Assembly (NCBI RefSeq): GCF_900215505.1
Contig: NZ_LT907844.1
Location: forward strand, 4,046,001-4,110,000
From: Cohaesibacter sp. ES.047
GTDB taxonomy: Bacteria; Pseudomonadota; Alphaproteobacteria; Rhizobiales; Cohaesibacteraceae
Length of the DNA: 64,000 nucleotides
Reading direction: 5' to 3'
The notes under the pieces are model-generated. The model ran no database searches. It had not been told where the DNA came from and saw nothing but the letters and a program-made list of their open reading frames with translations. Positions 1 through 64,000 of the stretch are shown here, one piece after another (positions within the stretch are counted from its first letter, which is position 1; each line of letters begins with the position of its first letter). A program made the position numbers and the translations under genes.

Positions 1-518
1 TTGATGTTCCTGCGAGCGGGTCGGCGGGGCGATATCTGTTCGACGCCTGGACTGCGTGGCCTTCAATGGGCGACGCAAGGGTCAATGGCCAGTTGGTGCA
101 TGGTCGGCGCGGGGATACGGATGTGGTCATCTGTGGTCTTGATGGCGCTCTGCCTACTGATGCCGAGCGTGATCAGGTGGCTGCTGCTGTCCGGCATGCC
201 TATCGGATGCCCGAGGCGGCCAGTGTGGCGGTCCTTAAAGCTACGCAACAGGCTTACGACGTTGACCTAAAGATTGTCGTTCCCGGTGTTGGTCCGGATC
301 CTGAGGTTGTCGTTGGGGAAGTGTTCGACCGCGTGCGTAAAGCTGCTCTGGCACGTGCGCTGATCGGTGGGCAGATTCCGACCGGGCTGCTGGCAGGGGC
401 CGCTTATGGCAGCAATGTACTGACTGTATTGGACAATGCTCCAGTGGTTATCGCGTCGAGTCCCTATTTGGTGCCGGTGCTTGGATCCATCACAATTAAG
501 TATGAGGTTGCAGAATGA
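1..518 (+). CDS. Baseplate assembly protein J (C-terminal part)
   Basis: The frame is open from base 3, upstream of the first ATG (66), so this is the 3' part of a gene that starts outside the window. The visible 171 residues have the Val/Gly-rich, beta-strand character of the C-terminal domain of P2 gpJ-like baseplate wedge proteins. The assignment rests mainly on context: the stop overlaps by 4 bases the start of a tail protein I gene, as J and I are coupled in P2-like phages. Its role would be to build the baseplate of a contractile tail. Confidence 0.75.
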   Translation, partial: DVPASGSAGRYLFDAWTAWPSMGDARVNGQLVHGRRGDTDVVICGLDGALPTDAERDQVAAAVRHAYRMPEAASVAVLKATQQAYDVDLKIVVPGVGPDPEVVVGEVFDRVRKAALARALIGGQIPTGLLAGAAYGSNVLTVLDNAPVVIASSPYLVPVLGSITIKYEVAE

Positions 519-1171
519 CCTCACTCCCCACGCGCACCAATGCTATGCCGTTCGAAAAAGCTATCACAGCTGGAATGTCCGATGATCTGCCGGTTGATTA
601 TGCAACTATTATGGATCCGTACCGGACACCAGCTGATTGGCTGCCGAGTTTGGCGGCGCACTATTCGGTCGATTTGTGGTTCTCTGATTGGCCGGAGGAT
701 CGCAAACGCGAGATGGTCGCGCAATGCGCTGGGCTGTCTGTCATTCATCCGGGTGAGCAGCTGGCAGAATTCAAGGGCACCTTCGAAGGTCTCAAGCGTT
801 ATCTGTGGTTTGTTGATGCTGAGATCGTCGATCGGATCGCCTATCCGTGCCGGTTCGTTCTGGGGCGGTCAAGCCCGTCCTTTACGCCTCTGCAATTCCC
901 GGCCTTCAAGGCGCGGTATCTGATCAGGGTGCTTGTTGTGCGCAAGGCGAACAGCTTTGTGCTGGGCCGTAGTGCATTGGGGCTGGCGGCGGCACGTCCG
1001 GTCGATTTGACACCCCTGCAGCGAGCCAAGAAAGCGGCACGCATTGCCAAGGCCGAACATGTCGAATATCTCGTCAATTTTTCATACAAGCGCCGCGCAA
1101 CCTTTGGGGATGCCTTGCCGCTTGATGGCTCTTACACGATCAGTCCTTTCCTTGATCGCGAACATTTGTAG
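515..1171 (+). CDS. Phage tail protein I (P2 gpI-like)
   Basis: 218 residues, starting with ATG inside the stop of the preceding J gene (ATGA overlap). The N-terminal half carries the gpI pattern: a short helix-rich start, a segment around residues 40-75 (DWLPSLAAHYSVDLW, DWPEDRKREMV), and a C-terminal region expected to contact the fibre. gpI works with gpJ at the baseplate rim. The J-I-fibre order matches P2-like tails. Confidence 0.85.
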   Translation: MTSLPTRTNAMPFEKAITAGMSDDLPVDYATIMDPYRTPADWLPSLAAHYSVDLWFSDWPEDRKREMVAQCAGLSVIHPGEQLAEFKGTFEGLKRYLWFVDAEIVDRIAYPCRFVLGRSSPSFTPLQFPAFKARYLIRVLVVRKANSFVLGRSALGLAAARPVDLTPLQRAKKAARIAKAEHVEYLVNFSYKRRATFGDALPLDGSYTISPFLDREHL

Positions 1172-1179
1172 GTTCACCC

Positions 1180-3441
1180 ATGGACATCATTAAATTCAAT
1201 GAGGCCGAGATCGTCGAGCCTGAAGACTTCACCGCGCTCAGCGAGAATGCGCGCGATGATTTCGACGAGAACGCCGCCAAGGCCCTAGGCTGGCCTGCGC
1301 ATTATAGCAGCTTCACGGTTAGTCAGGCGGCTGATGCGGACTCTGTGACCATCGGCATCGGGCGCTATTACAATGGCTCCGCGACTTATAATCATGTTGA
1401 GGCTGAGGATCTAAACCTTGAGGTCTACAAGCCTCTGGTGGCAAGCGACGGGCGATGGGTCGCCCTGCTGGCACGGGCCAATGAGGATACGATCAACAAA
1501 AACCGTCGTCTGGAGACGAGCGATGAGCCGCTCAATAGCTCAGAGCCAGTGACGCAGTCCGTTCCCAAGGTCATCACCCGAACGGCCAGCATCACCGTGC
1601 AGCTCGGCGAGATCAGCCCAACGGCGGTTAAGCCAACCATCGACGAAGATGATTGCTGCATAGCCTTTGTCTTGCTCAAGTCGACCGGCGTCGAGGATAT
1701 CGTCGCCAGCGAGGATGCACGGGTCAAATCTGTCTATGAGATCGAGATCCGCCTGCAAGCTGCAGAGGCAAATATCGCCAATATCAACAACAGTGTGACC
1801 ACCATAAAGACCGATGTTGCTGGCATCGCCCAGCAGATCGAAGATGGTCCGCCGCCCTGGCTGACGTATCAACTGGTGCGAGGGCAGGCGGAGATCCGCG
1901 AAGAGTTGGACATGCCAGACGAGGCCTTCAACTACAAGTCGGACTACGGATTGGTAAAGGATTTTTGGGATCTCGATCATCCTAATGCGAATTTTCGCAT
2001 TATGGAGGGGATCCGCTTTCCTTATGTGAATATGTCGAATGATCGCATCGAGCTGTTGGATGCAGCAAGCGATGACATCGTCATCTATGACAATAAGATT
2101 GTCATGCCTGCGCATGATCGCGTGGTGCGGTTCGAACTGCCCAAGGGCGGCAGTGAACAGAACCTTTCGAATACGACCTACTCTGTCCTGACGGCGATCG
2201 AGAAGACGGTCAGTTACGAGTCCATGCGCTATGGGGAGACCATTTCGGTCTGCTCCAACCAAGCGCAATGGCGTGCACTGCGGGGTCGGAACGTCGGCGA
2301 GTTGGTCTATATCAACGGGCAGGAATATACGATCACGAAAAAGGAAAAGCCCCATTCCGGCTATTATGGCTACAACCTGAAGCGCATCATCCGTTACACT
2401 GAGACCAAGACTTACACCGACTACATCACAACCGAGGTTGGCCTGACCGGGGCGATCTATGCGCAGACCTTCCCTTGCTCTCAATACGGGATCCTTCTGG
2501 GCGTCCAGTTGTATTTCACGCATGTGGGATCGACAGGCGATGTGACGCTCTGCCTGTGTGAGGTTCGGGTGGATGGCACGCCGGACTTTGAAAGCGTGTT
2601 GAAGACCGCGACGGTGGCTCATGTGGATCTCAGGGAGGGTTGGGTTGAGTTTGATCTGGGGGCTGTCGCGCAAGAGCCGGGCAATCGATACGGATGGTTT
2701 ACGGTCACAACCGGCAACCACTCGATTTCGATGACAACCGGAAACGCCTTTCCTGAGGGGACGAGTTTTGCCTCTACGGATGGTGTGTGGGCACAGGGCT
2801 CGAACGAGAACGATCTTTCTCATCGCCTGATCATGGCCGAGTTCAAGAACAATCGGACTGTTGTGCCGATGGAGCCGGTCAGCCTGGAGAACGGGATGAC
2901 CGAGATCCAGATGGCCTACGCTGCGGTGCAGACCGGGTCGGCTTCTCTCTCGTGGCAGGTCAAACCCGTTGGCACTGATGAGTGGATCGACATGGACGGG
3001 CGGGAAGACAATCCGCTCGCCACCAAACCGGTGCTTTGTGCCTATCAGGCGGTCCTTGTTGGCACGCCAGACAATGCGCCTTTCATCATTCTTGATGCCG
3101 ACGCGCGGATCATCTGCGGTCGGATGGGCACCGACATGGTCGCCATCACCGAGGATTACACATTCGAGGAGACCACTGACAGTGTCAGTCTTGTTGTCTA
3201 CATGGATGAGTTTGACGAGGTCCACCACACAGTCGCGCCCAAGCTGATTGTGGGTGGTTCGGTTATCGATGCGGACGCGATCGATTACAAGCCTGATCGC
3301 GAAAGCGACACCCGCGTCAAGGTGACGGCAAACTTCACGCTTGGCGCTGCCGTTACTACGCTCGCCGGGCGGATCGACGCAACGTCTGATAGCGACATCC
3401 TGTTGCCGTTCGGCGAAAGCATCCAGATCAACGCATTTTAG
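1180..3441 (+). CDS. Large tail fibre / baseplate-associated structural protein
   Basis: 753 residues. It begins 9 bases after gene I. Residues about 185-222 form a heptad-like helix (EIEIRLQAAEANIANINNS) that could trimerise. The rest looks like strings of beta-rich modules with many Gly, Thr and Asp. No enzymatic motif was recognised. Position directly after I, where P2-like phages keep fibre gene H, supports a receptor-binding or baseplate-linked structural role. The exact family is not identified. A long antisense frame inside it is considered spurious. Confidence 0.65.
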   Translation: MDIIKFNEAEIVEPEDFTALSENARDDFDENAAKALGWPAHYSSFTVSQAADADSVTIGIGRYYNGSATYNHVEAEDLNLEVYKPLVASDGRWVALLARANEDTINKNRRLETSDEPLNSSEPVTQSVPKVITRTASITVQLGEISPTAVKPTIDEDDCCIAFVLLKSTGVEDIVASEDARVKSVYEIEIRLQAAEANIANINNSVTTIKTDVAGIAQQIEDGPPPWLTYQLVRGQAEIREELDMPDEAFNYKSDYGLVKDFWDLDHPNANFRIMEGIRFPYVNMSNDRIELLDAASDDIVIYDNKIVMPAHDRVVRFELPKGGSEQNLSNTTYSVLTAIEKTVSYESMRYGETISVCSNQAQWRALRGRNVGELVYINGQEYTITKKEKPHSGYYGYNLKRIIRYTETKTYTDYITTEVGLTGAIYAQTFPCSQYGILLGVQLYFTHVGSTGDVTLCLCEVRVDGTPDFESVLKTATVAHVDLREGWVEFDLGAVAQEPGNRYGWFTVTTGNHSISMTTGNAFPEGTSFASTDGVWAQGSNENDLSHRLIMAEFKNNRTVVPMEPVSLENGMTEIQMAYAAVQTGSASLSWQVKPVGTDEWIDMDGREDNPLATKPVLCAYQAVLVGTPDNAPFIILDADARIICGRMGTDMVAITEDYTFEETTDSVSLVVYMDEFDEVHHTVAPKLIVGGSVIDADAIDYKPDRESDTRVKVTANFTLGAAVTTLAGRIDATSDSDILLPFGESIQINAF

Positions 3442-3452
3442 GAAGTATCGTC

Positions 3453-3653
3453 ATGGCTGAAACAAGCTACATCGACGAGGCGCGCTATCTGGTGCGCTTC
3501 AGCAAGAAAGTCGAGGCGGGGGTTTTTGTCTATCGCCCTCGCCAGACCAAGCTGGACATGAAAGGCTCGACGCTTAACGCGATCATCGCTCAGGGGGACG
3601 GCGACAAGATCAAAAGTGCTGAATTGATTGAAGCCAATAGCACCAAAGACTAA
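3453..3653 (+). CDS. Small phage protein between fibre genes
   Basis: 66 residues, ATG preceded by GGAAG at a normal distance, 11 bases after the large fibre gene and 11 bases before the next fibre gene. Charged, no signal peptide or membrane segment. Family not recognised. Co-directional tight packing supports a real gene, perhaps a structural adaptor or chaperone of the fibres. Confidence 0.6.
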   Translation: MAETSYIDEARYLVRFSKKVEAGVFVYRPRQTKLDMKGSTLNAIIAQGDGDKIKSAELIEANSTKD

Positions 3654-3664
3654 GGGGATCCATC

Positions 3665-4819
3665 ATGACTCTGCAGGATGCAATCAACACGGTCAATGGG
3701 ATTGACGGCGACACCCACCTTACGGGGCAACTCTATCAGGACATCTTTGGTCCGGTGTTTTCGTCGCTTCAGACCTGTCTTGACAAGGTGGCTGATTTTG
3801 AGGCGCTGGAGGCGTCTGGCGTGTCGGCGGCCCTGCAGAACATCACGGACACGATCGCGCCACAGCTGGCCAACGAACAAGCCAAACTGACAGAGCTGGT
3901 TGCCGATATCAATCTCGCCAAGGATCAATTGCTCACGATCCAGCAGGGCGGGATCTCGGCGACGAATGTGGGCATTCCGGACGGATCCGGTGTCGAGGCG
4001 GAGACACTCGATGCGGCCATATTGGAACTGTCTCAGGCGCTCGGTGCAGCAGCGGCGGCTATTGCTGATCGCTACACAAAGGAAGCGGCTGATAACCTCT
4101 TTCTAAGTCAAGAGGCTGCGGCGGATCAATATCTGGACTTTGCCAACGCCCAAGCGCTGACTGAGGCCCAGAAGGGGCAGGCACAGGCGAACATCGGGCT
4201 AGGCGGAGGCTGGAACTGGATTATCAACGGTGACTTCACGGTCAACCGGCGCGGCGGCACTCGCAATCCGGGGATAGGCGTTTATGGCTATGACCGATGG
4301 AAAGGCCATGCCGACGGCTTGGAGCAGATGATCGAAAGCCTGCCAGCCGGTGACTACACACTGACATGGACCGGTGGTGGCACGGGAACAATTGGCGGCG
4401 TGACGGCGGCAAGTCCGATCTACGTCACCGGGCTTTCTGGTGGCCAGACGTCTGTCGTTGTTCCGTCCGATGCGGCACGGGTTTCTGTCTGCAAGGGCGA
4501 CTGCCGGGCGATGACTTATGATTATGATTGTAGATCTTATCAAGCTGAAGCTGAGCTTTGCCGAAGATACTATGAAAAACTAACGGTTTTTTTCATAGGG
4601 AACGTTGTTTCGAATGGGTTTGTAGGAAGCCATGTAACATATCCAACGAAGAAAAGAGTTATACCAGCAGTCAGTGTAATGTCGGTGCTAGAGAGCCAAA
4701 ACATCGGCGCAATAAACTTTGGTCCGATCACAGATGCAAGTCTTAGGGTGTATACAAATGTACCTTCTGATGGAGATAGTTACTACTCAGCAATAGTAGA
4801 ACTGGATGCGGAGATTTAA
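3665..4819 (+). CDS. Tail fibre protein with exchangeable tip
   Basis: 384 residues. The N-terminal ~170 residues are helical, with a collagen-free shaft-like stretch. From about residue 178 the pattern WNWIINGDFTVNRRGG followed by YGYDRWKG is typical of the receptor-binding C-terminal part of many phage fibres. The last ~90 codons (about 4,540-4,818) are clearly more AT-rich than the rest of the gene, which suggests a swapped receptor-binding tip. Receptor unknown. It is followed by a DUF4376-type gene, a common fibre neighbour. Confidence 0.7.
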   Translation: MTLQDAINTVNGIDGDTHLTGQLYQDIFGPVFSSLQTCLDKVADFEALEASGVSAALQNITDTIAPQLANEQAKLTELVADINLAKDQLLTIQQGGISATNVGIPDGSGVEAETLDAAILELSQALGAAAAAIADRYTKEAADNLFLSQEAAADQYLDFANAQALTEAQKGQAQANIGLGGGWNWIINGDFTVNRRGGTRNPGIGVYGYDRWKGHADGLEQMIESLPAGDYTLTWTGGGTGTIGGVTAASPIYVTGLSGGQTSVVVPSDAARVSVCKGDCRAMTYDYDCRSYQAEAELCRRYYEKLTVFFIGNVVSNGFVGSHVTYPTKKRVIPAVSVMSVLESQNIGAINFGPITDASLRVYTNVPSDGDSYYSAIVELDAEI

Positions 4820-4822
4820 AAA

Positions 4823-5338
4823 ATGCCGGTCGAAAGTGCAAAATATCTTCAAGATGGTTCGATCAATGCGGTCATTGACGGGCGAGTTTTGACCGTGCCT
4901 GATCATCCAACCAATAGGCACCGCCAAATTCTTTCTGAATGGGAGGCTGATGGCGGTATTATTGCTCCTAATACCGCCCAAGCAACCACCGGTAATGACG
5001 TCAATGCCGAGAGGTCGCGGCGGATCGAGTCCGGGTGCAGTGTTTCTGTTACTGGCGTTGTTGATCCAATCCCTTTGCAGGGGCGTCCGCAAGATCAGAC
5101 CAATCTTTTGGGTTTGGTGACAGGCGCTCAGCTCCATATCGCTTCTGGGGACACCACGACTATTACATTTCGGGATGCCGACAACGTCGATCATGATTTG
5201 ACACCATCTCAAGTCCTTGAGCTTTGGCAGGGTGGGGCGACTTTCATCTCTGCCGTGATGCAGGCGTCTTGGGATCTCAAGGCCGCAACGCCGATCCCGT
5301 CCGACTACACCGACGACGCCTATTGGCCGGTGCCGTAG
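4823..5338 (+). CDS. DUF4376-type phage protein (fibre-associated)
   Basis: 171 residues, starting 3 bases after the fibre gene. The second half (from about residue 57, VNAERSRRIESGCSV through LTPSQVLELW) has the DUF4376 pattern, found in tail-fibre-linked or fibre-assembly proteins. Not membrane-associated. It is followed by a strong Rho-independent terminator at 5371-5401, so it ends a transcription unit. Confidence 0.65.
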   Translation: MPVESAKYLQDGSINAVIDGRVLTVPDHPTNRHRQILSEWEADGGIIAPNTAQATTGNDVNAERSRRIESGCSVSVTGVVDPIPLQGRPQDQTNLLGLVTGAQLHIASGDTTTITFRDADNVDHDLTPSQVLELWQGGATFISAVMQASWDLKAATPIPSDYTDDAYWPVP

Positions 5339-5357
5339 GTAAAACCAAACCCAAATC

Positions 5358-5400
5358 CAAAACCGAACCACCCGCCACGGCTGCCGTGAGCGGGATTTTT
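5358..5400 (+). repeat. 43-bp direct repeat, copy 1 (contains terminator)
   Basis: Bases 5358-5400 and 6261-6303 are identical over 43 bp. The repeat includes an A/C-rich leader and the terminator hairpin with its T-run. The pair exactly brackets the membrane-protein gene at 5418-6236, as expected for a cargo cassette inserted or exchanged by recombination between the repeats. Confidence 0.9.
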
Positions 5401-5401
5401 T
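5371..5401 (+). terminator. Rho-independent terminator, copy 1
   Basis: CCCGC-CACGG ... CCGTGAGCGGG hairpin (5371-5394) followed by A and six Ts. It closes the fibre operon. The same hairpin, with identical flanks, recurs at 6274-6303. Confidence 0.85.
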
Positions 5402-5417
5402 GTAAGGAATGCTTCTT

Positions 5418-6236
5418 ATGTCTAAACCAGAAGTAGACCTATCGACTCTACACGACTTTCCAACCAAGATGGAGCTGATAGCAATCCTTCATTTGCCATC
5501 GGATTGGTTCTGGTCGGATATGAAAAAAGCATACGCAAACTTGTTGGATGATCTAAGGGGCGCTGTGCTTATGTTCGGCGGCGCAGCTGGTGGCGCAGTT
5601 TTAATGAAGTATCTTTTGCCAAGCTCAGTCACCATCGGCTTAGGCTTTCTAGCTGGGGCAACGGTAGGAGCTGTGTTGACATTTCGAACAAAGTTTTCGC
5701 AAATGAAGCTATCTGGTTTGGGACTTGATCTTCAATTTAAACTGGAAGCTGTTGCCAAGGATGCTGCGCAGGCCAAGGCTTTGGCTCAGCTCTTGGCAGA
5801 GATTGCTATCGATATCGGAAATAGGTCGCGCGGCGTGCTTGGTGGCGGTTCGCTCTCTCAGAATGACCGGGTCAGAAAAATGTTGGCTGAGCGTCTCAAA
5901 GAACTCGGCTTTGACAAAAAAGAGGCATCTGATTTTGCCAAATTTGATGATCCAAATATCGCTGGCAGGATCATCCAGTCGATGGTTTTGAAGGCTGTCG
6001 AAAAAACTGAGAGGCTCGAAAAAGAACAATTTAATCAACTGGTGTTGCATTTGCTTGGCAAGGATGCCCCGCGCGAGCCTGACGCAATTGCAGAAGCACT
6101 TGGACCAGACTTGTTGAAAGATACAACGGTCAAAGCTGCTGTTGACTTTTATCGGCAGTGGCATGCCGATGAGGCAAAGCTCTACTTTGTTGTCAATAAC
6201 CTTGGCCGTTTTCATGAGGCTGAGAAGACCGAGTAA
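5418..6236 (+). CDS. Predicted membrane cargo (moron) protein of unknown function
   Basis: 272 residues from ATG 5418, chosen because AAGGA (5404-5408) lies 9 bases upstream; the ATG at 5409 is too close to it. Residues about 45-80 form two hydrophobic helices rich in Gly/Ala (LMFGGAAGGAVLMKYLL and IGLGFLAGATVGAVLTF). The remaining ~190 residues are a soluble, mostly helical domain. No family recognised. It lies between fibre and sheath genes, where P2-like phages carry no required gene, is AT-richer than its neighbours, and is flanked by duplicated terminators. A lysogenic-conversion role such as superinfection exclusion or anti-phage defence is an inference from context only. Confidence 0.75.
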   Translation: MSKPEVDLSTLHDFPTKMELIAILHLPSDWFWSDMKKAYANLLDDLRGAVLMFGGAAGGAVLMKYLLPSSVTIGLGFLAGATVGAVLTFRTKFSQMKLSGLGLDLQFKLEAVAKDAAQAKALAQLLAEIAIDIGNRSRGVLGGGSLSQNDRVRKMLAERLKELGFDKKEASDFAKFDDPNIAGRIIQSMVLKAVEKTERLEKEQFNQLVLHLLGKDAPREPDAIAEALGPDLLKDTTVKAAVDFYRQWHADEAKLYFVVNNLGRFHEAEKTE

Positions 6237-6260
6237 ACGCCGGATAGTCAATCCCACAAT

Positions 6261-6303
6261 CAAAACCGAACCACCCGCCACGGCTGCCGTGAGCGGGATT
6301 TTT
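6261..6303 (+). repeat. 43-bp direct repeat, copy 2 (contains terminator)
   Basis: Identical to 5358-5400; right boundary of the putative cargo cassette. Confidence 0.9.
6274..6303 (+). terminator. Rho-independent terminator, copy 2
   Basis: Same hairpin as at 5371-5394, followed by A and five Ts. It ends the transcript of the membrane-protein gene and separates it from the sheath operon. Confidence 0.85.
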
Positions 6304-6358
6304 AATGATGGTCGCTCTCGCGCATTGCGGTGCAATGAGCTGACGCTGGCTATCGATT

Positions 6359-6381
6359 TCGGCGCATTCGCGCCTTGTCTT
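6359..6381 (+). promoter_or_regulatory. Conserved 23-bp leader hairpin, copy 1 (before tail sheath)
   Basis: A 23-bp segment with a GGCGC-ATTC-GCGCC hairpin and TTGTCTT tail sits 15 bases before the sheath ATG. The same 23 bp lie just before the holin gene at 17694-17716, in both cases followed by a short spacer and the start codon. It could be a terminator-like attenuator, a late-gene regulatory element or an RNA-processing site; which one cannot be told from sequence. Confidence 0.55.
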
Positions 6382-6396
6382 TTATGAGGTAACCCA

Positions 6397-7665
6397 ATGG
6401 GAAAACCAACTGTAGGCGCGACGGCCATTTATGACACCAGCCAGACGGTTCAGATCGTCAAAGATATGGACATGTCCATTCCGGGTGTTCTGGGCACTTC
6501 GCCAAACAAGGCGAGCGGTGTTGAATATAACCGCTGTTACACCGTCTCCACTGCTGACCGCGATTTGCTTGAGAGGTTTGGTGAGGGTGATGTCCTTGAT
6601 CAAATCCAAAGCATCGCTGCCGGTCTGACCGAGGATGTTTCTGCCACCAATGTGACGGTTGTCATTGCGCCGGAAAGTGAAAACGCCGACGAGGCGACAA
6701 AGCATGCCGAGACCATTGCCAATCTGGCGGGGTCATCAGCTGATGGCTCTGGCGCCTACGCCTTCACGATGGCAGCAGCGCACCGCGCCAAGACGGCCCG
6801 CATCAAGACCATTGCTGGTCTCTATGATGCGGACGTTACCAATGGGGCCAATCTCATCATCAACAACCTCGACGAGGTCAACGCCTTCGATTTTGGCTTC
6901 ACCTTTGTCAACGGCACCAACACTGACGAGACGGACGCGCTTGCGGCACGTGCGCTTTATGACATGGTCAACGCTCACATGATCGAGACCCATGTCCTCG
7001 ACGTGGATAGTTCTGGCAATCCCGTGACGCGCGGCGCGTCCGGCTATATTGCCGGACTCCAGATTGGCGTTGACTTCAAGCATGACGGCGTCCCCAGTCA
7101 TGTGGCTGGAGGGCGTACCATCAGGTGTTCAGGACCGGCTCGCGAAATCGCCTACAATGATTTCAGCGACGCCTGCGAAGGCCAGCGCCTGCTTGCGCAG
7201 GGCCTCGGCATCCTAACGCTTGGCAACGGCCTTGATGACAACGCCACCGGCGATGGCGGCACCATGTATCGCGGTGCGCATTCCATGTCGAATGACAGCC
7301 AGCTGAAATTTTACAACAAAGCGCGCATGAAAAGCTATGTGTTGCTGACGTTGGCCCGCTATTACGCTGAGCACAATCTGATCAACAACACCGACTATGC
7401 GGTGTTCAAAAACATGATCACCGGTGCCCAGGGTTGGCTGAATGAGCTGGCAGATGAGCGGCATATCTACACCGCTCCGCATATCGATTTCATCCCGAAT
7501 AGCGGGTCGGTTGATGACTGGCGCGAGGGCGTTCTCAAGCTGTCTGGTGGTGTGGAATTCCGCTCGCCACTGATGCGCACAGATCAGGCCCTCGCGCCGG
7601 ATATCGCTGGCATCGAAATCGAGATCGCTCAGCTTGAAGCTTTCGCTAAAAACTTGACCGCATAA
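6397..7665 (+). CDS. Contractile tail sheath protein (P2 FI-like)
   Basis: 422 residues, about the size of P2-type sheath subunits (~390-400). It has the N-terminal strand plus insertion domain and a C-terminal region (FKNMITGAQGWLNELADER, then GVEFRSPLMRTDQALAPDI) typical of sheath proteins, which polymerise around the tube and contract on infection. SD GAGGT lies just upstream of the ATG. It starts the sheath-tube-E operon. Confidence 0.9.
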   Translation: MGKPTVGATAIYDTSQTVQIVKDMDMSIPGVLGTSPNKASGVEYNRCYTVSTADRDLLERFGEGDVLDQIQSIAAGLTEDVSATNVTVVIAPESENADEATKHAETIANLAGSSADGSGAYAFTMAAAHRAKTARIKTIAGLYDADVTNGANLIINNLDEVNAFDFGFTFVNGTNTDETDALAARALYDMVNAHMIETHVLDVDSSGNPVTRGASGYIAGLQIGVDFKHDGVPSHVAGGRTIRCSGPAREIAYNDFSDACEGQRLLAQGLGILTLGNGLDDNATGDGGTMYRGAHSMSNDSQLKFYNKARMKSYVLLTLARYYAEHNLINNTDYAVFKNMITGAQGWLNELADERHIYTAPHIDFIPNSGSVDDWREGVLKLSGGVEFRSPLMRTDQALAPDIAGIEIEIAQLEAFAKNLTA

Positions 7666-7675
7666 GGAGCGCCTG

Positions 7676-8191
7676 ATGGCCTACCATGATATCAAGACCT
7701 TGCAGGATGTTTCCGCACTTTGCGATTTATTTCCTGATGAGGTCATCCGCCTCGAGATTGCAGAACTTGGCCTGCCTAATCTTGAGGCTGATTTCGAGGA
7801 TTTCGAAAGCGCCGGCATGTCCGGGCATACGTTGCAAATCGGGACCGGTCGGCTGCAGGCCGTAGAGCCAACGCTCAAGCTGGTCGGCAATCTTGACCAG
7901 CTGTATAAGGCATTTCTGACCGCCGCCAACTGGACCATCAATGGGGTGGTGGTCAACGCCAACACCGGTGAAAAAACGGGCTACAAAATGACCTATAAAG
8001 GTCAGTTGGCCAAAATCTCGCCAGAGGCGAGGAGCGGCAAAAGCCTGCATCATCACGAATATGCATTCCGGGGTGTCATGTCTTATGCGATCTCATCGAA
8101 TGGCCAGCAGCTTTACGCCTGGACTGTCAAGGGCGGCATGAAGATCGCAGGTGTTGACGTGGATGCCGAAAATCGGGCAATCCTCGGATAA
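7676..8191 (+). CDS. Major tail tube protein (P2 FII-like)
   Basis: 171 residues, matching the tube protein family in length. Visible features: acidic N-terminal segment, EPTLKLVGNLDQLYKAF, and a beta-rich C-terminus with GGMKIAGVDVDAENRAILG. Forms the inner tube. It begins 10 bases after the sheath gene. Confidence 0.9.
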   Translation: MAYHDIKTLQDVSALCDLFPDEVIRLEIAELGLPNLEADFEDFESAGMSGHTLQIGTGRLQAVEPTLKLVGNLDQLYKAFLTAANWTINGVVVNANTGEKTGYKMTYKGQLAKISPEARSGKSLHHHEYAFRGVMSYAISSNGQQLYAWTVKGGMKIAGVDVDAENRAILG

Positions 8192-8202
8192 GGGAACTAT
8201 TC

Positions 8203-8685
8203 ATGTCAAATGAAATGAAAACAGCAACAACCAAGGATAAGATCCTTGATCTACTGGAGGGCGGTGACGCCTTCCTCTCTCTCCCAGACCTTGAGGCCAT
8301 CAAGCTGGTGCTCGACAGCAGGATTGACCAGCTCAAGCCGGAGCCAAAGGTTGAGGACTATTGGAAAGAGACCGAGGTGCCAATCGACTTTGAGTGGGTC
8401 GTCGACGGCAAGGTCGTTAAATCGGTCAAGCTCAAGACGCCAACTGGTCGCGAAAGCAGCTGGTTTGCCACTCAGCTCATTGTCGATGAAGGTGGCCGGG
8501 CTGTTGTTTCTGGTGAAAAGACCCTTATAGATTTGCGTGCGGAATGTGCGGTCAAGATCAGCGGATACTCGCTCGATCAGATCTATGATCTGCAAGGGCC
8601 TGATTTCGACCGGGTGTGCGAGGCGGCGTTTAATTTTTTTACAGATCCAGCCGAGCTGATGATCTGGCAGGGCGTGACGACCTGA
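8203..8685 (+). CDS. Tail assembly chaperone E (zero-frame product)
   Basis: 160 residues, 11 bases after the tube gene, the place of P2 gene E. Contains YSLDQIYDLQGPDFDRVCEAAFNFF near the C-terminus. The zero-frame product ends at TGA 8683-8685. A T7 slippery run just before the end allows an extended E-E' product. It is expected to chaperone the tape-measure protein during tail assembly. Confidence 0.85.
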   Translation: MSNEMKTATTKDKILDLLEGGDAFLSLPDLEAIKLVLDSRIDQLKPEPKVEDYWKETEVPIDFEWVVDGKVVKSVKLKTPTGRESSWFATQLIVDEGGRAVVSGEKTLIDLRAECAVKISGYSLDQIYDLQGPDFDRVCEAAFNFFTDPAELMIWQGVTT

Positions 8686-8828
8686 TTGCAACCGTCGCCG
8701 GGATCTTCCCGATGATGTTCACCTATGACCAGTATGATGCGTTGACCATGCAAGAGCTTTTTGCGTGGTCACGCCGCGCTGAGAATGCGCTGGAGCTTCG
8801 GGCTGTTTTGGCAGGCGCAAAAGGTTAA
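8203..8828 (+). CDS. E-E' frameshift product (GpE-type tail chaperone extension)
   Basis: After -1 slippage on the T7 run (join 8203-8640 with 8640-8828) the predicted fusion is 208 residues. The extension reads YRSSRADDLAGRDDLIATVA, continues IFPMMFTYDQYDALTMQELF and ends AWSRRAENALELRAVLAGAKG. The hydrophobic-W/F-MSLxEL-like pattern plus WxRRA resembles the GpE (E') family. The E' frame has no convincing ribosome site of its own, so expression through the slip is the simplest reading, as known for P2 and many tailed phages. Confidence 0.8.
8634..8640 (+). other. -1 ribosomal frameshift slippery heptamer T TTT TTT
   Basis: Seven Ts in the exact phase X XXY YYZ for the E frame (codons TTT 8635-8637 and TTT 8638-8640). 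A one-base back-slip re-pairs both codons perfectly and enters the E' frame, which stays open to TAA at 8826-8828. Confidence 0.8.
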
Positions 8829-8961
8829 TTGTTCAGACAGACCAGATAGGCCAGACCAAGAGACACGAAAAACCCAACCAATCCACGCAGGGTTGTCAGC
8901 AGGCGTTTTGTGTGGTTGTAATTCAGATACCGCAAGCGCTCGAAGGGGAATCGGGTCTGTT

Positions 8962-9474
8962 ATGCACAAAATCGTACTGACACTTTTGTTGGCAATTTGG
9001 TCAAACCCATCTTATGCAGGTTGGGAATTTTTGATTGACGAAGATCCTTTTGAGGACACTAAGATCGCGGCCGCAATGGCGGCTTCTGACTTCAATCAAT
9101 CAGAACTTGTATTCAAGTGTTGGCAAGGGATTCCAAGTGCGACTTTGATGGGCATTTCCATTGCAAATGAACCTGACATCGAGGGCTTGCTAGATACCAA
9201 AGGTATTTCTATCGATACAAGGGTGGATAAGGGAAAGGTAAGATCCTTCAAACTATCTGCCCAGTTTTTCAAGGGAAACACGATGCTGTTGACTCTCCGA
9301 GCTGGAAGTGACAGCAACCTTTTCTATTTTTTCAAAGATGTAGGGGCGGCAAAAAAGACGATAGCCATACGTTTGCGAGAGCGAATTCACACCTTCCCAG
9401 TAGAAGGCAGTACGGTTGCGATCAGGGAAATGATAAACACCTGCGAAATGCCACCTCCACCTCCTGAGAAATAG
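8962..9474 (+). CDS. Secreted phage-cargo protein of unknown function
   Basis: 170 residues from ATG 8962, with AAGGGGA 12 bases upstream. The start is set by a clear signal peptide (MHKIVLTLLLAIWSNPSYA, predicted cleavage before GWEF); an upstream in-frame extension is rejected because it would bury this signal. The mature part has two cysteines (VFKCW near the N-terminus, NTCEM near the end) that could pair, and a beta-rich core ending FPVEGSTVAIREMINTC. This layout vaguely recalls VasI/TagO-like periplasmic proteins, but no family can be claimed. A secreted protein between E' and the antirepressor module is cargo, not tail structure. Confidence 0.7.
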   Translation: MHKIVLTLLLAIWSNPSYAGWEFLIDEDPFEDTKIAAAMAASDFNQSELVFKCWQGIPSATLMGISIANEPDIEGLLDTKGISIDTRVDKGKVRSFKLSAQFFKGNTMLLTLRAGSDSNLFYFFKDVGAAKKTIAIRLRERIHTFPVEGSTVAIREMINTCEMPPPPPEK

Positions 9475-9482
9475 TCAGGGAC

Positions 9483-9511
9483 TTGACAGCCGCTCAGGGT
9501 TGCAACATACT
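9483..9511 (+). promoter_or_regulatory. Sigma70-type promoter of the C4-like RNA/antirepressor module
   Basis: TTGACA (9483-9488, perfect -35), 17-bp spacer, CATACT (9506-9511). Transcription would start near 9518 and run through the antisense-RNA region into the 79-residue ORF and antirepressor. A separate promoter here fits an immunity module that is not late-regulated. Confidence 0.65.
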
Positions 9512-9520
9512 CAAAAATGA

Positions 9521-9544
9521 GGCGTAGAAACCTTTACAAAGCGG
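9521..9544 (+). repeat. Imperfect direct repeat, copy 1 (antisense target-like)
   Basis: The 24-base segment 9521-9544 matches 9728-9751 at 20 of 24 positions. Both contain GAAAC and TACAAAG blocks complementary to the C4-like segment 9668-9686. Confidence 0.75.
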
Positions 9545-9574
9545 ATACCGCACCCGTCAGTCAGCGGTATTTTT
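9545..9574 (+). terminator. Attenuator-like terminator in the C4-like leader
   Basis: Perfect 7-bp stem ATACCGC (9545-9551) / GCGGTAT (9564-9570), followed by four Ts. Located just after the promoter; it may separate a short leader RNA from full-length transcription. Confidence 0.6.
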
Positions 9575-9710
9575 GTGCCCATTTTCTGCTTTTGGCAGCT
9601 TCTCGTGTGATTCTATGGGCGGGAGGGCGGTGAATAGAATACCCTTCGGGGGAATAAGCCCGCCTGACTTTGTACAGGTTTCTAACCTCCCGCTCACCAG
9701 CGGGTCTTAG
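9575..9710 (+). ncRNA. C4-like antisense RNA
   Basis: The segment resembles the C4 antisense RNA of P1/P7 and its relatives upstream of ash/icd/ant genes: a CTGC-TTTT-GGCAG hairpin, ATTCTAT...ATAGAAT and GGGCGG...CCGCC pairings, the stretch TACAGGTTTCTAACC, then the hairpin CCCGCT-CACC-AGCGGG (9689-9704). Bases 9668-9685 are complementary at 16 of 18 positions to 9524-9541 and more weakly to 9731-9748, next to the ribosome site of the following ORF. That is the C4 layout, in which the processed RNA blocks translation of the antirepressor operon. Ends are approximate. Confidence 0.65.
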
Positions 9711-9727
9711 AATGCGCGCTGGTGAGT

Positions 9728-9751
9728 GGCGTTGAAACGCTTACAAAGAGG
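9728..9751 (+). repeat. Imperfect direct repeat, copy 2, overlapping the ribosome site
   Basis: Partner of 9521-9544. Its right end carries AAAGAGG, the SD of the ORF starting at 9760, so pairing with the C4-like RNA would cover the ribosome site. Confidence 0.7.
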
Positions 9752-9759
9752 CTTTCGCC

Positions 9760-9999
9760 ATGACCCCGAGACTGGTCGCAGACCCTAAACCTGAAGATAT
9801 TTTCACATCCATGGAATCGGCATTCGTTGATTTCGAACAGTATCTTGATGTGCTGTTCGATGCCTGTTGCGACATGCCGCCCAATGCGCCCGCCAACAAG
9901 GTCGCCACCGCCATGCAAATGGCGATGAATGATCGGTTGCGCCTGGCGCGACAGCAGCTGGATCACTTCAAAACTGAAGGCCGGAGGATGGCGTCATGA
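9760..9999 (+). CDS. Small ORF preceding the antirepressor (icd-like position)
   Basis: 79 residues, SD AGAGG upstream. Mostly helical (FTSMESAFVDFEQYLDVLF, then KVATAMQMAMNDRLRLARQQ). It overlaps the antirepressor start by 4 bases (ATGA), so the two are translationally coupled, as icd and ant are in P1. No sequence similarity to Icd is claimed; the comparison is positional. It is the likely direct target of the C4-like RNA. Confidence 0.65.
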   Translation: MTPRLVADPKPEDIFTSMESAFVDFEQYLDVLFDACCDMPPNAPANKVATAMQMAMNDRLRLARQQLDHFKTEGRRMAS

Positions 10000-10862
10000 A
10001 CGAGATGACCACATTTGATTTCAACGGAAATGCCTTGCGCACGTTCGAGAAGGATGGTGAGCATTGCTTTGTTGCGAGAGATGTCTGCGATTGTCTGGAA
10101 ATTCAAGACGCAGAAGTAGCTGTGCGGAAGCTGGATGACGACGAAAGAGGTACGTGTTTAATACGGACTCCTGTTACCAAGAACATGATATACGTAACAG
10201 AATCAGGACTTTACACGTTAACACTGCGTAGCCGAAAGGCAGTGACGCCGGGGACGCCACAACACCGTTTTCGCAAATGGGTGACCGGTGAAGTGCTGCC
10301 GAGTCTCAGAAAGACCGGGTCTTATGCTCCGGCGCCCGAGCCGGTGATTGCCGTGCCGGTCAATGCGGACAGGGCTTTGCTCAACAATGAGATGAACGCC
10401 AGAGCTGCGATGATCCGGGAATGTCGCACAACCTTTGGGCGCGAGGCGGCGATGTCCTTGTGGCCCATGCTCGGCCTGCCGGATGTGGCACGGGACGGGG
10501 TGAATGAGCTGGCCGGAACGGCGCGCGATGACGGGGAGGGATGCTTGAAGCATCTCCTCAACCAAAGCGCTGGTGGCGGTATGACGGTCAAACAAGTGCT
10601 GTCCAACGCCTTGCATGACCGGACAACGAACGGCGCGCACCGGGTCGGGTGCAAGGTGGATGTTCCGAGGCGGCAGTCTTGCATCGCTATCTCCAACACA
10701 CACCCCTTTTTGTCGGGTGTGTTTGAGGGAACGCAGTGGGCTGGCAACTGGCGGGATGCCTTATTGTCCCTTGATGGGGCGTGCAGATCCGGTAACCCGA
10801 TGAAATTTGGCAAGCGACCCTCGCGTGCGGTGATCATCCCCCAGCGGCATATCGACTGGTAA
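9996..10862 (+). CDS. BRO-family phage antirepressor
   Basis: 288 residues. The N-terminal ~110 residues show the BRO-N pattern: TFDFNGNALRTFEKDGEHCFVARDVCD, a central YVTESGLYTLTLRSRKA and FRKWVTGEVLPSLRKTGSY. BRO-N proteins bind DNA or oppose phage repressors. The C-terminal ~170 residues are a separate domain I do not recognise. Together with the upstream promoter and C4-like RNA this makes an RNA-controlled antirepressor operon. Oddly, it sits between tail genes E/E' and the tape measure. Confidence 0.8.
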   Translation: MNEMTTFDFNGNALRTFEKDGEHCFVARDVCDCLEIQDAEVAVRKLDDDERGTCLIRTPVTKNMIYVTESGLYTLTLRSRKAVTPGTPQHRFRKWVTGEVLPSLRKTGSYAPAPEPVIAVPVNADRALLNNEMNARAAMIRECRTTFGREAAMSLWPMLGLPDVARDGVNELAGTARDDGEGCLKHLLNQSAGGGMTVKQVLSNALHDRTTNGAHRVGCKVDVPRRQSCIAISNTHPFLSGVFEGTQWAGNWRDALLSLDGACRSGNPMKFGKRPSRAVIIPQRHIDW

Positions 10863-10939
10863 AAGCGAAAAATCGAGCAAGAGCAACAGCCTGCCCGCAT
10901 CAGCGGTGTGGGCCGCTTGCGCATGGAAAGGTGTGAGTC

Positions 10940-13504
10940 ATGGCAACCAAACAGGTTGATGTCAAACTGTCGGTTGGTGCCCTGATGAAAATCAAGGGGC
11001 CGCTGGACCGTGGCGCGAAACAATGTGAGCAGTTTGCCAAGCGTGCCGGTGGCGCGCTTAAAAAGCTCGAAGATCTTAAAGGCCCTATCAAATCGATTGA
11101 GGCCTATAAGAAGCTCGACAAGGAATGGAAAGACAGCCGCAAAAACCTCGATAAGCTCCGGCAGCACCAAAAAAAGTTGCATAGCGAGCTTTCCAAGGGT
11201 GGCAAAGTCACCGCCAAGATGCGGGCCGAGTATGAGCGCGCAACACGGGCGGTCGAGAAGGCGGGGCGCGCGACGCAGCGGCATGCGCAACAGACACTCC
11301 GGGCCAAGCACAGCCTTGACAGCATGGGCATTTCGGTGCGCAATATCGCGAGCGCAGAAAACCGCCTGCAAGCTGAGCTGAAACAGACTGAAAGCCACAT
11401 CAATCGCAACCGCACCGCTTGGGAGCGCCGCGCGGAATCGGCTCGCCGCGCGCAAGAGAAGCTATCCAAGATCGAGCAGAACCGCGACAAGTGGGGCCGT
11501 CGGGCGCTGGTGAGTGGTGGAGTGCTTTACGGCACCAAAAGGCTGACAGGAGCCGCTGCGCGTCAAGTGTACAGCGCTGCGGAATATAAGGCCGGTTTCA
11601 CGCAATATAAAATCAAGGGCGAGCTGTCGGGCAAGGAAACGGAGGACACCAAACGGATCGTTGATCGCGTTTCCGCAAAAGTGGCCCTTGATCGGTCTCA
11701 GGTCGCTGAGGCTGCCTTTGCGGCCATCGAAGCAGGTATGTCCAACAGCAATATTCAAAAGAGTTTGCCATCTTGGGGCCGTGTCGCCAAGGTCGGCGGG
11801 GCGGACACAAGGGATCTGGTCAATCTGACGGACTCGCATTTGCGCAATCTGAAAATTGATCCAAAACAGATCGAAAAAGCGTTGGCAATTCAATATTCTA
11901 TTGGCAAGTCCGGCAAGTTCGAGATGGACTCAATGGCCAAATATGGCGCGAAACTGGCATCCAAATATGAGGGTTTAAAGTACACCGGTATGGATGCGGT
12001 GGCGTCTCAGGCAGCTGCGTTTCAGGTATCTATGAATAGTACAAATGACGCCGCAATAGCCGCCAACAATTTCAGCAACTTTTTTACCGCTCTCGGATCA
12101 AATGAAACCAAAAAGCGCTTCAGGGAAAAAGGCATCGATACCGAGACCGAATGGAAAGGGGCGCTGAAATACGGCAAAGATCCCATTTTGCACATGGGTA
12201 AAGTGATTAGGGAGGCGGCCAAAAGTGACAAATTCCGGCTCGATGAAATGTTTGGAGATGAGCAGGCGCGTAATTTTGCTCAAGCGCTAATGACGCAGAT
12301 CGATGAGTATCAGGCTTATAAGAAAGCGGGCTTCGAAGGGGCCGGGAAACTGGATAGCGACCTGACTGAGGTCCTCAATGATCCTCAAGCCAAAATGGAT
12401 AAGATGGCCCAGAGTTGGGAGCGGATTTCCGGCAAGATCTCAGGGTCGTTTCTTAGCAGTATGAGCAAGCTTTCCGACACGGTCCAGCCATACCTCGATA
12501 AACTTGAAGCTTGGATGGACAAGAACGGCGATGCGCTGACTACCATGACTAATGTCGGGGCCAGCGTCGTCGGTGCGACGGGGGCTGTTGCCGGGCTGAC
12601 GCTGGCTGTCGCCGGTGCCGGACTCACCAAGGCTCTGGTGCAAGGTGGCTGGATCGCCCTGACACAGGGGCTTGACGGCCTAATCGAACGGTACACCACC
12701 CTCGAGAACAAATCCAAGCGGGTTAGTGATGGCATCCTTGATACTGGCAAAGCTAGTAAGAAAGGCGCGCGACGCAGTATCGTGCCGTCGACGACAGTCC
12801 TTAGCCGGGCCGTCCCAGCGACTGCGGCGGCAAGTGCCACAGCCGCTTTGCTCGCGATGGGGGCGCAAGATCGGGTACGAGCGCACGCGGATCCTGATGC
12901 TTGGTTGAAGAAGTTTCAGGGTGTTCAACCTCGCGACGAGGTCGAGCGGGCCATGGCCTGGCAACAGTCGCAGCGTATCGGCGACGGTATGGCTCCAACC
13001 AATGAGGTGGAGAAGCTACGCCAGAGGCTCAAATTCTATCGTGAGGCCAGCGAGGAGGATCGGGCCAAGATCCGGGCCAATGCGCAATCGGCTGTTGAGG
13101 AAATGCGAGCGGCGTCGCAAAAGCTGAGCGGCGAAATTGCCAATTCAGGGATTCCTAATGCAATGCGGGATCAGGCGGCGAAGATTCGCAGTGTGGTATT
13201 TAGTGGTCCGCGTGTGATTGGGGATTCTCTGGTCGACAAAAAGCGGGCGCATGGCGGCGATTTCAATGCCGGAGATACACTGGAAGTTGGTGAGAATGGC
13301 CGTGAGGTCATAACCATGGGGCAAAGTGGTCACGTTGCTTCAAACGCGGCTCTACGGTCGATGGCTGGTAAGGGGCAGGGGCGTTCAATTGTCCAGAACA
13401 TCTATCCCGCCGCAGGGATGGATGAAAACGCGCTCGCATCCCTGATCATTAAAATGCTTGGCGACGCGGAAAGCGAATCCTATGGATCCTCAAGCTTTGC
13501 ATAA
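10940..13504 (+). CDS. Tail tape-measure protein (gpT)
   Basis: 854 residues. N-terminal ~190 residues are long charged helices with coiled-coil character; residues about 535-570 are hydrophobic (VGASVVGATGAVAGLTLAVA); the middle carries the TP901-type pattern (RIVDRVSAKVALDRSQVAEA). The C-terminus ends in Gly/Ala-rich sequence. It sets tail length and is the usual partner of the E/E' chaperones, from which it is here separated by about 2.1 kb of cargo and immunity genes. Confidence 0.9.
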   Translation: MATKQVDVKLSVGALMKIKGPLDRGAKQCEQFAKRAGGALKKLEDLKGPIKSIEAYKKLDKEWKDSRKNLDKLRQHQKKLHSELSKGGKVTAKMRAEYERATRAVEKAGRATQRHAQQTLRAKHSLDSMGISVRNIASAENRLQAELKQTESHINRNRTAWERRAESARRAQEKLSKIEQNRDKWGRRALVSGGVLYGTKRLTGAAARQVYSAAEYKAGFTQYKIKGELSGKETEDTKRIVDRVSAKVALDRSQVAEAAFAAIEAGMSNSNIQKSLPSWGRVAKVGGADTRDLVNLTDSHLRNLKIDPKQIEKALAIQYSIGKSGKFEMDSMAKYGAKLASKYEGLKYTGMDAVASQAAAFQVSMNSTNDAAIAANNFSNFFTALGSNETKKRFREKGIDTETEWKGALKYGKDPILHMGKVIREAAKSDKFRLDEMFGDEQARNFAQALMTQIDEYQAYKKAGFEGAGKLDSDLTEVLNDPQAKMDKMAQSWERISGKISGSFLSSMSKLSDTVQPYLDKLEAWMDKNGDALTTMTNVGASVVGATGAVAGLTLAVAGAGLTKALVQGGWIALTQGLDGLIERYTTLENKSKRVSDGILDTGKASKKGARRSIVPSTTVLSRAVPATAAASATAALLAMGAQDRVRAHADPDAWLKKFQGVQPRDEVERAMAWQQSQRIGDGMAPTNEVEKLRQRLKFYREASEEDRAKIRANAQSAVEEMRAASQKLSGEIANSGIPNAMRDQAAKIRSVVFSGPRVIGDSLVDKKRAHGGDFNAGDTLEVGENGREVITMGQSGHVASNAALRSMAGKGQGRSIVQNIYPAAGMDENALASLIIKMLGDAESESYGSSSFA

Positions 13505-13513
13505 GGTGACAAC

Positions 13514-13966
13514 ATGTCCGAGATATTTGTGATTGACGGACTAATCGTTGAGGGGTGGCTTTTTGGTGGCATGACTGTCAGCGAAAACACCACTAGCGGC
13601 TCAGTGCGCAAAGAGATCCTTGGCGCAAAGGCACGCCATGAAAAAACCAAGCAGGGGGATGATGTGCTGGAAATATCCGGCAAGATCGCTCCCAAGCAAT
13701 TCGGCGGATTGCGACATATGCGCTATTTGCAATCCGCCTGTCGTGATGCTGTGCCGATCTTTGTTACGCGCGGGGTAACGGAGCCTTTGGGTTGGTATGT
13801 TGTGACCAGCATCAATAACGGTCACCGTCATATTGATATCGATGGCATTGGTCGCTTGATTGATTTTTCTATCCAACTAGAGGCAACGGAAAGCCCGACA
13901 AAGCTTGGTACGGTTTCGACAATCCTCAACAGGATTACATCCATCATTGGCGAGCTGTTTAGGTGA
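13514..13966 (+). CDS. Tail protein U (P2 gpU-like)
   Basis: 150 residues, 9 bases after the tape measure. Shows the gpU family pattern (FGGLRHMRYLQSACRDAVP, LGWYVVTSINNGH, IDFSIQLEA). gpU caps or terminates the tail. The order T-U-X-D follows P2. Confidence 0.9.
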   Translation: MSEIFVIDGLIVEGWLFGGMTVSENTTSGSVRKEILGAKARHEKTKQGDDVLEISGKIAPKQFGGLRHMRYLQSACRDAVPIFVTRGVTEPLGWYVVTSINNGHRHIDIDGIGRLIDFSIQLEATESPTKLGTVSTILNRITSIIGELFR

Positions 13967-13969
13967 TTC

Positions 13970-14200
13970 ATGGCCGATTATGAAACTGTTATCGTCAAGA
14001 CCATCGGCCTCACTCTATCGCGGCTCCTGTGGCGACACAGGGGCAGATTGCGGGTGACGGGCCTTTTGGAGACCACCCTTGATCTCAATCCCGGTCTGTC
14101 GGGCGAAATGAAGCTGGCCGTCGGAACGGAAATCAAGATCCCCTATATCGAGGATGACATCAGTTCGATCACTGACGAGCCGATCCAAATTTTCAGCTGA
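13970..14200 (+). CDS. Tail protein X (P2 gpX-like)
   Basis: 76 residues, starting 3 bases after U. LysM-like fold signature (LTLSRLLWRHRGRL, LETTLDLNPGL, GTEIKIP). A baseplate hub component, usually located between U and D as here. Confidence 0.85.
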   Translation: MADYETVIVKTIGLTLSRLLWRHRGRLRVTGLLETTLDLNPGLSGEMKLAVGTEIKIPYIEDDISSITDEPIQIFS

Positions 14201-14212
14201 TAGGCGGACGCT

Positions 14213-15331
14213 ATGCAGACCTTTTATTATGAGGTGATCGTCGGCGGATCGGTGATGATCTCCGGATCGAGCCTTAGCGATGTTCAATCGATCACCATCA
14301 ACGATGCGGACGGCGAGGGCAGTGACACCGCGTCGATTACGCTCGACAATACTGATGACCGCATTTTTGGCCCACAGAAGAATGACCCGGTTATGATCCG
14401 GATCGGACGGACACGGGCAGGCATGGTGACCCGCTTCATCGGTTTTGTCGATCGGCCCGCCATGTCAGGCAGCGTCGGCGGCGGGCGGATATGTACGGTC
14501 AATTGTTCATCCGGCGATCCGACTAGCAAGAGCAAAGAGCCCTTACAGCTATCCTACAAGAGAAAATCGATCGAGCACATTCTCGGCGACGCCGCGAAAA
14601 AGGCCGATCTTATGACGCCAAAGATCGACCAATCAATTGCTAAGATCATCCGGGATGATGAGCTTTTTGACGGAGAAAGTTTTGAAGAGGGATCTTATAG
14701 GATTGCCAAGGAGTTAGGCGCTCGCTTCAAGTTGTTTGGGAGGGTACCGGTTCTTGTGGCCGCCAACAGCGGCCAATCAGTAAGCGGTCAGACACTGCCA
14801 ACAGTTCAGGCTACTTGGGGCGTCAATCTCATCAGTTGGCAGATCACGCCGCGCGTTTCGCGCGCCAACTATCAAAAACAATCCGCGCCGTGGTTCGACT
14901 TTGAAAAAGGTGAATGGGCCATTGCAGATGTTGATCAGAAAGAGGATGGCAAAGCCAAAGCCCAGCGACCGGGCGCACGGGCAACCGAGGCCGAAGCAAA
15001 GCAAAGCGCCACCTCAGAGAAAGACGGCGCTGACAGGGCTGACGGAACCGGCACAGTCACGCTGGATGGCGACGCTAATATTTTTGCAGGTGCGCCGCTG
15101 GTGCTATCCGGTGCCGACAGCCTGTCCGATGGCACCTATCGGATCAAGTCATGCAACATGACCCTGAGCACGGGGGGCTGGATTGCGAATTGCCATGTCG
15201 AACAGCCGCAAGGTGAGGCTGGAAAAGACAAGCGCAAACCGAAAAAGACAGCCAACAGCACTAGCAGCACGAAAAGCACCACGCCAAGCAAGATCTCGAA
15301 TTATGCAGAGAAATGGTATGGCAACGGGTGA
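14213..15331 (+). CDS. Tail hub protein D (P2 gpD-like, late control protein family)
   Basis: 372 residues. N-terminal beta-barrel hub region (VQSITINDADGEGSDTASI), central GARFKLFGRVPVLVA, and a C-terminal Lys/Ser/Thr-rich tail. Family members form the central hub/spike of contractile tails. It ends the morphogenesis operon. Confidence 0.88.
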   Translation: MQTFYYEVIVGGSVMISGSSLSDVQSITINDADGEGSDTASITLDNTDDRIFGPQKNDPVMIRIGRTRAGMVTRFIGFVDRPAMSGSVGGGRICTVNCSSGDPTSKSKEPLQLSYKRKSIEHILGDAAKKADLMTPKIDQSIAKIIRDDELFDGESFEEGSYRIAKELGARFKLFGRVPVLVAANSGQSVSGQTLPTVQATWGVNLISWQITPRVSRANYQKQSAPWFDFEKGEWAIADVDQKEDGKAKAQRPGARATEAEAKQSATSEKDGADRADGTGTVTLDGDANIFAGAPLVLSGADSLSDGTYRIKSCNMTLSTGGWIANCHVEQPQGEAGKDKRKPKKTANSTSSTKSTTPSKISNYAEKWYGNG

Positions 15332-15371
15332 TCGGCACTTCTGCAACGCAGAGGGCTTTAAGACCTTAAAA

Positions 15372-15386
15372 GTTCTTATTTTGTTC
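15372..15386 (+). promoter_or_regulatory. Alphaproteobacterial-type LexA (SOS) box GTTC-N7-GTTC
   Basis: GTTC (15372-15375), seven bases, GTTC (15383-15386), exactly the direct-repeat operator known for LexA in alphaproteobacteria. It lies 64 bases upstream of the zinc-ribbon gene at 15450, with candidate promoter elements TTGTGC (15387) and TACATT (15411) next to it. Suggests DNA-damage induction of the following gene(s). Confidence 0.65.
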
Positions 15387-15449
15387 TTGTGCTGGTTGAC
15401 AAAACGGGCATACATTCGGATCCGGTTGCTCAAGCGGGTCTGATGGCTA

Positions 15450-15701
15450 ATGGAAAAATCTGAAGAGTGGGAAACTGTAATCCTGGGGCCGCGATGGCAG
15501 GTACGGGTGCGGGACTTTTTGCCCGGCATATGGTTGCGTCTCAAGTGCCCGTGCGGGCATGAGGCTGTGGTCAGCACCGAGCGGATGCATGCCCACCATC
15601 CGCCGTATATGCGGTTGAAGGAAATTGAATACAAGTTTCGTTGCCGTGCCTGTGGTGACAACAAGGAAATCATGTGGAGCGCTGTGAAGCTGATCAGTTG
15701 A
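15450..15701 (+). CDS. Small zinc-ribbon protein, probably SOS-regulated
   Basis: 83 residues with two cysteine pairs, CPCGH (around residue 33) and CRACG (around residue 65), the spacing of a zinc ribbon. A likely nucleic-acid or protein-binding regulator. It follows an exact GTTC-N7-GTTC LexA operator. No close family recognised. Located after the tail genes and before the toxin pair. Confidence 0.7.
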   Translation: MEKSEEWETVILGPRWQVRVRDFLPGIWLRLKCPCGHEAVVSTERMHAHHPPYMRLKEIEYKFRCRACGDNKEIMWSAVKLIS

Positions 15702-15748
15702 GATCTTGTAAGTGGTTAGATAAGCAACAATGTGCTAGAAAAGCGGGT

Positions 15749-16309
15749 ATGGATATGGATGTAAGCATTGATCACGCTCTTTTGGAGGCTGCTGCGCTTC
15801 AGCGCATAGGCGATCCACCAGCAATCATACGCCCGTTTTTTGATGCCGACGCTGGATTTGCTGCAATGAAGGAATCCAATCAGAAACAGATTGCGAGTTT
15901 ACGGGCGTCTCTCGATAAATATGAACGAGACGGGCAAATGATACTACATAGCTTGGATACCGCTTTCTCAGAACACGAGTTGTCTGGTCAGCATATCTCC
16001 TCGCTGAATCGACTCGTTGAGATTATTGAAGATCGTGCTGATAAATATGTAGCTTTGTATCGAAAATCCCAAAAGGAAGTCAGCACTCTTGTGAAGGAAT
16101 GTAGAAGACTTTCTCCTGCGCATGCATCGGACTTAAAGGCGGATTTTGATGTTGTTTTGGGTCTTTACAAGCGCGAGATTGATGTGATCCTGATTTATGC
16201 TGATGGTGTCAGGTTTTTACGTGGTAAACATGATCCAACCAACAAGGTCATCGCGAAAACGAATTCACCTCAGGATACGGTCTCTTTTCTAGAGGCGTTG
16301 ATGGATTAG
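15749..16309 (+). CDS. Helical protein paired with a RelE/ParE-like toxin (candidate antitoxin)
   Basis: 186 residues from ATG 15749 (MDMDVSIDH); a longer in-frame start at 15674 would overlap the zinc-ribbon gene and lacks a ribosome site. The protein is almost all helix: a charged coiled-coil core (MKESNQKQIASLRASLDKYE; SLNRLVEIIEDRADKYVALY) with no recognisable ribbon-helix-helix or HTH domain. Its stop overlaps the toxin start by one base (TAGTG), the coupling seen in toxin-antitoxin operons. It is far larger than ordinary RelB/ParD antitoxins. The antitoxin role is inferred from coupling only. Confidence 0.6.
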   Translation: MDMDVSIDHALLEAAALQRIGDPPAIIRPFFDADAGFAAMKESNQKQIASLRASLDKYERDGQMILHSLDTAFSEHELSGQHISSLNRLVEIIEDRADKYVALYRKSQKEVSTLVKECRRLSPAHASDLKADFDVVLGLYKREIDVILIYADGVRFLRGKHDPTNKVIAKTNSPQDTVSFLEALMD

Positions 16310-16587
16310 TGACTTGCGAGATCGAGTATACCGAACAGTTTGTCAGTGCATTTAAAAAGCTTTCGCAACAGCAGCAAAAGCGACTGACAGAGACGGTCAA
16401 AAAGCTAAGTACCGATCCCGACCATCCCGGTTTGCGTAGGCACAAGTTCAAAGGCCTGCGCGATTGTTGGACCATTCGTTCAGGCCGAAGCGACAGATTG
16501 GTCATTCTCCAAATTCATCAAACAAGATTTAGACTGCTCGATGTTGGCCCGCATGATGCGGTATACCGACGACTAAATCGAAGTTAG
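16309..16587 (+). CDS. RelE/ParE-superfamily toxin-like protein
   Basis: 92 residues with a GTG start inside the upstream stop. Features of the fold: N-terminal helices (YTEQFVSAFKKLSQQQQKRL), then GLRRHKFKGLRDCWTIRSGRSDRLVILQI and a C-terminal strand FRLLDVGPHDAVYRRL. The basic cluster plus final DVGPHDAVY is the pattern of YafQ/HigB-type mRNA interferases. Could instead act on gyrase as ParE does; sequence alone does not decide. Confidence 0.75.
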   Translation: MTCEIEYTEQFVSAFKKLSQQQQKRLTETVKKLSTDPDHPGLRRHKFKGLRDCWTIRSGRSDRLVILQIHQTRFRLLDVGPHDAVYRRLNRS

Positions 16588-16604
16588 TCTTTTTGCGAAC
16601 GCAA

Positions 16605-16811
16605 TCAGTTGAGCAGTGTCGGGGTATCTTCTGGGCGCGGCAACATAGCTGATCCGGCTTCCTGCTGGGTCTCTGCCTCTTGTTTTGCCATTGCCAGTAG
16701 ATAGTTCACGACGGCGGCATTTGTGTTGCCTTCGGTGAGGAGCAGCGCGCGGTTGATCAGGGTGATGACCTTGAACCACGGATCCTCTGGATTGGTCGGC
16801 TGATCGGTCAT
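16605..16811 (-). CDS. Small leftward protein of unknown function
   Basis: 68 residues, ATG with AAGGGG about 8 bases upstream on the minus strand. Pattern DPWFKVITLINRALLLTEGN, then AVVNYLLAMAKQEAE, suggests a small helical protein. It is the only leftward gene inside the late region and is convergent with the toxin gene. Confidence 0.5.
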   Translation of the reverse strand: MTDQPTNPEDPWFKVITLINRALLLTEGNTNAAVVNYLLAMAKQEAETQQEAGSAMLPRPEDTPTLLN

Positions 16812-16907
16812 TCGAATGCCCCTTTTGGTTTTACCCGTAGACTTTGCTACCGCAATTGCTGCTGATTGGCAATGGCGGCGCTTTCCCTACATTGTTGGAG
16901 GTGATCC

Positions 16908-17117
16908 ATGATCACGCTGGCGTTTTATCGCGGGCGAGGGTGGCTGCGTGCTGTTCTCGCCCGATTGCTTTCGTGTGGCTCTAGTTACATTCCGCCACCC
17001 GCCCCATCACGTGAAGAATTCGCCAGAGCGCATAGGCGCGCCTGCGGTGTGGCTGCAATTTCTACAATCCCAACAGTAAAAGCAAAGCCGAAAGGAAAAA
17101 GCCATGATGAGCTTTGA
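16908..17117 (+). CDS. Short protein with near-perfect Shine-Dalgarno; possible truncated gene
   Basis: 69 residues. GGAGGTGAT (16897-16905) is almost the full anti-SD complement, 6 bases before the ATG, so translation is likely. The N-terminus (MITLAFYRGRGWLRAVLARL) recalls the start of phage NlpC/P60-like or related hydrolases, but what follows is Pro/Ala-rich without catalytic residues. It overlaps the M15 peptidase start by 14 bases and may now serve mainly for translational coupling. Confidence 0.5.
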   Translation: MITLAFYRGRGWLRAVLARLLSCGSSYIPPPAPSREEFARAHRRACGVAAISTIPTVKAKPKGKSHDEL

Positions 17118-17544
17118 ACAATTCTTCGCGGGGTTTGGTTTCTCATACTTCACCGCTTCGGAGGCGTTTTTCAAGGGTGATGCTCATGTCAATCCGCAAC
17201 ATCCCGGCTTTGGTCTCAACACCGACCCTCCGCCCGAGCTTTGGTGGAACATTATCAAGACGGTTGAGCAGCTGGAATGGCTGCGGCGCGACATTGGCGA
17301 GCCGATCCGGATCGTCAGCGCTTATCGGTCACCGGCCTACAATGCTGTGATTAGCAAAGCAGCTGCCAGCCAACACATGGAATTCACGGCGCTTGATTTC
17401 ACTGCCGCGACCCGATCCCCGAAATATTGCTATGACCGCCTGATGTGGCGGCGTGACAGAGGCGCGTTCAGTGGCGGGATAGGGCTGTACGACACATTCG
17501 TTCACATCGACACGCGCGGCGTGGATGCCGACTGGCACGGCTAA
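17104..17544 (+). CDS. Peptidase M15-type endolysin
   Basis: 146 residues, SD AAGGAAAA before ATG 17104. Zinc-site pattern of the M15_3 family: SQHMEFTALDF (H and D ligands) and FVHIDTRG (HxD). Preceded by SAYRSPAYNAVI, the usual substrate-loop motif. It should cut peptide bonds in peptidoglycan at lysis. No signal peptide, so it depends on the holin encoded next. Confidence 0.88.
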   Translation: MMSFEQFFAGFGFSYFTASEAFFKGDAHVNPQHPGFGLNTDPPPELWWNIIKTVEQLEWLRRDIGEPIRIVSAYRSPAYNAVISKAAASQHMEFTALDFTAATRSPKYCYDRLMWRRDRGAFSGGIGLYDTFVHIDTRGVDADWHG

Positions 17545-17601
17545 GCACCTCAATTCCGTAAACCTCAAAATCACATCACCCTAACGCTCTCGTTATTTCC
17601 G

Positions 17602-17696
17602 CTGCGCGGAATTAACTGGCGCGGAATTAACTGGCGCGTGCTTACGGCGTCGCCGCTGTTGCGGCTTGCCTTGACTGGCGCGTGCTTGCGCCGTCG
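17602..17696 (+). repeat. Short tandem GC-rich repeats upstream of the holin gene
   Basis: Two tandem units of about 15 bases (17602-17615, 17616-17630) ending GGAATTAA, then two related 22-base units beginning CTGGCGCGTGCTT (17631-17652, 17675-17696). They fill the gap between endolysin and holin and lead into the conserved leader hairpin. Confidence 0.6.
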
Positions 17697-17716
17697 GCGC
17701 ATTCGCGCCTTGTCTT
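17694..17716 (+). promoter_or_regulatory. Conserved 23-bp leader hairpin, copy 2 (before holin)
   Basis: Identical over 23 bp to 6359-6381, including hairpin GGCGC-ATTC-GCGCC and TTGTCTT; followed by TATAGGAG and the holin ATG at 17730. Confidence 0.55.
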
Positions 17717-17729
17717 ATAGGAGTTACCC

Positions 17730-18530
17730 ATGCGAATTTCATCTTTCGCGACGGTTCCGCTCGTCATTTTCGCCCTGCTGGCCATTGTCTTTTCCAACGT
17801 CCATTTTTCGCCTCTGTTGGCGGGCTATCCCTCTGGCGGCGTCTATTCGGCGTTGGCTTCGGTCTGTGCTGGTCTGGTCTTGGGTTGTGCCTTGTTCGCG
17901 ATGTCCAAGCGAGCAGAGGTCTTGCTGCCGCTGGTGATTGTATTTCCAGCAGTCATTCTCTTGTGGCTGCTCGAAGTGCCGCGCAAAATCCGCCTCTTGC
18001 TGCTGTTCGGCGCGGCGCTGGCGGGCGGACTCGCCATCGGGCGTCCGGCTTTTGCGGCTGAGACATATGCGATCGATACCAAGCCGATGATTGATCTCAT
18101 CATGCCGTTTTTTGAACCGGTCATCCTTGCGGCCTTCACGGCGTTGCTGGGCATCGTTGCAAAGCTGCTTAAAAAATATGTCGGCGTTGAGCTGGATGAA
18201 AAGCACCGGGAAAGTCTGGCGCAGATTGCCGCCAGCAAACTCAATCAGATTGCTTTTGAGCAAGTCAGCGCCCACGCACCAACCTATTATACCCGTCATC
18301 AGATTTTGCAAACTGTTGCCGACTATATCGTCGAGCGGGGGCCACAGGCGGTCAAACATTTCGGGCTGACGCCAAAGGCGCTTGAGGCCTATATCGCGGG
18401 CAATTTCAGGCGGGAATTGATGAACTTGGAGTCTCGGTCTGATGTCAACACTGAAACTGGTTTTAACCTTCGCCCTGCGTCTCCTTATGGCCGGTCTGGA
18501 CCAATGGATCCTGCGCCGCAAGGCCGATAG
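17730..18530 (+). CDS. LLH-type holin with N-terminal membrane segments
   Basis: 266 residues; SD AGGAG upstream. Four hydrophobic segments in the first ~110 residues, then a C-terminal domain (residues ~125-220: FFEPVILAAFTALLGIVAKL, LDEKHRESLAQIAASKLNQI, ADYIVERGPQAVKHFGLTP) matching the LLH phage holin pattern. Holins permeabilise the inner membrane so that the M15 enzyme can reach the wall. The extra N-terminal membrane domain is longer than in typical LLH holins. Confidence 0.75.
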   Translation: MRISSFATVPLVIFALLAIVFSNVHFSPLLAGYPSGGVYSALASVCAGLVLGCALFAMSKRAEVLLPLVIVFPAVILLWLLEVPRKIRLLLLFGAALAGGLAIGRPAFAAETYAIDTKPMIDLIMPFFEPVILAAFTALLGIVAKLLKKYVGVELDEKHRESLAQIAASKLNQIAFEQVSAHAPTYYTRHQILQTVADYIVERGPQAVKHFGLTPKALEAYIAGNFRRELMNLESRSDVNTETGFNLRPASPYGRSGPMDPAPQGR

Positions 18531-18675
18531 GGCCGACGATCTAAAACACCGTGCGGATGCAGAGCAGCGCGCCCGCGAGGCAGAAGGGAGGGCGGCAGAT
18601 GCAGCGCTGGATAATCCTGGTCCTGATGGCCCAGATGGCATTGTTGACCGCCTGCGCCGGGAGGGTCACCTCTGA
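18442..18675 (+). CDS. Candidate inner-membrane spanin (Rz-like)
   Basis: 77 residues beginning inside the holin gene in another frame, GGAG upstream. N-terminal membrane-like segment (LKLVLTFALRLLMAGLDQW), then a highly charged helix (KADRADDLKHRADAEQRARE). This is the layout of an i-spanin, and its 3' part overlaps the lipoprotein gene at 18599 as Rz/Rz1 do. Short for a spanin; assignment from architecture. Confidence 0.55.
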   Translation: MSTLKLVLTFALRLLMAGLDQWILRRKADRADDLKHRADAEQRAREAEGRAADAALDNPGPDGPDGIVDRLRREGHL

Positions 18676-18895
18676 CGGCCCGCGCCCTGGATCTTCGGGA
18701 CCAGCGGCGCTGCCTGTGCCACGGCTCAAAACCTATGAAAAGGCGTTTGTCGACCGGCTGGCCGACGAGCTTGAAGCCATGCCGATCGACAGTGCGTCAC
18801 GCGTCTGTGCGGCGGATCTATACACACTCAGGCGGCAAATCTGTGCTATCAATGGCCAGCAGCCCGCCTGTCAACTCATGAGGCAATCGAAATGA
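18599..18895 (+). CDS. Candidate outer-membrane spanin (Rz1-like lipoprotein)
   Basis: 98 residues from ATG 18599, with GGGAGG 6-8 bases upstream. Lipoprotein signal ending LLTAC (lipobox, Cys at residue ~19), then a Pro/Gly/Ser-rich linker and a C-terminal helix with several cysteines. Overlaps the i-spanin candidate out of frame. Its stop overlaps the next gene (ATGA). Expected to disrupt the outer membrane in the last lysis step. Confidence 0.65.
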   Translation: MQRWIILVLMAQMALLTACAGRVTSDGPRPGSSGPAALPVPRLKTYEKAFVDRLADELEAMPIDSASRVCAADLYTLRRQICAINGQQPACQLMRQSK

Positions 18896-19587
18896 TGCGA
18901 CACCTTGTCCGTCTTGTTGCGTCCGGTTTGACGCTTTTGGTGTTCTGGCATATTTCCGGAGCGGTGGCTGGTTGGAAACAGGATCGAGAAACCCTGTTTC
19001 GAGAAGGCAAGCGAACTCCGGCCATCGTGCGCCGTGTGATCGATGCGGACACGGTATCGGTCGATGTGCGCCCCTGGCTTGATATCAAGGTCGAAGATGT
19101 CGCCGTCCGCATTGCCGGCATTGATACGCCCGAGAAGTCCGGCACCGGCTGCACCATGCACCCACTTTGGCACGACGGAAAAGTGCCTGATGATGTCAAG
19201 GCACATGAGAATCTGCTCGGCTGTCGCGCGACCGCTTTTGTAGCGGGAACTGATGCCGTCAAGAGCAAGAAGTGCAAAGCCCTGCTGCAAGGCGAGCCGC
19301 GACAAGCGGGCCTGTTGCATCCGGGCGACCCTGTCATCCTGACCGAAATCCATGGCGGCAAGTATTTTGGCCGGGTGGTTGGCGATTTGCTCTATCCGGT
19401 CGAGGGCACAAAGAACCCGGTTGTCTGGCAATCCCTCGCCATGAAGCTCTATAAAGAGGGCATGGCCGTGATCTATGGGGCGCGGCTGAAGAATGGCCGC
19501 CTGATCGAGGACAGAAACGCCCTGACCAAGGGTGCCTGGTGGTGTGACGGCAAAACGTCCAAGCCACCAGAAGAGGAGCGCGACTGA
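18892..19587 (+). CDS. Secreted SNase-like (thermonuclease) protein
   Basis: 231 residues. N-terminal hydrophobic signal (VRLVASGLTLLVFWHISGAVAG). The nuclease core shows IVRRVIDADTVSVDV and VRIAGIDTPEKSG, the Ca-binding/active-site pattern of staphylococcal-nuclease homologues; further catalytic Arg/Glu residues are not certain. Embedded in the lysis cassette with ATGA coupling to the spanin-like gene. A periplasmic or released nuclease might degrade host DNA or exclude other phages; that role is inference. Confidence 0.7.
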   Translation: MMRHLVRLVASGLTLLVFWHISGAVAGWKQDRETLFREGKRTPAIVRRVIDADTVSVDVRPWLDIKVEDVAVRIAGIDTPEKSGTGCTMHPLWHDGKVPDDVKAHENLLGCRATAFVAGTDAVKSKKCKALLQGEPRQAGLLHPGDPVILTEIHGGKYFGRVVGDLLYPVEGTKNPVVWQSLAMKLYKEGMAVIYGARLKNGRLIEDRNALTKGAWWCDGKTSKPPEEERD

Positions 19588-19971
19588 ATGCCCGATAAGC
19601 TTTTGGAGCTTCTGGGTCTCACTCAAAGCTCACGCCCGGATCTTGTGCCGGGTTTTTTTGGTGCCCTGGCTCGGGCCATCGTGGTCAGCTGGCGGATGAT
19701 CTTGAAGGGGGAGGGGTGTCTGGTTGTCTTTCGGGCGGCCTGCTATTTTATCGGTGCTCTGGCTGTCGGGCTGATGACAGCCGCCTATCTGACCGATATC
19801 ACCGAGCCGGTGATGGTCAAGCTGCTCGGGACGATAGGCATCGCGATCGAGCATCCTCGCACGTCCGCCGCATTTATAACCGGCTTTGCAGGCATTGCCC
19901 TGCTTGAAGGCGCGCTTAAAATGGCCAAAGCTTGGAGCGAGAATCCGAGGTTACCGCTTGGGAAAAGATGA
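19588..19971 (+). CDS. Small membrane protein at the end of the lysis cassette
   Basis: 127 residues, ATG directly after the nuclease stop. Two to three hydrophobic segments (CYFIGALAVGLMTAAYLTDI; SAAFITGFAGIALLEGALKM). Could be a second holin or antiholin. No specific family recognised. Followed at once by a strong terminator. Confidence 0.6.
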   Translation: MPDKLLELLGLTQSSRPDLVPGFFGALARAIVVSWRMILKGEGCLVVFRAACYFIGALAVGLMTAAYLTDITEPVMVKLLGTIGIAIEHPRTSAAFITGFAGIALLEGALKMAKAWSENPRLPLGKR

Positions 19972-19982
19972 TGTTGACTGTG

Positions 19983-20013
19983 GCCCGCTGGAGTGATCCG
20001 GCGGGCTTTTTTT
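19983..20013 (+). terminator. Rho-independent terminator ending the late/lysis operon
   Basis: Ten-bp stem GCCCGCTGGA / TCCGGCGGGC (one G-U pair), GTGA loop, followed by seven Ts. Convergent with the small leftward gene ending at 20012. Confidence 0.9.
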
Positions 20014-20284
20014 ATGTCTGGTTTTTATCAATCTGAGGTTCGCGCATATCAGGCGCTAGTGCCCTGCAGGAGTTAGCGTCAGATAAGCTCTGCTCATCCA
20101 TGTCCGGCTCAAGGTCATCGACTTGACCACAGGCCTCTATGAGAGCCTCCAATTCATCGCCATCAAGTATGACAAATAACGTAGCTCCGCGCCCATCTTT
20201 TCTGACGTTTAATTTGGCATTTTCAATAATGGCACTCAGGCCCCGCTGCTGTTTCAGCAGCATCTCACGCTCACTCAACACCAT
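20012..20284 (-). CDS. Small leftward phage protein
   Basis: 90 residues from ATG at 20284 (MVLSEREMLLKQQRGLSAII); a longer in-frame start at 20350 would cover the palindrome at 20288-20311 and is not preferred. Helical N-terminus then a short strand (GATLFVILDGDELEALIEAC) and acidic tail. Family unknown. The palindrome immediately upstream of the start suggests a regulated or self-regulated gene. Confidence 0.5.
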   Translation of the reverse strand: MVLSEREMLLKQQRGLSAIIENAKLNVRKDGRGATLFVILDGDELEALIEACGQVDDLEPDMDEQSLSDANSCRALAPDMREPQIDKNQT

Positions 20285-20287
20285 ACT

Positions 20288-20311
20288 ACAACTCTTCTTA
20301 AATAGAGTTGT
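20288..20311. promoter_or_regulatory. Palindromic operator candidate
   Basis: ACAACTCT-N8-AGAGTTGT, perfect 8-bp arms, ending 4 bases before the ATG of the 90-residue leftward gene. Confidence 0.55.
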
Positions 20312-20364
20312 ATAGAAGCAACAGCGCATCAATAGGTCAAGGTAAATCAACCATTAATAGCATA

Positions 20365-20529
20365 CTACTTTTTGCGCAACGTGATGCATTTTTGGATGCA
20401 GAGAATGCGGCTCCACAAGCCATCTGGTATTTCACCATAAATTACAACGCCATCTTGCGACTGTATAACATCAAGGTGTTCGAGTAATTCAATAAATGCT
20501 CTTTGGCAGTCTTGTTTTTCTTGCTTCAT
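20365..20529 (-). CDS. Short leftward protein (54 aa)
   Basis: ATG at 20529, stop 20365; 54 residues beginning MKQEKQDCQRAFIELLEHLD. Same strand as the integrase and the 90-residue gene. A perfect 11-bp-arm palindrome lies 4 bases upstream of its start. Function unknown; size and location suit a small early/lysogeny regulator. Confidence 0.45.
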   Translation of the reverse strand: MKQEKQDCQRAFIELLEHLDVIQSQDGVVIYGEIPDGLWSRILCIQKCITLRKK

Positions 20530-20532
20530 TTC

Positions 20533-20561
20533 TAACCACTCATCACTCCTATGAGTGGTTA
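20533..20561. promoter_or_regulatory. Perfect 11-bp-arm inverted repeat (operator candidate)
   Basis: TAACCACTCAT (20533-20543), 7-base spacer, ATGAGTGGTTA (20551-20561). It contains AGGAG on the minus strand, so a bound protein or the RNA hairpin would affect expression of the 54-residue gene. The stretch 20562-20671 up to the integrase holds no gene I can support. Confidence 0.6.
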
Positions 20562-20671
20562 TTAAACCAGAACATTGTCAAATCTACCGATTGAGGGTTG
20601 GTACTTTAGAAAAGTCCTAACTGTGCGCGAACAATCCAACCTGAGTGATACAGCAATAACAAAGACACTAG

Positions 20672-21991
20672 TCATTTCGCCCAAATTGGTAAACATAAAG
20701 CCATGTGAGATAAGTATTTTTGCATGGTCTCAAGGGTTTCCCCTTGGCCATATTTAGGCCGGTTGGTCGCATGGCCCATCAGATCGGCCTGAACTCGCTC
20801 TGGCACCTGACCTAATTCAGGGTGGCGCAATGCAATAAGCCTATCTTGAAATGACGCCCTCAGCGAATAGACCGTATGCCCCGGCGTCTCTCTTAGTTGA
20901 TGCTCGCGCAGATACTTATTGATGTTTGCACTGACCGCATCTTCCCTGTCCGCATAAACTGGAAACCCTTCTGGCCGCTGCTTTGCAGCCCAAAGGGATA
21001 TGCCAACCAATGGAATAGACCTGACGGCATTTCTAGTTTTTAACTCACGACCATTGGATGGCCGGATCTCGATGTGAGGAATGGGATGGTTTAGTTTTAT
21101 CTGCTCCGGCTTCATGTTGATGATTTCGCCCGGTCGCGCGCCGGTCTCTATTAACATATAAAACATGAGCTGTTGATCTTCATTCAGAGTGCTAAGAGAC
21201 TGCCGATTGAAGAAATTGGCAGTCAAAAACTCAGTTGAGTAAGGTGGTGTTTTGAGAGGCTCAGTTTCACGGAATTTCAGCCCCTTGAATGGCTTCTCCC
21301 ATTCCAACCGCTTGGCATCACAAACGCGATTGCAAATGATATCCAGATATCCAATGTCTTTGTTGGCGCTGTTTGGCGTGAGTCCTTCATTGACGATGCG
21401 GTCTGCCCACCAATCCCGAAAATCAAGAGCATCGGCCCGCGTCACACTCGTAAGCACCTGATCGCCCTTGATGGCGATATAGTTTCGAAATGCCTTCTCG
21501 CGGGGATTTTTATATTTACGGACCTGGTTAGGGCTTTTTCCTTGCGTATCCGTCTTGCTGAGATCCCAAAAATAAGAGAGTGCCTTTGATAAAGTTAGGC
21601 TCGGTTGATCCGCTGTCCCCAAGAGAGCATCAGCAACAACTTTGCTTTCGATCCTTCCTGACTGCTCAATGAGCTCCAGCCGCCTAACAAGGCCAGATAC
21701 CTCATCCTCTAGCAATTTATCCGCTGAGACGTAAGTTACGCCAAAAGAGCGCGCGAGTTTTTGAGCAGCCTGCCATTGCTCCTCGGCATCACCTGATCGC
21801 GAGGCCAGTAGCGCATCCCAACGAAGCTCGATTTTGCTATTGATTGCGATTGCTTTTGACTTCGCTAAGTCATAGGAGTCAGTTTTGAGAGAGAGCTTGA
21901 TATCTGTCGCACCCTCGATTTCAACAAGACGTTTTGGCACACGGCGATTATAGTAATAATGTCGCCCACGACGCTGTAAATAGTCAGCCAT
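20672..21991 (-). CDS. Tyrosine integrase of the prophage
   Basis: 439 residues from ATG 21991 (MADYLQRRGRHYYYNRRVP); an upstream in-frame ATG at 22033 is possible, neither has a good SD. N-terminal DUF6538-like segment, SAM-like core-binding domain (~residues 135-250), catalytic domain with Arg in ETGARPGEI, box-II YSLRASF (Tyr where His is usual), GHATN His, and nucleophile Tyr in TMQKYL near the end. Lies 90 bp from the 3' end of tRNA-Ser, the expected attachment site, and marks the right edge of the prophage. Confidence 0.9.
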   Translation of the reverse strand: MADYLQRRGRHYYYNRRVPKRLVEIEGATDIKLSLKTDSYDLAKSKAIAINSKIELRWDALLASRSGDAEEQWQAAQKLARSFGVTYVSADKLLEDEVSGLVRRLELIEQSGRIESKVVADALLGTADQPSLTLSKALSYFWDLSKTDTQGKSPNQVRKYKNPREKAFRNYIAIKGDQVLTSVTRADALDFRDWWADRIVNEGLTPNSANKDIGYLDIICNRVCDAKRLEWEKPFKGLKFRETEPLKTPPYSTEFLTANFFNRQSLSTLNEDQQLMFYMLIETGARPGEIINMKPEQIKLNHPIPHIEIRPSNGRELKTRNAVRSIPLVGISLWAAKQRPEGFPVYADREDAVSANINKYLREHQLRETPGHTVYSLRASFQDRLIALRHPELGQVPERVQADLMGHATNRPKYGQGETLETMQKYLSHMALCLPIWAK

Positions 21992-22123
21992 TCCTATAGA
22001 CCATCTCAAATTGTAGTACAAAATGCAGTACATTTAGTAGTACAATTGGCAATGAATGGCAAAATCGAGTGTGCATAAACTCAGATTAAATCAATGAAAA
22101 CAACATCTTAGGATAAAATCAAA

Positions 22124-22211
22124 TGGCGGAGGGGGAGGGATTCGAACCCCCGGGACCGTGAAGCCCAACGGTTTTCAAGACCGCCGCAATCGACCACTCT
22201 GCCACCCCTCC
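22124..22211 (-). tRNA. tRNA-Ser (UGA)
   Basis: Minus-strand gene with acceptor GGAGGGG/CCCCTCC, long serine variable arm, TTCGAATC T-loop and encoded CCA (22124-22126). Anticodon loop CTTGAAA gives UGA. Its 3' end points at the integrase; the phage attachment core is expected within roughly the 3' 40 bases. Confidence 0.95.
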
Positions 22212-22489
22212 GGCGTCAGATGATGGACGCCCTTTTGCCGCTATTTCCCACCAAATGCAAGTCTGCATATCCAGTTTGCATCCAGTTTATGAAATGATTG
22301 TTGAAAAGGCCTTGCGCAAAACATGTCGGTCAGATGGAACCGCTCACTTGCTGCCGCATGATCCGACGAGGAATCAGTAAGCGAGAAAACCTGGGGCAGG
22401 GCAGGAAACAAGGGAGGATTGCTCCACAGGGCAAAGCCCCGCGGGCGTCAACAAGGTTATCGACATTGCGCGCTTTTTCCCTTGCATAC

Positions 22490-22525
22490 TAACGAATTCT
22501 TTACCATAGAAGCACGAATTCGTTA
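22490..22525. promoter_or_regulatory. Inverted repeat upstream of rlpA
   Basis: TAACGAATTC (22490-22499) and GAATTCGTTA (22516-22525), perfect 10-bp arms with 16-base spacer, 230 bases before the rlpA start. Could bind a dimeric regulator. The rest of 22,212-22,754 shows no supportable gene. Confidence 0.35.
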
Positions 22526-22754
22526 AATTTGCTGGCATCTCATGCGCACTTCATTCATAACAATTCTTTGCGAGCTAGAATGAGGCCACAGACGCGAGCG
22601 CCTTGTGCCATTAACCTTGATGCTTTAGGTTACTTCGCAAGAGAAACGCTTGGTCGGCGAAACAGTTGTGAGTGCTGTCGACATGTCAGATTTGATCAGA
22701 TGGGTCCTCAAAAGGGACCTACAGCCGCCTCTTAACGCTCAAGGGACACCTTTA

Positions 22755-23990
22755 ATGTCTTTACGCTTCTTTGCGATCGCGGCGCTGTCCGTTTCGCTGG
22801 TTGCCTGCTCCGGCACGACGTCCAAAAACAAAAAGGGGCGCTACGACCCCAAGTATGGCGTATCCGCCAGTACACGCGTCGCCACGGACAAGAGCCATTT
22901 CAAAAAGGGTGGAGGGCACTACAAAATCGGCCGACCTTACAAGGTCGCCGGCCGGACCTATGTCCCCAAGCATCAGCCGAATTACGAAAAGACCGGCAAG
23001 GCATCTTGGTACGGGGATGACTTTCATGGCCGCCTGACCGCCAACGGCGAAATCTTCAACATGAATGAATTGACGGCGGCTCATCCGACGCTGCCACTGC
23101 CGTCCTATGTGCGCGTGACCAATCTGAAGAACGGCCGCTCGGTCATCGTCCGGGTGAACGATCGTGGCCCATACGCCCATAACCGCGTCATCGACCTTTC
23201 CAAACGCGTCGCCGAAGTGCTCAGCTTTAAAAACGACGGCATCGCGAATGTCCGTGTGAAGTATGTTGGCAAGGCCCGCATGGATGGCAAGGATGCGAGA
23301 TATCTTGAAGCGTCTTATCGCGCACCCGGACAGAAAATCGGCGACGACCGCCGGGCCGTACCGGCTGAAGGTCAGGACCGTGCGGCGCCTGAGGTGATGG
23401 TCGCCTCTGCAGCGCCGGCCAAGAAGAAGCCCTCCAAACAGCGCGGCACCTTCCTGTTGGCGCACCTGCCAAATCTGGGTGAGCCGGACGCCCCCAAAAC
23501 CTCTTTGTCCTTTCCCACGCCCGTGCAACTCGCTGAGGCTCCCGAAAACGGTTGGGCACCGATTGATCTTGTGGGGGACGGCTACTTTCCGCCAGATGAG
23601 GCCAACCCGGCCGCGCCGATCAACTTCGCTCAGATTGCCCCGGTTCAGCTCAACTATGCCGAACAAAGCTCCCAGCGTGTGAGAAGGGCGCATGAAGCCA
23701 TTGCCATGCTGTTCGACACCCCCAAACAAAACGCCTTGCAGCAGGCCCTGAAGCGGAAGAAGACATCAGGCAAAAAGCCCGCTCCATCCGTGGCAACCAA
23801 CAGGATCATCGGTTCCTTAGAACCGGCATATGCGCGGCGGATTGCCGAGGAATTTGCAGCTTTGGCTGCGGTTGATCTTTCAGCAGAAGGCAGTGGTCTG
23901 GTGTCCTTGCGGATCACCAGATTGAAATCCGGCGTTTTGTGGTCTGATATCGATCAGTTGAAGGAAAAATTTGGCCTCAAAAGCAGTTGA
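22755..23990 (+). CDS. rlpA: RlpA-like septal ring lytic transglycosylase lipoprotein
   Basis: 411 residues from ATG 22755 (AGGGA upstream); an upstream start at 22650 would hide the lipoprotein signal SLVACSG. Double-psi beta-barrel at about residues 75-160: GKASWYGDDFHGRLTANGE, MNELTAAHPTLPLPSYVRV, VNDRGPY (catalytic-region Asp). Long low-complexity linker, then a ~65-residue C-terminal segment in the place of a SPOR domain. Cleaves denuded glycan strands at the septum. The next gene is a D,D-carboxypeptidase, a common rhizobial pairing. Confidence 0.88.
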   Translation: MSLRFFAIAALSVSLVACSGTTSKNKKGRYDPKYGVSASTRVATDKSHFKKGGGHYKIGRPYKVAGRTYVPKHQPNYEKTGKASWYGDDFHGRLTANGEIFNMNELTAAHPTLPLPSYVRVTNLKNGRSVIVRVNDRGPYAHNRVIDLSKRVAEVLSFKNDGIANVRVKYVGKARMDGKDARYLEASYRAPGQKIGDDRRAVPAEGQDRAAPEVMVASAAPAKKKPSKQRGTFLLAHLPNLGEPDAPKTSLSFPTPVQLAEAPENGWAPIDLVGDGYFPPDEANPAAPINFAQIAPVQLNYAEQSSQRVRRAHEAIAMLFDTPKQNALQQALKRKKTSGKKPAPSVATNRIIGSLEPAYARRIAEEFAALAAVDLSAEGSGLVSLRITRLKSGVLWSDIDQLKEKFGLKSS

Positions 23991-24021
23991 TCGGTCAAGT
24001 TCAACAAAATTTCATTTCAAA

Positions 24022-24056
24022 TCCTTGCCGATTTCGGTAAGGATCCTTTCACTTTT
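24022..24056 (+). terminator. Probable terminator after rlpA
   Basis: Stem ATCCTTGCCG / CGGTAAGGAT with ATTT loop, followed by a T-rich stretch (CCTTTCACTTTT). Confidence 0.5.
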
Positions 24057-24173
24057 GCACCAGCTTATGTAGTATCGCCATAGCTGTGTGGGATCCGCGT
24101 ACAGGCATTTACTGTCCATGCTTTCGCATAGGTCTGTTTGAGTAAAGAGTTATTGTGCGCTGGGAGGGGATGT

Positions 24174-25343
24174 ATGCTCAACGATATTACAAGACGTTTG
24201 GCTATTTATTCTATATTTGTCGGAATGAGCCTTACTCTGATGGTCATGCCATCCGCAGCGCAGCTCTATCAGACCAGCGCCAAACACGCCACACTGATGG
24301 ACTTCGACTCCGGCGCCACCCTCTTCTCCAAGGATGAAGACGAGCAGATGCCACCAGCATCTCTGGCCAAGTTGATGACCATCGAAGTCGTATTTCATGC
24401 TCTGAAGAACAACGAATTGAGTCTTGATGACGAATTCCTGATTTCCGAAAACGCCTGGCGCAAAGGCGGCGCCAATTCTGGCGGCTCGACGATGTTTGCC
24501 AAACTCGACTCTTCTGTTTCCCTCGATGATCTTCTTCATGGCATCATCGTACAGTCCGGCAACGATGCCTGCATCGCCGTAGCCGAAGGGATGGCAGGTA
24601 ACGAGGCCACCTTCGCCCAGTTGATGAACCGGAGAGCGGAAGAAATCGGCCTCAAGCACTCACGCTTTGCCAATTCAACCGGCTTACCCGCGGAAGATCA
24701 ATATGTCACGGCGCGCGATCTGGCCCATCTCGCCCGTCATCTGATCGAAGAATATCCCGATCTCTATCATTATTTCGCCATTCCCGAATTTACCTGGAAC
24801 AATATCACCCAACGCAACCGCAATCCGATCCTTGGCGCAACAGAAGGCGCTGACGGCCTGAAAACGGGACATACCCAAGCGGCCGGATATGGTGTTGTCG
24901 CCTCAGCGGCTCGTAACAACCAGCGCCTGATTGCCGTTCTGGGTGGCATGAAATCCAAGAAGGAACGGCGCGAAGAAGCCCGAAAGATCATCGACTGGGG
25001 CTTCAGGGCGTTCGTCTCGAAGCGCATCTATGACGCCGACGAGGAAATCGCCTTTGCCAGCGTGCATGGCGGCAACAAATCCGAGGTCGTTCTCGTCAGC
25101 GAACGGCCGGTCAATCTGTTCATGGCGCGCGCCAATCAAGGACGCCTGAAAGCCCGCGTCTACTACAATGGTCCGCTCGAAGCCCCCATTGATGAAGGGC
25201 AGGAAGTGGCAACGCTCAAGGTCTGGGCGGATGATAAGCTCATCCTCGAAACGTCTCTCATCACCGGAGAATCCATCGGTATGGGCAGCATGACCCAGCG
25301 TGCGATCGATGGCGTCGAAGAGCTTCTGCTCGGCTGGCTCTAG
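24174..25343 (+). CDS. D-alanyl-D-alanine carboxypeptidase (PBP5/6 family, S11)
   Basis: 389 residues from ATG 24174, preceded by GGGAGGGGA. Signal peptide through PSAAQ. Three active-site motifs: SxxK in PASLAKLM, SGN in VQSGNDACI, KTG in LKTGHTQAAGYG. C-terminal beta domain and an amphipathic end (DGVEELLLGWL) for membrane attachment. Trims the terminal D-Ala from peptidoglycan pentapeptides in the periplasm. Confidence 0.93.
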   Translation: MLNDITRRLAIYSIFVGMSLTLMVMPSAAQLYQTSAKHATLMDFDSGATLFSKDEDEQMPPASLAKLMTIEVVFHALKNNELSLDDEFLISENAWRKGGANSGGSTMFAKLDSSVSLDDLLHGIIVQSGNDACIAVAEGMAGNEATFAQLMNRRAEEIGLKHSRFANSTGLPAEDQYVTARDLAHLARHLIEEYPDLYHYFAIPEFTWNNITQRNRNPILGATEGADGLKTGHTQAAGYGVVASAARNNQRLIAVLGGMKSKKERREEARKIIDWGFRAFVSKRIYDADEEIAFASVHGGNKSEVVLVSERPVNLFMARANQGRLKARVYYNGPLEAPIDEGQEVATLKVWADDKLILETSLITGESIGMGSMTQRAIDGVEELLLGWL

Positions 25344-25496
25344 CTGTCAGCTGACCACCCAACTGGGCAGCCAACCTGCATGCGAAGACCATAATTTCAG
25401 GGACAGACGCACTTTTCGCTCCCCCAAGAGGGTGCAACGGCGCGTCATTTGAATAATATTGTCCCCCAACTAGGGTCCGCATGGAATGAGTCGCGA

Positions 25497-26210
25497 ATGC
25501 AACGAGGAAAATTCATAACCTTTGAAGGTGGGGAAGGGGTCGGCAAAACGACCCAGATACGCCTGCTTTCCGAGTATTTGAAGACCAAGGGCATTGAGTG
25601 TATCTCCTCACGTGAACCCGGCGGATCTCCATGGGCGGAAGCGGTGCGCCATGTTCTTCTTTCGGGTCTGGCCGACAAGATGGGACTGGGCCCAAGCGGA
25701 GAGGCCATTCTGTTCGCTGCAGCACGGGCCGATCATGTTGACAGCAAGATCGAACCTGCGCTTGAGCAGGGCAAGTGGGTTCTGTGTGACCGTTTCATGG
25801 ACTCCACCCGTGTCTATCAGGGCGAAAGCGACGACGTTGCGCCCGAACTGGTCGACAGTCTCGAACGCATCGCCATCAATGGACACAAGCCGGATCTGAC
25901 ATTCATTCTTGATCTCAGGGCCGATGTCGGTCTGCACAGGGCCAATGCCCGCCGAAAGGCAAGCGAAGCCGTTGATCGGTTTGAGCGCGAGGATATCACC
26001 ATCCACGAAAATCGCCGCAACGCCTTTCTTCAACTGGCGACGCGCAATCCGGATCGCTGCCGCGTCATCGATGCATCCCAGACGATTGACGAAATCGCCT
26101 TCGATATCTGGCGGACGGTCGAAAATGTGCTGATCAAGCCGGCGAAGGCCGAGCAAGAAAAACGCGATGCCGATCAGACATCGGAGCAAAATGAGGCAGA
26201 AGAGGCCTAG
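25497..26210 (+). CDS. tmk: Thymidylate kinase
   Basis: 237 residues from ATG 25497, which puts the P-loop GGEGVGKTTQ at residue ~10 as in the family. DR motif CDRFMDSTRVYQG; LID-type segment. Phosphorylates dTMP to dTDP. A charged ~25-residue C-terminal extension (AEQEKRDADQTSEQ) is unusual. Its TAG is followed without gap by holB. Confidence 0.95.
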   Translation: MQRGKFITFEGGEGVGKTTQIRLLSEYLKTKGIECISSREPGGSPWAEAVRHVLLSGLADKMGLGPSGEAILFAAARADHVDSKIEPALEQGKWVLCDRFMDSTRVYQGESDDVAPELVDSLERIAINGHKPDLTFILDLRADVGLHRANARRKASEAVDRFEREDITIHENRRNAFLQLATRNPDRCRVIDASQTIDEIAFDIWRTVENVLIKPAKAEQEKRDADQTSEQNEAEEA

Positions 26211-27293
26211 ATGGCAGATCAAAACACCGACAATCAGGTCTTTGACCAGTTGCAGACCCTGCCACCACCTCATTTGCAACTCGCCTTTCACGGCCATGCC
26301 GAGGCCGAGCAGACCTTTCTGTCGACCTGGCAATCATCCAAAATGCATCACGCTTGGCTGCTCACAGGCCCCAAAGGGATCGGCAAAGCCACGTTCGCCT
26401 TTCGGGCCGCCCGCTTCATGTTCGCAGAAGGCCGTCTGCAGAACACTGGAGGAGGGCTTCTTGATGACGCAGGAGCACAAAGCCTTGATGTGAACCCGGA
26501 GAGCAGCATCACGCGGCAGGTGGGCAATTTGGCTCATCCGAACCTTTTGCTGATCGACCGTCCCTATGACCAGAAGGGCAAGAAGTTCAAGACCGAGATC
26601 ACCGTCGATGAAGTCCGCCGCACAGTTGGCTTTTTTGGCTCCACGGCAGGGGAAAACACCTGGCGTGTGTGCATTGTCGATCCGGCAGATGATCTCAACA
26701 GCAACGCGGCCAATGCGCTGCTGAAAATCCTCGAAGAGCCGCCCGAACGCACGGTGTTCTTCCTGATCTCTCATGCGCCGGGACGCCTTCTACCGACAAT
26801 CCGGTCCCGCTGCCGCAAACTGCCCTTTACACCGTTAGAGAACCCAGAGCTGACAGAGGCGATCACAGATCTTGAAATCGCCGAAGGCAAAGACGCCGAA
26901 CGCCTGAGCGAAATATGTGATGGCTCCGTTCGACGGGCCGCCGAAATGCAATCCGAGGATGGGCTCATTGTCGTGCATGCCTTCGAGCGTCTGCTCAAGC
27001 CACCCTTTGCACCGGACTATGAGAGCATGAATGCGTTCGCCGAGATGATTAGCCAACGCGGCAAGGAAGAGCGCTTTTCCGGCTTTGCCGATCTCGTTCA
27101 GCGCTATCTCTCCAAACGACTGCATGAACAGCACAACAAGGATGGCATCAGAAATGCCGATCTGTATCCGCTGTCCCAAGCATGGGAGGAAAGTGGCGAG
27201 ATGATCCGGCAAACCCAGATTTTCAATCTCGACAAGAAGCAGACCGTCATCGAAGTGATGCGCATGATCGCAAAGGCGTCCAAGGGTTCCTGA
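26211..27293 (+). CDS. holB: DNA polymerase III subunit delta'
   Basis: 360 residues; ATG immediately after the tmk stop, indicating coupling. Walker A-like GPKGIGKATF, sensor/Arg-finger region SRCRKLPF, AAA+ core around EVRRTVGFF and NALLKILEEPPERT. Part of the clamp loader. The tmk-holB order is conserved in bacteria. Confidence 0.94.
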   Translation: MADQNTDNQVFDQLQTLPPPHLQLAFHGHAEAEQTFLSTWQSSKMHHAWLLTGPKGIGKATFAFRAARFMFAEGRLQNTGGGLLDDAGAQSLDVNPESSITRQVGNLAHPNLLLIDRPYDQKGKKFKTEITVDEVRRTVGFFGSTAGENTWRVCIVDPADDLNSNAANALLKILEEPPERTVFFLISHAPGRLLPTIRSRCRKLPFTPLENPELTEAITDLEIAEGKDAERLSEICDGSVRRAAEMQSEDGLIVVHAFERLLKPPFAPDYESMNAFAEMISQRGKEERFSGFADLVQRYLSKRLHEQHNKDGIRNADLYPLSQAWEESGEMIRQTQIFNLDKKQTVIEVMRMIAKASKGS

Positions 27294-27456
27294 CTGTCCG
27301 CTGTCCACCGAGAAAACGACAAAAGGCCTTGACGGCAAAGGCACCATCGCCCAAAACCACTATGGACTTTTGGAGCAGAATGAAGGCAACGCCCTAAAAC
27401 CCGGTGTGCCAACAGCCACTCCCTCATCAATCGAACATTAGAAAACGACCATCGGC

Positions 27457-29022
27457 ATGACAGACAGAAAACCGTTCTTCATCTCTACAGCAATCTCTTA
27501 TCCCAACGGCGCACCACACATTGGTCACGCCTATGAGATGATGGCGACGGACGCGATGGCGCGCTTCAAGCGACTGGATGGCTTTGATGTTTTCTTCGTG
27601 ACCGGAACCGACGAGCACGGCCAGAAGATGCAGCAGACTGCCGAGAAGATCGGCCTGACCGCAGCTGAACTGGCCGACCGCAACGCTCCGGTGTTCGAAG
27701 CCATGGCCAAGGCACTCAATTGCTCCAACGATGACTTCATCCGCACGACCCAACCGCGCCATCACGAGGCGTCAAAAGCGATCTGGAAGGCGATGGAAGC
27801 CAACGGCGACATCTATCTGGACAGCTACGCCGGCTGGTATTCGGTCCGTGACGAGGCCTTTTATGCCGAAAGCGAAACTGAAGTCCGCGAGGATGGTGTG
27901 CGCTATGGCCCGCAGGGGTCACCGGTTGAATGGACCGAAGAAGAGAGCTATTTCTTCCGGCTCTCGAGCTATCAGGACAAACTGCTGGAGCTTTACGAAG
28001 CCAATCCGGATTTCATGGGCCCGTCCGAGCGCCGCAACGAAGTCATCAGCTTCGTCAAGGGTGGCTTGCGCGATCTGTCCATTTCCCGCACTACGTTCGA
28101 CTGGGGCATTCCGGTTCCGGGCACGGACAATCACGTCATGTATGTCTGGGTTGACGCCCTGACGAACTACATCACCTCGATTGGATATCCCGATACCGAG
28201 AGTGAAAAATTCAAGCATTTCTGGTCCAACGCGACCCACATCATCGGCAAGGACATCATCCGTTTTCACGCCGTCTACTGGCCGGCCTTCCTGATGTCTG
28301 CCGGTGTGCCTCTGCCCAAGCGTGTCTATGCCCACGGCTTCCTGTTCAACCGCGGCGAAAAGATGTCCAAATCGGTCGGCAACGTCATCGATCCCTTTGG
28401 ATTGATTGAAGAATATGGCCTTGATCAGACGCGTTTCTTCTTCATGCGTGAAGTGCCTTTCGGGCAGGATGGCAACTACAGCCACGAAGCCATCGTCAAC
28501 CGCACCAATGCCGATCTCGCCAATGATCTTGGCAACCTTGCCAGCCGTTCGCTGTCGATGATCGCCAAAAACTGCGACAATGCCCTGCCGGAACCTAGCG
28601 CCTTCAGCGACGAAGATAAGGCAATCCTTGATCAGGCCGACGCCATGCGCGCCAAGTGTCAGGCCTTCATGGACAAGAACCTCATTCACAAGGCACTGGA
28701 AACCATCTGGGACACCGTTGGCGAAGCGAACCGCTATTTTGCCAGCCAGGAACCTTGGGCGCTTCGCAAAACCGATTTCGATCGCATGAAAACTGTGCTC
28801 TATGTCACCGCCGAGGTCATTCGTCAGGTTGGCATTCTGGCCCAGCCCTTCATTCCGGCATCGGCAGAAAAGCTACTTGATCTGTTTGCCCTTGATGCGG
28901 CTGATCGCAACTTTGCCTCGCTTGGTGACACAGGACGCTTGAAGCCGGGCACGCCAATTGAAAAACCAAGTCCGGTCTTCCCGCGCTATGTCGAGAAGAG
29001 CGAAGAAGAAGAAAAGGCCTGA
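27457..29022 (+). CDS. metG: Methionyl-tRNA synthetase
   Basis: 521 residues. HIGH motif in [15 protein letters not shown] in EKMSKSVGN, class I catalytic core with TGTDEHGQK. It lacks a C-terminal tRNA-binding EMAP domain, like the shorter alphaproteobacterial type. Charges tRNA-Met. 2 bases separate it from the next gene. Confidence 0.96.
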
Positions 29023-29024
29023 TC

Positions 29025-29819
29025 ATGCTGGTCGACAGCCATTGCCATCTCGACTTTCCCGACTTCAAGGAAGAATTGGGCGACGTGATCCGTCGCGCCG
29101 AATTGGCGGGTGTCGGCCATATGGTCACCATCAGCACACGCATCCGCCAGTTCGATCAGGTCAAGGCGATTGCCGAGGCTCATGACAACATCTTCTGCTC
29201 GGTCGGCACCCATCCGCACAATGCTGATGAGGAACTCGACTTTTCAGCCGAAGACATCGCCAAACTAGCCGAGCATCCCAAATGCGTTGCCATTGGCGAG
29301 GCTGGCCTTGACTATTTCTATGACAACGCCCCGCGAGAAGCACAGGCGCAAGGCCTGCGAACCCACATCAACGCTGCCCGCATGACCGGACTGCCGCTGG
29401 TGATCCATTCCCGCGATGCAGACGAAGACATGATCTCAATCCTGAGCGAAGGCATGGAGGAGGGGGCCTACCCCGCACTTCTCCATTGCTTTTCGTCCGG
29501 GCGCGAACTGGCCATGCGAGCCGTCGACATGGGCATGTATGTCTCCCTTTCCGGCATTCTGACCTTTAGACGCAGTCAGGATATCCGGGATATCGTGGCC
29601 GATGTGCCGCTGGATCGCTTGCTGGTGGAGACCGACGCTCCTTATCTTGCGCCGATGCCATATCGCGGCAAACGCAACGAACCGGCCTATGTGGCACACA
29701 CCGCCGCCGTACTGGCCGAGGTCAAGGGCGTATCCCTTGAGGAAATCACGCGCATCACGACGGACAACTTTTTCCGTTTCTTTTCAAAGGCAAAGCCCGT
29801 CAGCGGACAAGCAGGATAA
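29025..29819 (+). CDS. TatD family metal-dependent hydrolase
   Basis: 264 residues. Metal ligands visible: VDSHCHLDF, GEAGLDYFYD, IHSRDADED, HCFSS and ETDAPYLAP. TatD proteins are 3'-5' exonucleases/DNases. Ordered directly after metG, as in many alphaproteobacteria. Confidence 0.92.
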   Translation: MLVDSHCHLDFPDFKEELGDVIRRAELAGVGHMVTISTRIRQFDQVKAIAEAHDNIFCSVGTHPHNADEELDFSAEDIAKLAEHPKCVAIGEAGLDYFYDNAPREAQAQGLRTHINAARMTGLPLVIHSRDADEDMISILSEGMEEGAYPALLHCFSSGRELAMRAVDMGMYVSLSGILTFRRSQDIRDIVADVPLDRLLVETDAPYLAPMPYRGKRNEPAYVAHTAAVLAEVKGVSLEEITRITTDNFFRFFSKAKPVSGQAG

Positions 29820-29839
29820 AGGGATAGATCGAACACCCC

Positions 29840-30643
29840 ATGGCGAACAGCGGATTGACAATGCACATTCTGGGCTGCGGCTCTTCACCGGGCGTGCCGC
29901 GTGTCGGCAATGACTGGGGAAAGTGCGATCCATCCAATCCGAAGAACCGCCGTATGCGTTGTTCGGTCCTGATCGAAAAGGCAGACGGGAATGAGGTCAC
30001 GCGGGCGCTGATCGATACCGGCCCGGATTTTCGTCAGCAGATGCTCCAGACCGGCATCAGCTGGGTTGATGGCGTTCTTTATACCCATCCGCATGCCGAT
30101 CATTTGCATGGCATTGATGACCTTCGAGCCTTTGTCTTCAATCGCCGCGAGCGTGTTCAGATCTACGCCAATGATCTGACCCTCAACCGCATTCGGGAAG
30201 CCTTCGGCTATTGCCTCGAAACACCAGAAGGCAGTTCCTATCCGCCCATTCTTGAAGCCCAGCTCATTGACCATGGCACGCCGGTTACCATCTCGGGACC
30301 TGCTGGCGACATCGTTGCCATGCCATACAATCAGATCCATGGCGACATCGTCTCGCTGGGATTTCGCATCGGCGATCTGGCCTATTCCTCGGATGTCAGT
30401 GATCTGGAGCCTTCGACGGTCGATCTTCTCCAAGGGCTCGATGTATGGATTGTCGACGCCTTGCGTTATGCACCGCACCCAAGCCACTTCATGCTCGATC
30501 AGGTTCTTGAATGGGTCGACCGCCTCAAGCCGAAGAAAACCATCCTGACGCACATGCATGTCGACATGGATTACGAAACGCTCGTGCGAAACTTGCCGGA
30601 CGGCGTTGTCCCGGCCCATGACGGCATGGTCTTTTCCTTCTGA
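29840..30643 (+). CDS. MBL-fold (PhnP-like) metallohydrolase
   Basis: 267 residues. Metal motif THPHADHLHGIDD (HxHxDH), further ligands in YSSDVSD and LTHMHVDMDY. Family members act on phosphodiesters, including cyclic phosphates; exact substrate unknown. Terminal gene of the metG-tatD run. Confidence 0.88.
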   Translation: MANSGLTMHILGCGSSPGVPRVGNDWGKCDPSNPKNRRMRCSVLIEKADGNEVTRALIDTGPDFRQQMLQTGISWVDGVLYTHPHADHLHGIDDLRAFVFNRRERVQIYANDLTLNRIREAFGYCLETPEGSSYPPILEAQLIDHGTPVTISGPAGDIVAMPYNQIHGDIVSLGFRIGDLAYSSDVSDLEPSTVDLLQGLDVWIVDALRYAPHPSHFMLDQVLEWVDRLKPKKTILTHMHVDMDYETLVRNLPDGVVPAHDGMVFSF

Positions 30644-30686
30644 CGAAACAACAGCCTCAAAGCCTAAGCTGAACCAGCAAAGCGGA

Positions 30687-31379
30687 TCACCGCTTTTGCG
30701 ACAGGCTGTAATTGTTGCCACCGCGTTTCAGTGCGCGCTGATAGGCGGGCCGCGCCTGTATGGCATCAATGTAAGCCTCGATACGATCATTCGGCGCGCC
30801 ATCAACGGCGAACCGATCCATGGTCGCTTCAACGACAAATCCCATCGCAATATCCGCCGCACTGAATTGGCCACCTGCGAACCAGCCATCACGAGCCAGA
30901 GTGTCATTCCAGAATGTCACATGGTCAACCAATTGCGGATCGATCAGACTGTCTGTTACGCCCTTGCAAATCAAAGACGCAATCGGTCGGATCAGCACTG
31001 GAACCTTCTTTGGCAGCATCTGAAAAAGCAGCTTGTTGGTCACCAAAGGCATGGCTGAACCTTCGCTATAATGCAGCCAGTAGAGATAGTCGTGATAGGC
31101 GTCCGTATCCCGTGCGGGTCTCAGCGTGTTGCCTGATCCGCCGTCAGATCCATAGGTATCGACGAGATACTCAATCATGGCTCCGCTTTCAGCCAGAACC
31201 CGATCACCATCCTCGATCACAGGCGATTTGCCGAGAGGGTGAACAGACTTCAAGCTATCCGGTGCACGAAAGTCCTTCGTGCGCTTGTAGACGATCACGT
31301 CATACTCAACGGACAGTTCCTCCAGAAGCCACAGGATGCGGTGGGCGCGGGATTCTTCGAGATAATGGACGCGGATCAT
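30687..31379 (-). CDS. Glutathione S-transferase family protein
   Basis: 230 residues from ATG 31379, chosen because the thioredoxin-like domain starts at once (MIRVHYLEESRAHRILWLLE) and GAAAGG precedes it. GSH-site features LGKSPVIEDGDRVLAESGAM. C-terminal helical domain. Convergent with the MBL hydrolase. The 370 bases upstream (31,380-31,753) are AT-rich and show no gene. Confidence 0.9.
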   Translation of the reverse strand: MIRVHYLEESRAHRILWLLEELSVEYDVIVYKRTKDFRAPDSLKSVHPLGKSPVIEDGDRVLAESGAMIEYLVDTYGSDGGSGNTLRPARDTDAYHDYLYWLHYSEGSAMPLVTNKLLFQMLPKKVPVLIRPIASLICKGVTDSLIDPQLVDHVTFWNDTLARDGWFAGGQFSAADIAMGFVVEATMDRFAVDGAPNDRIEAYIDAIQARPAYQRALKRGGNNYSLSQKR

Positions 31380-31753
31380 CGTGAGCCTTTCTTCAAATGT
31401 CGTTGAAGCATATACGTGACAAAGGGAAAAGAAGATCACACGGTGCGCAGTTGAGACAACGAACAAAAACTTCAAGGATCATCATTTAATGATTGATTCT
31501 TATAGAGTTTCAGCGCTCACGAAGGCCAACAGAAATATCAGAGCGAACTAATAAAGTTCCATAATATAGATTATGCGAATCATTGATCAACAGTGATTTG
31601 TAACTATCCAAACATCCTTAGAAAAGCGTTACCAAGAGTCGCAAGAACATCTCTCCCCCACTCAAGGATGATTCAGCGCTCATCTAGCGCGTTCGGAACC
31701 AGACAAAATCAACTGATCCCGAACGAACGTGTCTCAGCCTTTCGGCCGGTGGT

Positions 31754-32929
31754 TTACGACCAGGGTTTGCCATCAAGATGATGCGATGCTTCAAAGCTTG
31801 CAGGCAGCATCAAAGTTGGTGCAAGACCAGCAATGCGTTCTCTGGAAACCTCGGCAATGGCGTGAGCGATACCAAAACCGATCTTGAAGCCACCAGTCGC
31901 TACGAACAGGCTTTTTGATCCCGGTAGAAAGCCGACCATCGGATCACGCTTCGACGCCTTTGGCCGAACACCAGCCCAGCGGGTCAGAATCTCGGCCCCT
32001 TCAAGCATCGGACACAGATTGAGCGCCTTCTGCCAGATTTCATCGCATTGATGATCCGTACTGTGTTCGTCGTCCCAGTGTTCCTCTGACGTGCTGCCGA
32101 TGGCACAGACGCCGCCGTCATGCGGCACGACATAGACGCTGCGATCATAAAGGATCGGCAGACCCGGCTCCTGCCCAACCTTGGCGATCAGCGCCTGTCC
32201 CTTAACGCCCTTGCCAAGCTCTTGCATGCCCGTCAGCTGCTCGACCATGGGAAAGCTTCTGAACCCGGCCGCCATGACCACCACACCAGCCTCAAGCCGG
32301 TCGCCATTGTCCAGCGTCACGCTGGCGCTTTCGCCAAGATCCTCGATGTCGAGGACCGCCCTGTTCTCAAGGATCTGACCACCGCGCTTGAGCACAGAGG
32401 CCTTGGCAGCTTCGCAATAGGCTCTTGGATTGGCTCGCGCCGAGAAATTGTCAAAGGCGTAGCCTTGCGGGCACAGATCCGTATTGATCCATCCATGCAG
32501 GTTCGTGTCATCAAACACCTTGTGGTAAAAGCCGGTCTCGGCCCCGTGCCACAAGGTTTCCGCCTCTTTTGAGCGCACGAAATGACGCTCCCTGAGGTTC
32601 TCTGTGCCAAGCGGCACGACCCGACCGCAACGATCATAGCCTATTGAGATTCCAACCTCTTCTTCAAGTGCTACCTTAACTTCAGAAAGGTTCTTCAAGG
32701 CTCTGAATTGAAACTCTTTTTTCTCATTCCATCGCTCAGACATATGGGGTAGAAGCGCACCCAGAAGACCGTAGCTGGCACCCTGCCCGATCTCCCCCTT
32801 ATCGACCAGAGTGACACGCATGCCAGCCCCAAGACAGGCGCGGGCGATGGACAGACCAAAGACACCGCCTCCAATGATGAGGCAGTCTGGACGGGAGGCA
32901 GTTTCGGTGGGAGAAAGAGGACTTGGCAT
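31754..32929 (-). CDS. FAD-dependent oxidoreductase (DAO family), possible MnmC(o) counterpart
   Basis: 391 residues. N-terminal FAD-binding Rossmann motif LIIGGGVFGLSIARA, ASYGLLGALLPHM, C-terminal GGFKIGFGIAHAIAE. DAO-fold proteins oxidise C-N bonds. Divergent to mnmD with 94 bases between them. In gammaproteobacteria the same two activities are fused in MnmC, so this enzyme may remove the carboxymethyl group of cmnm5U34 in tRNA. That role is inference; glycine or amino-acid oxidase activity is the alternative. Confidence 0.75.
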   Translation of the reverse strand: MPSPLSPTETASRPDCLIIGGGVFGLSIARACLGAGMRVTLVDKGEIGQGASYGLLGALLPHMSERWNEKKEFQFRALKNLSEVKVALEEEVGISIGYDRCGRVVPLGTENLRERHFVRSKEAETLWHGAETGFYHKVFDDTNLHGWINTDLCPQGYAFDNFSARANPRAYCEAAKASVLKRGGQILENRAVLDIEDLGESASVTLDNGDRLEAGVVVMAAGFRSFPMVEQLTGMQELGKGVKGQALIAKVGQEPGLPILYDRSVYVVPHDGGVCAIGSTSEEHWDDEHSTDHQCDEIWQKALNLCPMLEGAEILTRWAGVRPKASKRDPMVGFLPGSKSLFVATGGFKIGFGIAHAIAEVSRERIAGLAPTLMLPASFEASHHLDGKPWS

Positions 32930-33023
32930 CGGTGCGATTTCTTCTTATGAAAGGGAGGAACAACAGGTCTCGGACCTTGAGCGACAGTTGCCGCACCCTA
33001 CTCCTTCGAGGGGAAAATTCAAT

Positions 33024-33722
33024 ATGCCCCAGTCCCCCGAGCTTGTCTGGCTCGACAATCTGACACCGAAATCCACACGCTTTAACGACACCTACTACAC
33101 CCGCGAGAGCGGCATAGAGGAAAGTCGGTATGTCTTTGTTGATGGCAATGCGCTTGCCGCGCGCTGGAAGAGCGGCGAGGCACCGACCATCGGAGAGTTG
33201 GGGTTCGGCACCGGCCTCAACTTCCTCGTGACATGGCAGGCATGGATGGTGGCACATGCGAATGGCGCCACCAAGGATCCGGCCCTGACGTTCGTCTCAG
33301 TCGAAAAGTATCCCTTGGATCGCGACAGCCTCGCCAAGGCTCTATCGCCATGGGAGGACATTGCCCCCCTCGCCGATCAGCTCATCGGTGCTTGGCAACC
33401 AGACGCCGAAGGCTGGCAGCAATTAAGCTTGCGCTCTGCAACGCTCCATCTTTTCATTGGCGACGCAACAGATGCGCTCAGCTCCATGCCGATGGCGATC
33501 GACGCATGGTTTCTGGATGGCTTCAACCCCAAGACCAATCCCGACCTCTGGTCGCTTGATCTCATGCAGGCAGTCGCAGATGCATCCAATCCGAACGCGA
33601 CATTGGCCAGCTATACCGCTGCGGGCTGGGTCCGGCGCAATCTGGACGCAGCGGGCTTTGCCATTGCAAAGCGCAAGGGCTTTGGGCATAAACGGGATAT
33701 GATCACCGGCACAAAACGGTGA
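33024..33722 (+). CDS. mnmD: tRNA (mnm5s2U34)-methyltransferase, MnmD type
   Basis: 232 residues from ATG 33024 with GAGGGGA upstream; an upstream frame extending back to 32811 is rejected. N-terminal LVWLDNLTPKSTRFNDTYY, SAM-binding GELGFGTGLNFL, and DAWFLDGFNPKTNPDLW are signature parts of the MnmC methyltransferase domain (DUF752). Adds the methyl group of mnm5U34 in tRNA. Stand-alone, with the oxidase encoded divergently. Confidence 0.9.
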   Translation: MPQSPELVWLDNLTPKSTRFNDTYYTRESGIEESRYVFVDGNALAARWKSGEAPTIGELGFGTGLNFLVTWQAWMVAHANGATKDPALTFVSVEKYPLDRDSLAKALSPWEDIAPLADQLIGAWQPDAEGWQQLSLRSATLHLFIGDATDALSSMPMAIDAWFLDGFNPKTNPDLWSLDLMQAVADASNPNATLASYTAAGWVRRNLDAAGFAIAKRKGFGHKRDMITGTKR

Positions 33723-33772
33723 TCTTGCCTCACGATCTCAGCCGCATTTTCCAACAAAGCCCGATTGGTCCC

Positions 33773-34630
33773 ATGTCAGCAGATACCAAATCCATTGCCC
33801 CGTCCCGTGACATCGACATGCTCATCGAAATCATGCGCCGCCTCAGGGACAAGGAGACCGGCTGTCCGTGGGACGTAGAACAAACCTTCGCTTCGATCAT
33901 TCCCTACACGATCGAGGAAGCCTATGAGGTGCAGGACGCGATCGAACGCGACGACCTTGATGATATGCGTGACGAGTTGGGAGACCTGCTGCTTCAGGTG
34001 ATCTTCCATGCTCAGATGGCCAGTGAAATGGACGACCACCCTGCCCGGTTCGACTTCGGCGATGTGGTCCACGCCATCACCAAAAAGATGATCCGTCGCC
34101 ACCCACACGTCTTTGGCGATGTCGGCCAGCGCGGCAAGGCACTGGTGCGCGGTGCATGGGAAGCGATCAAGCAGGAAGAAAAGGCCGAACGCGCCGAACG
34201 CCGGGCCGAGATGGGCATCACCGATGAGGCCAAGGCCTTTCTTGATGATGTGCCACGCGGGTTCCCCTCGCTTCTGGCCGCCGTCAAACTGCAAAAGCAG
34301 GCAAGCAAGGTCGGCTTTGACTGGAACGATCCGATGCTCGTCCTCGACAAGATCACCGAGGAAGTCGAGGAAGTGCGCGTGGAAATCAACAAAGGCATGG
34401 AAGAGAATGAACAGGCGATCAAGGAAGAGATCGGCGATCTTCTGTTTGCCGTGGCCAATCTCGCCCGTCATGCCCACGTCGACCCGGATGAGGCCCTCGC
34501 CAGCGCCAATCAGAAATTCCGCACCCGCTTCGGCTATATCGAAGAGCAGTTGACCCGTGAGGGTTCATCCCTTGATGAGGCCACTCTTGGAGAGATGGAA
34601 ACCCTGTGGCAACAGGCCAAGAAGAAGTAG
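33773..34630 (+). CDS. mazG: Nucleoside triphosphate pyrophosphohydrolase MazG
   Basis: 285 residues from ATG 33773; a GTG at 33719 overlapping the mnmD stop would add 18 residues and cannot be excluded. Two MazG repeats: GCPWDVEQTF with EEAYEVQDAIE and DELGDLLLQV in the first, EEVEEVRVEI and EEIGDLLFAV in the second. Hydrolyses non-canonical and excess NTPs. Confidence 0.93.
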   Translation: MSADTKSIAPSRDIDMLIEIMRRLRDKETGCPWDVEQTFASIIPYTIEEAYEVQDAIERDDLDDMRDELGDLLLQVIFHAQMASEMDDHPARFDFGDVVHAITKKMIRRHPHVFGDVGQRGKALVRGAWEAIKQEEKAERAERRAEMGITDEAKAFLDDVPRGFPSLLAAVKLQKQASKVGFDWNDPMLVLDKITEEVEEVRVEINKGMEENEQAIKEEIGDLLFAVANLARHAHVDPDEALASANQKFRTRFGYIEEQLTREGSSLDEATLGEMETLWQQAKKK

Positions 34631-34756
34631 CCAGCGCTCAGATAAGCCTTTCGTCCACAAAACAACATGCTTCCGCCGTATCTATGGAAATGTAACATAA
34701 ATATGGCCAGAAACCGCACATATCCATGTCATCGTAACAGAATTTGTGCTATATAA

Positions 34757-34771
34757 ATCACTAAATGTGAT
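34757..34771. promoter_or_regulatory. Small palindrome upstream of the pdxA-like gene
   Basis: ATCAC-TAAAT-GTGAT in an AT-rich stretch 88 bases before the start; possible operator for the LacI-family regulator encoded nearby, unproven. Confidence 0.3.
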
Positions 34772-34858
34772 ATGAAATGCACGCTGATTTAAATGGCAGG
34801 GATTTGGCCTCAGCGCGACAATCCCAATGTCAGGAACGAAAAGAAGGATGTGTCTGCA

Positions 34859-35836
34859 ATGAATAAAATCGGGATCACAATGGGCGACCCGGCCGGGATC
34901 GGCCCTGAAGTCGTCTGCAAGGCTTTGAACGTGATGTCCGCAGAAGAACGCGCCGGCGTGCTCGTCATTGGGGACCAGTTGTTCATGAACAGAGCCAGAG
35001 ATCTGATCGATGCTGATTTTCACTTCTCGACAGATGCGACACCGCCCAAGGGCGCGGTTCCCCTTCTTCAGGTCGACGCACCCAATGCCAAGGATATCCG
35101 CGACGGTGAAATTCAGCCCGACGCAGGAGAAGCAGCCTGCCGCTGTGTGAAGAAGGCCGTCGACCTTGCGCTCGCTGGCGAGATCGATGTCGTGTGCACC
35201 GCTTCCCTGCACAAAACCGCTTTGCGCGATGCGGGCTACAATCTGAGCGGCCACGCCGGATTGCTCAAGCTGTTCACCGGGGTGAAGAAAAACTTCGCGG
35301 TTCTCGCGGGCCCGAAACTCTCGGTCATTCATGTCTCGACCCATGTTTCACTGGCCGATGCAGCCAAATACTGCACCACCGAAACGGTCCTCGAAACCAT
35401 CCGGGTGGCCAACGAACATGTCAAAACAACAGGCATTGCCAAGCCGCGCGTTGCCGTAGCCGGTTTAAATCCGCATTGTGGTGAGAATGGCCACTACGGT
35501 TCTGAAGATGATGACTATGTCGTTCCTGCCGTTGCTGCCGCGCGCGAAGAAGGCATCGATACCTACGGTCCCATTCCGGGCGATCTGGTTTTCGAACAAG
35601 CCATTGCAGGACGCTATGATATTGTCGTCGCCCAGTATCACGATCAGGGGCACATTCCGGCCAAGCTGATCGGTGGGCATGAATGCGTCAACATCACCGC
35701 CGGACTGCCGATCCTGCGCACATCCGTCGATCACGGCACAGCATTTGATATTGCCTGGAAGGGCGTGGCCGATCCGGGGAACATGCAGGCCGCCATCGCC
35801 ATGGCGCGCAAGATGAAACCCATCAAGCAGGCCTGA
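34859..35836 (+). CDS. PdxA-family dehydrogenase
   Basis: 325 residues from ATG 34859 (AAGGA 8-9 bases upstream). Family motifs: GITMGDPAGIGPEVV at the start, metal/substrate His in VSTHVSLADAA and YHDQGHIPAKL. The true PdxA acts on 4-hydroxythreonine-4-phosphate (vitamin B6). Paralogues (PdxA2, TphB) oxidise sugar-acid phosphates or aromatic dihydrodiols. Position beside a TRAP transporter, VOC protein and LacI regulator favours a catabolic paralogue. Confidence 0.85.
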   Translation: MNKIGITMGDPAGIGPEVVCKALNVMSAEERAGVLVIGDQLFMNRARDLIDADFHFSTDATPPKGAVPLLQVDAPNAKDIRDGEIQPDAGEAACRCVKKAVDLALAGEIDVVCTASLHKTALRDAGYNLSGHAGLLKLFTGVKKNFAVLAGPKLSVIHVSTHVSLADAAKYCTTETVLETIRVANEHVKTTGIAKPRVAVAGLNPHCGENGHYGSEDDDYVVPAVAAAREEGIDTYGPIPGDLVFEQAIAGRYDIVVAQYHDQGHIPAKLIGGHECVNITAGLPILRTSVDHGTAFDIAWKGVADPGNMQAAIAMARKMKPIKQA

Positions 35837-35860
35837 TCCGGCTCGTGAATCCATCAAAAA

Positions 35861-35900
35861 AAAGCCCGCTGAGAGAGCATCTCAGCGGGCTTTAGTTTTT
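35861..35900. terminator. Bidirectional terminator between pdxA-like and VOC genes
   Basis: Perfect 14-bp stem AAAGCCCGCTGAGA / TCTCAGCGGGCTTT with a 5-base loop; As on the left and Ts on the right let it work for both convergent genes. Confidence 0.92.
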
Positions 35901-35923
35901 TCTGGCAATATGCGCGACCGGGT

Positions 35924-36463
35924 CTAGATCTTGGACAGATCAGGGAATGGACGAACGGGATCGCTGCCATCCCAGTTTTCGCAGGCTTCACGGATCAGAT
36001 CGAACATGCGACCTTTCGGGCCCATTACCTCAGAGAGTTCAATGACGGTTCCCGGGTGGCTTTCCTGACCGAAATAGACGAACCGTCCGTCATCACCGAC
36101 TTTGCCGCTCATCTTGACCGTGAAACCATCATCAAGCATCCCTTGCAGATCCTTATCGAAGGCCTTGGTCCAATAGGCGACATGCTGCAGGCCACGCAGG
36201 CCCCTGCCCTTGAAGTCGCGATACATGGACGGCGCATCATTGCGCGTCTGGATGAGCTCCACCTGAATGTAGCCATCGTTGGCCAGAGCGACGGAGTTAT
36301 GCACTTCGTGGTGCTCTCCATCGAACGCGTACTCTTCAATGGGAACATGCGGGTTGTAGAACCAGGGACCAACACCCATAACGGTGGACCAGTATTCCAT
36401 TTCCGCTTCGATGTCATCGACGACAAATCCAAGCTGCCGAATTGGCCCGATATGTTTGCTCAT
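35924..36463 (-). CDS. VOC (glyoxalase/dioxygenase superfamily) protein
   Basis: 179 residues with the two beta-alpha-beta-beta-beta modules: IRQLGFVVDDIEAEMEYW (His/Gln-type ligand region) and GLQHVAYWTKAFDKDL, then GTVIELSEV (Glu ligand). Could be an epimerase, lyase or dioxygenase. Encoded 10 bases after the TRAP permease, so part of the same leftward operon. Confidence 0.85.
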   Translation of the reverse strand: MSKHIGPIRQLGFVVDDIEAEMEYWSTVMGVGPWFYNPHVPIEEYAFDGEHHEVHNSVALANDGYIQVELIQTRNDAPSMYRDFKGRGLRGLQHVAYWTKAFDKDLQGMLDDGFTVKMSGKVGDDGRFVYFGQESHPGTVIELSEVMGPKGRMFDLIREACENWDGSDPVRPFPDLSKI

Positions 36464-36473
36464 GGAGCTTTCC

Positions 36474-37751
36474 TCACTTAATCATTATGTTTGGTAGCCA
36501 ATTGGAAAGCTCTGGAACGGCCGAAACCAGAACCAACGCCAACAACAGAGGCACAAAGAAGGGCATCACACCGCGGATGACTTGCGCCACCGGCATCTTG
36601 GTGATGATGGCAACCATATAAAGGCTCATTCCGACCGGAGGGGTCAGCAGACCGATCATCAGGTTGAGGACGAAGACGATACCCAGTTGAAGGGGATCGA
36701 CACCGGCGGCAACCAATGCCGGAGCAATGATCGGAGCGATGATAAGAATGGCTGCGATTGATTCAAGGATCATGCCGACGACGAGCAGCATCACATTGAC
36801 CAGCAGGAGCAGCAGGAACGGGCTGTCCGTTATGCTCAGCAAGAGAGCGCTGGCTTTCATGGGCACCTGATCGAGTGTCAGAACCCAGGCAAAGAGCGCG
36901 GCGGCGGCAACGATGAGAAGAATGTTCGCCGTGGCCTCAACAGTCTCGACCAGACAGTCGAGCATTTTCCGAAGAGTGAGCGTCCGATAGATGAATATGC
37001 CAATCAGAACCGCATAGGCCACGGTCATGCCAGCAACTTCAGTTGGGCCGAAATAGCCGCTCACCAGACCGCCGACAAGCAGGATCGGCGCCATAAGGGC
37101 TGGGAAAGAGTAGACAAACTTGAATGCGATAGCCTTGCGTGTCGGCTTGACCGTATCACGCGGCAGATTGAACATGCGGGCCATGATGCCGATCTGCACC
37201 ATCAAAAGACCTGTCAGCAGCAATGCGGGAACAATCCCGGCAAGCAGCAGTTTGACGGCCGAAACGTTCGCCACGCTGGCATAGATGATGATGGGAATGG
37301 ACGGCGGGAAGATCGGACCGATGGTGGCCGCAGCGATTGTAAGCCCTGCAGCAAAGTCTTCGCGATAGCCCTGCGCTTTCATCTGGCCGATCTGGATGGC
37401 ACCAAGAGCACCGATATCGGCAAGCGCGGCACCCGAAATGCCAGAGAACACGAGAGAAACAAGCACGCCGACCTGGGCGACGGCCCCTCTGATGCGCCCC
37501 AAAACCATGCGGACGAGATCAAAAAGATGCGTTGTGACACCCATTGAGTTGAGCAGGTTTGCTGCGAGGATGAACAGCGGCACGGCCAGCAAGGGGGAAC
37601 TGTCAAGCGAGTTCACGGCGCGCTGAGCCAACACGCTGACCGGGAGGTTGTTCAAGACAACCATCAGAGCAGAGGAGAGCCCGAGAGCGGCGGCAACCGG
37701 CGCGCCGACAATCAGCAAAACAAGGAAGAGCAGAAGTAGCGTAACGCTCAT
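36474..37751 (-). CDS. TRAP transporter large permease (DctM-like)
   Basis: 425 residues from ATG 37751, overlapping the DctQ-like stop by 4 bases. About 12 hydrophobic segments; conserved FSGISGAALADIGALGAI and IGPIFPPSIPIIIYA typical of DctM. Works with small permease and binding protein to import organic acids using the sodium gradient. Confidence 0.94.
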   Translation of the reverse strand: MSVTLLLLFLVLLIVGAPVAAALGLSSALMVVLNNLPVSVLAQRAVNSLDSSPLLAVPLFILAANLLNSMGVTTHLFDLVRMVLGRIRGAVAQVGVLVSLVFSGISGAALADIGALGAIQIGQMKAQGYREDFAAGLTIAAATIGPIFPPSIPIIIYASVANVSAVKLLLAGIVPALLLTGLLMVQIGIMARMFNLPRDTVKPTRKAIAFKFVYSFPALMAPILLVGGLVSGYFGPTEVAGMTVAYAVLIGIFIYRTLTLRKMLDCLVETVEATANILLIVAAAALFAWVLTLDQVPMKASALLLSITDSPFLLLLLVNVMLLVVGMILESIAAILIIAPIIAPALVAAGVDPLQLGIVFVLNLMIGLLTPPVGMSLYMVAIITKMPVAQVIRGVMPFFVPLLLALVLVSAVPELSNWLPNIMIK

Positions 37752-38230
37752 TGTTCGGACTCCCGAGGTTTGGAGGGAGAGGCATTCGTCAGCGTCTCGG
37801 CAATCAGCAAAAGTGCGACAATGGCCAGAACGATGGTGCCGATCAGTGCGAGACTGTAGAACCACCAGTTGGGCATTCCCATTGCAGGCGTCAGAAACTT
37901 GCCCGCACGCGGCAGATAGGCGGCGAACCCCCAGAGCATGAACCCGGCAAAAGCAAGCAGGGACATTTCGCTGAGCAGCTGTAACCAGCGGCGGACTGCG
38001 TCTCCTACCAACTCCTGAAACAAGGTCACCGAGACCATTGCACGCTTGAGAGCCAAAAGCGGGACAGACAGAAACACCAGAGAGAAACAGCTGAACCGTG
38101 CGAGTTCGTCAGCCCAGGGCAGCCCCTTGTCGAAGAAGTTACGCGCCACCACCTGAATGACGATGAGACTTGCTAGGAGCGCAAGAAGCAGCATGCCTGC
38201 CCAAACGCCGGTTTGGCTGAGCCGTGTCAT
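37748..38230 (-). CDS. TRAP transporter small permease (DctQ-like)
   Basis: 160 residues from ATG 38230, preceded by AAGGG; an ATG at 38266 is also in frame. Four membrane segments; conserved VARNFFDKGLPWADELARFS. Middle gene of the binding protein - DctQ - DctM - VOC operon. Confidence 0.92.
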   Translation of the reverse strand: MTRLSQTGVWAGMLLLALLASLIVIQVVARNFFDKGLPWADELARFSCFSLVFLSVPLLALKRAMVSVTLFQELVGDAVRRWLQLLSEMSLLAFAGFMLWGFAAYLPRAGKFLTPAMGMPNWWFYSLALIGTIVLAIVALLLIAETLTNASPSKPRESEQ

Positions 38231-38270
38231 GATGACACGGCCCTTTGTTATCAATTTCGATTGCATATCG

Positions 38271-39305
38271 TCACTTTATCGCTGCGATTTTTTCGTAAAG
38301 GTCGCCATATTTCTCACCGAAGCGTTCCTGCACAAGAGCCTTCACAGAAGCACGGAATGCTTCAATGTCCAGACCTTCGTCCGGGCCGATGACAGTCATG
38401 CCAAGATCCCGCAAGGCCTGAGTTTCCTCTTCTTCCTTGTCCTGAATGGCCTTGGTGGCTTTCTGCCGGGTTTCTTCAGCAGCCTGTTTCACGGCAGCTT
38501 TCTGCTCGTCGGTCAGGCTCTGCCAGACGTCTTCGTTCATCACGACGACTTCGGCGTTGGACATATGCCCCGTGAGCATCAGGTGGCTTTGCACGTCATA
38601 GAGCTTGACGGACAGCACAACGTTGACAGGGTTTTCCTGCCCCTGAGCGACGCCAGTTGCCAGAGCGGTTGGGACTTCGGACCAGTCAACCGGGATCGGC
38701 ACGGCGCCCATACCTTCAACTGCGGTCGTATAGATGGGGAACGGCACGGCACGGATCTTCACGCCAGCCAGATCTTTCGGAGATTTCACGGCCATGTTGG
38801 CAGTCATGTGACGGCGACCGAAATAATGGGCGTAGATCACGCGAACGTTCGCAGCTTCGATCAGGCCCTTGTTCAGTTCCTGCATGACCGGAGAATCAAC
38901 GTCGGTCACTTTCATCAGGTGATCGATGTCGCGATAAAGATAGGGGGTATCGAGCGCAGCGAACGGTTCATAAAGGGATCCGATGCCACCTGCGGTATTG
39001 TGTGAGAAGGCGATCGAGCCGATCGAGACGGCTTCGGCAAGCTCCTGCAGCTTGCCCAGCTGGGACGCCGGGAACACCTGCACCTTGATATCGCCATTGG
39101 ATGCCTTTGCAAGGGCTTCTGCGAACCAGTCTGCCTGAGCGCCTGCTACGGAAGCCGGCTCATTGTTGTGGCCGTAGCGCAAGGTCAACGACTGCGCACT
39201 GGCACTCAGCGGAGCCATGGCTGCGAGACCAATGGCGACCCCCATCGTCAGCGCAAGCCGACGGGTTAGGCCCGACAGGCCTTTCTTTGAATTCCTGTTA
39301 GTCAA
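38271..39305 (-). CDS. TRAP transporter substrate-binding protein (DctP-like)
   Basis: 344 residues. Signal peptide (RRLALTMGVAIGLAAMAPLSASA). DctP pattern: LRYGHNNEPAS, ASQLGKLQELAEAVSIGSI, VRVIYAHYFGRRHM, GVKIRAVPFP with the conserved carboxylate-binding Arg. Periplasmic; ligand probably a carboxylate, identity unknown. Confidence 0.93.
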   Translation of the reverse strand: MTNRNSKKGLSGLTRRLALTMGVAIGLAAMAPLSASAQSLTLRYGHNNEPASVAGAQADWFAEALAKASNGDIKVQVFPASQLGKLQELAEAVSIGSIAFSHNTAGGIGSLYEPFAALDTPYLYRDIDHLMKVTDVDSPVMQELNKGLIEAANVRVIYAHYFGRRHMTANMAVKSPKDLAGVKIRAVPFPIYTTAVEGMGAVPIPVDWSEVPTALATGVAQGQENPVNVVLSVKLYDVQSHLMLTGHMSNAEVVVMNEDVWQSLTDEQKAAVKQAAEETRQKATKAIQDKEEEETQALRDLGMTVIGPDEGLDIEAFRASVKALVQERFGEKYGDLYEKIAAIK

Positions 39306-39395
39306 AATTACCTCCCATGATGTCTTCTGAGGTGCTAACTACACCTATTCCAACTGAAGTCCTTCCAAAACAATTGGCTTGACGACGAGTTTGTG

Positions 39396-39407
39396 AGTTG
39401 GTCAACT
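39396..39407. promoter_or_regulatory. Palindrome between TRAP operon and LacI-type regulator
   Basis: AGTTG-GT-CAACT in the divergent intergenic region (39,306-39,426), a plausible operator for the regulator that starts at 39427. Confidence 0.4.
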
Positions 39408-39426
39408 TCAAGTCAAACAGCATTCA

Positions 39427-40482
39427 ATGATGGGTTTTGATGTATTGACGGCTTCGAATAAAAAAAAGTCCTGCGGGATGTCGGATATTGCACAAAAGGC
39501 TCAGGTTTCGCTGGCGACAGTGGATCGGGCACTGAACCGGCGCAAGGGCGTTAAGCCTAGAACATTGCAAAGAGTTTTGGCGATAGCACTGGACTTGGGC
39601 TTCATTTCGAATGAAGAATATGCGTCCCTGTCCGGCAAAGGCCCCATGAATGTCGCGGTGCTGCTTCCCGCCGGGACAAATCCCTATTTGAGGCTGTTGG
39701 GTGAGAAGGTTCACGAGCGTGCAGCCATGCCGATTCAGGACACGGTTTCCCTTCGATGCTTCTTTATCGAGAGCTTTGATGCCCATGCATTGGCTTCGGC
39801 GCTGCGACATCACGCCGCGTGGGCGGATGGCATCATCTTCATGGCCATCGACCATCCAGCCGTGCGCGCCGCCATCGAGGATATCACATCAAATGGAACG
39901 CGCGTGGTGACCGTCATCACCGACTTGCCGCACCCTGCCCGCAGTGCCTATGTCGGCCTTGAGAACCAGATGGCCGGTCGAACGGCAGGTCTTTTGATGG
40001 GGCGTTTCATTCGGGCGGATACAGGAAGTGTCGCAATGGTGGCCGGCAGCCGCAACTATCGCGCCCACTCCGAGCGCGTTGCAGGGTTTCATGCCTTGAT
40101 GGAAGAGATGTTTCCCGGCCTTAAAGTGATCGGAATGCGTGAGGGTCATGATAACGCGGCTGAAAATTATCACCACACGATATCGGTCATCGACAATACT
40201 CCGGATCTGGTGGGAATTTACAATGTGGGTGGCGCATCCGATGGCATCGCACGGGCCATCACAAAAAAGATGCGCCACGATCTGGTGTTCGTCGGCCATG
40301 GACTGACATCGGACACCCGCCGCATGTTGATCGACGGAACCATGGACGCAGTCATCGATTCCGACCCCGAGTATATCCTGGAAACCGCCTTACGGCTTGT
40401 CGTCAACCCTAGCGCCACCCGATCACGGCATGCGGTGAAGATGGACATTTTTCTAAGGGAAAACCTGATGCCAGCGAGTTGA
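39427..40482 (+). CDS. LacI-family transcriptional regulator
   Basis: 351 residues. N-terminal HTH: MSDIAQKAQVSLATVDRALNRRKGVKPRTLQRV; periplasmic-binding-type sensor domain with PMNVAVLLPAGTNPYL and a C-terminal GIYNVGGASDGIARAI. Divergent to the TRAP operon, which it probably controls in response to the transported substrate or a metabolite. The true start may be the ATG at 39478. Confidence 0.9.
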   Translation: MMGFDVLTASNKKKSCGMSDIAQKAQVSLATVDRALNRRKGVKPRTLQRVLAIALDLGFISNEEYASLSGKGPMNVAVLLPAGTNPYLRLLGEKVHERAAMPIQDTVSLRCFFIESFDAHALASALRHHAAWADGIIFMAIDHPAVRAAIEDITSNGTRVVTVITDLPHPARSAYVGLENQMAGRTAGLLMGRFIRADTGSVAMVAGSRNYRAHSERVAGFHALMEEMFPGLKVIGMREGHDNAAENYHHTISVIDNTPDLVGIYNVGGASDGIARAITKKMRHDLVFVGHGLTSDTRRMLIDGTMDAVIDSDPEYILETALRLVVNPSATRSRHAVKMDIFLRENLMPAS

Positions 40483-40907
40483 GCTGCTAACGTTCTTTTT
40501 CAAACCTTCCTTTTTAGGCAGAACCATGAAAGCCCCCCCCAAAAAATTCGCATCAAGGCGACAAATCGATGTCGGCAGCGCTTGAAGGAAACTTTGAATC
40601 GCCTTGGTTTCGTTTCGTTTTGCTCTATACTTTACAAAACAACTGGAAATGCGCGTGATAAGCTTTCAGAAGGTTAATAATGCAACCTTTATACTTAGCT
40701 GAAACTCATAAATGCTCGCGTAAATTGAATATCTGATAATTGATTGTTTATTATATATTCGATCAGTTCTGGTGTTTCGCCGATCCGTGCAGGAAATCAA
40801 CGAGCTGTATACAAATGTCTGCGTAGTATTACGATAGCGGTAAAGTTCGGACGGACCATCTTTGCCCGATTTTCCGGCGCATGTTCCGGTGATTGTCATG
40901 GTGTGTC
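40483..40907. other. Intergenic stretch without supported gene
   Basis: AT-rich 425 bases containing a C7 run at 40,536. No ORF with a ribosome site, no RNA gene recognised; presumably holds the promoter of the GGDEF-EAL gene. Confidence 0.6.
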
Positions 40908-42485
40908 ATGAAGCAAGTAATGAAACGATCAATGAAATTAGGCCGTTTTATCGAGCCTCTGCTCTTTTTTGGAGTTGCTCTCCTCTTATGGTGGGGTGCC
41001 GCTGAGAGAGACTTGTATGAATGGTTTCATCAATGGAGCCGTCCATATGATGCTTACGAAATTGATGAAGCAATTCTGTTGCTGTTTCTTTTGGGAACTG
41101 CCGGCCATGCCTATGCCCTTCGCTCGGAAATGCGCAAGAAGCAAGAGATCAAGCGGCGTATTTCTGCCGAAGAGGAGCTGAACTGGCTATCGAAACACGA
41201 CAGTCTCACAGGGCTGCCCAACCGTCGCTACTTGCAAGAAGTCATTCAAGGTTACACAGACGAGGCTGGTGGTCATGTTGGTGTGCTTTCGATTGACCTC
41301 GATGGCTTCAAGAAAGCCAATGACCTGCTCGGGCACGCTGGTGGCGATATCGTGCTTATCGAAGTGGCAAAACGACTGTCTTCTTTTGCCCCATTAAAAC
41401 ATGTCTTTCGGCTTGGTGGTGATGAGTTTGTCGGTCTGGTGGATCTATCAGGTGGCTATGATCTGATGGAAGTCGCTGAGACCTTGCGTGATACCCTGAG
41501 CCAACCCGTCAAATGCGAAGGGGTCGTTCATGCGATCGGAGCCAGTATGGGCGTGGCCTGCTATCCGGACGATAGCAAGACTTTCGATGATGTCATCCAT
41601 TTTGCCGATCTGGCGATGTATGCGATCAAGCGGATGGGTGATGAGACCGTTATGCGGTTCAACGCGGGCATGTTGGCAGCAAACGATGAGCGGGCCAAGA
41701 TCGAGAAGGATCTTCAAAAGGCACTTGATGATGGCGAGATTCGCCCGCATTACCAGCCTCTGATTGACCTTACCAGCAACGAAGTCTATGGATTTGAAGC
41801 TCTGGCACGCTGGGAGCGACCGGGTCACGGCAATGTGTCGCCGGAGCACTTCATTCGGGTTGCTGAGGACATGGGGATTATCACCCGTTTGTCCGAAGAG
41901 TTGTTGCGGTTGGCATGCATCGACGCGATGGAATGGCCGAATGACATCATTCTGTCCTTCAACCTCTCCCCTGTGCAGTTGAAGGATCCGCTTCTGGGCC
42001 TCCGGATTGTAAAGATTATCAATCAAGTCGGCTTTCCTTCGCACAGACTGGAGCTGGAGATTACAGAGAGCGCTCTGGTTCAGGATGTTGAGCATGCCTC
42101 CGAGATTGTGTCCCAATTGCGCTCGATCGGTGTGAAGCTGTCGCTTGATGATTTCGGAACCGGCTATTCCAGTCTGTCACAATTGTCTCAGCTGGATTTT
42201 GATCGCCTGAAGGTGGACCAGAGCTTCATCAGCAACTTCAAAGATAATGAGAAACAGATGGCGATCGTCAAGACGATCCTGTTGCTCAGTGAATCTCTGG
42301 GGTTGAGCACCACCGCCGAGGGCATTGAAAACCGTGAGCAGCTTGCCATACTCAAGGAACTCGGTTGTGGCTGTGGGCAGGGATATCTTCTCGGTCGGCC
42401 CGTTGATTCTGCATCCGCTCTCGACCTCGTCGCTCAGCATCGAAAGCGCAGTGACCTTAGGCAGTCTCTTGATCAGGCCGGATGA
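40908..42485 (+). CDS. GGDEF-EAL cyclic-di-GMP turnover protein
   Basis: 525 residues from ATG 40908. Two N-terminal membrane helices (IEPLLFFGVALLLWWG; AILLLFLLGTAGHAY) with a short periplasmic loop, then GGDEF (RLGGDEFVG intact, preceded by LDGFKKANDLLGHAGGD) and EAL (YGFEALARW intact, later LDDFGTGYSS). Both motifs look catalytically complete, so it may make and degrade c-di-GMP. The short periplasmic loop could be a sensor. Confidence 0.93.
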   Translation: MKQVMKRSMKLGRFIEPLLFFGVALLLWWGAAERDLYEWFHQWSRPYDAYEIDEAILLLFLLGTAGHAYALRSEMRKKQEIKRRISAEEELNWLSKHDSLTGLPNRRYLQEVIQGYTDEAGGHVGVLSIDLDGFKKANDLLGHAGGDIVLIEVAKRLSSFAPLKHVFRLGGDEFVGLVDLSGGYDLMEVAETLRDTLSQPVKCEGVVHAIGASMGVACYPDDSKTFDDVIHFADLAMYAIKRMGDETVMRFNAGMLAANDERAKIEKDLQKALDDGEIRPHYQPLIDLTSNEVYGFEALARWERPGHGNVSPEHFIRVAEDMGIITRLSEELLRLACIDAMEWPNDIILSFNLSPVQLKDPLLGLRIVKIINQVGFPSHRLELEITESALVQDVEHASEIVSQLRSIGVKLSLDDFGTGYSSLSQLSQLDFDRLKVDQSFISNFKDNEKQMAIVKTILLLSESLGLSTTAEGIENREQLAILKELGCGCGQGYLLGRPVDSASALDLVAQHRKRSDLRQSLDQAG

Positions 42486-42769
42486 TTTGACGGCTCTTTG
42501 AAGCTTAAGCATCAAAGGAACGCGTTGATCCAGACCTTGCGTCGTGGATGCGGCGCATGTGCATGAAATAGTCTTGCCTTTTGCAGCCCTCCTCGGTGAA
42601 ATGATTTTTCGCTGCGTGGATTGCCTGCCAAGCCGTGTTGGCAAATGGCAATTTTGCGGAAAATGGCCCACTTCGCATACCCTGACACCGCGTGCAGCGC
42701 TTGCGGGATGCCTCCACGTTCCATAAATATGGGTGATGAGTTGCGCCCTTACGAAAGGACGATAGGCCA
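42486..42769. other. Intergenic stretch without supported gene
   Basis: 284 bases between the GGDEF-EAL gene and cysteine synthase. Short frames on both strands lack ribosome sites and family character. Confidence 0.5.
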
Positions 42770-43807
42770 ATGGACGTGCGAACCAGTGTGATTGATGCCA
42801 TCGGGAACACCCCTCTTATTCGCCTCAATGGCGTCAGCAAGCTGACCGGCTGCGAAATACTCGGAAAGGCCGAGTTTCTCAATCCCGGCCAATCGGTCAA
42901 GGATCGCGCAGCACTATACATCATTCGTGATGCGGTGGAATCCGGCGCCTTGAAGCCCGGCGGCACCATCGTTGAGGGAACGGCCGGAAACACCGGGATC
43001 GGTCTTGCGCTCATTGCCAATGCGCTTGGCTACAAATGCGTCATCGTGATCCCCGAAACCCAGTCGCAGGAAAAGAAATACATGCTGCGTCTGGCCGGTG
43101 CCGACCTTATCGAGGTGCCAGCGGTCCCCTATCGCAATCCGAACAACTATGTGAAGGTTTCTGCACGCCTTGCGCAGCAGCTGGCACAGACCGAGCCCAA
43201 TGGAGCCGTTTGGGCCAACCAGTTCGACAATGTCGCCAACCGGCGCGCCCATGCGGAGACCACGTCCGAGGAAATCTGGCACCAGACAGACGGCAAGGTG
43301 GACGGCTTCATCTGCGCCGTCGGAACCGGCGGAACACTGGCCGGGACAGCACTGGGCCTCAGATCACACAAGCCGGACATCAAGATCGGTCTTGCCGATC
43401 CGGAAGGCGCAGCCCTTTACAGCTACTACACCGAAGGCGTCTTGAAATCCGAAGGATCGTCGATCTCCGAAGGGATTGGTCAGGGACGGATCACCGGAAA
43501 CCTTGAAGGCCTTGAGGTCGATCATGCCTATCGCATCGCCGACAGGGACGCCCTGCCCTATGCCTTCGAACTTCTGGACAAGGAAGGCCTGTGCCTTGGT
43601 GGATCGTCGGCGATCAATGTCGCCGGAGCGGTCAACCTCGCCAAGGACCTTGGGCCCGGCCATGTCATCGTGACCATTTTGTGCGACTACGGCACCCGCT
43701 ATCAGTCAAAGCTCTACAATCCGGACTTCCTGAAGGCCAAGGGACTGCCCGTGCCGGAATGGATGACGCGCACGTCGGACATCACGATTCCATTTGAAGC
43801 GGAATAG
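42770..43807 (+). CDS. cysK: Cysteine synthase A-type protein (PLP-dependent)
   Basis: 345 residues. PLP lysine in NPGQSVKDRAA, Asn loop EGTAGNTGIGLA, phosphate-binding GTGGTLAGTAL, C-terminal GGSSAINVAGAV. Forms L-cysteine from O-acetylserine and sulfide. Slightly longer than classical CysK (~310-325), a form common in alphaproteobacteria; cystathionine beta-synthase-like activity is an alternative. Confidence 0.88.
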   Translation: MDVRTSVIDAIGNTPLIRLNGVSKLTGCEILGKAEFLNPGQSVKDRAALYIIRDAVESGALKPGGTIVEGTAGNTGIGLALIANALGYKCVIVIPETQSQEKKYMLRLAGADLIEVPAVPYRNPNNYVKVSARLAQQLAQTEPNGAVWANQFDNVANRRAHAETTSEEIWHQTDGKVDGFICAVGTGGTLAGTALGLRSHKPDIKIGLADPEGAALYSYYTEGVLKSEGSSISEGIGQGRITGNLEGLEVDHAYRIADRDALPYAFELLDKEGLCLGGSSAINVAGAVNLAKDLGPGHVIVTILCDYGTRYQSKLYNPDFLKAKGLPVPEWMTRTSDITIPFEAE

Positions 43808-43949
43808 CCTTTGGTGGCTTTTGCACATGTGGTTCAGCCCCCGCCCACTCGCACCATGCGACCTATTGCCGGGGCTGTGAATTATGGACACTATCATTCA
43901 AAACCGTTCCCAGACCGTCAGCATGCGCAAACCAGACCTTCAGTCATGC

Positions 43950-43975
43950 TAAACACATGAAATATATTGTGTTTA
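43950..43975. promoter_or_regulatory. Inverted repeat upstream of the AhpD-like gene
   Basis: TAAACACA-N10-TGTGTTTA, perfect 8-bp arms, in the AT-rich 359-base gap 43,808-44,166. Possible operator. Nothing else supported in the gap. Confidence 0.35.
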
Positions 43976-44166
43976 TTGAGCCCCCCTTTTTTGAGCTGAA
44001 CCTGAACGGCGTTTTCCCGCAAGCTAAATTGAGCATCCATCCAATTTCGGAACAGCTGCTATTCGGACTTAAATATTGCAATATTAGAATATAATGATAT
44101 TAAAGGTGCCAGATCTTTCAACAGGTTCCGTCCGTTCGGGCGGAACAAGGCCAAAAGAGGATTATC

Positions 44167-44508
44167 ATGGCGACCGATTTCAAACAGCTGATGTCAGACA
44201 TTTCCAAACAGGTCGGCACTCTCCACAAGGACATCCCTGACACCATGGGTGGTTTCTCGTCCATGTCGTCTGGTGCCGACAAGCCGGGTGCTCTTGATTC
44301 CAAGACCAAGGAATTCGTCGCTTTGGGCATTGCCATCGGGCAGCGCTGTGAGCCTTGCATTGCTTTTCACACCCGCTCTCTGATCAAGCTGGGCTGCACC
44401 AAGGAAGAATTCGAAGAATGCCTTGGCACCGCGATCTATATGGGTGGCGGACCGTCCCTGATGTATGCAGCAAAAGCCATGGACTGCTGGGAACAGCTGA
44501 GCGACTAA
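44167..44508 (+). CDS. AhpD-like carboxymuconolactone decarboxylase family protein
   Basis: 113 residues, SD AGAGGA upstream. CxxC redox pair with His in RCEPCIAFHTRSLIKLG, the AhpD active-site pattern. Likely a thiol-dependent peroxidase or redox protein in the cytoplasm. Followed by a hairpin terminator. Confidence 0.88.
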   Translation: MATDFKQLMSDISKQVGTLHKDIPDTMGGFSSMSSGADKPGALDSKTKEFVALGIAIGQRCEPCIAFHTRSLIKLGCTKEEFEECLGTAIYMGGGPSLMYAAKAMDCWEQLSD

Positions 44509-44550
44509 GGCTTGCTGACTGGTCCTGCGGGACGACATGTCGTGTTTTTG

Positions 44551-44580
44551 AAAGGGTCGACCATGGGTCGGCCCTTTCTC
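44551..44580 (+). terminator. Terminator after the AhpD-like gene
   Basis: Stem AAAGGGTCGACC / GGTCGGCCCTTT with ATG loop and one G-U pair; short T tract. Confidence 0.65.
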
Positions 44581-44752
44581 GTGGCCGCTTGCTTATGTCC
44601 ACAGATGTAGAATTTCTCCTTGTTTGCAGTGAGATGCATATGGCTTCGCGCAACGACTTCGTTCATTCTGACCGCCAGAGGAGAGCGCAGAGAGTTAGAC
44701 AGATGTCAGACCCCAGCGTCCCTCCACGGCCCTTTAAGAAATCAGGAGCAGC

Positions 44753-45604
44753 ATGATGGGTGAGCGAAACAAATGGCTTGTTGATACGGAATGGCTGGAG
44801 GCTCACCTCGACAGCCCTGATGTGGTGGTTGTCGATGGCTCTTGGCACATGCCAGCAGAAGAGCGCGATCCAGAAGCAGAGTATAACGCCGAGCACATTC
44901 CCGGTTCAGTCTTTTTCGATCTGGACGGCATTGCGGATCTGACAACCGATCTGCCTCATATGCTGCCGACCTCCGAAGCGTTCGCCAAGGCCGTTGAACA
45001 GCTGGGCATCAGCAATGGCAAAACGATCATCATTTATGATGTCGCCGGGATTAGGACGGCACCGCGTATCTGGTGGACTTTCCGGATCATGGGTGTGGAG
45101 GATGTCTATATTCTGGATGGTGGCCTGCCCAAATGGAAAGCTGAAGGACGCCCGGTCACTGATGAGACGACGATCATCACAAAGGGCAAATTCGCAGCCC
45201 GCTTTGATCGTGGTGCGGTGTGCAATCATGCCGAAATGCTCAGGGCGATCGATATTCCGGACGTGGAAGTCGTTGACGCGCGATCCAACGGGCGGTGGAG
45301 AGGAACTGACCCAGAACCGCGGCCAGGGTTGAGTTCCGGCCGAATGCCTGGGTCGAAGAATGTGCCATTTGTTGGACTGATCGATGAGTCGGGATGCCTC
45401 AAGGACACCGAAGTCATGCGTCAGCAATTTCTTGATGCGGGCGTTGATCTGTCCAAGCGCATCATCACGTCATGCGGATCGGGGGTGACGGCTGCTGTTC
45501 TGACGCTGGCTCTTGATACCATTGGGGTGAAGAGTCTGGGCCTTTATGACGGATCCTGGACCGAATGGGCCAGCCGCGAAGACAGCATTATCGAGCGAGA
45601 CTGA
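44753..45604 (+). CDS. sseA: 3-mercaptopyruvate sulfurtransferase (SseA-like)
   Basis: 283 residues, AGGAG before the ATG. Two rhodanese domains: the inactive N-terminal one (VVVVDGSWHMPAE, HIPGSVFFDLD) and the C-terminal one with catalytic loop SCGSGVTAA, the CG[ST]GVT signature of mercaptopyruvate rather than thiosulfate sulfurtransferases. Transfers sulfur from 3-mercaptopyruvate to thiols or cyanide. Confidence 0.92.
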   Translation: MMGERNKWLVDTEWLEAHLDSPDVVVVDGSWHMPAEERDPEAEYNAEHIPGSVFFDLDGIADLTTDLPHMLPTSEAFAKAVEQLGISNGKTIIIYDVAGIRTAPRIWWTFRIMGVEDVYILDGGLPKWKAEGRPVTDETTIITKGKFAARFDRGAVCNHAEMLRAIDIPDVEVVDARSNGRWRGTDPEPRPGLSSGRMPGSKNVPFVGLIDESGCLKDTEVMRQQFLDAGVDLSKRIITSCGSGVTAAVLTLALDTIGVKSLGLYDGSWTEWASREDSIIERD

Positions 45605-45796
45605 CGTCTTAACCACGAAATGCACAGGCCGAAGGCTCGGTTTTCGGCGGGTTGGCATCCAGACTGTTGCATTTATGCGACGAACTGGGCTGCCATAAAA
45701 ATGGCATAATTCGACCACGAAAGGAACAACTCTCGCCGCTATACGTTTTGTCATTAGGAAGTCACACAGAATGACAACAAACTAGCGGTGAGTAAA

Positions 45797-46450
45797 ATGA
45801 AAAGAGTAATAGTTTCAAGCGCGGCATTGGTAATGGCAGCAACCGGCGCCAGCATGGCTGCAGACCTGCCACAGTCGGAGCCTATCTATTCAGCGCCGCC
45901 GGCTCCTGCTGAAGTGATGTCTGGCAATCCGTGGGAAGGTGCCTATGCTGGTGTGGCCGCAGGCTGGATCTGGAGCGACACTGACACCAACGGTAGCGCA
46001 GCATCTGTTGATGGCGATGGTGGTACGATTGGCGGCTATGCCGGTTACAACTTTGCTCAGGACGGCTTCGTCTTCGGCCCAGAGATTTCTGCCAACTACA
46101 ACAACATCGATGACAGCAGTGCAACGTCCCGCTTCGAAAGCACTTGGGATACCGAGATCAGAGCACGCGTCGGCTATGACATGGGTGGCGTTCTGCCCTA
46201 TGCGGCCCTTGGCGTAGGTCTTCAGGATGGCAAGTTGACGGATCGTGCAACGGGCACGTCTGACGACAATGTTCATACCTTTATCAGCACCACCGGCGGT
46301 GTCGAAGCCATGGTTGCCGAGAATATCTCCTTGCGTGCTGAGGCCGGCTATCGCTGGTCCAATGACCAAACCTACAATTTTGCAGGGTCCAGCTCCAAAA
46401 CAGACATTGATGGTGCGGTCGCCAAAGTCGGTCTGACGTTCCAGTTCTAA
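45797..46450 (+). CDS. Outer-membrane beta-barrel protein (Omp25/Omp31-like)
   Basis: 217 residues from ATG 45797. Signal peptide MKRVIVSSAALVMAATGASM ending before AADLP. WEGAYAGVAAGWIW, GGYAGYNFAQDGFVFGPEI, LRAEAGYRWSND and a final VGLTFQF with terminal Phe are the features of 8-stranded rhizobial Omp25-type barrels. Monocistronic with its own strong terminator. Confidence 0.9.
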   Translation: MKRVIVSSAALVMAATGASMAADLPQSEPIYSAPPAPAEVMSGNPWEGAYAGVAAGWIWSDTDTNGSAASVDGDGGTIGGYAGYNFAQDGFVFGPEISANYNNIDDSSATSRFESTWDTEIRARVGYDMGGVLPYAALGVGLQDGKLTDRATGTSDDNVHTFISTTGGVEAMVAENISLRAEAGYRWSNDQTYNFAGSSSKTDIDGAVAKVGLTFQF

Positions 46451-46501
46451 CGTCGACCTGTTTGCGACAGGGCCAGACCGGCCCCACTGACCTTTAAAGA
46501 C

Positions 46502-46537
46502 AAAAAGAGCCCGGACAGATTTGTTCGGGCTCTTTTT
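46502..46537. terminator. Bidirectional terminator (OMP gene; formerly also aapP)
   Basis: AAAAAGAGCCCGGAC / GTTCGGGCTCTTTTT with a 6-base loop and one G-U pair. T-runs in both directions. Before the IS insertion it would have lain about 20 bases after the aapP stop. Confidence 0.92.
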
Positions 46538-46559
46538 GTTTGTCTGTAATCCTTGCTTC

Positions 46560-46579
46560 TAAAGCGTGTCGCAGTTAAT
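46560..46579 (+). repeat. IS630 left terminal inverted repeat
   Basis: 17 of 20 bases match the right end in inverted orientation, all three differences G/A. Confidence 0.9.
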
Positions 46580-46638
46580 GAGATTCAGGATTCCCATTTT
46601 TTGCCAATTGTGATTCCCTTTGAGAAAAGGGGATCATC

Positions 46639-46998
46639 ATGGGCAAATCACTTCCTATTGCATTGCGCGAACGTGTTGCTTCATTTGTTGATGCCGGTCA
46701 TTCGCATCGGGCGGCCGCCAGCCATTTCCGCGTGTCACCACGGTTTGTCAATAACCTGATGCTTCTCAAGAAAGAGACGGGTTCTGTGCAGCCTCGCAAG
46801 CAAGGCCGACCAGACAAAGGCAAGTTGGGTGTGCATCATGAATGGATCACAAGGCGCATGTCTGAGAATGGCGATCTGACGCTTGATGAGCTTTGTCTGG
46901 AATTGGCTGAACGCGGGGTCCATGTGCATCGCTCTAGCGTTGGGCGCGTGCTTCACAGGCTCGGCCTGAGCCATAAAAAAAAGTCTGGTAGCCACTGA
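46639..46998 (+). CDS. IS630 transposase, N-terminal part (orfA)
   Basis: 119 residues, AAAAGGGG before the ATG. HTH DNA-binding region (FVDAGHSHRAAASHFRVSPR) and second helical domain (LTLDELCLELAERGVHVH, SSVGRVLHRLGLSHKKK). Ends soon after an A8 run (46975-46982), where the frame must shift +1 (or -2) to continue into the catalytic part. Confidence 0.9.
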   Translation: MGKSLPIALRERVASFVDAGHSHRAAASHFRVSPRFVNNLMLLKKETGSVQPRKQGRPDKGKLGVHHEWITRRMSENGDLTLDELCLELAERGVHVHRSSVGRVLHRLGLSHKKKSGSH

Positions 46999-47590
46999 AC
47001 AGCTACGGGCCGCGATTGCTCATGATCGGTATGTATGGATCAATCAGCGCCGGCCTTTCTTCAACAAAGCATTGTCCCGATTGATCTTTATCGATGAGAC
47101 ATCAACCAACACGAAGCTGACCAAACGGTCTGGATGGTCACCAAAAGGACAGCGCTATCGCGCCCACGCTTCTTTTGGTCATTGGAAATCCCAGACCTTC
47201 ATCGCTGGTTTGAGATCCCGTGGGATGGTTGCGCCCTGGATCGTCAATGCTCCGATGAACCGACGTATCTTTGAAACTTGGATTGAAACTCAACTACTGC
47301 CGACCCTGTCAGCTGGCGACATCGTCATCCTCGATAATGTCGCCTTCCACAAAAGTGAGAAAGCTCAAAAGCTCGTCAAATCAAAGGGAGCATGGCTGCT
47401 GTTTCTTCCGCCATATTCACCGGACCTCAATCCCATCGAAATGGCATATTCCAAACTCAAGACACTGCTGCGCAAGCGAGCAGCCAGAAGCTTCGATACA
47501 ATCTCAGACGCGATCGGTGACATTTGTGACCTCTATTCTGCCAAGGAGTGTCTGAACTACTTCAAAGCTGCCGGGTATGAGGTTAATTAA
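46982..47590 (+). CDS. IS630 transposase, catalytic DDE part (orfB, reached by frameshift)
   Basis: Open in frame from the A8 run: SLVATEQLRAAIAHDRYVWI, then LIFIDETSTN (first D), VILDNVAFHKS (second D) and PYSPDLNPIEM (E). The catalytic triad is complete. An internal ATG at 47072 is not expected to give an active enzyme. The stop codon lies inside the right inverted repeat. Confidence 0.88.
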   Translation, partial: SLVATEQLRAAIAHDRYVWINQRRPFFNKALSRLIFIDETSTNTKLTKRSGWSPKGQRYRAHASFGHWKSQTFIAGLRSRGMVAPWIVNAPMNRRIFETWIETQLLPTLSAGDIVILDNVAFHKSEKAQKLVKSKGAWLLFLPPYSPDLNPIEMAYSKLKTLLRKRAARSFDTISDAIGDICDLYSAKECLNYFKAAGYEVN

Positions 47591-47605
47591 TTGCGATATG
47601 CTTTA
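47586..47605 (-). repeat. IS630 right terminal inverted repeat
   Basis: Inverted copy of the left end; its outermost TTA on the + strand supplies the TAA stop of aapP on the minus strand. Confidence 0.9.
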
Positions 47606-48403
47606 GTGCAGGATCTGGCTGAGGAACAGCTTGGTCCGCTCGTGTTGCGGATTGGTGAAGAAGGCCTCGGGCTCATTCTGCTCAACAATCTGACCGGCAT
47701 CCATGAAGATGACCCGGTTGGCAACCTGACGCGCAAAGCCCATTTCGTGGGTCACGCACAACATGGTCATGCCCTCTTCAGCAAGGCCGACCATCACGTC
47801 GAGCACTTCCTTGATCATCTCCGGATCGAGGGCCGAGGTTGGCTCGTCGAACAGCATGATGCGTGGGTTCATGCACAGAGAACGGGCGATGGCCACACGT
47901 TGCTGCTGACCACCCGAGAGCTGGCCGGGATATTTGAGGGCCTGTTCGGGGATCTTGACCCGCTCCAGATAGTGCATCGCAATCTCTTCGGCTTCCTTCT
48001 TGGGCATCTTGCGTACCCAGATCGGAGCCAGGGTAAGATTTTCCAGAATGGTGAGATGCGGAAAGAGATTGAAGTGCTGGAACACCATGCCCACCTCGCG
48101 GCGGATCTCGTCGATCTTCTTGAGATCGTTGGTCAGCTCGATGCCATCAACGACGATCTTGCCTTCCTGATGTTCCTCAAGGCGATTGATACAGCGGATC
48201 ATGGTTGACTTGCCCGACCCTGAAGGACCTGCGATGACAATCCGTTCACCCTGCATGACCTTGAGATTGATGTCGCGCAGAACGTGGAAGTCACCATACC
48301 ACTTGTTCATTTTCTCGATTTCGATCGCAACGTCGGTTTCAGACACCTGCATCTTGATGCGTTCTTCGCGGTGCTCGGTGGTTTCTACAGCGGTTTCTGA
48401 CAT
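47603..48403 (-). CDS. aapP: General L-amino-acid ABC transporter ATP-binding protein
   Basis: 266 residues from ATG 48403. Walker [11 protein letters not shown]-loop FQHFNLFPH, signature [10 protein letters not shown], Walker [10 protein letters not shown], switch His in CVTHEMGFA. Powers uptake by AapQM. The C-terminus [13 protein letters not shown] is the family's normal end, so the IS insertion left the protein intact and only replaced the stop codon (TAG inferred for the empty site, TAA now). Confidence 0.95.
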
Positions 48404-48428
48404 AGGACTAAATACCTTTCCGGGCAAC

Positions 48429-49724
48429 TTATCGTTTGTGACCGGTATGTAGCCGGTTTTCCATGAAAATTGAATAGCGGGACATGCCGAAACAGAAGAG
48501 CCAGAAGACAGTCGCCGTAAAGAGATAGCCTGTGTGGCTCTGGGTCGAGGTGGCCCATGTGGAGTCTGAGAAAGAGTTCTGCACCTGCCCCAGAAGGTCG
48601 AACAGACCGATAATGAGAACAAGGGTCGTATCCTTGAACAGACCGATGAAGGTGTTCACGATGCCGGGGATCACAAGCTTGAGCGCTTGCGGCATGGTGA
48701 TAAGGGATGTGGACTGCCAGAAGGTCAGGCCAAGGGCATCAGCCCCCTCATATTGCCCTTTCGGGATGGCCTGAAGACCACCGCGGACCACCTCGGCCAT
48801 ATAGGCGGCCGAGAAGAGCGCAACCCCGATCAGGGCACGAAGCAACTTGTCGAAGGTGACGCCGTCTGGAAGGAAGAGCGGCAACACGACCGACGACATG
48901 AAGAGAACCGTGATCAGTGGGACGCCTCGCCAGAATTCGATGAAAATCACCGAAACCAGACGGACGACCGGCATCTTCGACCGGCGACCCAAGGCGAGAG
49001 CAATGCCAAGCGGCAACGAAGCCGCAATCCCGGTGACAGCAATCACGAGCGTGACGAGGAAGCCACCCCAACGAGCTGTTTCAACTGGCACGAGACCGAA
49101 ATCGAACGACATGATCCCGAAGATGATGGCGATCGCAATTCCGATGCTGCCGAGCAACAGCACAACCGGTTTGACTGCGCTTTGAGTTGCATAGGCGATG
49201 AGCGCGCCAAGGCCAACAATCACAAGGAACAGGATGGCATATTCGAAAAGAAAGGCTTCGAACGCCAAATTGCCACCCGTGAGCAGAATGAACGTCATGA
49301 CCGGATAGCCGATCAGCATGAAAAGGATGTTTTCACGCTTGAACGGTGCATCGGGGATCAGTGCCGGGATCAGGCCCAGCACGCCCACCACAAAAACGAT
49401 ATTCACGCGCCAGTATTCTTCCGGCGGATAACGTCCATAGACGAAGAGATTGAAATAGTCCCTCACATACGCCCAGCAAGCTCCGTCAATACCGGCGCAG
49501 GCGTCACGATCCTGACCGGTCCAGACCGCGTTGATGAAAGCAAACTCGATGAGTGTCGGGACAATCAGATAGATCAGATAGAGCCCGATGAACGTGAGGA
49601 TCGTATTCGGGATGGAAGAGAATAGTTTGGTTTTGATCCAGTGCCCTGCTCCGGTTGTACTCAACGGAGCCGGACGTTCCTCTTCCATATATTTTCTGAC
49701 ATAGGAGAAAGAGTGTTCAGACAT
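48429..49724 (-). CDS. aapM: General L-amino-acid ABC transporter permease
   Basis: 431 residues, several membrane helices, a long N-terminal membrane section followed by the BPD_transp_1 domain with the EAA-type loop [21 protein letters not shown]. Pairs with AapQ. 25 bases before aapP, 9 after aapQ. Confidence 0.94.
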
Positions 49725-49733
49725 GGTTTTCTC

Positions 49734-50924
49734 CTAGCGCTCGACCAATGCGATGGACCGGTTGTACCAGTTCATCAGCATGGATGTGAACAAAGATATC
49801 GACAGATAGACAATCATCCAGATGCCGATGATTTCCACCGCCTGCCCTGTCTGGTTGAGCACCGTACCGCCGACCGAGACGATGTCCGGATAGGCGATGG
49901 CCACGGCCAGTGACGAGTTTTTCGTCAGGTTCAGATATTGCGATGTGAGCGGCGGAATGATCACCCGCATGGCTTGCGGAATGATGACCAGTCGCAGCGT
50001 CGGCCCGTTTCTGATGCCTAGCGCATGCGCGGCTTCAGTTTGCCCATGATTAACGGCGAGAATGCCCGCCCGCACGATTTCCGCGATAAATGACGCAGTG
50101 TAGATCGTCAGAGCCAGGAGAAGTCCGACAAATTCGGGGATCACCTTCATGCCACCGGCAAAGTTAAAGCCTTTAAGGCCCGGTGCATCAAGGTTGATAG
50201 GCATACCGGCAATGAAATAGGCCAGAATGGGAAGACCTATGATCATGCCCACACTCGTCCAGAAGGCGGGGAAGCGTTGCCCGGTCGCCATCTGACGCTT
50301 TTTCGCCCAGTAGGACACGCCAATTGATCCGACGATTGCTATAACAAAGGCAATCAGGATGAGTCCGGATCCCTCGCCGAACATGGGCTTGGGCATATAG
50401 AGGCCGCGGTTGTTGAGGAAGAAGTCGGCTCCCATATCCCACGAGTTGCGCGGATTGGGCAGTGCGCGCAGAACGGCAAAATACCAAAAGAATATCTGAA
50501 GCAGCAAAGGGATGTTTCGAATGATTTCGATATAGACCGTCGCCAGCTTCGAGATCACCCAGTTGTTGGAGAGGCGGGCAATGCCGACGATGAAGCCGAC
50601 AAGGGTGGCAAAAAAGATGCCGATGACAGCAACAAGAAGCGTGTTGAGCAGACCGGCCAGCAGCGCTTGACCGTAGGTGGAGGTGGCGCTCAGTTCGATC
50701 AGTGACTGGTTCGGAAGGAACCCAGCCGTGTTGTCCATGAAGCCCATACCGGAGGCAATATTCTGTTTTTCCAGGTTGTGGGCAGCGTTTTGAATGATAT
50801 TCCAAGCGAGATAAGCCAGACCGCCAATCAGCGCGACCTGATAAACTATCCCTCTGACCATGGGATCATTGAATATGGATCCCTTGGCGGGCGCCGTATC
50901 GGCGACCTCATGAGTGTTTGCAGC
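49734..50924 (-). CDS. aapQ: General L-amino-acid ABC transporter permease
   Basis: 396 residues from ATG 50924 (GAGG 6 bases upstream); six residues fewer than the longest frame. About 8 membrane segments; EAA loop FIAEIVRAGILAVNHGQTEA. The large loop with NPRNSWDMGADFFLNNRG is characteristic of AapQ. Confidence 0.94.
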   Translation of the reverse strand, partial: AANTHEVADTAPAKGSIFNDPMVRGIVYQVALIGGLAYLAWNIIQNAAHNLEKQNIASGMGFMDNTAGFLPNQSLIELSATSTYGQALLAGLLNTLLVAVIGIFFATLVGFIVGIARLSNNWVISKLATVYIEIIRNIPLLLQIFFWYFAVLRALPNPRNSWDMGADFFLNNRGLYMPKPMFGEGSGLILIAFVIAIVGSIGVSYWAKKRQMATGQRFPAFWTSVGMIIGLPILAYFIAGMPINLDAPGLKGFNFAGGMKVIPEFVGLLLALTIYTASFIAEIVRAGILAVNHGQTEAAHALGIRNGPTLRLVIIPQAMRVIIPPLTSQYLNLTKNSSLAVAIAYPDIVSVGGTVLNQTGQAVEIIGIWMIVYLSISLFTSMLMNWYNRSIALVER

Positions 50925-51038
50925 CATGATGACCTCGTCCAAGGCCGGTCGCCGTCAGGTCGACCGAACGATCGGGTACGTGGCGTTACCCCTTGTAAAC
51001 CGGGGATTATGCAATTGTAGTTCTTCTGCGCCACGGAC

Positions 51039-51074
51039 AAAAAACCCCGGCGGACGGAATCGTCCTGCCGGGGC
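51039..51074 (-). terminator. Partial terminator between aapJ and aapQ
   Basis: On the minus strand: CCCCGGC-A-GGACG stem with ATTC loop, CGTCC-GCCGGGG, then six Ts. Located right after aapJ; such attenuators let the binding protein be made in excess over the permeases. Confidence 0.85.
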
Positions 51075-51088
51075 ATAATCAACGCATT

Positions 51089-52105
51089 TTAGCGGATTGG
51101 AGGCGCATACATCAGACCGCCTTTGGACCACAGGGCGTTCACGCCACGTGCGATACCAAGCGGGGTTTCCGGGCCAACGTTGGCTTCGAAGCTTTCGCCG
51201 TAGTTGCCAACCTCTTTGATGATGTTGTAAGCCCAGTCGTTGCCGAGACCGAGGTTTTCGCCAAAGGAGCCTTCAACACCAAGCAGGCGACGGATCGATG
51301 GGTTTTTGCTTTCCTTCATTTCGTCAACGTTTTCCGAGGTCACACCGAGCTCTTCAGCATTGACCATGGCGAACAGCACCCATTTGGCAATGTTGAACCA
51401 CTGGTCATCACCCTGACGAACAACCGGGCCAAGTGGCTCTTTGGAAATGATTTCCGGCAGAACGACATGATCGTCGGCGTTGGTGAGTTTCAGGCGCTGT
51501 GCATAGAGGCCGGAAGCATCTGTGGTGTATACGTCACAGCGACCGCCATCATAGGCCTGAACAACTTCGTCCGATTTTTCGAACTGAACGAGTTCCAGCT
51601 CCATGTTGTTGGAGCGGAAGTAGTCGGTCACGTTCAGCTCGGTGGTGGTGCCGGTGTTGGTGCAAACAGATGCGCCGGACAACTCCAGAGCGGAGGTAAC
51701 ACCAAGGGACTTGCGAATCATGAAGCCCTGACCGTCATAGTAATTGACGCCAGCGAAGTTCAGGCCCAGAGCGGTGTCGCGGGTCATGGTCCAGGTGGTA
51801 TTGCGCGGCAGAACGTCGATCTCGCCGGACTGCAGAGCCGTGAAGCGTTCTTTGGCAGAAAGGGGCGAGTATTTGGCTTTGGTGTCGTCACCGAAGATGG
51901 CAGCTGCCATTGCACGACAGAAGTCTACGTCAAGGCCGGTCCAGTTGCCTTCAGCATCAGGATTGGAGAAGCCCGGCAGACCCTGGCTCACACCGCACTG
52001 AACGGCATCTTTTTCTTTTACATCATCAAGGGTCGCAGCAGATGCAGCGGTTGCACCGATCGCGAAGACAGAACCCAGAAGTACGGAAGTAAGAGCTTTT
52101 TTCAT
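51089..52105 (-). CDS. aapJ: General L-amino-acid-binding periplasmic protein
   Basis: 338 residues from ATG 52105, which starts the signal peptide MKKALTSVLLGSVFAIGATA (cleavage after ASA). Family 3 solute-binding features: VQCGVSQGLPGFSNPDAEGN, GLDVDFCRAMAAAIFGD, RFTALQSGEIDVLPRNTTWT. First gene of the aapJQMP operon. Confidence 0.95.
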   Translation of the reverse strand: MKKALTSVLLGSVFAIGATAASAATLDDVKEKDAVQCGVSQGLPGFSNPDAEGNWTGLDVDFCRAMAAAIFGDDTKAKYSPLSAKERFTALQSGEIDVLPRNTTWTMTRDTALGLNFAGVNYYDGQGFMIRKSLGVTSALELSGASVCTNTGTTTELNVTDYFRSNNMELELVQFEKSDEVVQAYDGGRCDVYTTDASGLYAQRLKLTNADDHVVLPEIISKEPLGPVVRQGDDQWFNIAKWVLFAMVNAEELGVTSENVDEMKESKNPSIRRLLGVEGSFGENLGLGNDWAYNIIKEVGNYGESFEANVGPETPLGIARGVNALWSKGGLMYAPPIR

Positions 52106-52427
52106 GTTGCAGCCTATTTGTTGCCCAAAAGAATTTGATTGCATTATTGTACAGTCTCGCCGGCTTCTTTTTATGGGTGAAGCCTGACGGCACTGCTAAG
52201 AGATTGCTTGGTCACATCGCCACACGGACGATTGACTTTGACATCGAAGGAAATTATTCGACTTCGGTCAAGAGGAAATATGCAGTGATATCCACGAATT
52301 TGAATAAAACACACGAAAAATGTTCTCTATTGGTGCTAAACGGAAATATTTGGTTCTTTTAGGCTGAGTTTCCGACGATTATTTCACATGAATGTAGAAC
52401 AGCGAAGAGCAGAGGTTGGCCAAAGCA
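52106..52427. other. Divergent intergenic region aapJ / metC
   Basis: 322 bases, AT-rich, presumed to hold the divergent promoters of aapJ and metC. No ORF with credible start or family. Confidence 0.5.
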
Positions 52428-53615
52428 ATGAGCGACAAATCAAAAGATAAGAAATCATACGGAAAGGACACCCAATTTGTTCTTTCCGGACGGTCCCCTT
52501 CGGACAATCACGGATTTGTAAATCCACCGGTCGTCCATGGTTCAACCGTTGTTTTCGAAAAGACCGAAGACCTCTATCTTCAGAAGGCAAAATACTATTA
52601 CGGCCGTCGCAGCAGTCCCACCATCGACGCGTTGACACAGGCTGTTGCCGAGTTGGAAGGCGCCCATGGCACGGTGCTCACCCCTTCCGGACTATCTGCC
52701 TGTACTCTGGCATTGCTGTCTGTAGTGAAAACCGGTGAGCATGTTCTGATCACCGATACAGCCTATGAACCAACCCGGCATTTTGCAGATACCATTCTCA
52801 TTCCCATGGGGGTCGAGGTCGAATATTACGATCCGTTGCTCGGCTCGGAGATTGCCAAGCTGTTCAAGGATAATACGGTCGCGGTCTACACCGAGTCGCC
52901 GGGGTCCGAGACCTTTGAAATTCAGGATATTCCAGCGATTGTCGAAGCTGCCCACGCCAAAGATATCGCGGTTGTTCTCGACAACACATGGGGTACGCAG
53001 CTGTTCTTCGATGCCTTCGCCCATGGGGTCGACATATCTGTGACTGCCGGTACCAAGTATATCGTGGGGCATTCCGACGCGATGCTGGGGACTGTGTCCG
53101 CCAATGAAAAGCACTGGTCGCGCCTCCTCGATGTGCACGGTGCGCTGGGGTATCACGTGGGACCGGACGATATCTATCTGGCGCTGCGGGGCCTTAGAAC
53201 CATGCCGATGCGCCTGCGCCAGCATGAACAGAATGCGTTGGAGATTGCGCGCTGGCTCGAAGCGCGGCCAGAGGTTGATCGCGTCCTGCACCCTGGCCTC
53301 GCAAGCCATCCGGGGCATGCCCTGTGGAAACGTGACTTTACGGGGTCTTGCGGATTGTTTGGTCTGGTGCTCAAGGACAGCACGGTCAGTCAGGCCCGCG
53401 CGATGATTGATGCGCTCGACCTCTTTGGCTTCGGGTTCAGCTGGGGTGGGTTCGAAAGCCTGGTCACTCATCCAGCACCGAAAAAGCATCGCACGGCAAC
53501 CAATTGGCAAGAGACGAACCAGTTGTTGCGGCTGCATGTCGGGCTGGAAGATATCGAGGATCTCAAAGCCGACCTCGAACAGGGGTTCGCTGCCTTTAAA
53601 GCGGCGGCACGCTGA
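52428..53615 (+). CDS. metC: Cystathionine beta-lyase
   Basis: 395 residues from ATG 52428. PLP-lysine in SVTAGTKYIVGHSD, YGRRSSPTIDAL and SGLSACTLALL of the Cys/Met metabolism PLP family, and FSWGGFESL near the end. Converts cystathionine to homocysteine. Beta-lyase rather than gamma-synthase is favoured by the overall MetC-like pattern. Confidence 0.9.
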   Translation: MSDKSKDKKSYGKDTQFVLSGRSPSDNHGFVNPPVVHGSTVVFEKTEDLYLQKAKYYYGRRSSPTIDALTQAVAELEGAHGTVLTPSGLSACTLALLSVVKTGEHVLITDTAYEPTRHFADTILIPMGVEVEYYDPLLGSEIAKLFKDNTVAVYTESPGSETFEIQDIPAIVEAAHAKDIAVVLDNTWGTQLFFDAFAHGVDISVTAGTKYIVGHSDAMLGTVSANEKHWSRLLDVHGALGYHVGPDDIYLALRGLRTMPMRLRQHEQNALEIARWLEARPEVDRVLHPGLASHPGHALWKRDFTGSCGLFGLVLKDSTVSQARAMIDALDLFGFGFSWGGFESLVTHPAPKKHRTATNWQETNQLLRLHVGLEDIEDLKADLEQGFAAFKAAAR

Positions 53616-53639
53616 GCCGTGAAGACCACTTCAAACATC

Positions 53640-53668
53640 AATGGCGGCCAATGAGCCGCCATTTTTTT
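53640..53668. terminator. Terminator between metC and the LAB_N gene
   Basis: AATGGCGGC / GCCGCCATT stem, 7-base loop, then a T-run. Lies between convergent genes; may serve both. Confidence 0.88.
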
Positions 53669-53691
53669 GTCGAGACGCGAACGTGATCGGA

Positions 53692-54045
53692 TCAGCTTTT
53701 CTCGACGGGCGAGTTTTCCATCAGCTTGTTGGACTTGTGCTCCTTATAAATGAGGCGCACGTTTCTAAGGTAGATGAAAAGACCGGCACCCTGCCCCACA
53801 ATGAAGACAGGATCACCGCGCTTGAGCGCATAAATAAACAGAAGCGCGCCGCCCCCGATAGAAAAAAACCAGAAAGCCACCGGAACAACAGACCGCCCGA
53901 CCCGTTCGCTCGCAATCCACTGTACGACGAAGCGCATGGTAAACATGGCCTGGGCCAGAAAGCCAAGAATGAGCCAAACATCGAATTGCTGAACAAAGAC
54001 GGTATGAAGCCAGTTGGAAAGGTCGATCCAGAGGGTCTCTAGCAT
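53692..54045 (-). CDS. LAB_N-domain small membrane protein (lipid A-related)
   Basis: 117 residues, three membrane helices, matching the LAB_N (lipid A biosynthesis N-terminal) family: LGFLAQAMFTMRFVVQWIAS, VPVAFWFFSIGGGALLFIYA, NVRLIYKEHKSNK. Similar small proteins are needed for prenyl-phosphate-sugar dependent lipid A decoration. It lies just downstream of a GT2 gene in the same operon. Confidence 0.88.
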   Translation of the reverse strand: MLETLWIDLSNWLHTVFVQQFDVWLILGFLAQAMFTMRFVVQWIASERVGRSVVPVAFWFFSIGGGALLFIYALKRGDPVFIVGQGAGLFIYLRNVRLIYKEHKSNKLMENSPVEKS

Positions 54046-54084
54046 TGTCTGTCTTTCTGACGAGTGCGCGGATGCTGCCTGTGT

Positions 54085-54867
54085 CTAATTAGAGTTGCCA
54101 AGATCGATTTCGGTAATGGTGGGTATTTTCTGACGCCGTTTCCGCAACCAATAAACCCCCAGCATGTCGATGATGCCAACCCAGAGCCGGTCAAAGATTC
54201 CATATTTTGAATTGCCATGGCTACGGCCGCGGTCAATCACGTCGATATGGACGATCTTGAGTCCTTCCCGCACCACGAGCGCCGGAAGAAACCGGTGCCA
54301 GGCTTCAAAGAATGGCAGGTTGAGAAAGACCTGACGGCGGATGACCTTGAGACCACAGCCGGAATCGCGGGTGTTGTCCTTGAGCAGCTTTTGGCGAATG
54401 GCGTTGGCCAGTCGGGATCCGTGTTTTTTCACGAAACCGTCCGTTCTCTTCATACGCTGGCCTGCCGCAAGCGCATAGTCAGGGCCCTTCTCTCTCAGGG
54501 CGGCGACCATTTGCGGGAAAAAGGCAGGATCATTCTGCCCGTCGCCATCAAGAGTAGCGATGAATTCGCCGCGCGCATGCAAAAGACCCGTTCTCACTGC
54601 GTTTGACTGGCCGCAAGATGTCGCGTGCCGAAGGTGTCGCAGCCATGGGCGCGTCCTTGCATAGTCCCGAAGCAACGTGTCGGTATCATCATCCGAGCCA
54701 TCGTCGACGATGATGAGTTCGAAGCTCAGATCTGTCAGTGCATTGCCAACCTCGTCGATCAGGAACGCCAGGTTGTCGCGTTCGTTCTTGCACGGGATGA
54801 TGACTGATACATCGCAGGCGTGGGATATCGGTGGCAAGGTGTCCAGCATGAGGATGTCCTGACTCAA
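54085..54867 (-). CDS. Family 2 glycosyltransferase, prenyl-phosphate sugar synthase type
   Basis: 260 residues. GT-A fold with DVSVIIPCKNERDNL, LIIVDDGSDDDTD, and catalytic DGDGQNDP (DxD-like). No C-terminal membrane helices, resembling Dpm1/RgtE rather than ArnC. Should load a sugar from a nucleotide donor onto polyprenyl phosphate. An alternative start is the ATG 18 bases downstream. Confidence 0.87.
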   Translation of the reverse strand: MSQDILMLDTLPPISHACDVSVIIPCKNERDNLAFLIDEVGNALTDLSFELIIVDDGSDDDTDTLLRDYARTRPWLRHLRHATSCGQSNAVRTGLLHARGEFIATLDGDGQNDPAFFPQMVAALREKGPDYALAAGQRMKRTDGFVKKHGSRLANAIRQKLLKDNTRDSGCGLKVIRRQVFLNLPFFEAWHRFLPALVVREGLKIVHIDVIDRGRSHGNSKYGIFDRLWVGIIDMLGVYWLRKRRQKIPTITEIDLGNSN

Positions 54868-54918
54868 GACGCAAATGGGTATCGACCGGCACAGTGACTG
54901 CGCCGAAGTCGCTTTCTC

Positions 54919-55767
54919 TTAGGCTTTTTGGCGCATCATGTGAAGAGCCTTGTAGAGTTTGCCAAGAGATAGTGCGCTTGTTTTTGGGATCCTGATTAAT
55001 CCGGCTTCTGACCGAAACAGCAGACGGCGATTGGCACACCAAAGGGCGAGCAGCCATGCAAATGAGGCACCATAAGTCAGACCTGCCACCGTATCAGAGG
55101 GGTAATGGGCTCCAACCACGATCCGCGACACACCGATCCAGAAGGCAACACCGAGCCAGATCCACTTGAGCCGAGGGAACAACAGGATGAAGATGATGGC
55201 CATTGCTCCGGCAGTCGCCGAATGGCCTGATGGAAAACTCTGAAAGCCCGAGGAAAAGCCCGGGGGATCGAAGTGGTGCGGCCCCAATTGATCGAAGTAA
55301 CGTGGCCGCGCCCGCCCGATCATCATTTTGATGAGATTGTTGGATATGCCCGACCCGGCAACCGCGACAAAGGCATAGAGGCCGAACATCTGGAACCGGG
55401 TCACAACGGCCACTGATGCCTTGTCGAGGCGGTGCCATGGCAACAGACCAAGAGCGAGCACAGTGATCCCGGCTGGTACGAGGATAACCTCGGATTTGGC
55501 AAAATCAGTATAGGCGCGAAAGAAGTGATAAGTCTCGCCCGAAATGGTGCTCCGCCAATGGCCAGCGGCTTCATCGAAAAACAGGAAACCGAGCGCCACA
55601 AGGCTGGCCATCACCACCAGAATCAACTGCCAATTCGGATGTTGAATAGCTGGAAGATCAAGTCCGGATCGCGCCCGAAAACCTCGTTTCCTGCGCACAA
55701 GGGAAAAGGCCCGGTATTGTTGTCCAAGGCGTTTGGCGGCGGATGTCAGAGCGTCGAGAATTGCCAT
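54919..55767 (-). CDS. PAP2-family membrane phosphatase
   Basis: 282 residues. Three catalytic motifs: KMMIGRARP, PSGHS, SRIVVGAHYPSD. About six membrane helices. May be a lipid A phosphatase (LpxE/LpxF-like) or an undecaprenyl-pyrophosphate phosphatase; the neighbouring sugar-transfer genes favour lipid A. Confidence 0.88.
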   Translation of the reverse strand: MAILDALTSAAKRLGQQYRAFSLVRRKRGFRARSGLDLPAIQHPNWQLILVVMASLVALGFLFFDEAAGHWRSTISGETYHFFRAYTDFAKSEVILVPAGITVLALGLLPWHRLDKASVAVVTRFQMFGLYAFVAVAGSGISNNLIKMMIGRARPRYFDQLGPHHFDPPGFSSGFQSFPSGHSATAGAMAIIFILLFPRLKWIWLGVAFWIGVSRIVVGAHYPSDTVAGLTYGASFAWLLALWCANRRLLFRSEAGLIRIPKTSALSLGKLYKALHMMRQKA

Positions 55768-55806
55768 GCTTATCAGTCTAATCCAGTTTGATTGTGCGGT
55801 GCCAGC

Positions 55807-57594
55807 TTACATCTTGAGGCGATAGAGGCCAAAGGATTGCCATTTACCGCCGTTCAGCTTGTAACCGTCCACACGCGCGATTTCCTCGATCTGAGCCTGC
55901 TGCTTATCAATCACTTCGAAAAAGCCCTTTTCCTCGTGACGCTCGACGATGGCGATGCGGCAACCGGCCTCGGTCAGGAATTTTGCGGCTGACTGCCCGC
56001 CCCTGAACTGCGTATCGGTGCCCAGAAGGAAAACCAGACTGGGTTCGGAATAGCCGGCACTGGCCACTTCCACGCTTTCGCATGGCTTGACCCGATTGAC
56101 CGTTTCCTCAAGCTGGTTCGAAAGCCAGACGGATCGGAAGGACGGGAAAATCGTTCCGTGGATCGAGAGGTAGAGGATCGGCGCCACAGTGGCAGCCAGA
56201 ATGAAGGCCGCCATCACGCGCCCGCGGATGAAAACAGCATAGCACAACAGGCCAAGTCCAGAGGCGACAAGCCCCAGCCCAAACGCTGCGGGATTGATCG
56301 CGCCCTCAAGCACGATGAGAGCAATGGGCGCACCGAGACCGAGCACGATGCTGATGATCGGAATAAGCAGAGCGACAATCCGCGCCCAAAGCGGACGCCA
56401 GATGGTTGCAAGGTTTTCAAGAGCGGCTGCGGTCAGAATCGCCAGCGCAGGCAGCACCGGCAGGATGTAATGCGGCAACTTGGTGGGCACAAGCTCGAAC
56501 AGGATCCATGTCGGCACGATCCATGAGAGGGCAAAGCGGACGGACTTGAGCTTCTTCTGCTTCCAGATCCAGACGACCGAGAGGATCAGAAAGACCGAAA
56601 CCGGCCAGAAGGTGCCAATCGTGGCGGCAAGATAGGTGCCCGGAGGTGCGCCGTGCGACTCTTTGCCTGAGGCCACCTTGCCGATCATGTCCTTGCCGAC
56701 GGATTCAAGATAGAAGCCCCAGTCGGTGTGAATGCCAATGGCGATAAACCACGGCAACGTTATGACGAGAAAGAGCGGAATACCAATCTTCCAGCCCGTC
56801 CCCCTCAGCCAGCCAATGGAGCGCTCTTGTAGCGTGACAAACAGAATGGTCAGGCCGGACACCATCAGGATGATCGGCCCCTTGATCAGCACGGCAACGC
56901 CCAGTGAGGCCCACAGCAGGATCCCCTGCCAGCGTTTGAGGCCCGAGCGTTGATCATAAAGCTCCCAAAGCAGCCATTGCACAGCGAGGATCGTTGCCAA
57001 CAGCATGGCGTCCGTCTTGGCGAGGCGCGCTTCCACCCCTAAAAGGATAGCCGCCGCCATGCCCAATCCGGCCAGAAAACCAACACGCACAGAAGCCATG
57101 CGCATCCCAATGAGGAAAGTCAGCCCGACACTCAATAGCGCGCCGACAAGAGACGGAATGCGATAGGCCCAGATCGGGGCATTTTCCCCCTGTCCCGTCG
57201 CCTTTGCGCTGAGCACCTGCAACCAATAGATCCCGACCGGTTTCTTGTAGCGTGTGCCATCCTGAAAACGGATATCGACATAGTCGCCCGCCTCCATCAT
57301 CTGCTTGGAGGCTTGAGCAAATCGCGCCTCGTCGCGGTCAACCGGCGGAATGGAATTGAAGCCCGGCAGGAAGCAGACCAGAGCGAACAACATCAGGGCA
57401 AGAAAAGACCTGATGCGCGAGGAACACAAACTATTGAGGCCGTTCTGGATGGCATCGCTCAGGGACGTGATCCAATCAGGCTCAACAGGGTGCCTGTCGC
57501 CGGATTGGTGCCAATGCGCTCCGGTCTTGGTATTGGGCATTGGATGGCCTTCAGGGCGGTTGGGATCCTGAGGGAATTGGCCAAGGTCTGACAT
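55807..57594 (-). CDS. ArnT-like integral membrane glycosyltransferase (GT39/GT83)
   Basis: 595 residues, ~12 membrane helices. N-terminal catalytic loop PPVDRDEARFAQAS (Asp-Glu) and KKPVGIYWLQ, typical of ArnT/RgtA-D enzymes that move a sugar from polyprenyl phosphate onto lipid A or core on the periplasmic side. A ~130-residue C-terminal soluble domain follows. Works logically with the GT2, LAB_N and PAP2 genes downstream. Confidence 0.88.
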   Translation of the reverse strand: MSDLGQFPQDPNRPEGHPMPNTKTGAHWHQSGDRHPVEPDWITSLSDAIQNGLNSLCSSRIRSFLALMLFALVCFLPGFNSIPPVDRDEARFAQASKQMMEAGDYVDIRFQDGTRYKKPVGIYWLQVLSAKATGQGENAPIWAYRIPSLVGALLSVGLTFLIGMRMASVRVGFLAGLGMAAAILLGVEARLAKTDAMLLATILAVQWLLWELYDQRSGLKRWQGILLWASLGVAVLIKGPIILMVSGLTILFVTLQERSIGWLRGTGWKIGIPLFLVITLPWFIAIGIHTDWGFYLESVGKDMIGKVASGKESHGAPPGTYLAATIGTFWPVSVFLILSVVWIWKQKKLKSVRFALSWIVPTWILFELVPTKLPHYILPVLPALAILTAAALENLATIWRPLWARIVALLIPIISIVLGLGAPIALIVLEGAINPAAFGLGLVASGLGLLCYAVFIRGRVMAAFILAATVAPILYLSIHGTIFPSFRSVWLSNQLEETVNRVKPCESVEVASAGYSEPSLVFLLGTDTQFRGGQSAAKFLTEAGCRIAIVERHEEKGFFEVIDKQQAQIEEIARVDGYKLNGGKWQSFGLYRLKM

Positions 57595-57760
57595 GTGTCT
57601 CTCACCGGCTTGAGCCTTTGATAGGCGCTGGATGGTTGGGTCTGCCCGATCCTATAACGGATTTGTTCCCGATTGCACAGGGCGATCCGGCGCAGGGTGC
57701 AAAAACTAAAAAGAACCCTGCCCCATTTTCTCAGGCAAGCGCATCGATGGCATCGGTGGC

Positions 57761-58375
57761 TTAAGCCGATTGGCGCTCAAACACGACACACAGATTGTTG
57801 GCGGGCATGGTTTCTGTTCTGACAAGGTCCAATTCGGAGCGCTTTGCCAGATCAACGACATCTTCAAGATGACGGACACCCCACTCGGGATTGCGTTCGC
57901 GCAATGAGCCGTCAAATGCAGCGTTGCTCTCGACAAAGGGCTGTCCCTTCTGTCGATAGGGCCCGTAAAGAATGAGCTTGCCACCCTGTGGCAACAGCTT
58001 TCCGGCAGTCTTCATCATCCCTTCAGTTGCGGCCCATGGGCTGATGTGAACCATATTGATGGCGATGATCGCATCTGCCGCTTCGATGGTCCAATCCTCA
58101 CGTGAGGCATCAATCGTCAATGGTTGGCGCAAATTGTCGCGTTCCACGTCTTCGATCCATGCCGCGATGGAAGCCCGTGCTTCTTCTGATGGATCAGACG
58201 GTTGCCAGATCAGGTGGGAAAAATGCTGTGCGAAATGAATGATATGCTCGCCGGTGCCACTGGCCAGCTCGAGAACGAGACCGCTTGTTGGCAGAACGTC
58301 TTGCAAAAGCAAGCGAATTGGCTCGCGGTTGCGTTGAGCGGATGGACTGGAGAGTTTTGATGCGGAACCGGACAT
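57761..58375 (-). CDS. DUF938 SAM-dependent methyltransferase-like protein
   Basis: 204 residues from ATG 58375. Motif I LELASGTGEHIIHFAQHF, then WQPSDPSEEARASI and AINMVHISPW, matching DUF938. Substrate unknown. No close operon partner. Confidence 0.85.
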   Translation of the reverse strand: MSGSASKLSSPSAQRNREPIRLLLQDVLPTSGLVLELASGTGEHIIHFAQHFSHLIWQPSDPSEEARASIAAWIEDVERDNLRQPLTIDASREDWTIEAADAIIAINMVHISPWAATEGMMKTAGKLLPQGGKLILYGPYRQKGQPFVESNAAFDGSLRERNPEWGVRHLEDVVDLAKRSELDLVRTETMPANNLCVVFERQSA

Positions 58376-58517
58376 AGGCGCTCCTGCTGTAGAATCCCGA
58401 TAGGTTTGTCCAAAAGCCAATTTTCAGCCCTTGATTTCATTGAGATTTTTTAAACGCGCGGAAAAGGTTTGGTCAGGAATTCCTCATTGTTCTGTCCGCC
58501 AAAAAACTCCAGTTGTT

Positions 58518-59492
58518 TTATCTTAATATTTGCCCCAGGCTACGAAACACAACCAGAGGCATTAAACTTCTAAAGTGATCTGGCCTCCCGACCACTTTCC
58601 GACCAGCAATTGCAATTGGTCTGGCTAACGTTGCCCATATGATTGCTTCATCCGCCGGTTCATCCTCTTCTCGGCTTTCAAAATCTTTGGAGTCTCCGTC
58701 AAGTATACAGGCGACAGACCAATCTCCATCAATGGCGTAACCATATTTCAACAGAGTATCGCCTTGATCGTGCAGCAATGATTCTTGCTTTAATGAGAAC
58801 CAATAGCAGTCGTCAGATGTTTCCAGCACGGCAACCACCGAGAATGGTGAATACCGAACAACGTGGCTAATGCCTTCCACTATTGCGTCGAGGTAGATAT
58901 TGAAATTGCCAATAATTGTTTCTCTTTGCTGCTTAAGCTCCTTTCGTTTTTGGGGAGCAGATTTTAAGCAATTTCGGCCTAAATTTCCTGTATCCAAGGA
59001 TGCAATTTCGTCATCTATTCTACTTAGATCTGGCACCAAGGTTTCAGGTCTCAGCATTATGGCCTTTGTTATTGCATCAAGAAGACGAGAATTGTCGGCT
59101 ATTTGCCTGAATGGTGTTAGGTCATATATTTGGAGTTTACCGATAAGAATTCTTAATGTTCCAACTTTCAGATCATCCGGCTCTTGCACCTGCGCATCGG
59201 CTACATATTGTATAAGAGCTTTGGCCTGGGCCCACTCTGGGTTCTTCTTTATTGTTTCTGAGGACTTATCGGCTGAGCCTCTTTCATATTCTCCAGATGC
59301 ATCGACAGACATTCCCAGAAAACTGGCAATCCTAGCGGATGTAGATAGGCCCAGCTTCCTATTCGCCTCTGTCTCTTGAGAAATATTGTGCTCTACAACT
59401 AGCCCTTCGGCCATGAACTGAGCTAGGAAGCTAGAAACCTTGGGACGGTCCACATACATAAAGTCGATAAGTTGGTTTGAATAGTCTGTCAT
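58518..59492 (-). CDS. Unknown protein, DUF6414-like (tentative)
   Basis: 324 residues. Starts TDYSNQLIDFMYVDRPKVSS, a YVD-K/R-SSxLAQ pattern that recalls DUF6414 proteins. Two alpha/beta sections joined by a Lys/Glu helix (QKRKELKQQRETI). No signal peptide or membrane segment. AT-richer than the host genes to its left and next to tRNA-Arg, so probably acquired. Function unknown. Confidence 0.6.
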   Translation of the reverse strand: MTDYSNQLIDFMYVDRPKVSSFLAQFMAEGLVVEHNISQETEANRKLGLSTSARIASFLGMSVDASGEYERGSADKSSETIKKNPEWAQAKALIQYVADAQVQEPDDLKVGTLRILIGKLQIYDLTPFRQIADNSRLLDAITKAIMLRPETLVPDLSRIDDEIASLDTGNLGRNCLKSAPQKRKELKQQRETIIGNFNIYLDAIVEGISHVVRYSPFSVVAVLETSDDCYWFSLKQESLLHDQGDTLLKYGYAIDGDWSVACILDGDSKDFESREEDEPADEAIIWATLARPIAIAGRKVVGRPDHFRSLMPLVVFRSLGQILR

Positions 59493-59702
59493 CTGCTACC
59501 TCTAGGCGAATATGATTGAGGCTCGACCGACAAAAAGCAATGTTTTCTTATTCTTGATACAGAAATTATTATCTAAGACTCTGTACGCAACTTAGGATAG
59601 ACAAAACAGTAGGGGATTCTGACCCAAAACAAGGGTTAAATGGACAAACCTTTAGGGATTCGTCACCTGCAGAAGCTGTTACCGGAAAGGCCATGGAGAA
59701 AA

Positions 59703-59779
59703 TGGCGACCCCTGAAGGATTCGAACCCTCGACCTGCTGATTAGAAGTCAGCTGCTCTATCCAACTGAGCTAAGGGGCC
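59703..59779 (-). tRNA. tRNA-Arg (UCU)
   Basis: 77 bases on the minus strand including encoded CCA (59703-59705). Acceptor GGCCCCT / AGGGGTC, anticodon loop TTCTAAT giving UCU, T-loop TTCGAATC. Its 5' side faces the integrase of the mobilizable element. Confidence 0.95.
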
Positions 59780-59854
59780 TCATCACAAAAACATCAAATA
59801 AAAACAGATGTTTGATGCGCGGTGCTATGGAGAACAAAAAAGAACGGAAACTGA

Positions 59855-59885
59855 GGTTTACAGCGGGTTTACAGCTGGTTTACAG
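59855..59885 (+). repeat. Three GGTTTACAG direct repeats at 11-bp spacing
   Basis: Copies at 59855-59863, 59866-59874 and 59877-59885, start-to-start distance exactly 11. The last overlaps the integrase stop codon. Spacing of one helical turn suggests cooperative protein binding, such as integrase arm sites or excisionase sites beside the attachment site. Confidence 0.75.
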
Positions 59886-61013
59886 AATCTGTTCTCTTTC
59901 TGTTGCGCGTTCATAACGTTCCTTCTGGCTTTTTGCAATTTCTTTATCCGAAACATACAATTCAATCAACTTTTCAACACGCTCCCTTTCCCATCCGAGG
60001 ATACGTGCAATTTCATCATTGGAAAAGCCAGCCAATTTAAACTCCGTACATGCATTACCCCTGAGATCATGCAGATGTTTATCAATCCCATGCTTATCGC
60101 GATGGCGATTAAAACTGGTAGAAAACCCATCCTTGGTCCACGCTCTTCCATTTTCATTACAAAGTATCGTAAGAGTCGAAACAGGAATGCTTCTCGAACC
60201 TTTATAATGGGCTATTTCTTCAAGGATCTTTCGTATTTCTGAATGTATAGGAATGGCTAATCTTTTCTGTTTCGCAATACTTCCATTTGAATTACGACGT
60301 TTGCTCTTGTGTGAGTGCCAATCAAACTTGTAACCTTTGTCTGCGTCGGTTTTTATAGACACCAGATCGTGCCGACGAAGACCGGTATATTTGGCCAGTA
60401 ACAATCCCCACCTTAGCTGCGGGCTCGCATCTGCACAAAACCTTTCAATTTCTTCTGTTGTCCAGATAATGTCAGAGCGATCAGCTCTATGCAGTCTTTT
60501 GATACCAGACAATACGTGATTGTCGATCTTCTTCATGTATTTGGCAAAATTAGCAAGGCGGGTAAGACCCTGAACAAGTCGGTCGGCTTTTCGAGGACGA
60601 TCGGACCATTGATATTGCCATTCCAATACGTCACCAAAAAAGTCTGTAGCCTCGAAAATCTTGATATCATCATCACCAAATTCATCAGAGATAAGCGCGA
60701 ATACTTCTTCGTACCCCCGCTTGGTATCTCGCGCGAGCTTAGCCCATTCTCCAGATCTTCGAAATTCTGTAATCAGATCATTAATAGAGAAGAACGATTT
60801 TGGAAGGGTGCCGTTGACGTTGAGGGAAGCCTTGGCGTTATTGTACGCATCAAGAAACTGGTCGCTGACAGGCTCAGGTTCTGGTTTGTTCTTGCTCCGC
60901 CAAAACACCGGAGATCCTTTCTCGCGATTGACCTTGTAATAATACGTACACGTCCCGTCGGCGAGCTTTTTAGAATATTTATGTATGCCTTTTAGTTTTG
61001 CAGCCACCATCAC
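59880..61013 (-). CDS. Tyrosine integrase of the tRNA-Arg element
   Basis: 377 residues. N-terminal arm/core-binding domain with an aromatic KYSKKLADGTCTYYYKVN start, catalytic Arg in YTGLRRHDL, HDLRGNA (HxxR), ILGWERE (Trp in place of third-position His), nucleophile Tyr in LIELYVSD. Start overlaps the excisionase-like gene by 4 bases. A different lineage from the prophage integrase at 20.7 kb. Confidence 0.88.
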   Translation of the reverse strand: MMVAAKLKGIHKYSKKLADGTCTYYYKVNREKGSPVFWRSKNKPEPEPVSDQFLDAYNNAKASLNVNGTLPKSFFSINDLITEFRRSGEWAKLARDTKRGYEEVFALISDEFGDDDIKIFEATDFFGDVLEWQYQWSDRPRKADRLVQGLTRLANFAKYMKKIDNHVLSGIKRLHRADRSDIIWTTEEIERFCADASPQLRWGLLLAKYTGLRRHDLVSIKTDADKGYKFDWHSHKSKRRNSNGSIAKQKRLAIPIHSEIRKILEEIAHYKGSRSIPVSTLTILCNENGRAWTKDGFSTSFNRHRDKHGIDKHLHDLRGNACTEFKLAGFSNDEIARILGWERERVEKLIELYVSDKEIAKSQKERYERATEREQIL

Positions 61014-61270
61014 AGCCCCCTGCTCTTCCGACTTTGGCGACGTTTGTATGCCGCATTTGACGGGTCATCGTCAGGATCATTAGATGACAAGCCACTGATT
61101 GCATCAAGGCACAAATCGATTGCTTTACGATCATAAAGGCCAATAACTGGTATTGATTTTGGCAGCATTCCTATAGTCACATAGTGAGAGAATGTGGTTG
61201 CGCACATATTGCAATATGCGGCGGCTTCTTTCCGTTTCAAAAGACGTTTATCCAAGTGCTTTTCCTTCAA
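61010..61270 (-). CDS. Excisionase-like HTH protein
   Basis: 86 residues. LLKRKEAAAYCNMCATTFSH and YDRKAIDLCLDAI match AlpA/Xis-type winged-helix proteins. Overlaps the integrase start, so both are made together. Likely directs excision. Confidence 0.75.
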   Translation of the reverse strand: MKEKHLDKRLLKRKEAAAYCNMCATTFSHYVTIGMLPKSIPVIGLYDRKAIDLCLDAISGLSSNDPDDDPSNAAYKRRQSRKSRGL

Positions 61271-61452
61271 CCAAATTTGGAATGAGGACCAAAAAATGGC
61301 CGCTCATCGGAATCATTGGCTGGCTCCGGAAATTCGGAACAAAATGGCAACTTTAATCAAGGTTATGGTTAATTTTTTCAAAATGACATGCGATCACAGA
61401 CAAAGGCCCTATTTCCCCAACAACGACCACCGAACAGTTGAGGAGAATTGAA

Positions 61453-61923
61453 TTGTCAGACGAAAAATTCAACGAAGAAGACATTGTTAAACGCCTATTG
61501 AATCGCGAAAGCGAGATAGCCAAAACACAGAAACATCAGTTTCTGGAGTCCACGATACAATCGGAGAAGCACGTCAAGGCAATGGGGTCGTCCATGACGG
61601 AAGTTGCGACACTTGCGAACTCCATCATGGACCGGATGCTGCGCGGGATGAAGAAGGTAGAAAAGGAGTTTGAGGATATTGTTCGAAAGCAGAGATCCTT
61701 TCATGTGGTGTCAAATCGCAAGATCCTTATCGCGGTGATATTGATGATACCCGTCTGGGCAACGGTTACGATGATCGGTATATGGGCATTGCCTTATGGC
61801 AACGCCAAAGTCGGTCTCGACCACCCCGGGAAATACACGATAATCGATCAGGATAAGGGTACAGTCTATTCCTGTGAAAAGATCAGCGTGAAAACAGGGC
61901 TGGATTGCCACCTGATGCACTGA
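61453..61923 (+). CDS. Single-pass membrane protein with helical N-terminal domain
   Basis: 156 residues using TTG 61453, because AGGAG lies 8 bases upstream. N-terminal ~85 residues are charged helix (SDEKFNEEDIVKRLLNRESE, ANSIMDRMLRGMKKVEKEFE), then one membrane helix (ILIAVILMIPVWATVTMIGI) and a ~45-residue outer tail with two cysteines. Placed like MbeB/MbeD-type accessory mobilisation proteins upstream of a relaxase; no homology claimed. Confidence 0.65.
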   Translation: MSDEKFNEEDIVKRLLNRESEIAKTQKHQFLESTIQSEKHVKAMGSSMTEVATLANSIMDRMLRGMKKVEKEFEDIVRKQRSFHVVSNRKILIAVILMIPVWATVTMIGIWALPYGNAKVGLDHPGKYTIIDQDKGTVYSCEKISVKTGLDCHLMH

Positions 61924-61939
61924 TTTTGCAAACCAACAC

Positions 61940-61973
61940 ATGCCTTTGCCCTTCGATGGATTGGCAAAGGCAT
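61940..61973. repeat. Inverted repeat A (oriT region)
   Basis: ATGCCTTTGCC (61940-61950) / GGCAAAGGCAT (61963-61973), perfect 11-bp arms. Confidence 0.85.
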
Positions 61974-61974
61974 C

Positions 61975-62020
61975 ATGCAATATCAATGTAGACACATATA
62001 TATCGGAATTGATATTGCAT
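61975..62020. repeat. Inverted repeat B (oriT region)
   Basis: ATGCAATATCAAT (61975-61987) / ATTGATATTGCAT (62008-62020), perfect 13-bp arms around an AT-rich 20-base loop. Confidence 0.85.
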
Positions 62021-62023
62021 GAT

Positions 62024-62041
62024 CGGTCGGAAGTCCGACCG
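62024..62041. repeat. Inverted repeat C (oriT region)
   Basis: CGGTCGGA / TCCGACCG with a 2-base loop, GC-rich 8-bp stem. Confidence 0.8.
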
Positions 62042-62078
62042 AAATCGGAAAGTCCAGAAAGAGCGATCAGCGGTTCTG

Positions 62079-62129
62079 GCTCACGGAAAATGGAGGAGCC
62101 TTCAGGAGGATCCATTTTCCCTTGTGAGC
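62079..62129. repeat. Inverted repeat D (oriT region)
   Basis: GCTCAC then GGAAAATGGA (62079-62094) pair with TCCATTTTCC (62111-62120) and GTGAGC (62124-62129); a 16-bp stem with a 3-base bulge. Confidence 0.85.
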
Positions 62130-62206
62130 AATGTAAAAATTCCTTCGTTATTTTAAAAAAATTCCTATTTCCCCATTATAATAATAAATTGATATGGGGC
62201 CCGTAG

Positions 62207-63262
62207 ATGAATTACGAAAAGAACTATATTGTTATAGATATAAAACGAATTTCTGACGGTAAGTTAAAGTCACAAACGGATCATTGTCGTCGTTCCAGAG
62301 GTAGAATTGACCACTGTGATCTAAAAAGAACGAAGCTGAATAAAACGGTAATTGGTATCGAGAAAGACCCTTATCAATCAGCGAAAAACTATATTGAATC
62401 TCAGAAGGCACATATCCATAAAAGAAATGAAACACCATACACTTCTTTGATCCTGACTGCTTCTCCTGAATTTTTCGATTTAAATCCTGAAAATTCCACT
62501 AGATGGGAAAATATTACCACCAAATGGGTGTTGGAAACATTCGGCAGTAATGCGGTTTATCTTGAATTTCATGAGGATGAAAAAACCAAACACGCTCATT
62601 TAACCGTGGTGCCTACCTATCAAAAATTCCGCAAAGGAAAGCCCGGCAAAGTTTACGTCAGCCACCATGAACACCCTGTGTTTGCCGGTCGTGATAGCTA
62701 TCATCGACTGCTTGATTCATATGAGGCGGTCTGCAAGCCTTTAGGCTTGAGAAGGAGCCGTTCAACAGATACGAGATCACCAACAACCAAAAGTCAACAT
62801 GCCACGGAAATGCTGAACGCAGCTGAAACTGAACTTCAAATATCGCGACGATTGCAGAAACACTCTGTCGAGTTTCTCGAATATTCACGAAATAGGATCG
62901 TGAACGCGGTTGAAGAAAGCGTTGACGCGTTCTTTATCAAAGAAGGTGGCGATCAAAGTGAGTTTGATGCTTTCGAGCGCGGAACTATTGAAATTTGTCC
63001 TCCTCACGGGATAAGTAAAAAGGACCTATCAATCATTGAATCCAGAGGTTCTGTTTCAAGCTTGATCTCTAAAATAATATCTAAACTTCGCGATACAAAG
63101 TATAAATTGGAAAAAGAATATAATAAAAAGATGAAATATATATACGAAAGAGAAAAAACGCTTAACGAAAAAGAGTTTTTAATTACAGAACGAGAAAAGA
63201 CAATAAGCATTGCTGTTCTGATGAGCGCAAGGGAGAGGCAAAGACGTGAAAATTCACGATAA
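62207..63262 (+). CDS. MobV / Mob_Pre-type relaxase
   Basis: 351 residues. The N-terminal ~170 residues form the relaxase: GRIDHCDLKRTKLNK (candidate conserved HxDxxR-like region), then ITTKWVLETFGSNAVYLEFH and HEDEKTKHAHLTVVP, the metal-binding HxDE...HxH motif of PF01076. The C-terminal ~150 residues are charged coiled coil. Cuts oriT to start transfer with help from another element's conjugation machinery. AT-rich, unlike the host. Confidence 0.8.
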   Translation: MNYEKNYIVIDIKRISDGKLKSQTDHCRRSRGRIDHCDLKRTKLNKTVIGIEKDPYQSAKNYIESQKAHIHKRNETPYTSLILTASPEFFDLNPENSTRWENITTKWVLETFGSNAVYLEFHEDEKTKHAHLTVVPTYQKFRKGKPGKVYVSHHEHPVFAGRDSYHRLLDSYEAVCKPLGLRRSRSTDTRSPTTKSQHATEMLNAAETELQISRRLQKHSVEFLEYSRNRIVNAVEESVDAFFIKEGGDQSEFDAFERGTIEICPPHGISKKDLSIIESRGSVSSLISKIISKLRDTKYKLEKEYNKKMKYIYEREKTLNEKEFLITEREKTISIAVLMSARERQRRENSR

Positions 63263-63470
63263 AAACGGTTGACCATGTTTTATATAATGAAATTTTGTAC
63301 GCGCATCCGCTTGGTGTAACAATTTGTGAAACACTATTTTTCGTCGCGTCATTGACAATGGCGCTGATTTATTCATCTTATAACATGCGTTACGGGCGCA
63401 ATATAAGAACGAGTCTTTAATTTCCATAAGGTAGGATTGCCTTGTGGCTTTTCTGCGTTGAGGTCCTAAT
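63263..63470. other. Intergenic region before the Panacea gene
   Basis: 208 AT-rich bases; no ORF supported. Presumably holds the promoter of the DUF4065 gene. Confidence 0.5.
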
Positions 63471-63938
63471 ATGATTTGCGAAGCTGAAAAATATCAGGAA
63501 TCCACCCTTCTTGCAGATTACTTAATATGTGAATCACGCGAGCGTGGAGAACTGTTGACTCCGCTTAAGCTTCAAAAGCTCATGTATTATGCTGACGCTT
63601 GGCATTTGGCGCTTTATGACAAAGAGATAACCCCGGAACAGTTTCAAGCATGGGTCCATGGCCCTGTGGCCTTGTCTCAATATCATCGTTTTAAGGGCTA
63701 CAAATGGCGTCCTATCGACGAAGAAATCGAGAAGCCTGATCTCAAGGTGGAACTGAAGAAACACATTGATGAGGTTATTGATGTTTTCGGCTCTGAAACT
63801 GCGGTTGCTTTGGAAATAATGACGCATAAAGAGCGCCCATGGATTTCCGCTCGTGGCGATATTTCGGAAGATGAGCCTTGTAACGCCTATATCTCAAAGA
63901 AAATCACCAAAGAGTTCTATCAGAAAATTGCCGATTAA
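63471..63938 (+). CDS. Panacea/SocA-like (DUF4065) protein, candidate antitoxin
   Basis: 155 residues. Family features: LADYLICESRERGELLTPLKLQKLMYYADAWHL, FQAWVHGPVALSQYHRFKGY, ISKKITKEFYQKIAD. Panacea domains act as antitoxins or adaptors (SocA in Caulobacter, PanA) paired with diverse toxins. No toxin lies upstream (the preceding gene is the relaxase); a partner would have to lie beyond 64,000. Confidence 0.82.
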   Translation: MICEAEKYQESTLLADYLICESRERGELLTPLKLQKLMYYADAWHLALYDKEITPEQFQAWVHGPVALSQYHRFKGYKWRPIDEEIEKPDLKVELKKHIDEVIDVFGSETAVALEIMTHKERPWISARGDISEDEPCNAYISKKITKEFYQKIAD

Positions 63939-64000
63939 AAAGAAAAAAAACCAAATAGTTTCAAGTACGGGTGTCAAGGCGGCCGTTGCTGATGATGATA

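What the first reader, a model, noticed from the sequence alone, without database searches (positions are those of the whole stretch)
5358..6303. Cargo gene boxed by two identical 43-bp terminator repeats between fibre and sheath genes
The membrane-protein gene at 5418-6236 is bracketed by exact copies of a terminator-containing repeat, giving it an isolated transcription unit and a ready recombination site for gain, loss or exchange. Its place between fibre and sheath genes holds no required P2-like gene, it is AT-richer than its neighbours, and it joins two hydrophobic helices to a large helical domain of unknown family. This is the signature of a phage moron; exclusion or defence is a reasonable guess.
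Basis: partly seen in the sequence, partly recalled or inferred. Interest (0 to 1): 0.78.

Follow-up and report, generated by a model that had tools for sequence, protein, structure and literature searches.

The report
Prophage cargo gene between duplicated terminators
A dormant virus in a bacterium of the genus Cohaesibacter carries one extra membrane-protein gene, slotted between its tail-fibre and tail-sheath genes and fenced by two identical stop signals for transcription; related viruses lack it, so it is probably an optional passenger, perhaps one that protects the host cell from other viruses.

Summary
An exact 43-bp repeat (5358-5400, 6261-6303), each copy an intrinsic-terminator hairpin, brackets a 272-codon gene for a protein with two likely membrane helices and a helical C-terminal part. 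The host genus is Cohaesibacter; the prophage has a P2-type tail and the gene lies between fibre-assembly and sheath genes. None of 18 loci found by sheath similarity has the gene or such a repeat. The closest (sheath 89%) has one hairpin of this kind and no gene, and its flanks match the outer flanks of the two copies here. So the gene is an insertion that doubled the terminator: a moron at the site that holds fun(Z) in P2 and cargo in 10 of 13 other P2-like enterobacterial phage records read (7 distinct cargoes). A second prophage in the genome shares the gene within a 5.3-kb, 99.7% identical block with the fibre module, although its sheath is only 26% identical: the cargo moved with the fibre genes, not as a cassette swapped between the terminators. 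'Isolated transcription unit' is half right: no promoter was found, and 17 nt separate the first repeat from the start codon. The protein is an orphan; defence or exclusion is plausible from site and shape but untested.

The parts
5358..5400 (+). Terminator repeat copy 1 (T1), in the position of the ancestral terminator after the fibre-assembly gene
   Evidence: Exact 43-nt repeat; hairpin with T tail, -17.7 kcal/mol, z -2.9; its left flank matches the empty site of relative G009
5404..5417 (+). Cargo leader: AAGGA (5404-5408) as candidate ribosome site, 9 nt before the ATG; no room for a promoter after T1
   Evidence: Sequence, by eye; no + strand sigma-70-like site in 4500-7000
5418..6236 (+). 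Cargo gene, 272 aa: hydrophobic region 46-91 read as two helices (the second holds a G-x3-G-x3-G run at 76-84) and a helical C-terminal part
   Evidence: low-confidence all-helical models; no credible family match; GC3 47.6%
6261..6303 (+). Terminator repeat copy 2 (T2), downstream of the cargo; its right flank matches the ancestral sheath-side flank
6304..6396 (+). 93-nt gap between T2 and the sheath; holds one copy of a repeat also found before the 17730 gene; would have room for a sheath-operon promoter, as pJ in phage 186
   Evidence: phage 186 annotation
4823..5338 (+). Fibre-assembly-type gene (DUF4376), in the position of P2 gene G
   Evidence: Pfam PF14301, E 1.1e-20; position against P2
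6397..7665 (+). Tail sheath gene (in the position of P2 FI)
   Evidence: No direct profile match, but 26% identical to the second prophage's sheath, which matches phrog_23 tail sheath at 5.3e-36; tube FII follows (PF04985)
1000..6321 (+). Block 99.7% identical to the second prophage of the same genome: end of gene I, fibre genes, assembly gene, T1, cargo, T2
   Evidence: 16 mismatches in 1001-6200; about 71% identity over 1-1000; first mismatch after the block at 6322

Best explanation
The gene is a moron: optional lysogenic cargo that entered the ancestral fibre/sheath gap of a P2-type tail gene cluster together with a second copy of the terminator that already stood there. SHOWN: exact duplicate terminators, an empty site with one hairpin of this kind in the closest relative, absence from all 18 relatives found, low GC, and presence in two prophages inside one shared fibre-plus-cargo block. 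INFERRED: the first terminator still ends the fibre transcript; the second keeps cargo transcripts out of the sheath operon; the protein is anchored in the inner membrane by a helical hairpin with a helical domain in the cytoplasm; and it serves the lysogen by hindering infection by other phages (entry block or membrane-level abortive response). Insertion is highly likely, the membrane anchor likely, the anti-phage role about 0.4.
For: T1 and T2 identical over 43 nt and 53/56 columns over the 55-nt segments, against 41-45 of 59-60 columns to six genus relatives. Empty site in G009 (sheath 89%): left of its hairpin as T1, right of it (AATGATGGTCGCT) as T2. 0 of 18 relatives have an exact repeat over 18 nt in the stretch read before the sheath, and 0 of 18 have the protein by tblastn at E 0.01 in the stretches held. 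GC 47.5%. Same site as P2 fun(Z), recorded as 'blocks growth of T5; nonessential; lysogenic conversion'; cargo in 10 of 13 other P2-like enterobacterial records read, fibre-inversion genes in 1 (Cartapus), empty in 2 (186, PSP3); the 10 form 7 distinct cargoes. PMC9519451 section 8 describes a second defence-enriched locus of P2-like phages holding fun and three of that paper's systems.
Against: No promoter found; 17 nt between T1 and the ATG, so expression in the lysogen is unproven. No recognisable family and no homologue found outside this genome, so the defence reading rests on site and shape alone; nor does it resemble the 14 P2-like records held. In the Cohaesibacter and order-level relatives the gap is empty or nearly so, so it is not visibly a cargo hotspot in this lineage. 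Both structure models are poor (mean pLDDT 50 and 62).
Confidence: 0.6

Rival explanations
1. The gene is a late-expressed accessory of virion assembly, adsorption or lysis, read through T1 from the fibre operon, and linked to the fibre type it travels with.
For: Same orientation as the tail genes; no promoter found and 17 nt from T1 to the ATG; in 13 of 18 relatives the sheath itself starts only 16-55 nt after a T-tailed hairpin (here the cargo ATG is 24 nt after the T1 stem), so read-through or overlapping promoters may be normal in these phages; the gene is shared together with the fibre block.
Against: Absent from 18 of 18 relatives with recognisable sheaths, including G009 with an 89% identical sheath and an assembly protein 88% identical over 117 columns; AT-rich; likely membrane helices; no PHROG family.
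Confidence: 0.17
2. The gene is a superinfection-exclusion protein tied to the receptor that the neighbouring fibre uses, so fibre and exclusion gene are kept together as one exchange unit.
For: The fibre module, assembly gene and cargo are shared as one 99.7% block by two prophages whose sheaths are 26% identical and whose head regions share no DNA match by blastn; likely membrane helices.
Against: Only one exchange event is seen, and adjacency alone would give it; no other fibre-plus-cargo pair was found at this site in the 18 relatives; the receptor is unknown.
Confidence: 0.18
3. The insertion is a recent neutral hitchhiker without function, not yet lost.
For: Known only from this genome; no promoter found.
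Against: Intact open frame in both prophages with a plausible ribosome site; 3 base differences, 2 of them amino-acid changing (G143G, S145L, A223T), too few to judge selection.
Confidence: 0.1

Closest known systems
Phage P2 fun(Z) (AF063097)
   Same: Nonessential low-GC cargo between fibre-assembly gene G and sheath FI, directly after the annotated V-operon terminator
   Different: fun(Z) is antisense and longer (1587 bp); no exact repeat of 12 nt or more within its gap; no protein similarity by tblastn
Other cargo at the G-FI gap of Peduovirus coliphages (12W, AC1, SIDE7, SIAC10, 10W, 4C9, pro147, 12474III, 9W, 720R8)
   Same: Same site; low GC (gaps 37-46% against 57-59% in the 1000 nt after the sheath start); 7 distinct cargoes in 10 records, in either orientation
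   Different: No exact repeat over 13 nt within any of these 10 gaps; annotated products differ (NUDIX, HAD hydrolase, metal-binding, ubiquitin-conjugating-type fragment, hypothetical)
Phage 186 / PSP3 empty site
   Same: In 186 a single annotated terminator t45 stands between the fibre-assembly gene and the sheath, followed by late promoter pJ; corresponds to the empty site of the relatives here
   Different: No cargo
Lambdoid morons (recalled from the literature, not read here)
   Same: Extra gene between genes that are adjacent in relatives, different GC, own terminator
   Different: Classical morons have their own promoter; none was found here

Membership tests
Moron (prophage cargo gene) | Lies between two genes that are adjacent in related phages | tested here: met
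   G009, G008 and G004 have the assembly-gene homologue directly followed by hairpin and sheath; G014, G005 and G016 have the same type of hairpin and no extra gene in the gap, their last fibre-region ORF not identified by profile. 12 order-level loci from 10 genomes have no homologue and by eye no cargo-sized gap, though G601 ends its fibre region with two unidentified 95-96-aa ORFs
Moron (prophage cargo gene) | Base composition unlike the neighbours | tested here: met
   GC 47.5%, GC3 47.6%, against 52.6-57.8% GC in the nine tail genes from 66 to 8685; other prophage genes are also low (U 49.7%, ORF 8761-9474 47.3%)
Moron (prophage cargo gene) | Own terminator | tested here: met
   T2 at 6261-6303; termination itself not measured
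Moron (prophage cargo gene) | Own promoter, expressed in the lysogen | tested here: inconclusive
   No + strand sigma-70-like site in 4500-7000; host promoters may differ from that consensus; no expression data
Moron (prophage cargo gene) | Not required for phage growth | not testable with these tools
   Absence in relatives implies it; needs a deletion
P2 G-FI cargo site (fun(Z)) | Position between the fibre-assembly gene and the sheath of a P2-type tail | tested here: met
   Tail_P2_I, DUF4376 assembly-type protein, FII tube and GpU profiles in P2 order; P2 map
Anti-phage defence or superinfection-exclusion protein | Match to a known defence family | tested here: not met
   PADLOC 0 families; Pfam, PHROGs and NCBIfam no credible match
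Anti-phage defence or superinfection-exclusion protein | Blocks phage growth when expressed | not testable with these tools
   Plating test needed

The most novel reading that the evidence does not exclude
Doubling of an intrinsic terminator is the mark and the means of cargo entry here: a gene followed by a like terminator recombined into the single terminator of the fibre/sheath gap, giving an insulated slot. The fibre module and its cargo then travel as one unit between phages with unrelated tail bodies, keeping receptor choice and a matched exclusion protein of a new family together.
Probability: 0.15. Interest if true: 0.6.

Novelty: new member of a known kind. Interest (0 to 1): 0.38.

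Why it matters
It shows cargo at the P2 fun(Z) site in an alphaproteobacterial prophage and gives an unusually clean before/after picture of a moron insertion: one hairpin of this kind and no gene in the closest relative, two identical terminators and a gene here. It also shows cargo and fibre genes shared as one block between prophages with different tails. If the protein excludes phages it would found a new family; if not, it is an ordinary moron.

Tried and rejected
Homologues: four weak hits in the class search (E 0.006-0.01) were read and rejected; by eye their frames are a histidine kinase, two topoisomerase I genes and an unrelated 587-aa frame (names are my reading, not profile results). 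The UViG hit is the second prophage of the same genome (100% over 12,816 nt), not an independent find. The sheath query found nothing in viral contigs by pattern scan or in phage records. PDB sequences gave one chance match at E 0.88. The structures are too poor to interpret; Foldseek on the C-terminal model gave no match at E <= 0.001, the best rows being long helical bundles. The third gene-G-like stretch of the genome (C1:3459062) is not followed by a sheath (by eye). Rfam: no match in 5200-6500. P2's own gap has only a 17-nt, 88% direct repeat.

Against a simple 'single terminator' rule: by the finder a T-tailed hairpin ends within 143 nt of the inferred sheath start in 14 of 18 relatives (16-55 nt in 13 of them); in 2 more (G545a, G504) it lies just before the ORF start and the sheath start is uncertain; 2 (G601, G458b) have none near. 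G009 and G584 show a second, different hairpin in the gap.

The absence of the protein in the 12 order-level loci and of shared head DNA had been judged by eye and were then tested.

Papers: PMC9519451 section 8 read whole plus passages; PMC9122126 passages only (no occurrence of fun, sheath or tail fiber in its main text); all others seen only as search listings. I make no claim that this is not in print.

Full report
WHAT IS THERE. The finding's coordinates hold. A 43-nt exact repeat lies at 5358-5400 and 6261-6303; the copies are alike over 55 nt (93%). Among exact direct repeats at distances up to 5 kb it is the only one over 20 nt in the window. Each copy folds into a 10-pair stem with a bulged A and a T tail. 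Between them, gene 5418-6236 encodes 272 aa with a hydrophobic region at 46-91 that I read as two helices; the second holds a G-x3-G-x3-G run at 76-84. Its GC is 47.5% against 52.6-57.8% in the nine tail genes from 66 to 8685.

WHERE IT IS. The host genus is Cohaesibacter: in a search with the window's methionyl-tRNA-synthetase-type protein (name by eye) six Cohaesibacter loci among the 80 kept of 123 are 83-88% identical, and the next organism is 64%. Read by eye, the ORFs upstream of the window suggest a lambda-type head. Profiles show a P2-type tail: Tail_P2_I, DUF4376 assembly-type protein, FII tube, GpU, tape measure and a D-type tail protein. The sheath at 6397-7665 has no direct profile match; it is assigned through its 26% identity to the second prophage's sheath, which matches phrog_23. 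A tRNA-Ser at 22124-22211 stands beside an integrase-type ORF at 20672-22033 (name by eye).

THE EMPTY SITE. Sheath relatives were found in 6 of the other 19 genomes of the family search and at 12 further loci in 10 genomes of the order search (297 genomes searched). None of these 18 loci has the cargo protein by tblastn at E 0.01 in the stretch held, 3.1-20 kb each. In G009 (sheath 89%) the assembly gene is followed by one hairpin of this kind and then the sheath; the sequence left of its hairpin matches the left side of T1, and the sequence right of it (AATGATGGTCGCT) matches the right side of T2. T1 and T2 share 53 of 56 columns with each other but only 41-45 of 59-60 with the six genus relatives, so they are copies of one another rather than two old terminators. 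No relative has an exact direct repeat over 18 nt in the 1.5 kb before its sheath (0.5 and 0.9 kb for two cut loci). A T-tailed hairpin in front of the sheath is itself found in 16 of 18, two of those with an uncertain sheath start.

THE SECOND COPY. A second prophage in the same chromosome carries the gene 99% identical and both repeats at the same spacing. The two prophages differ at 16 positions in 1001-6200 (99.7%); over 1-1000 they are about 71% identical; after 6322 they part, the sheaths being only 26% identical. A second shared stretch, 15372-20011 at 95%, lies on the lysis side. The 26 kb upstream of the window has no blastn match to the second prophage's stretch except 248 nt at 66% near the baseplate genes. 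So the last exchange took the fibre module, assembly gene, T1, cargo and T2 as one block; its right edge lies just past T2, and its left edge inside gene I. This does not show recombination between T1 and T2.

COMPARISON WITH KNOWN PHAGES. In P2 the same gap holds fun(Z) on the opposite strand, just after the V-operon terminator. I read 13 further P2-like enterobacterial records: 10 have cargo, which by blastn of the gaps fall into 7 distinct kinds (12W, AC1 and SIDE7 share one; 10W and 4C9 share one); Cartapus has fibre and invertase genes there; 186 and PSP3 are empty. Phage 186 shows a single annotated terminator t45 followed by late promoter pJ. Gaps of P2 and the ten Peduovirus records are 35-46% GC against 57-59% after the sheath start; none of the 14 gaps has an exact repeat over 13 nt. 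PMC9519451, section 8, reports a second defence-enriched locus of P2-like phages that contains fun and three of that paper's systems; that this is the G-FI gap follows from the position of fun(Z).

TRANSCRIPTION. T1 ends 17 nt before the ATG. The scan found no sigma-70-like site on the + strand in 4500-7000. In 13 of 18 relatives the sheath starts 16-55 nt after its hairpin stem, so such hairpins may be leaky or overlap promoters in these phages. The claim of an isolated transcription unit is therefore supported only for the 3' side.

FUNCTION. The protein has no credible match in Pfam, PHROGs, PADLOC or NCBIfam or in PDB sequences, none in phage or plasmid records by tblastn, and no credible homologue in 20 family, 385 class and 398 phylum genomes (the sets overlap and hold the window's own genome) or in the pattern scans (the latter only refinding the second prophage). 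Models are all-helical but of low confidence. I take an inner-membrane protein serving the lysogen, most likely against other phages, as the best guess at about 0.4; insertion as cargo is well supported.

VERDICT. Real, correctly seen, and mostly correctly read: a moron at a known P2 cargo site, with an unusually clean terminator duplication. Function unproven.

Noticed in passing
window 8761-10862: A second cargo-like site between tail genes E and T: an AT-rich (47% GC) ORF 8761-9474 and a Bro-N gene 9996-10862 (PF02498). By eye, relative G009 has nothing there, and G008 has a different small antisense ORF and its own Bro-like gene.
   Followed up: partly
window 6336-6394, 17627-17670, 17671-17729: Repeat around TCGGCGCATTCGCGCCTTGTC just before the sheath gene and before the 17730 gene. 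Its core has five hits in the genome: two in each prophage and one at C1:4752935, 8 kb beyond the stretch fetched and possibly still in the second prophage. Possible late-promoter or leader element.
   Followed up: partly
window 5404-5414; L034 8980-8990 (-): AAGGAATGCTT of the cargo leader recurs in relative G008 between the assembly gene and its terminator, there inside a 9-bp palindrome; may be a trace of former cargo or a shared leader.
   Followed up: partly
window 15372-20011: The lysis-side module is also shared with the second prophage at 95%, so the two prophages share two blocks while their sheaths are only 26% identical and their head regions show no DNA match.
   Followed up: partly
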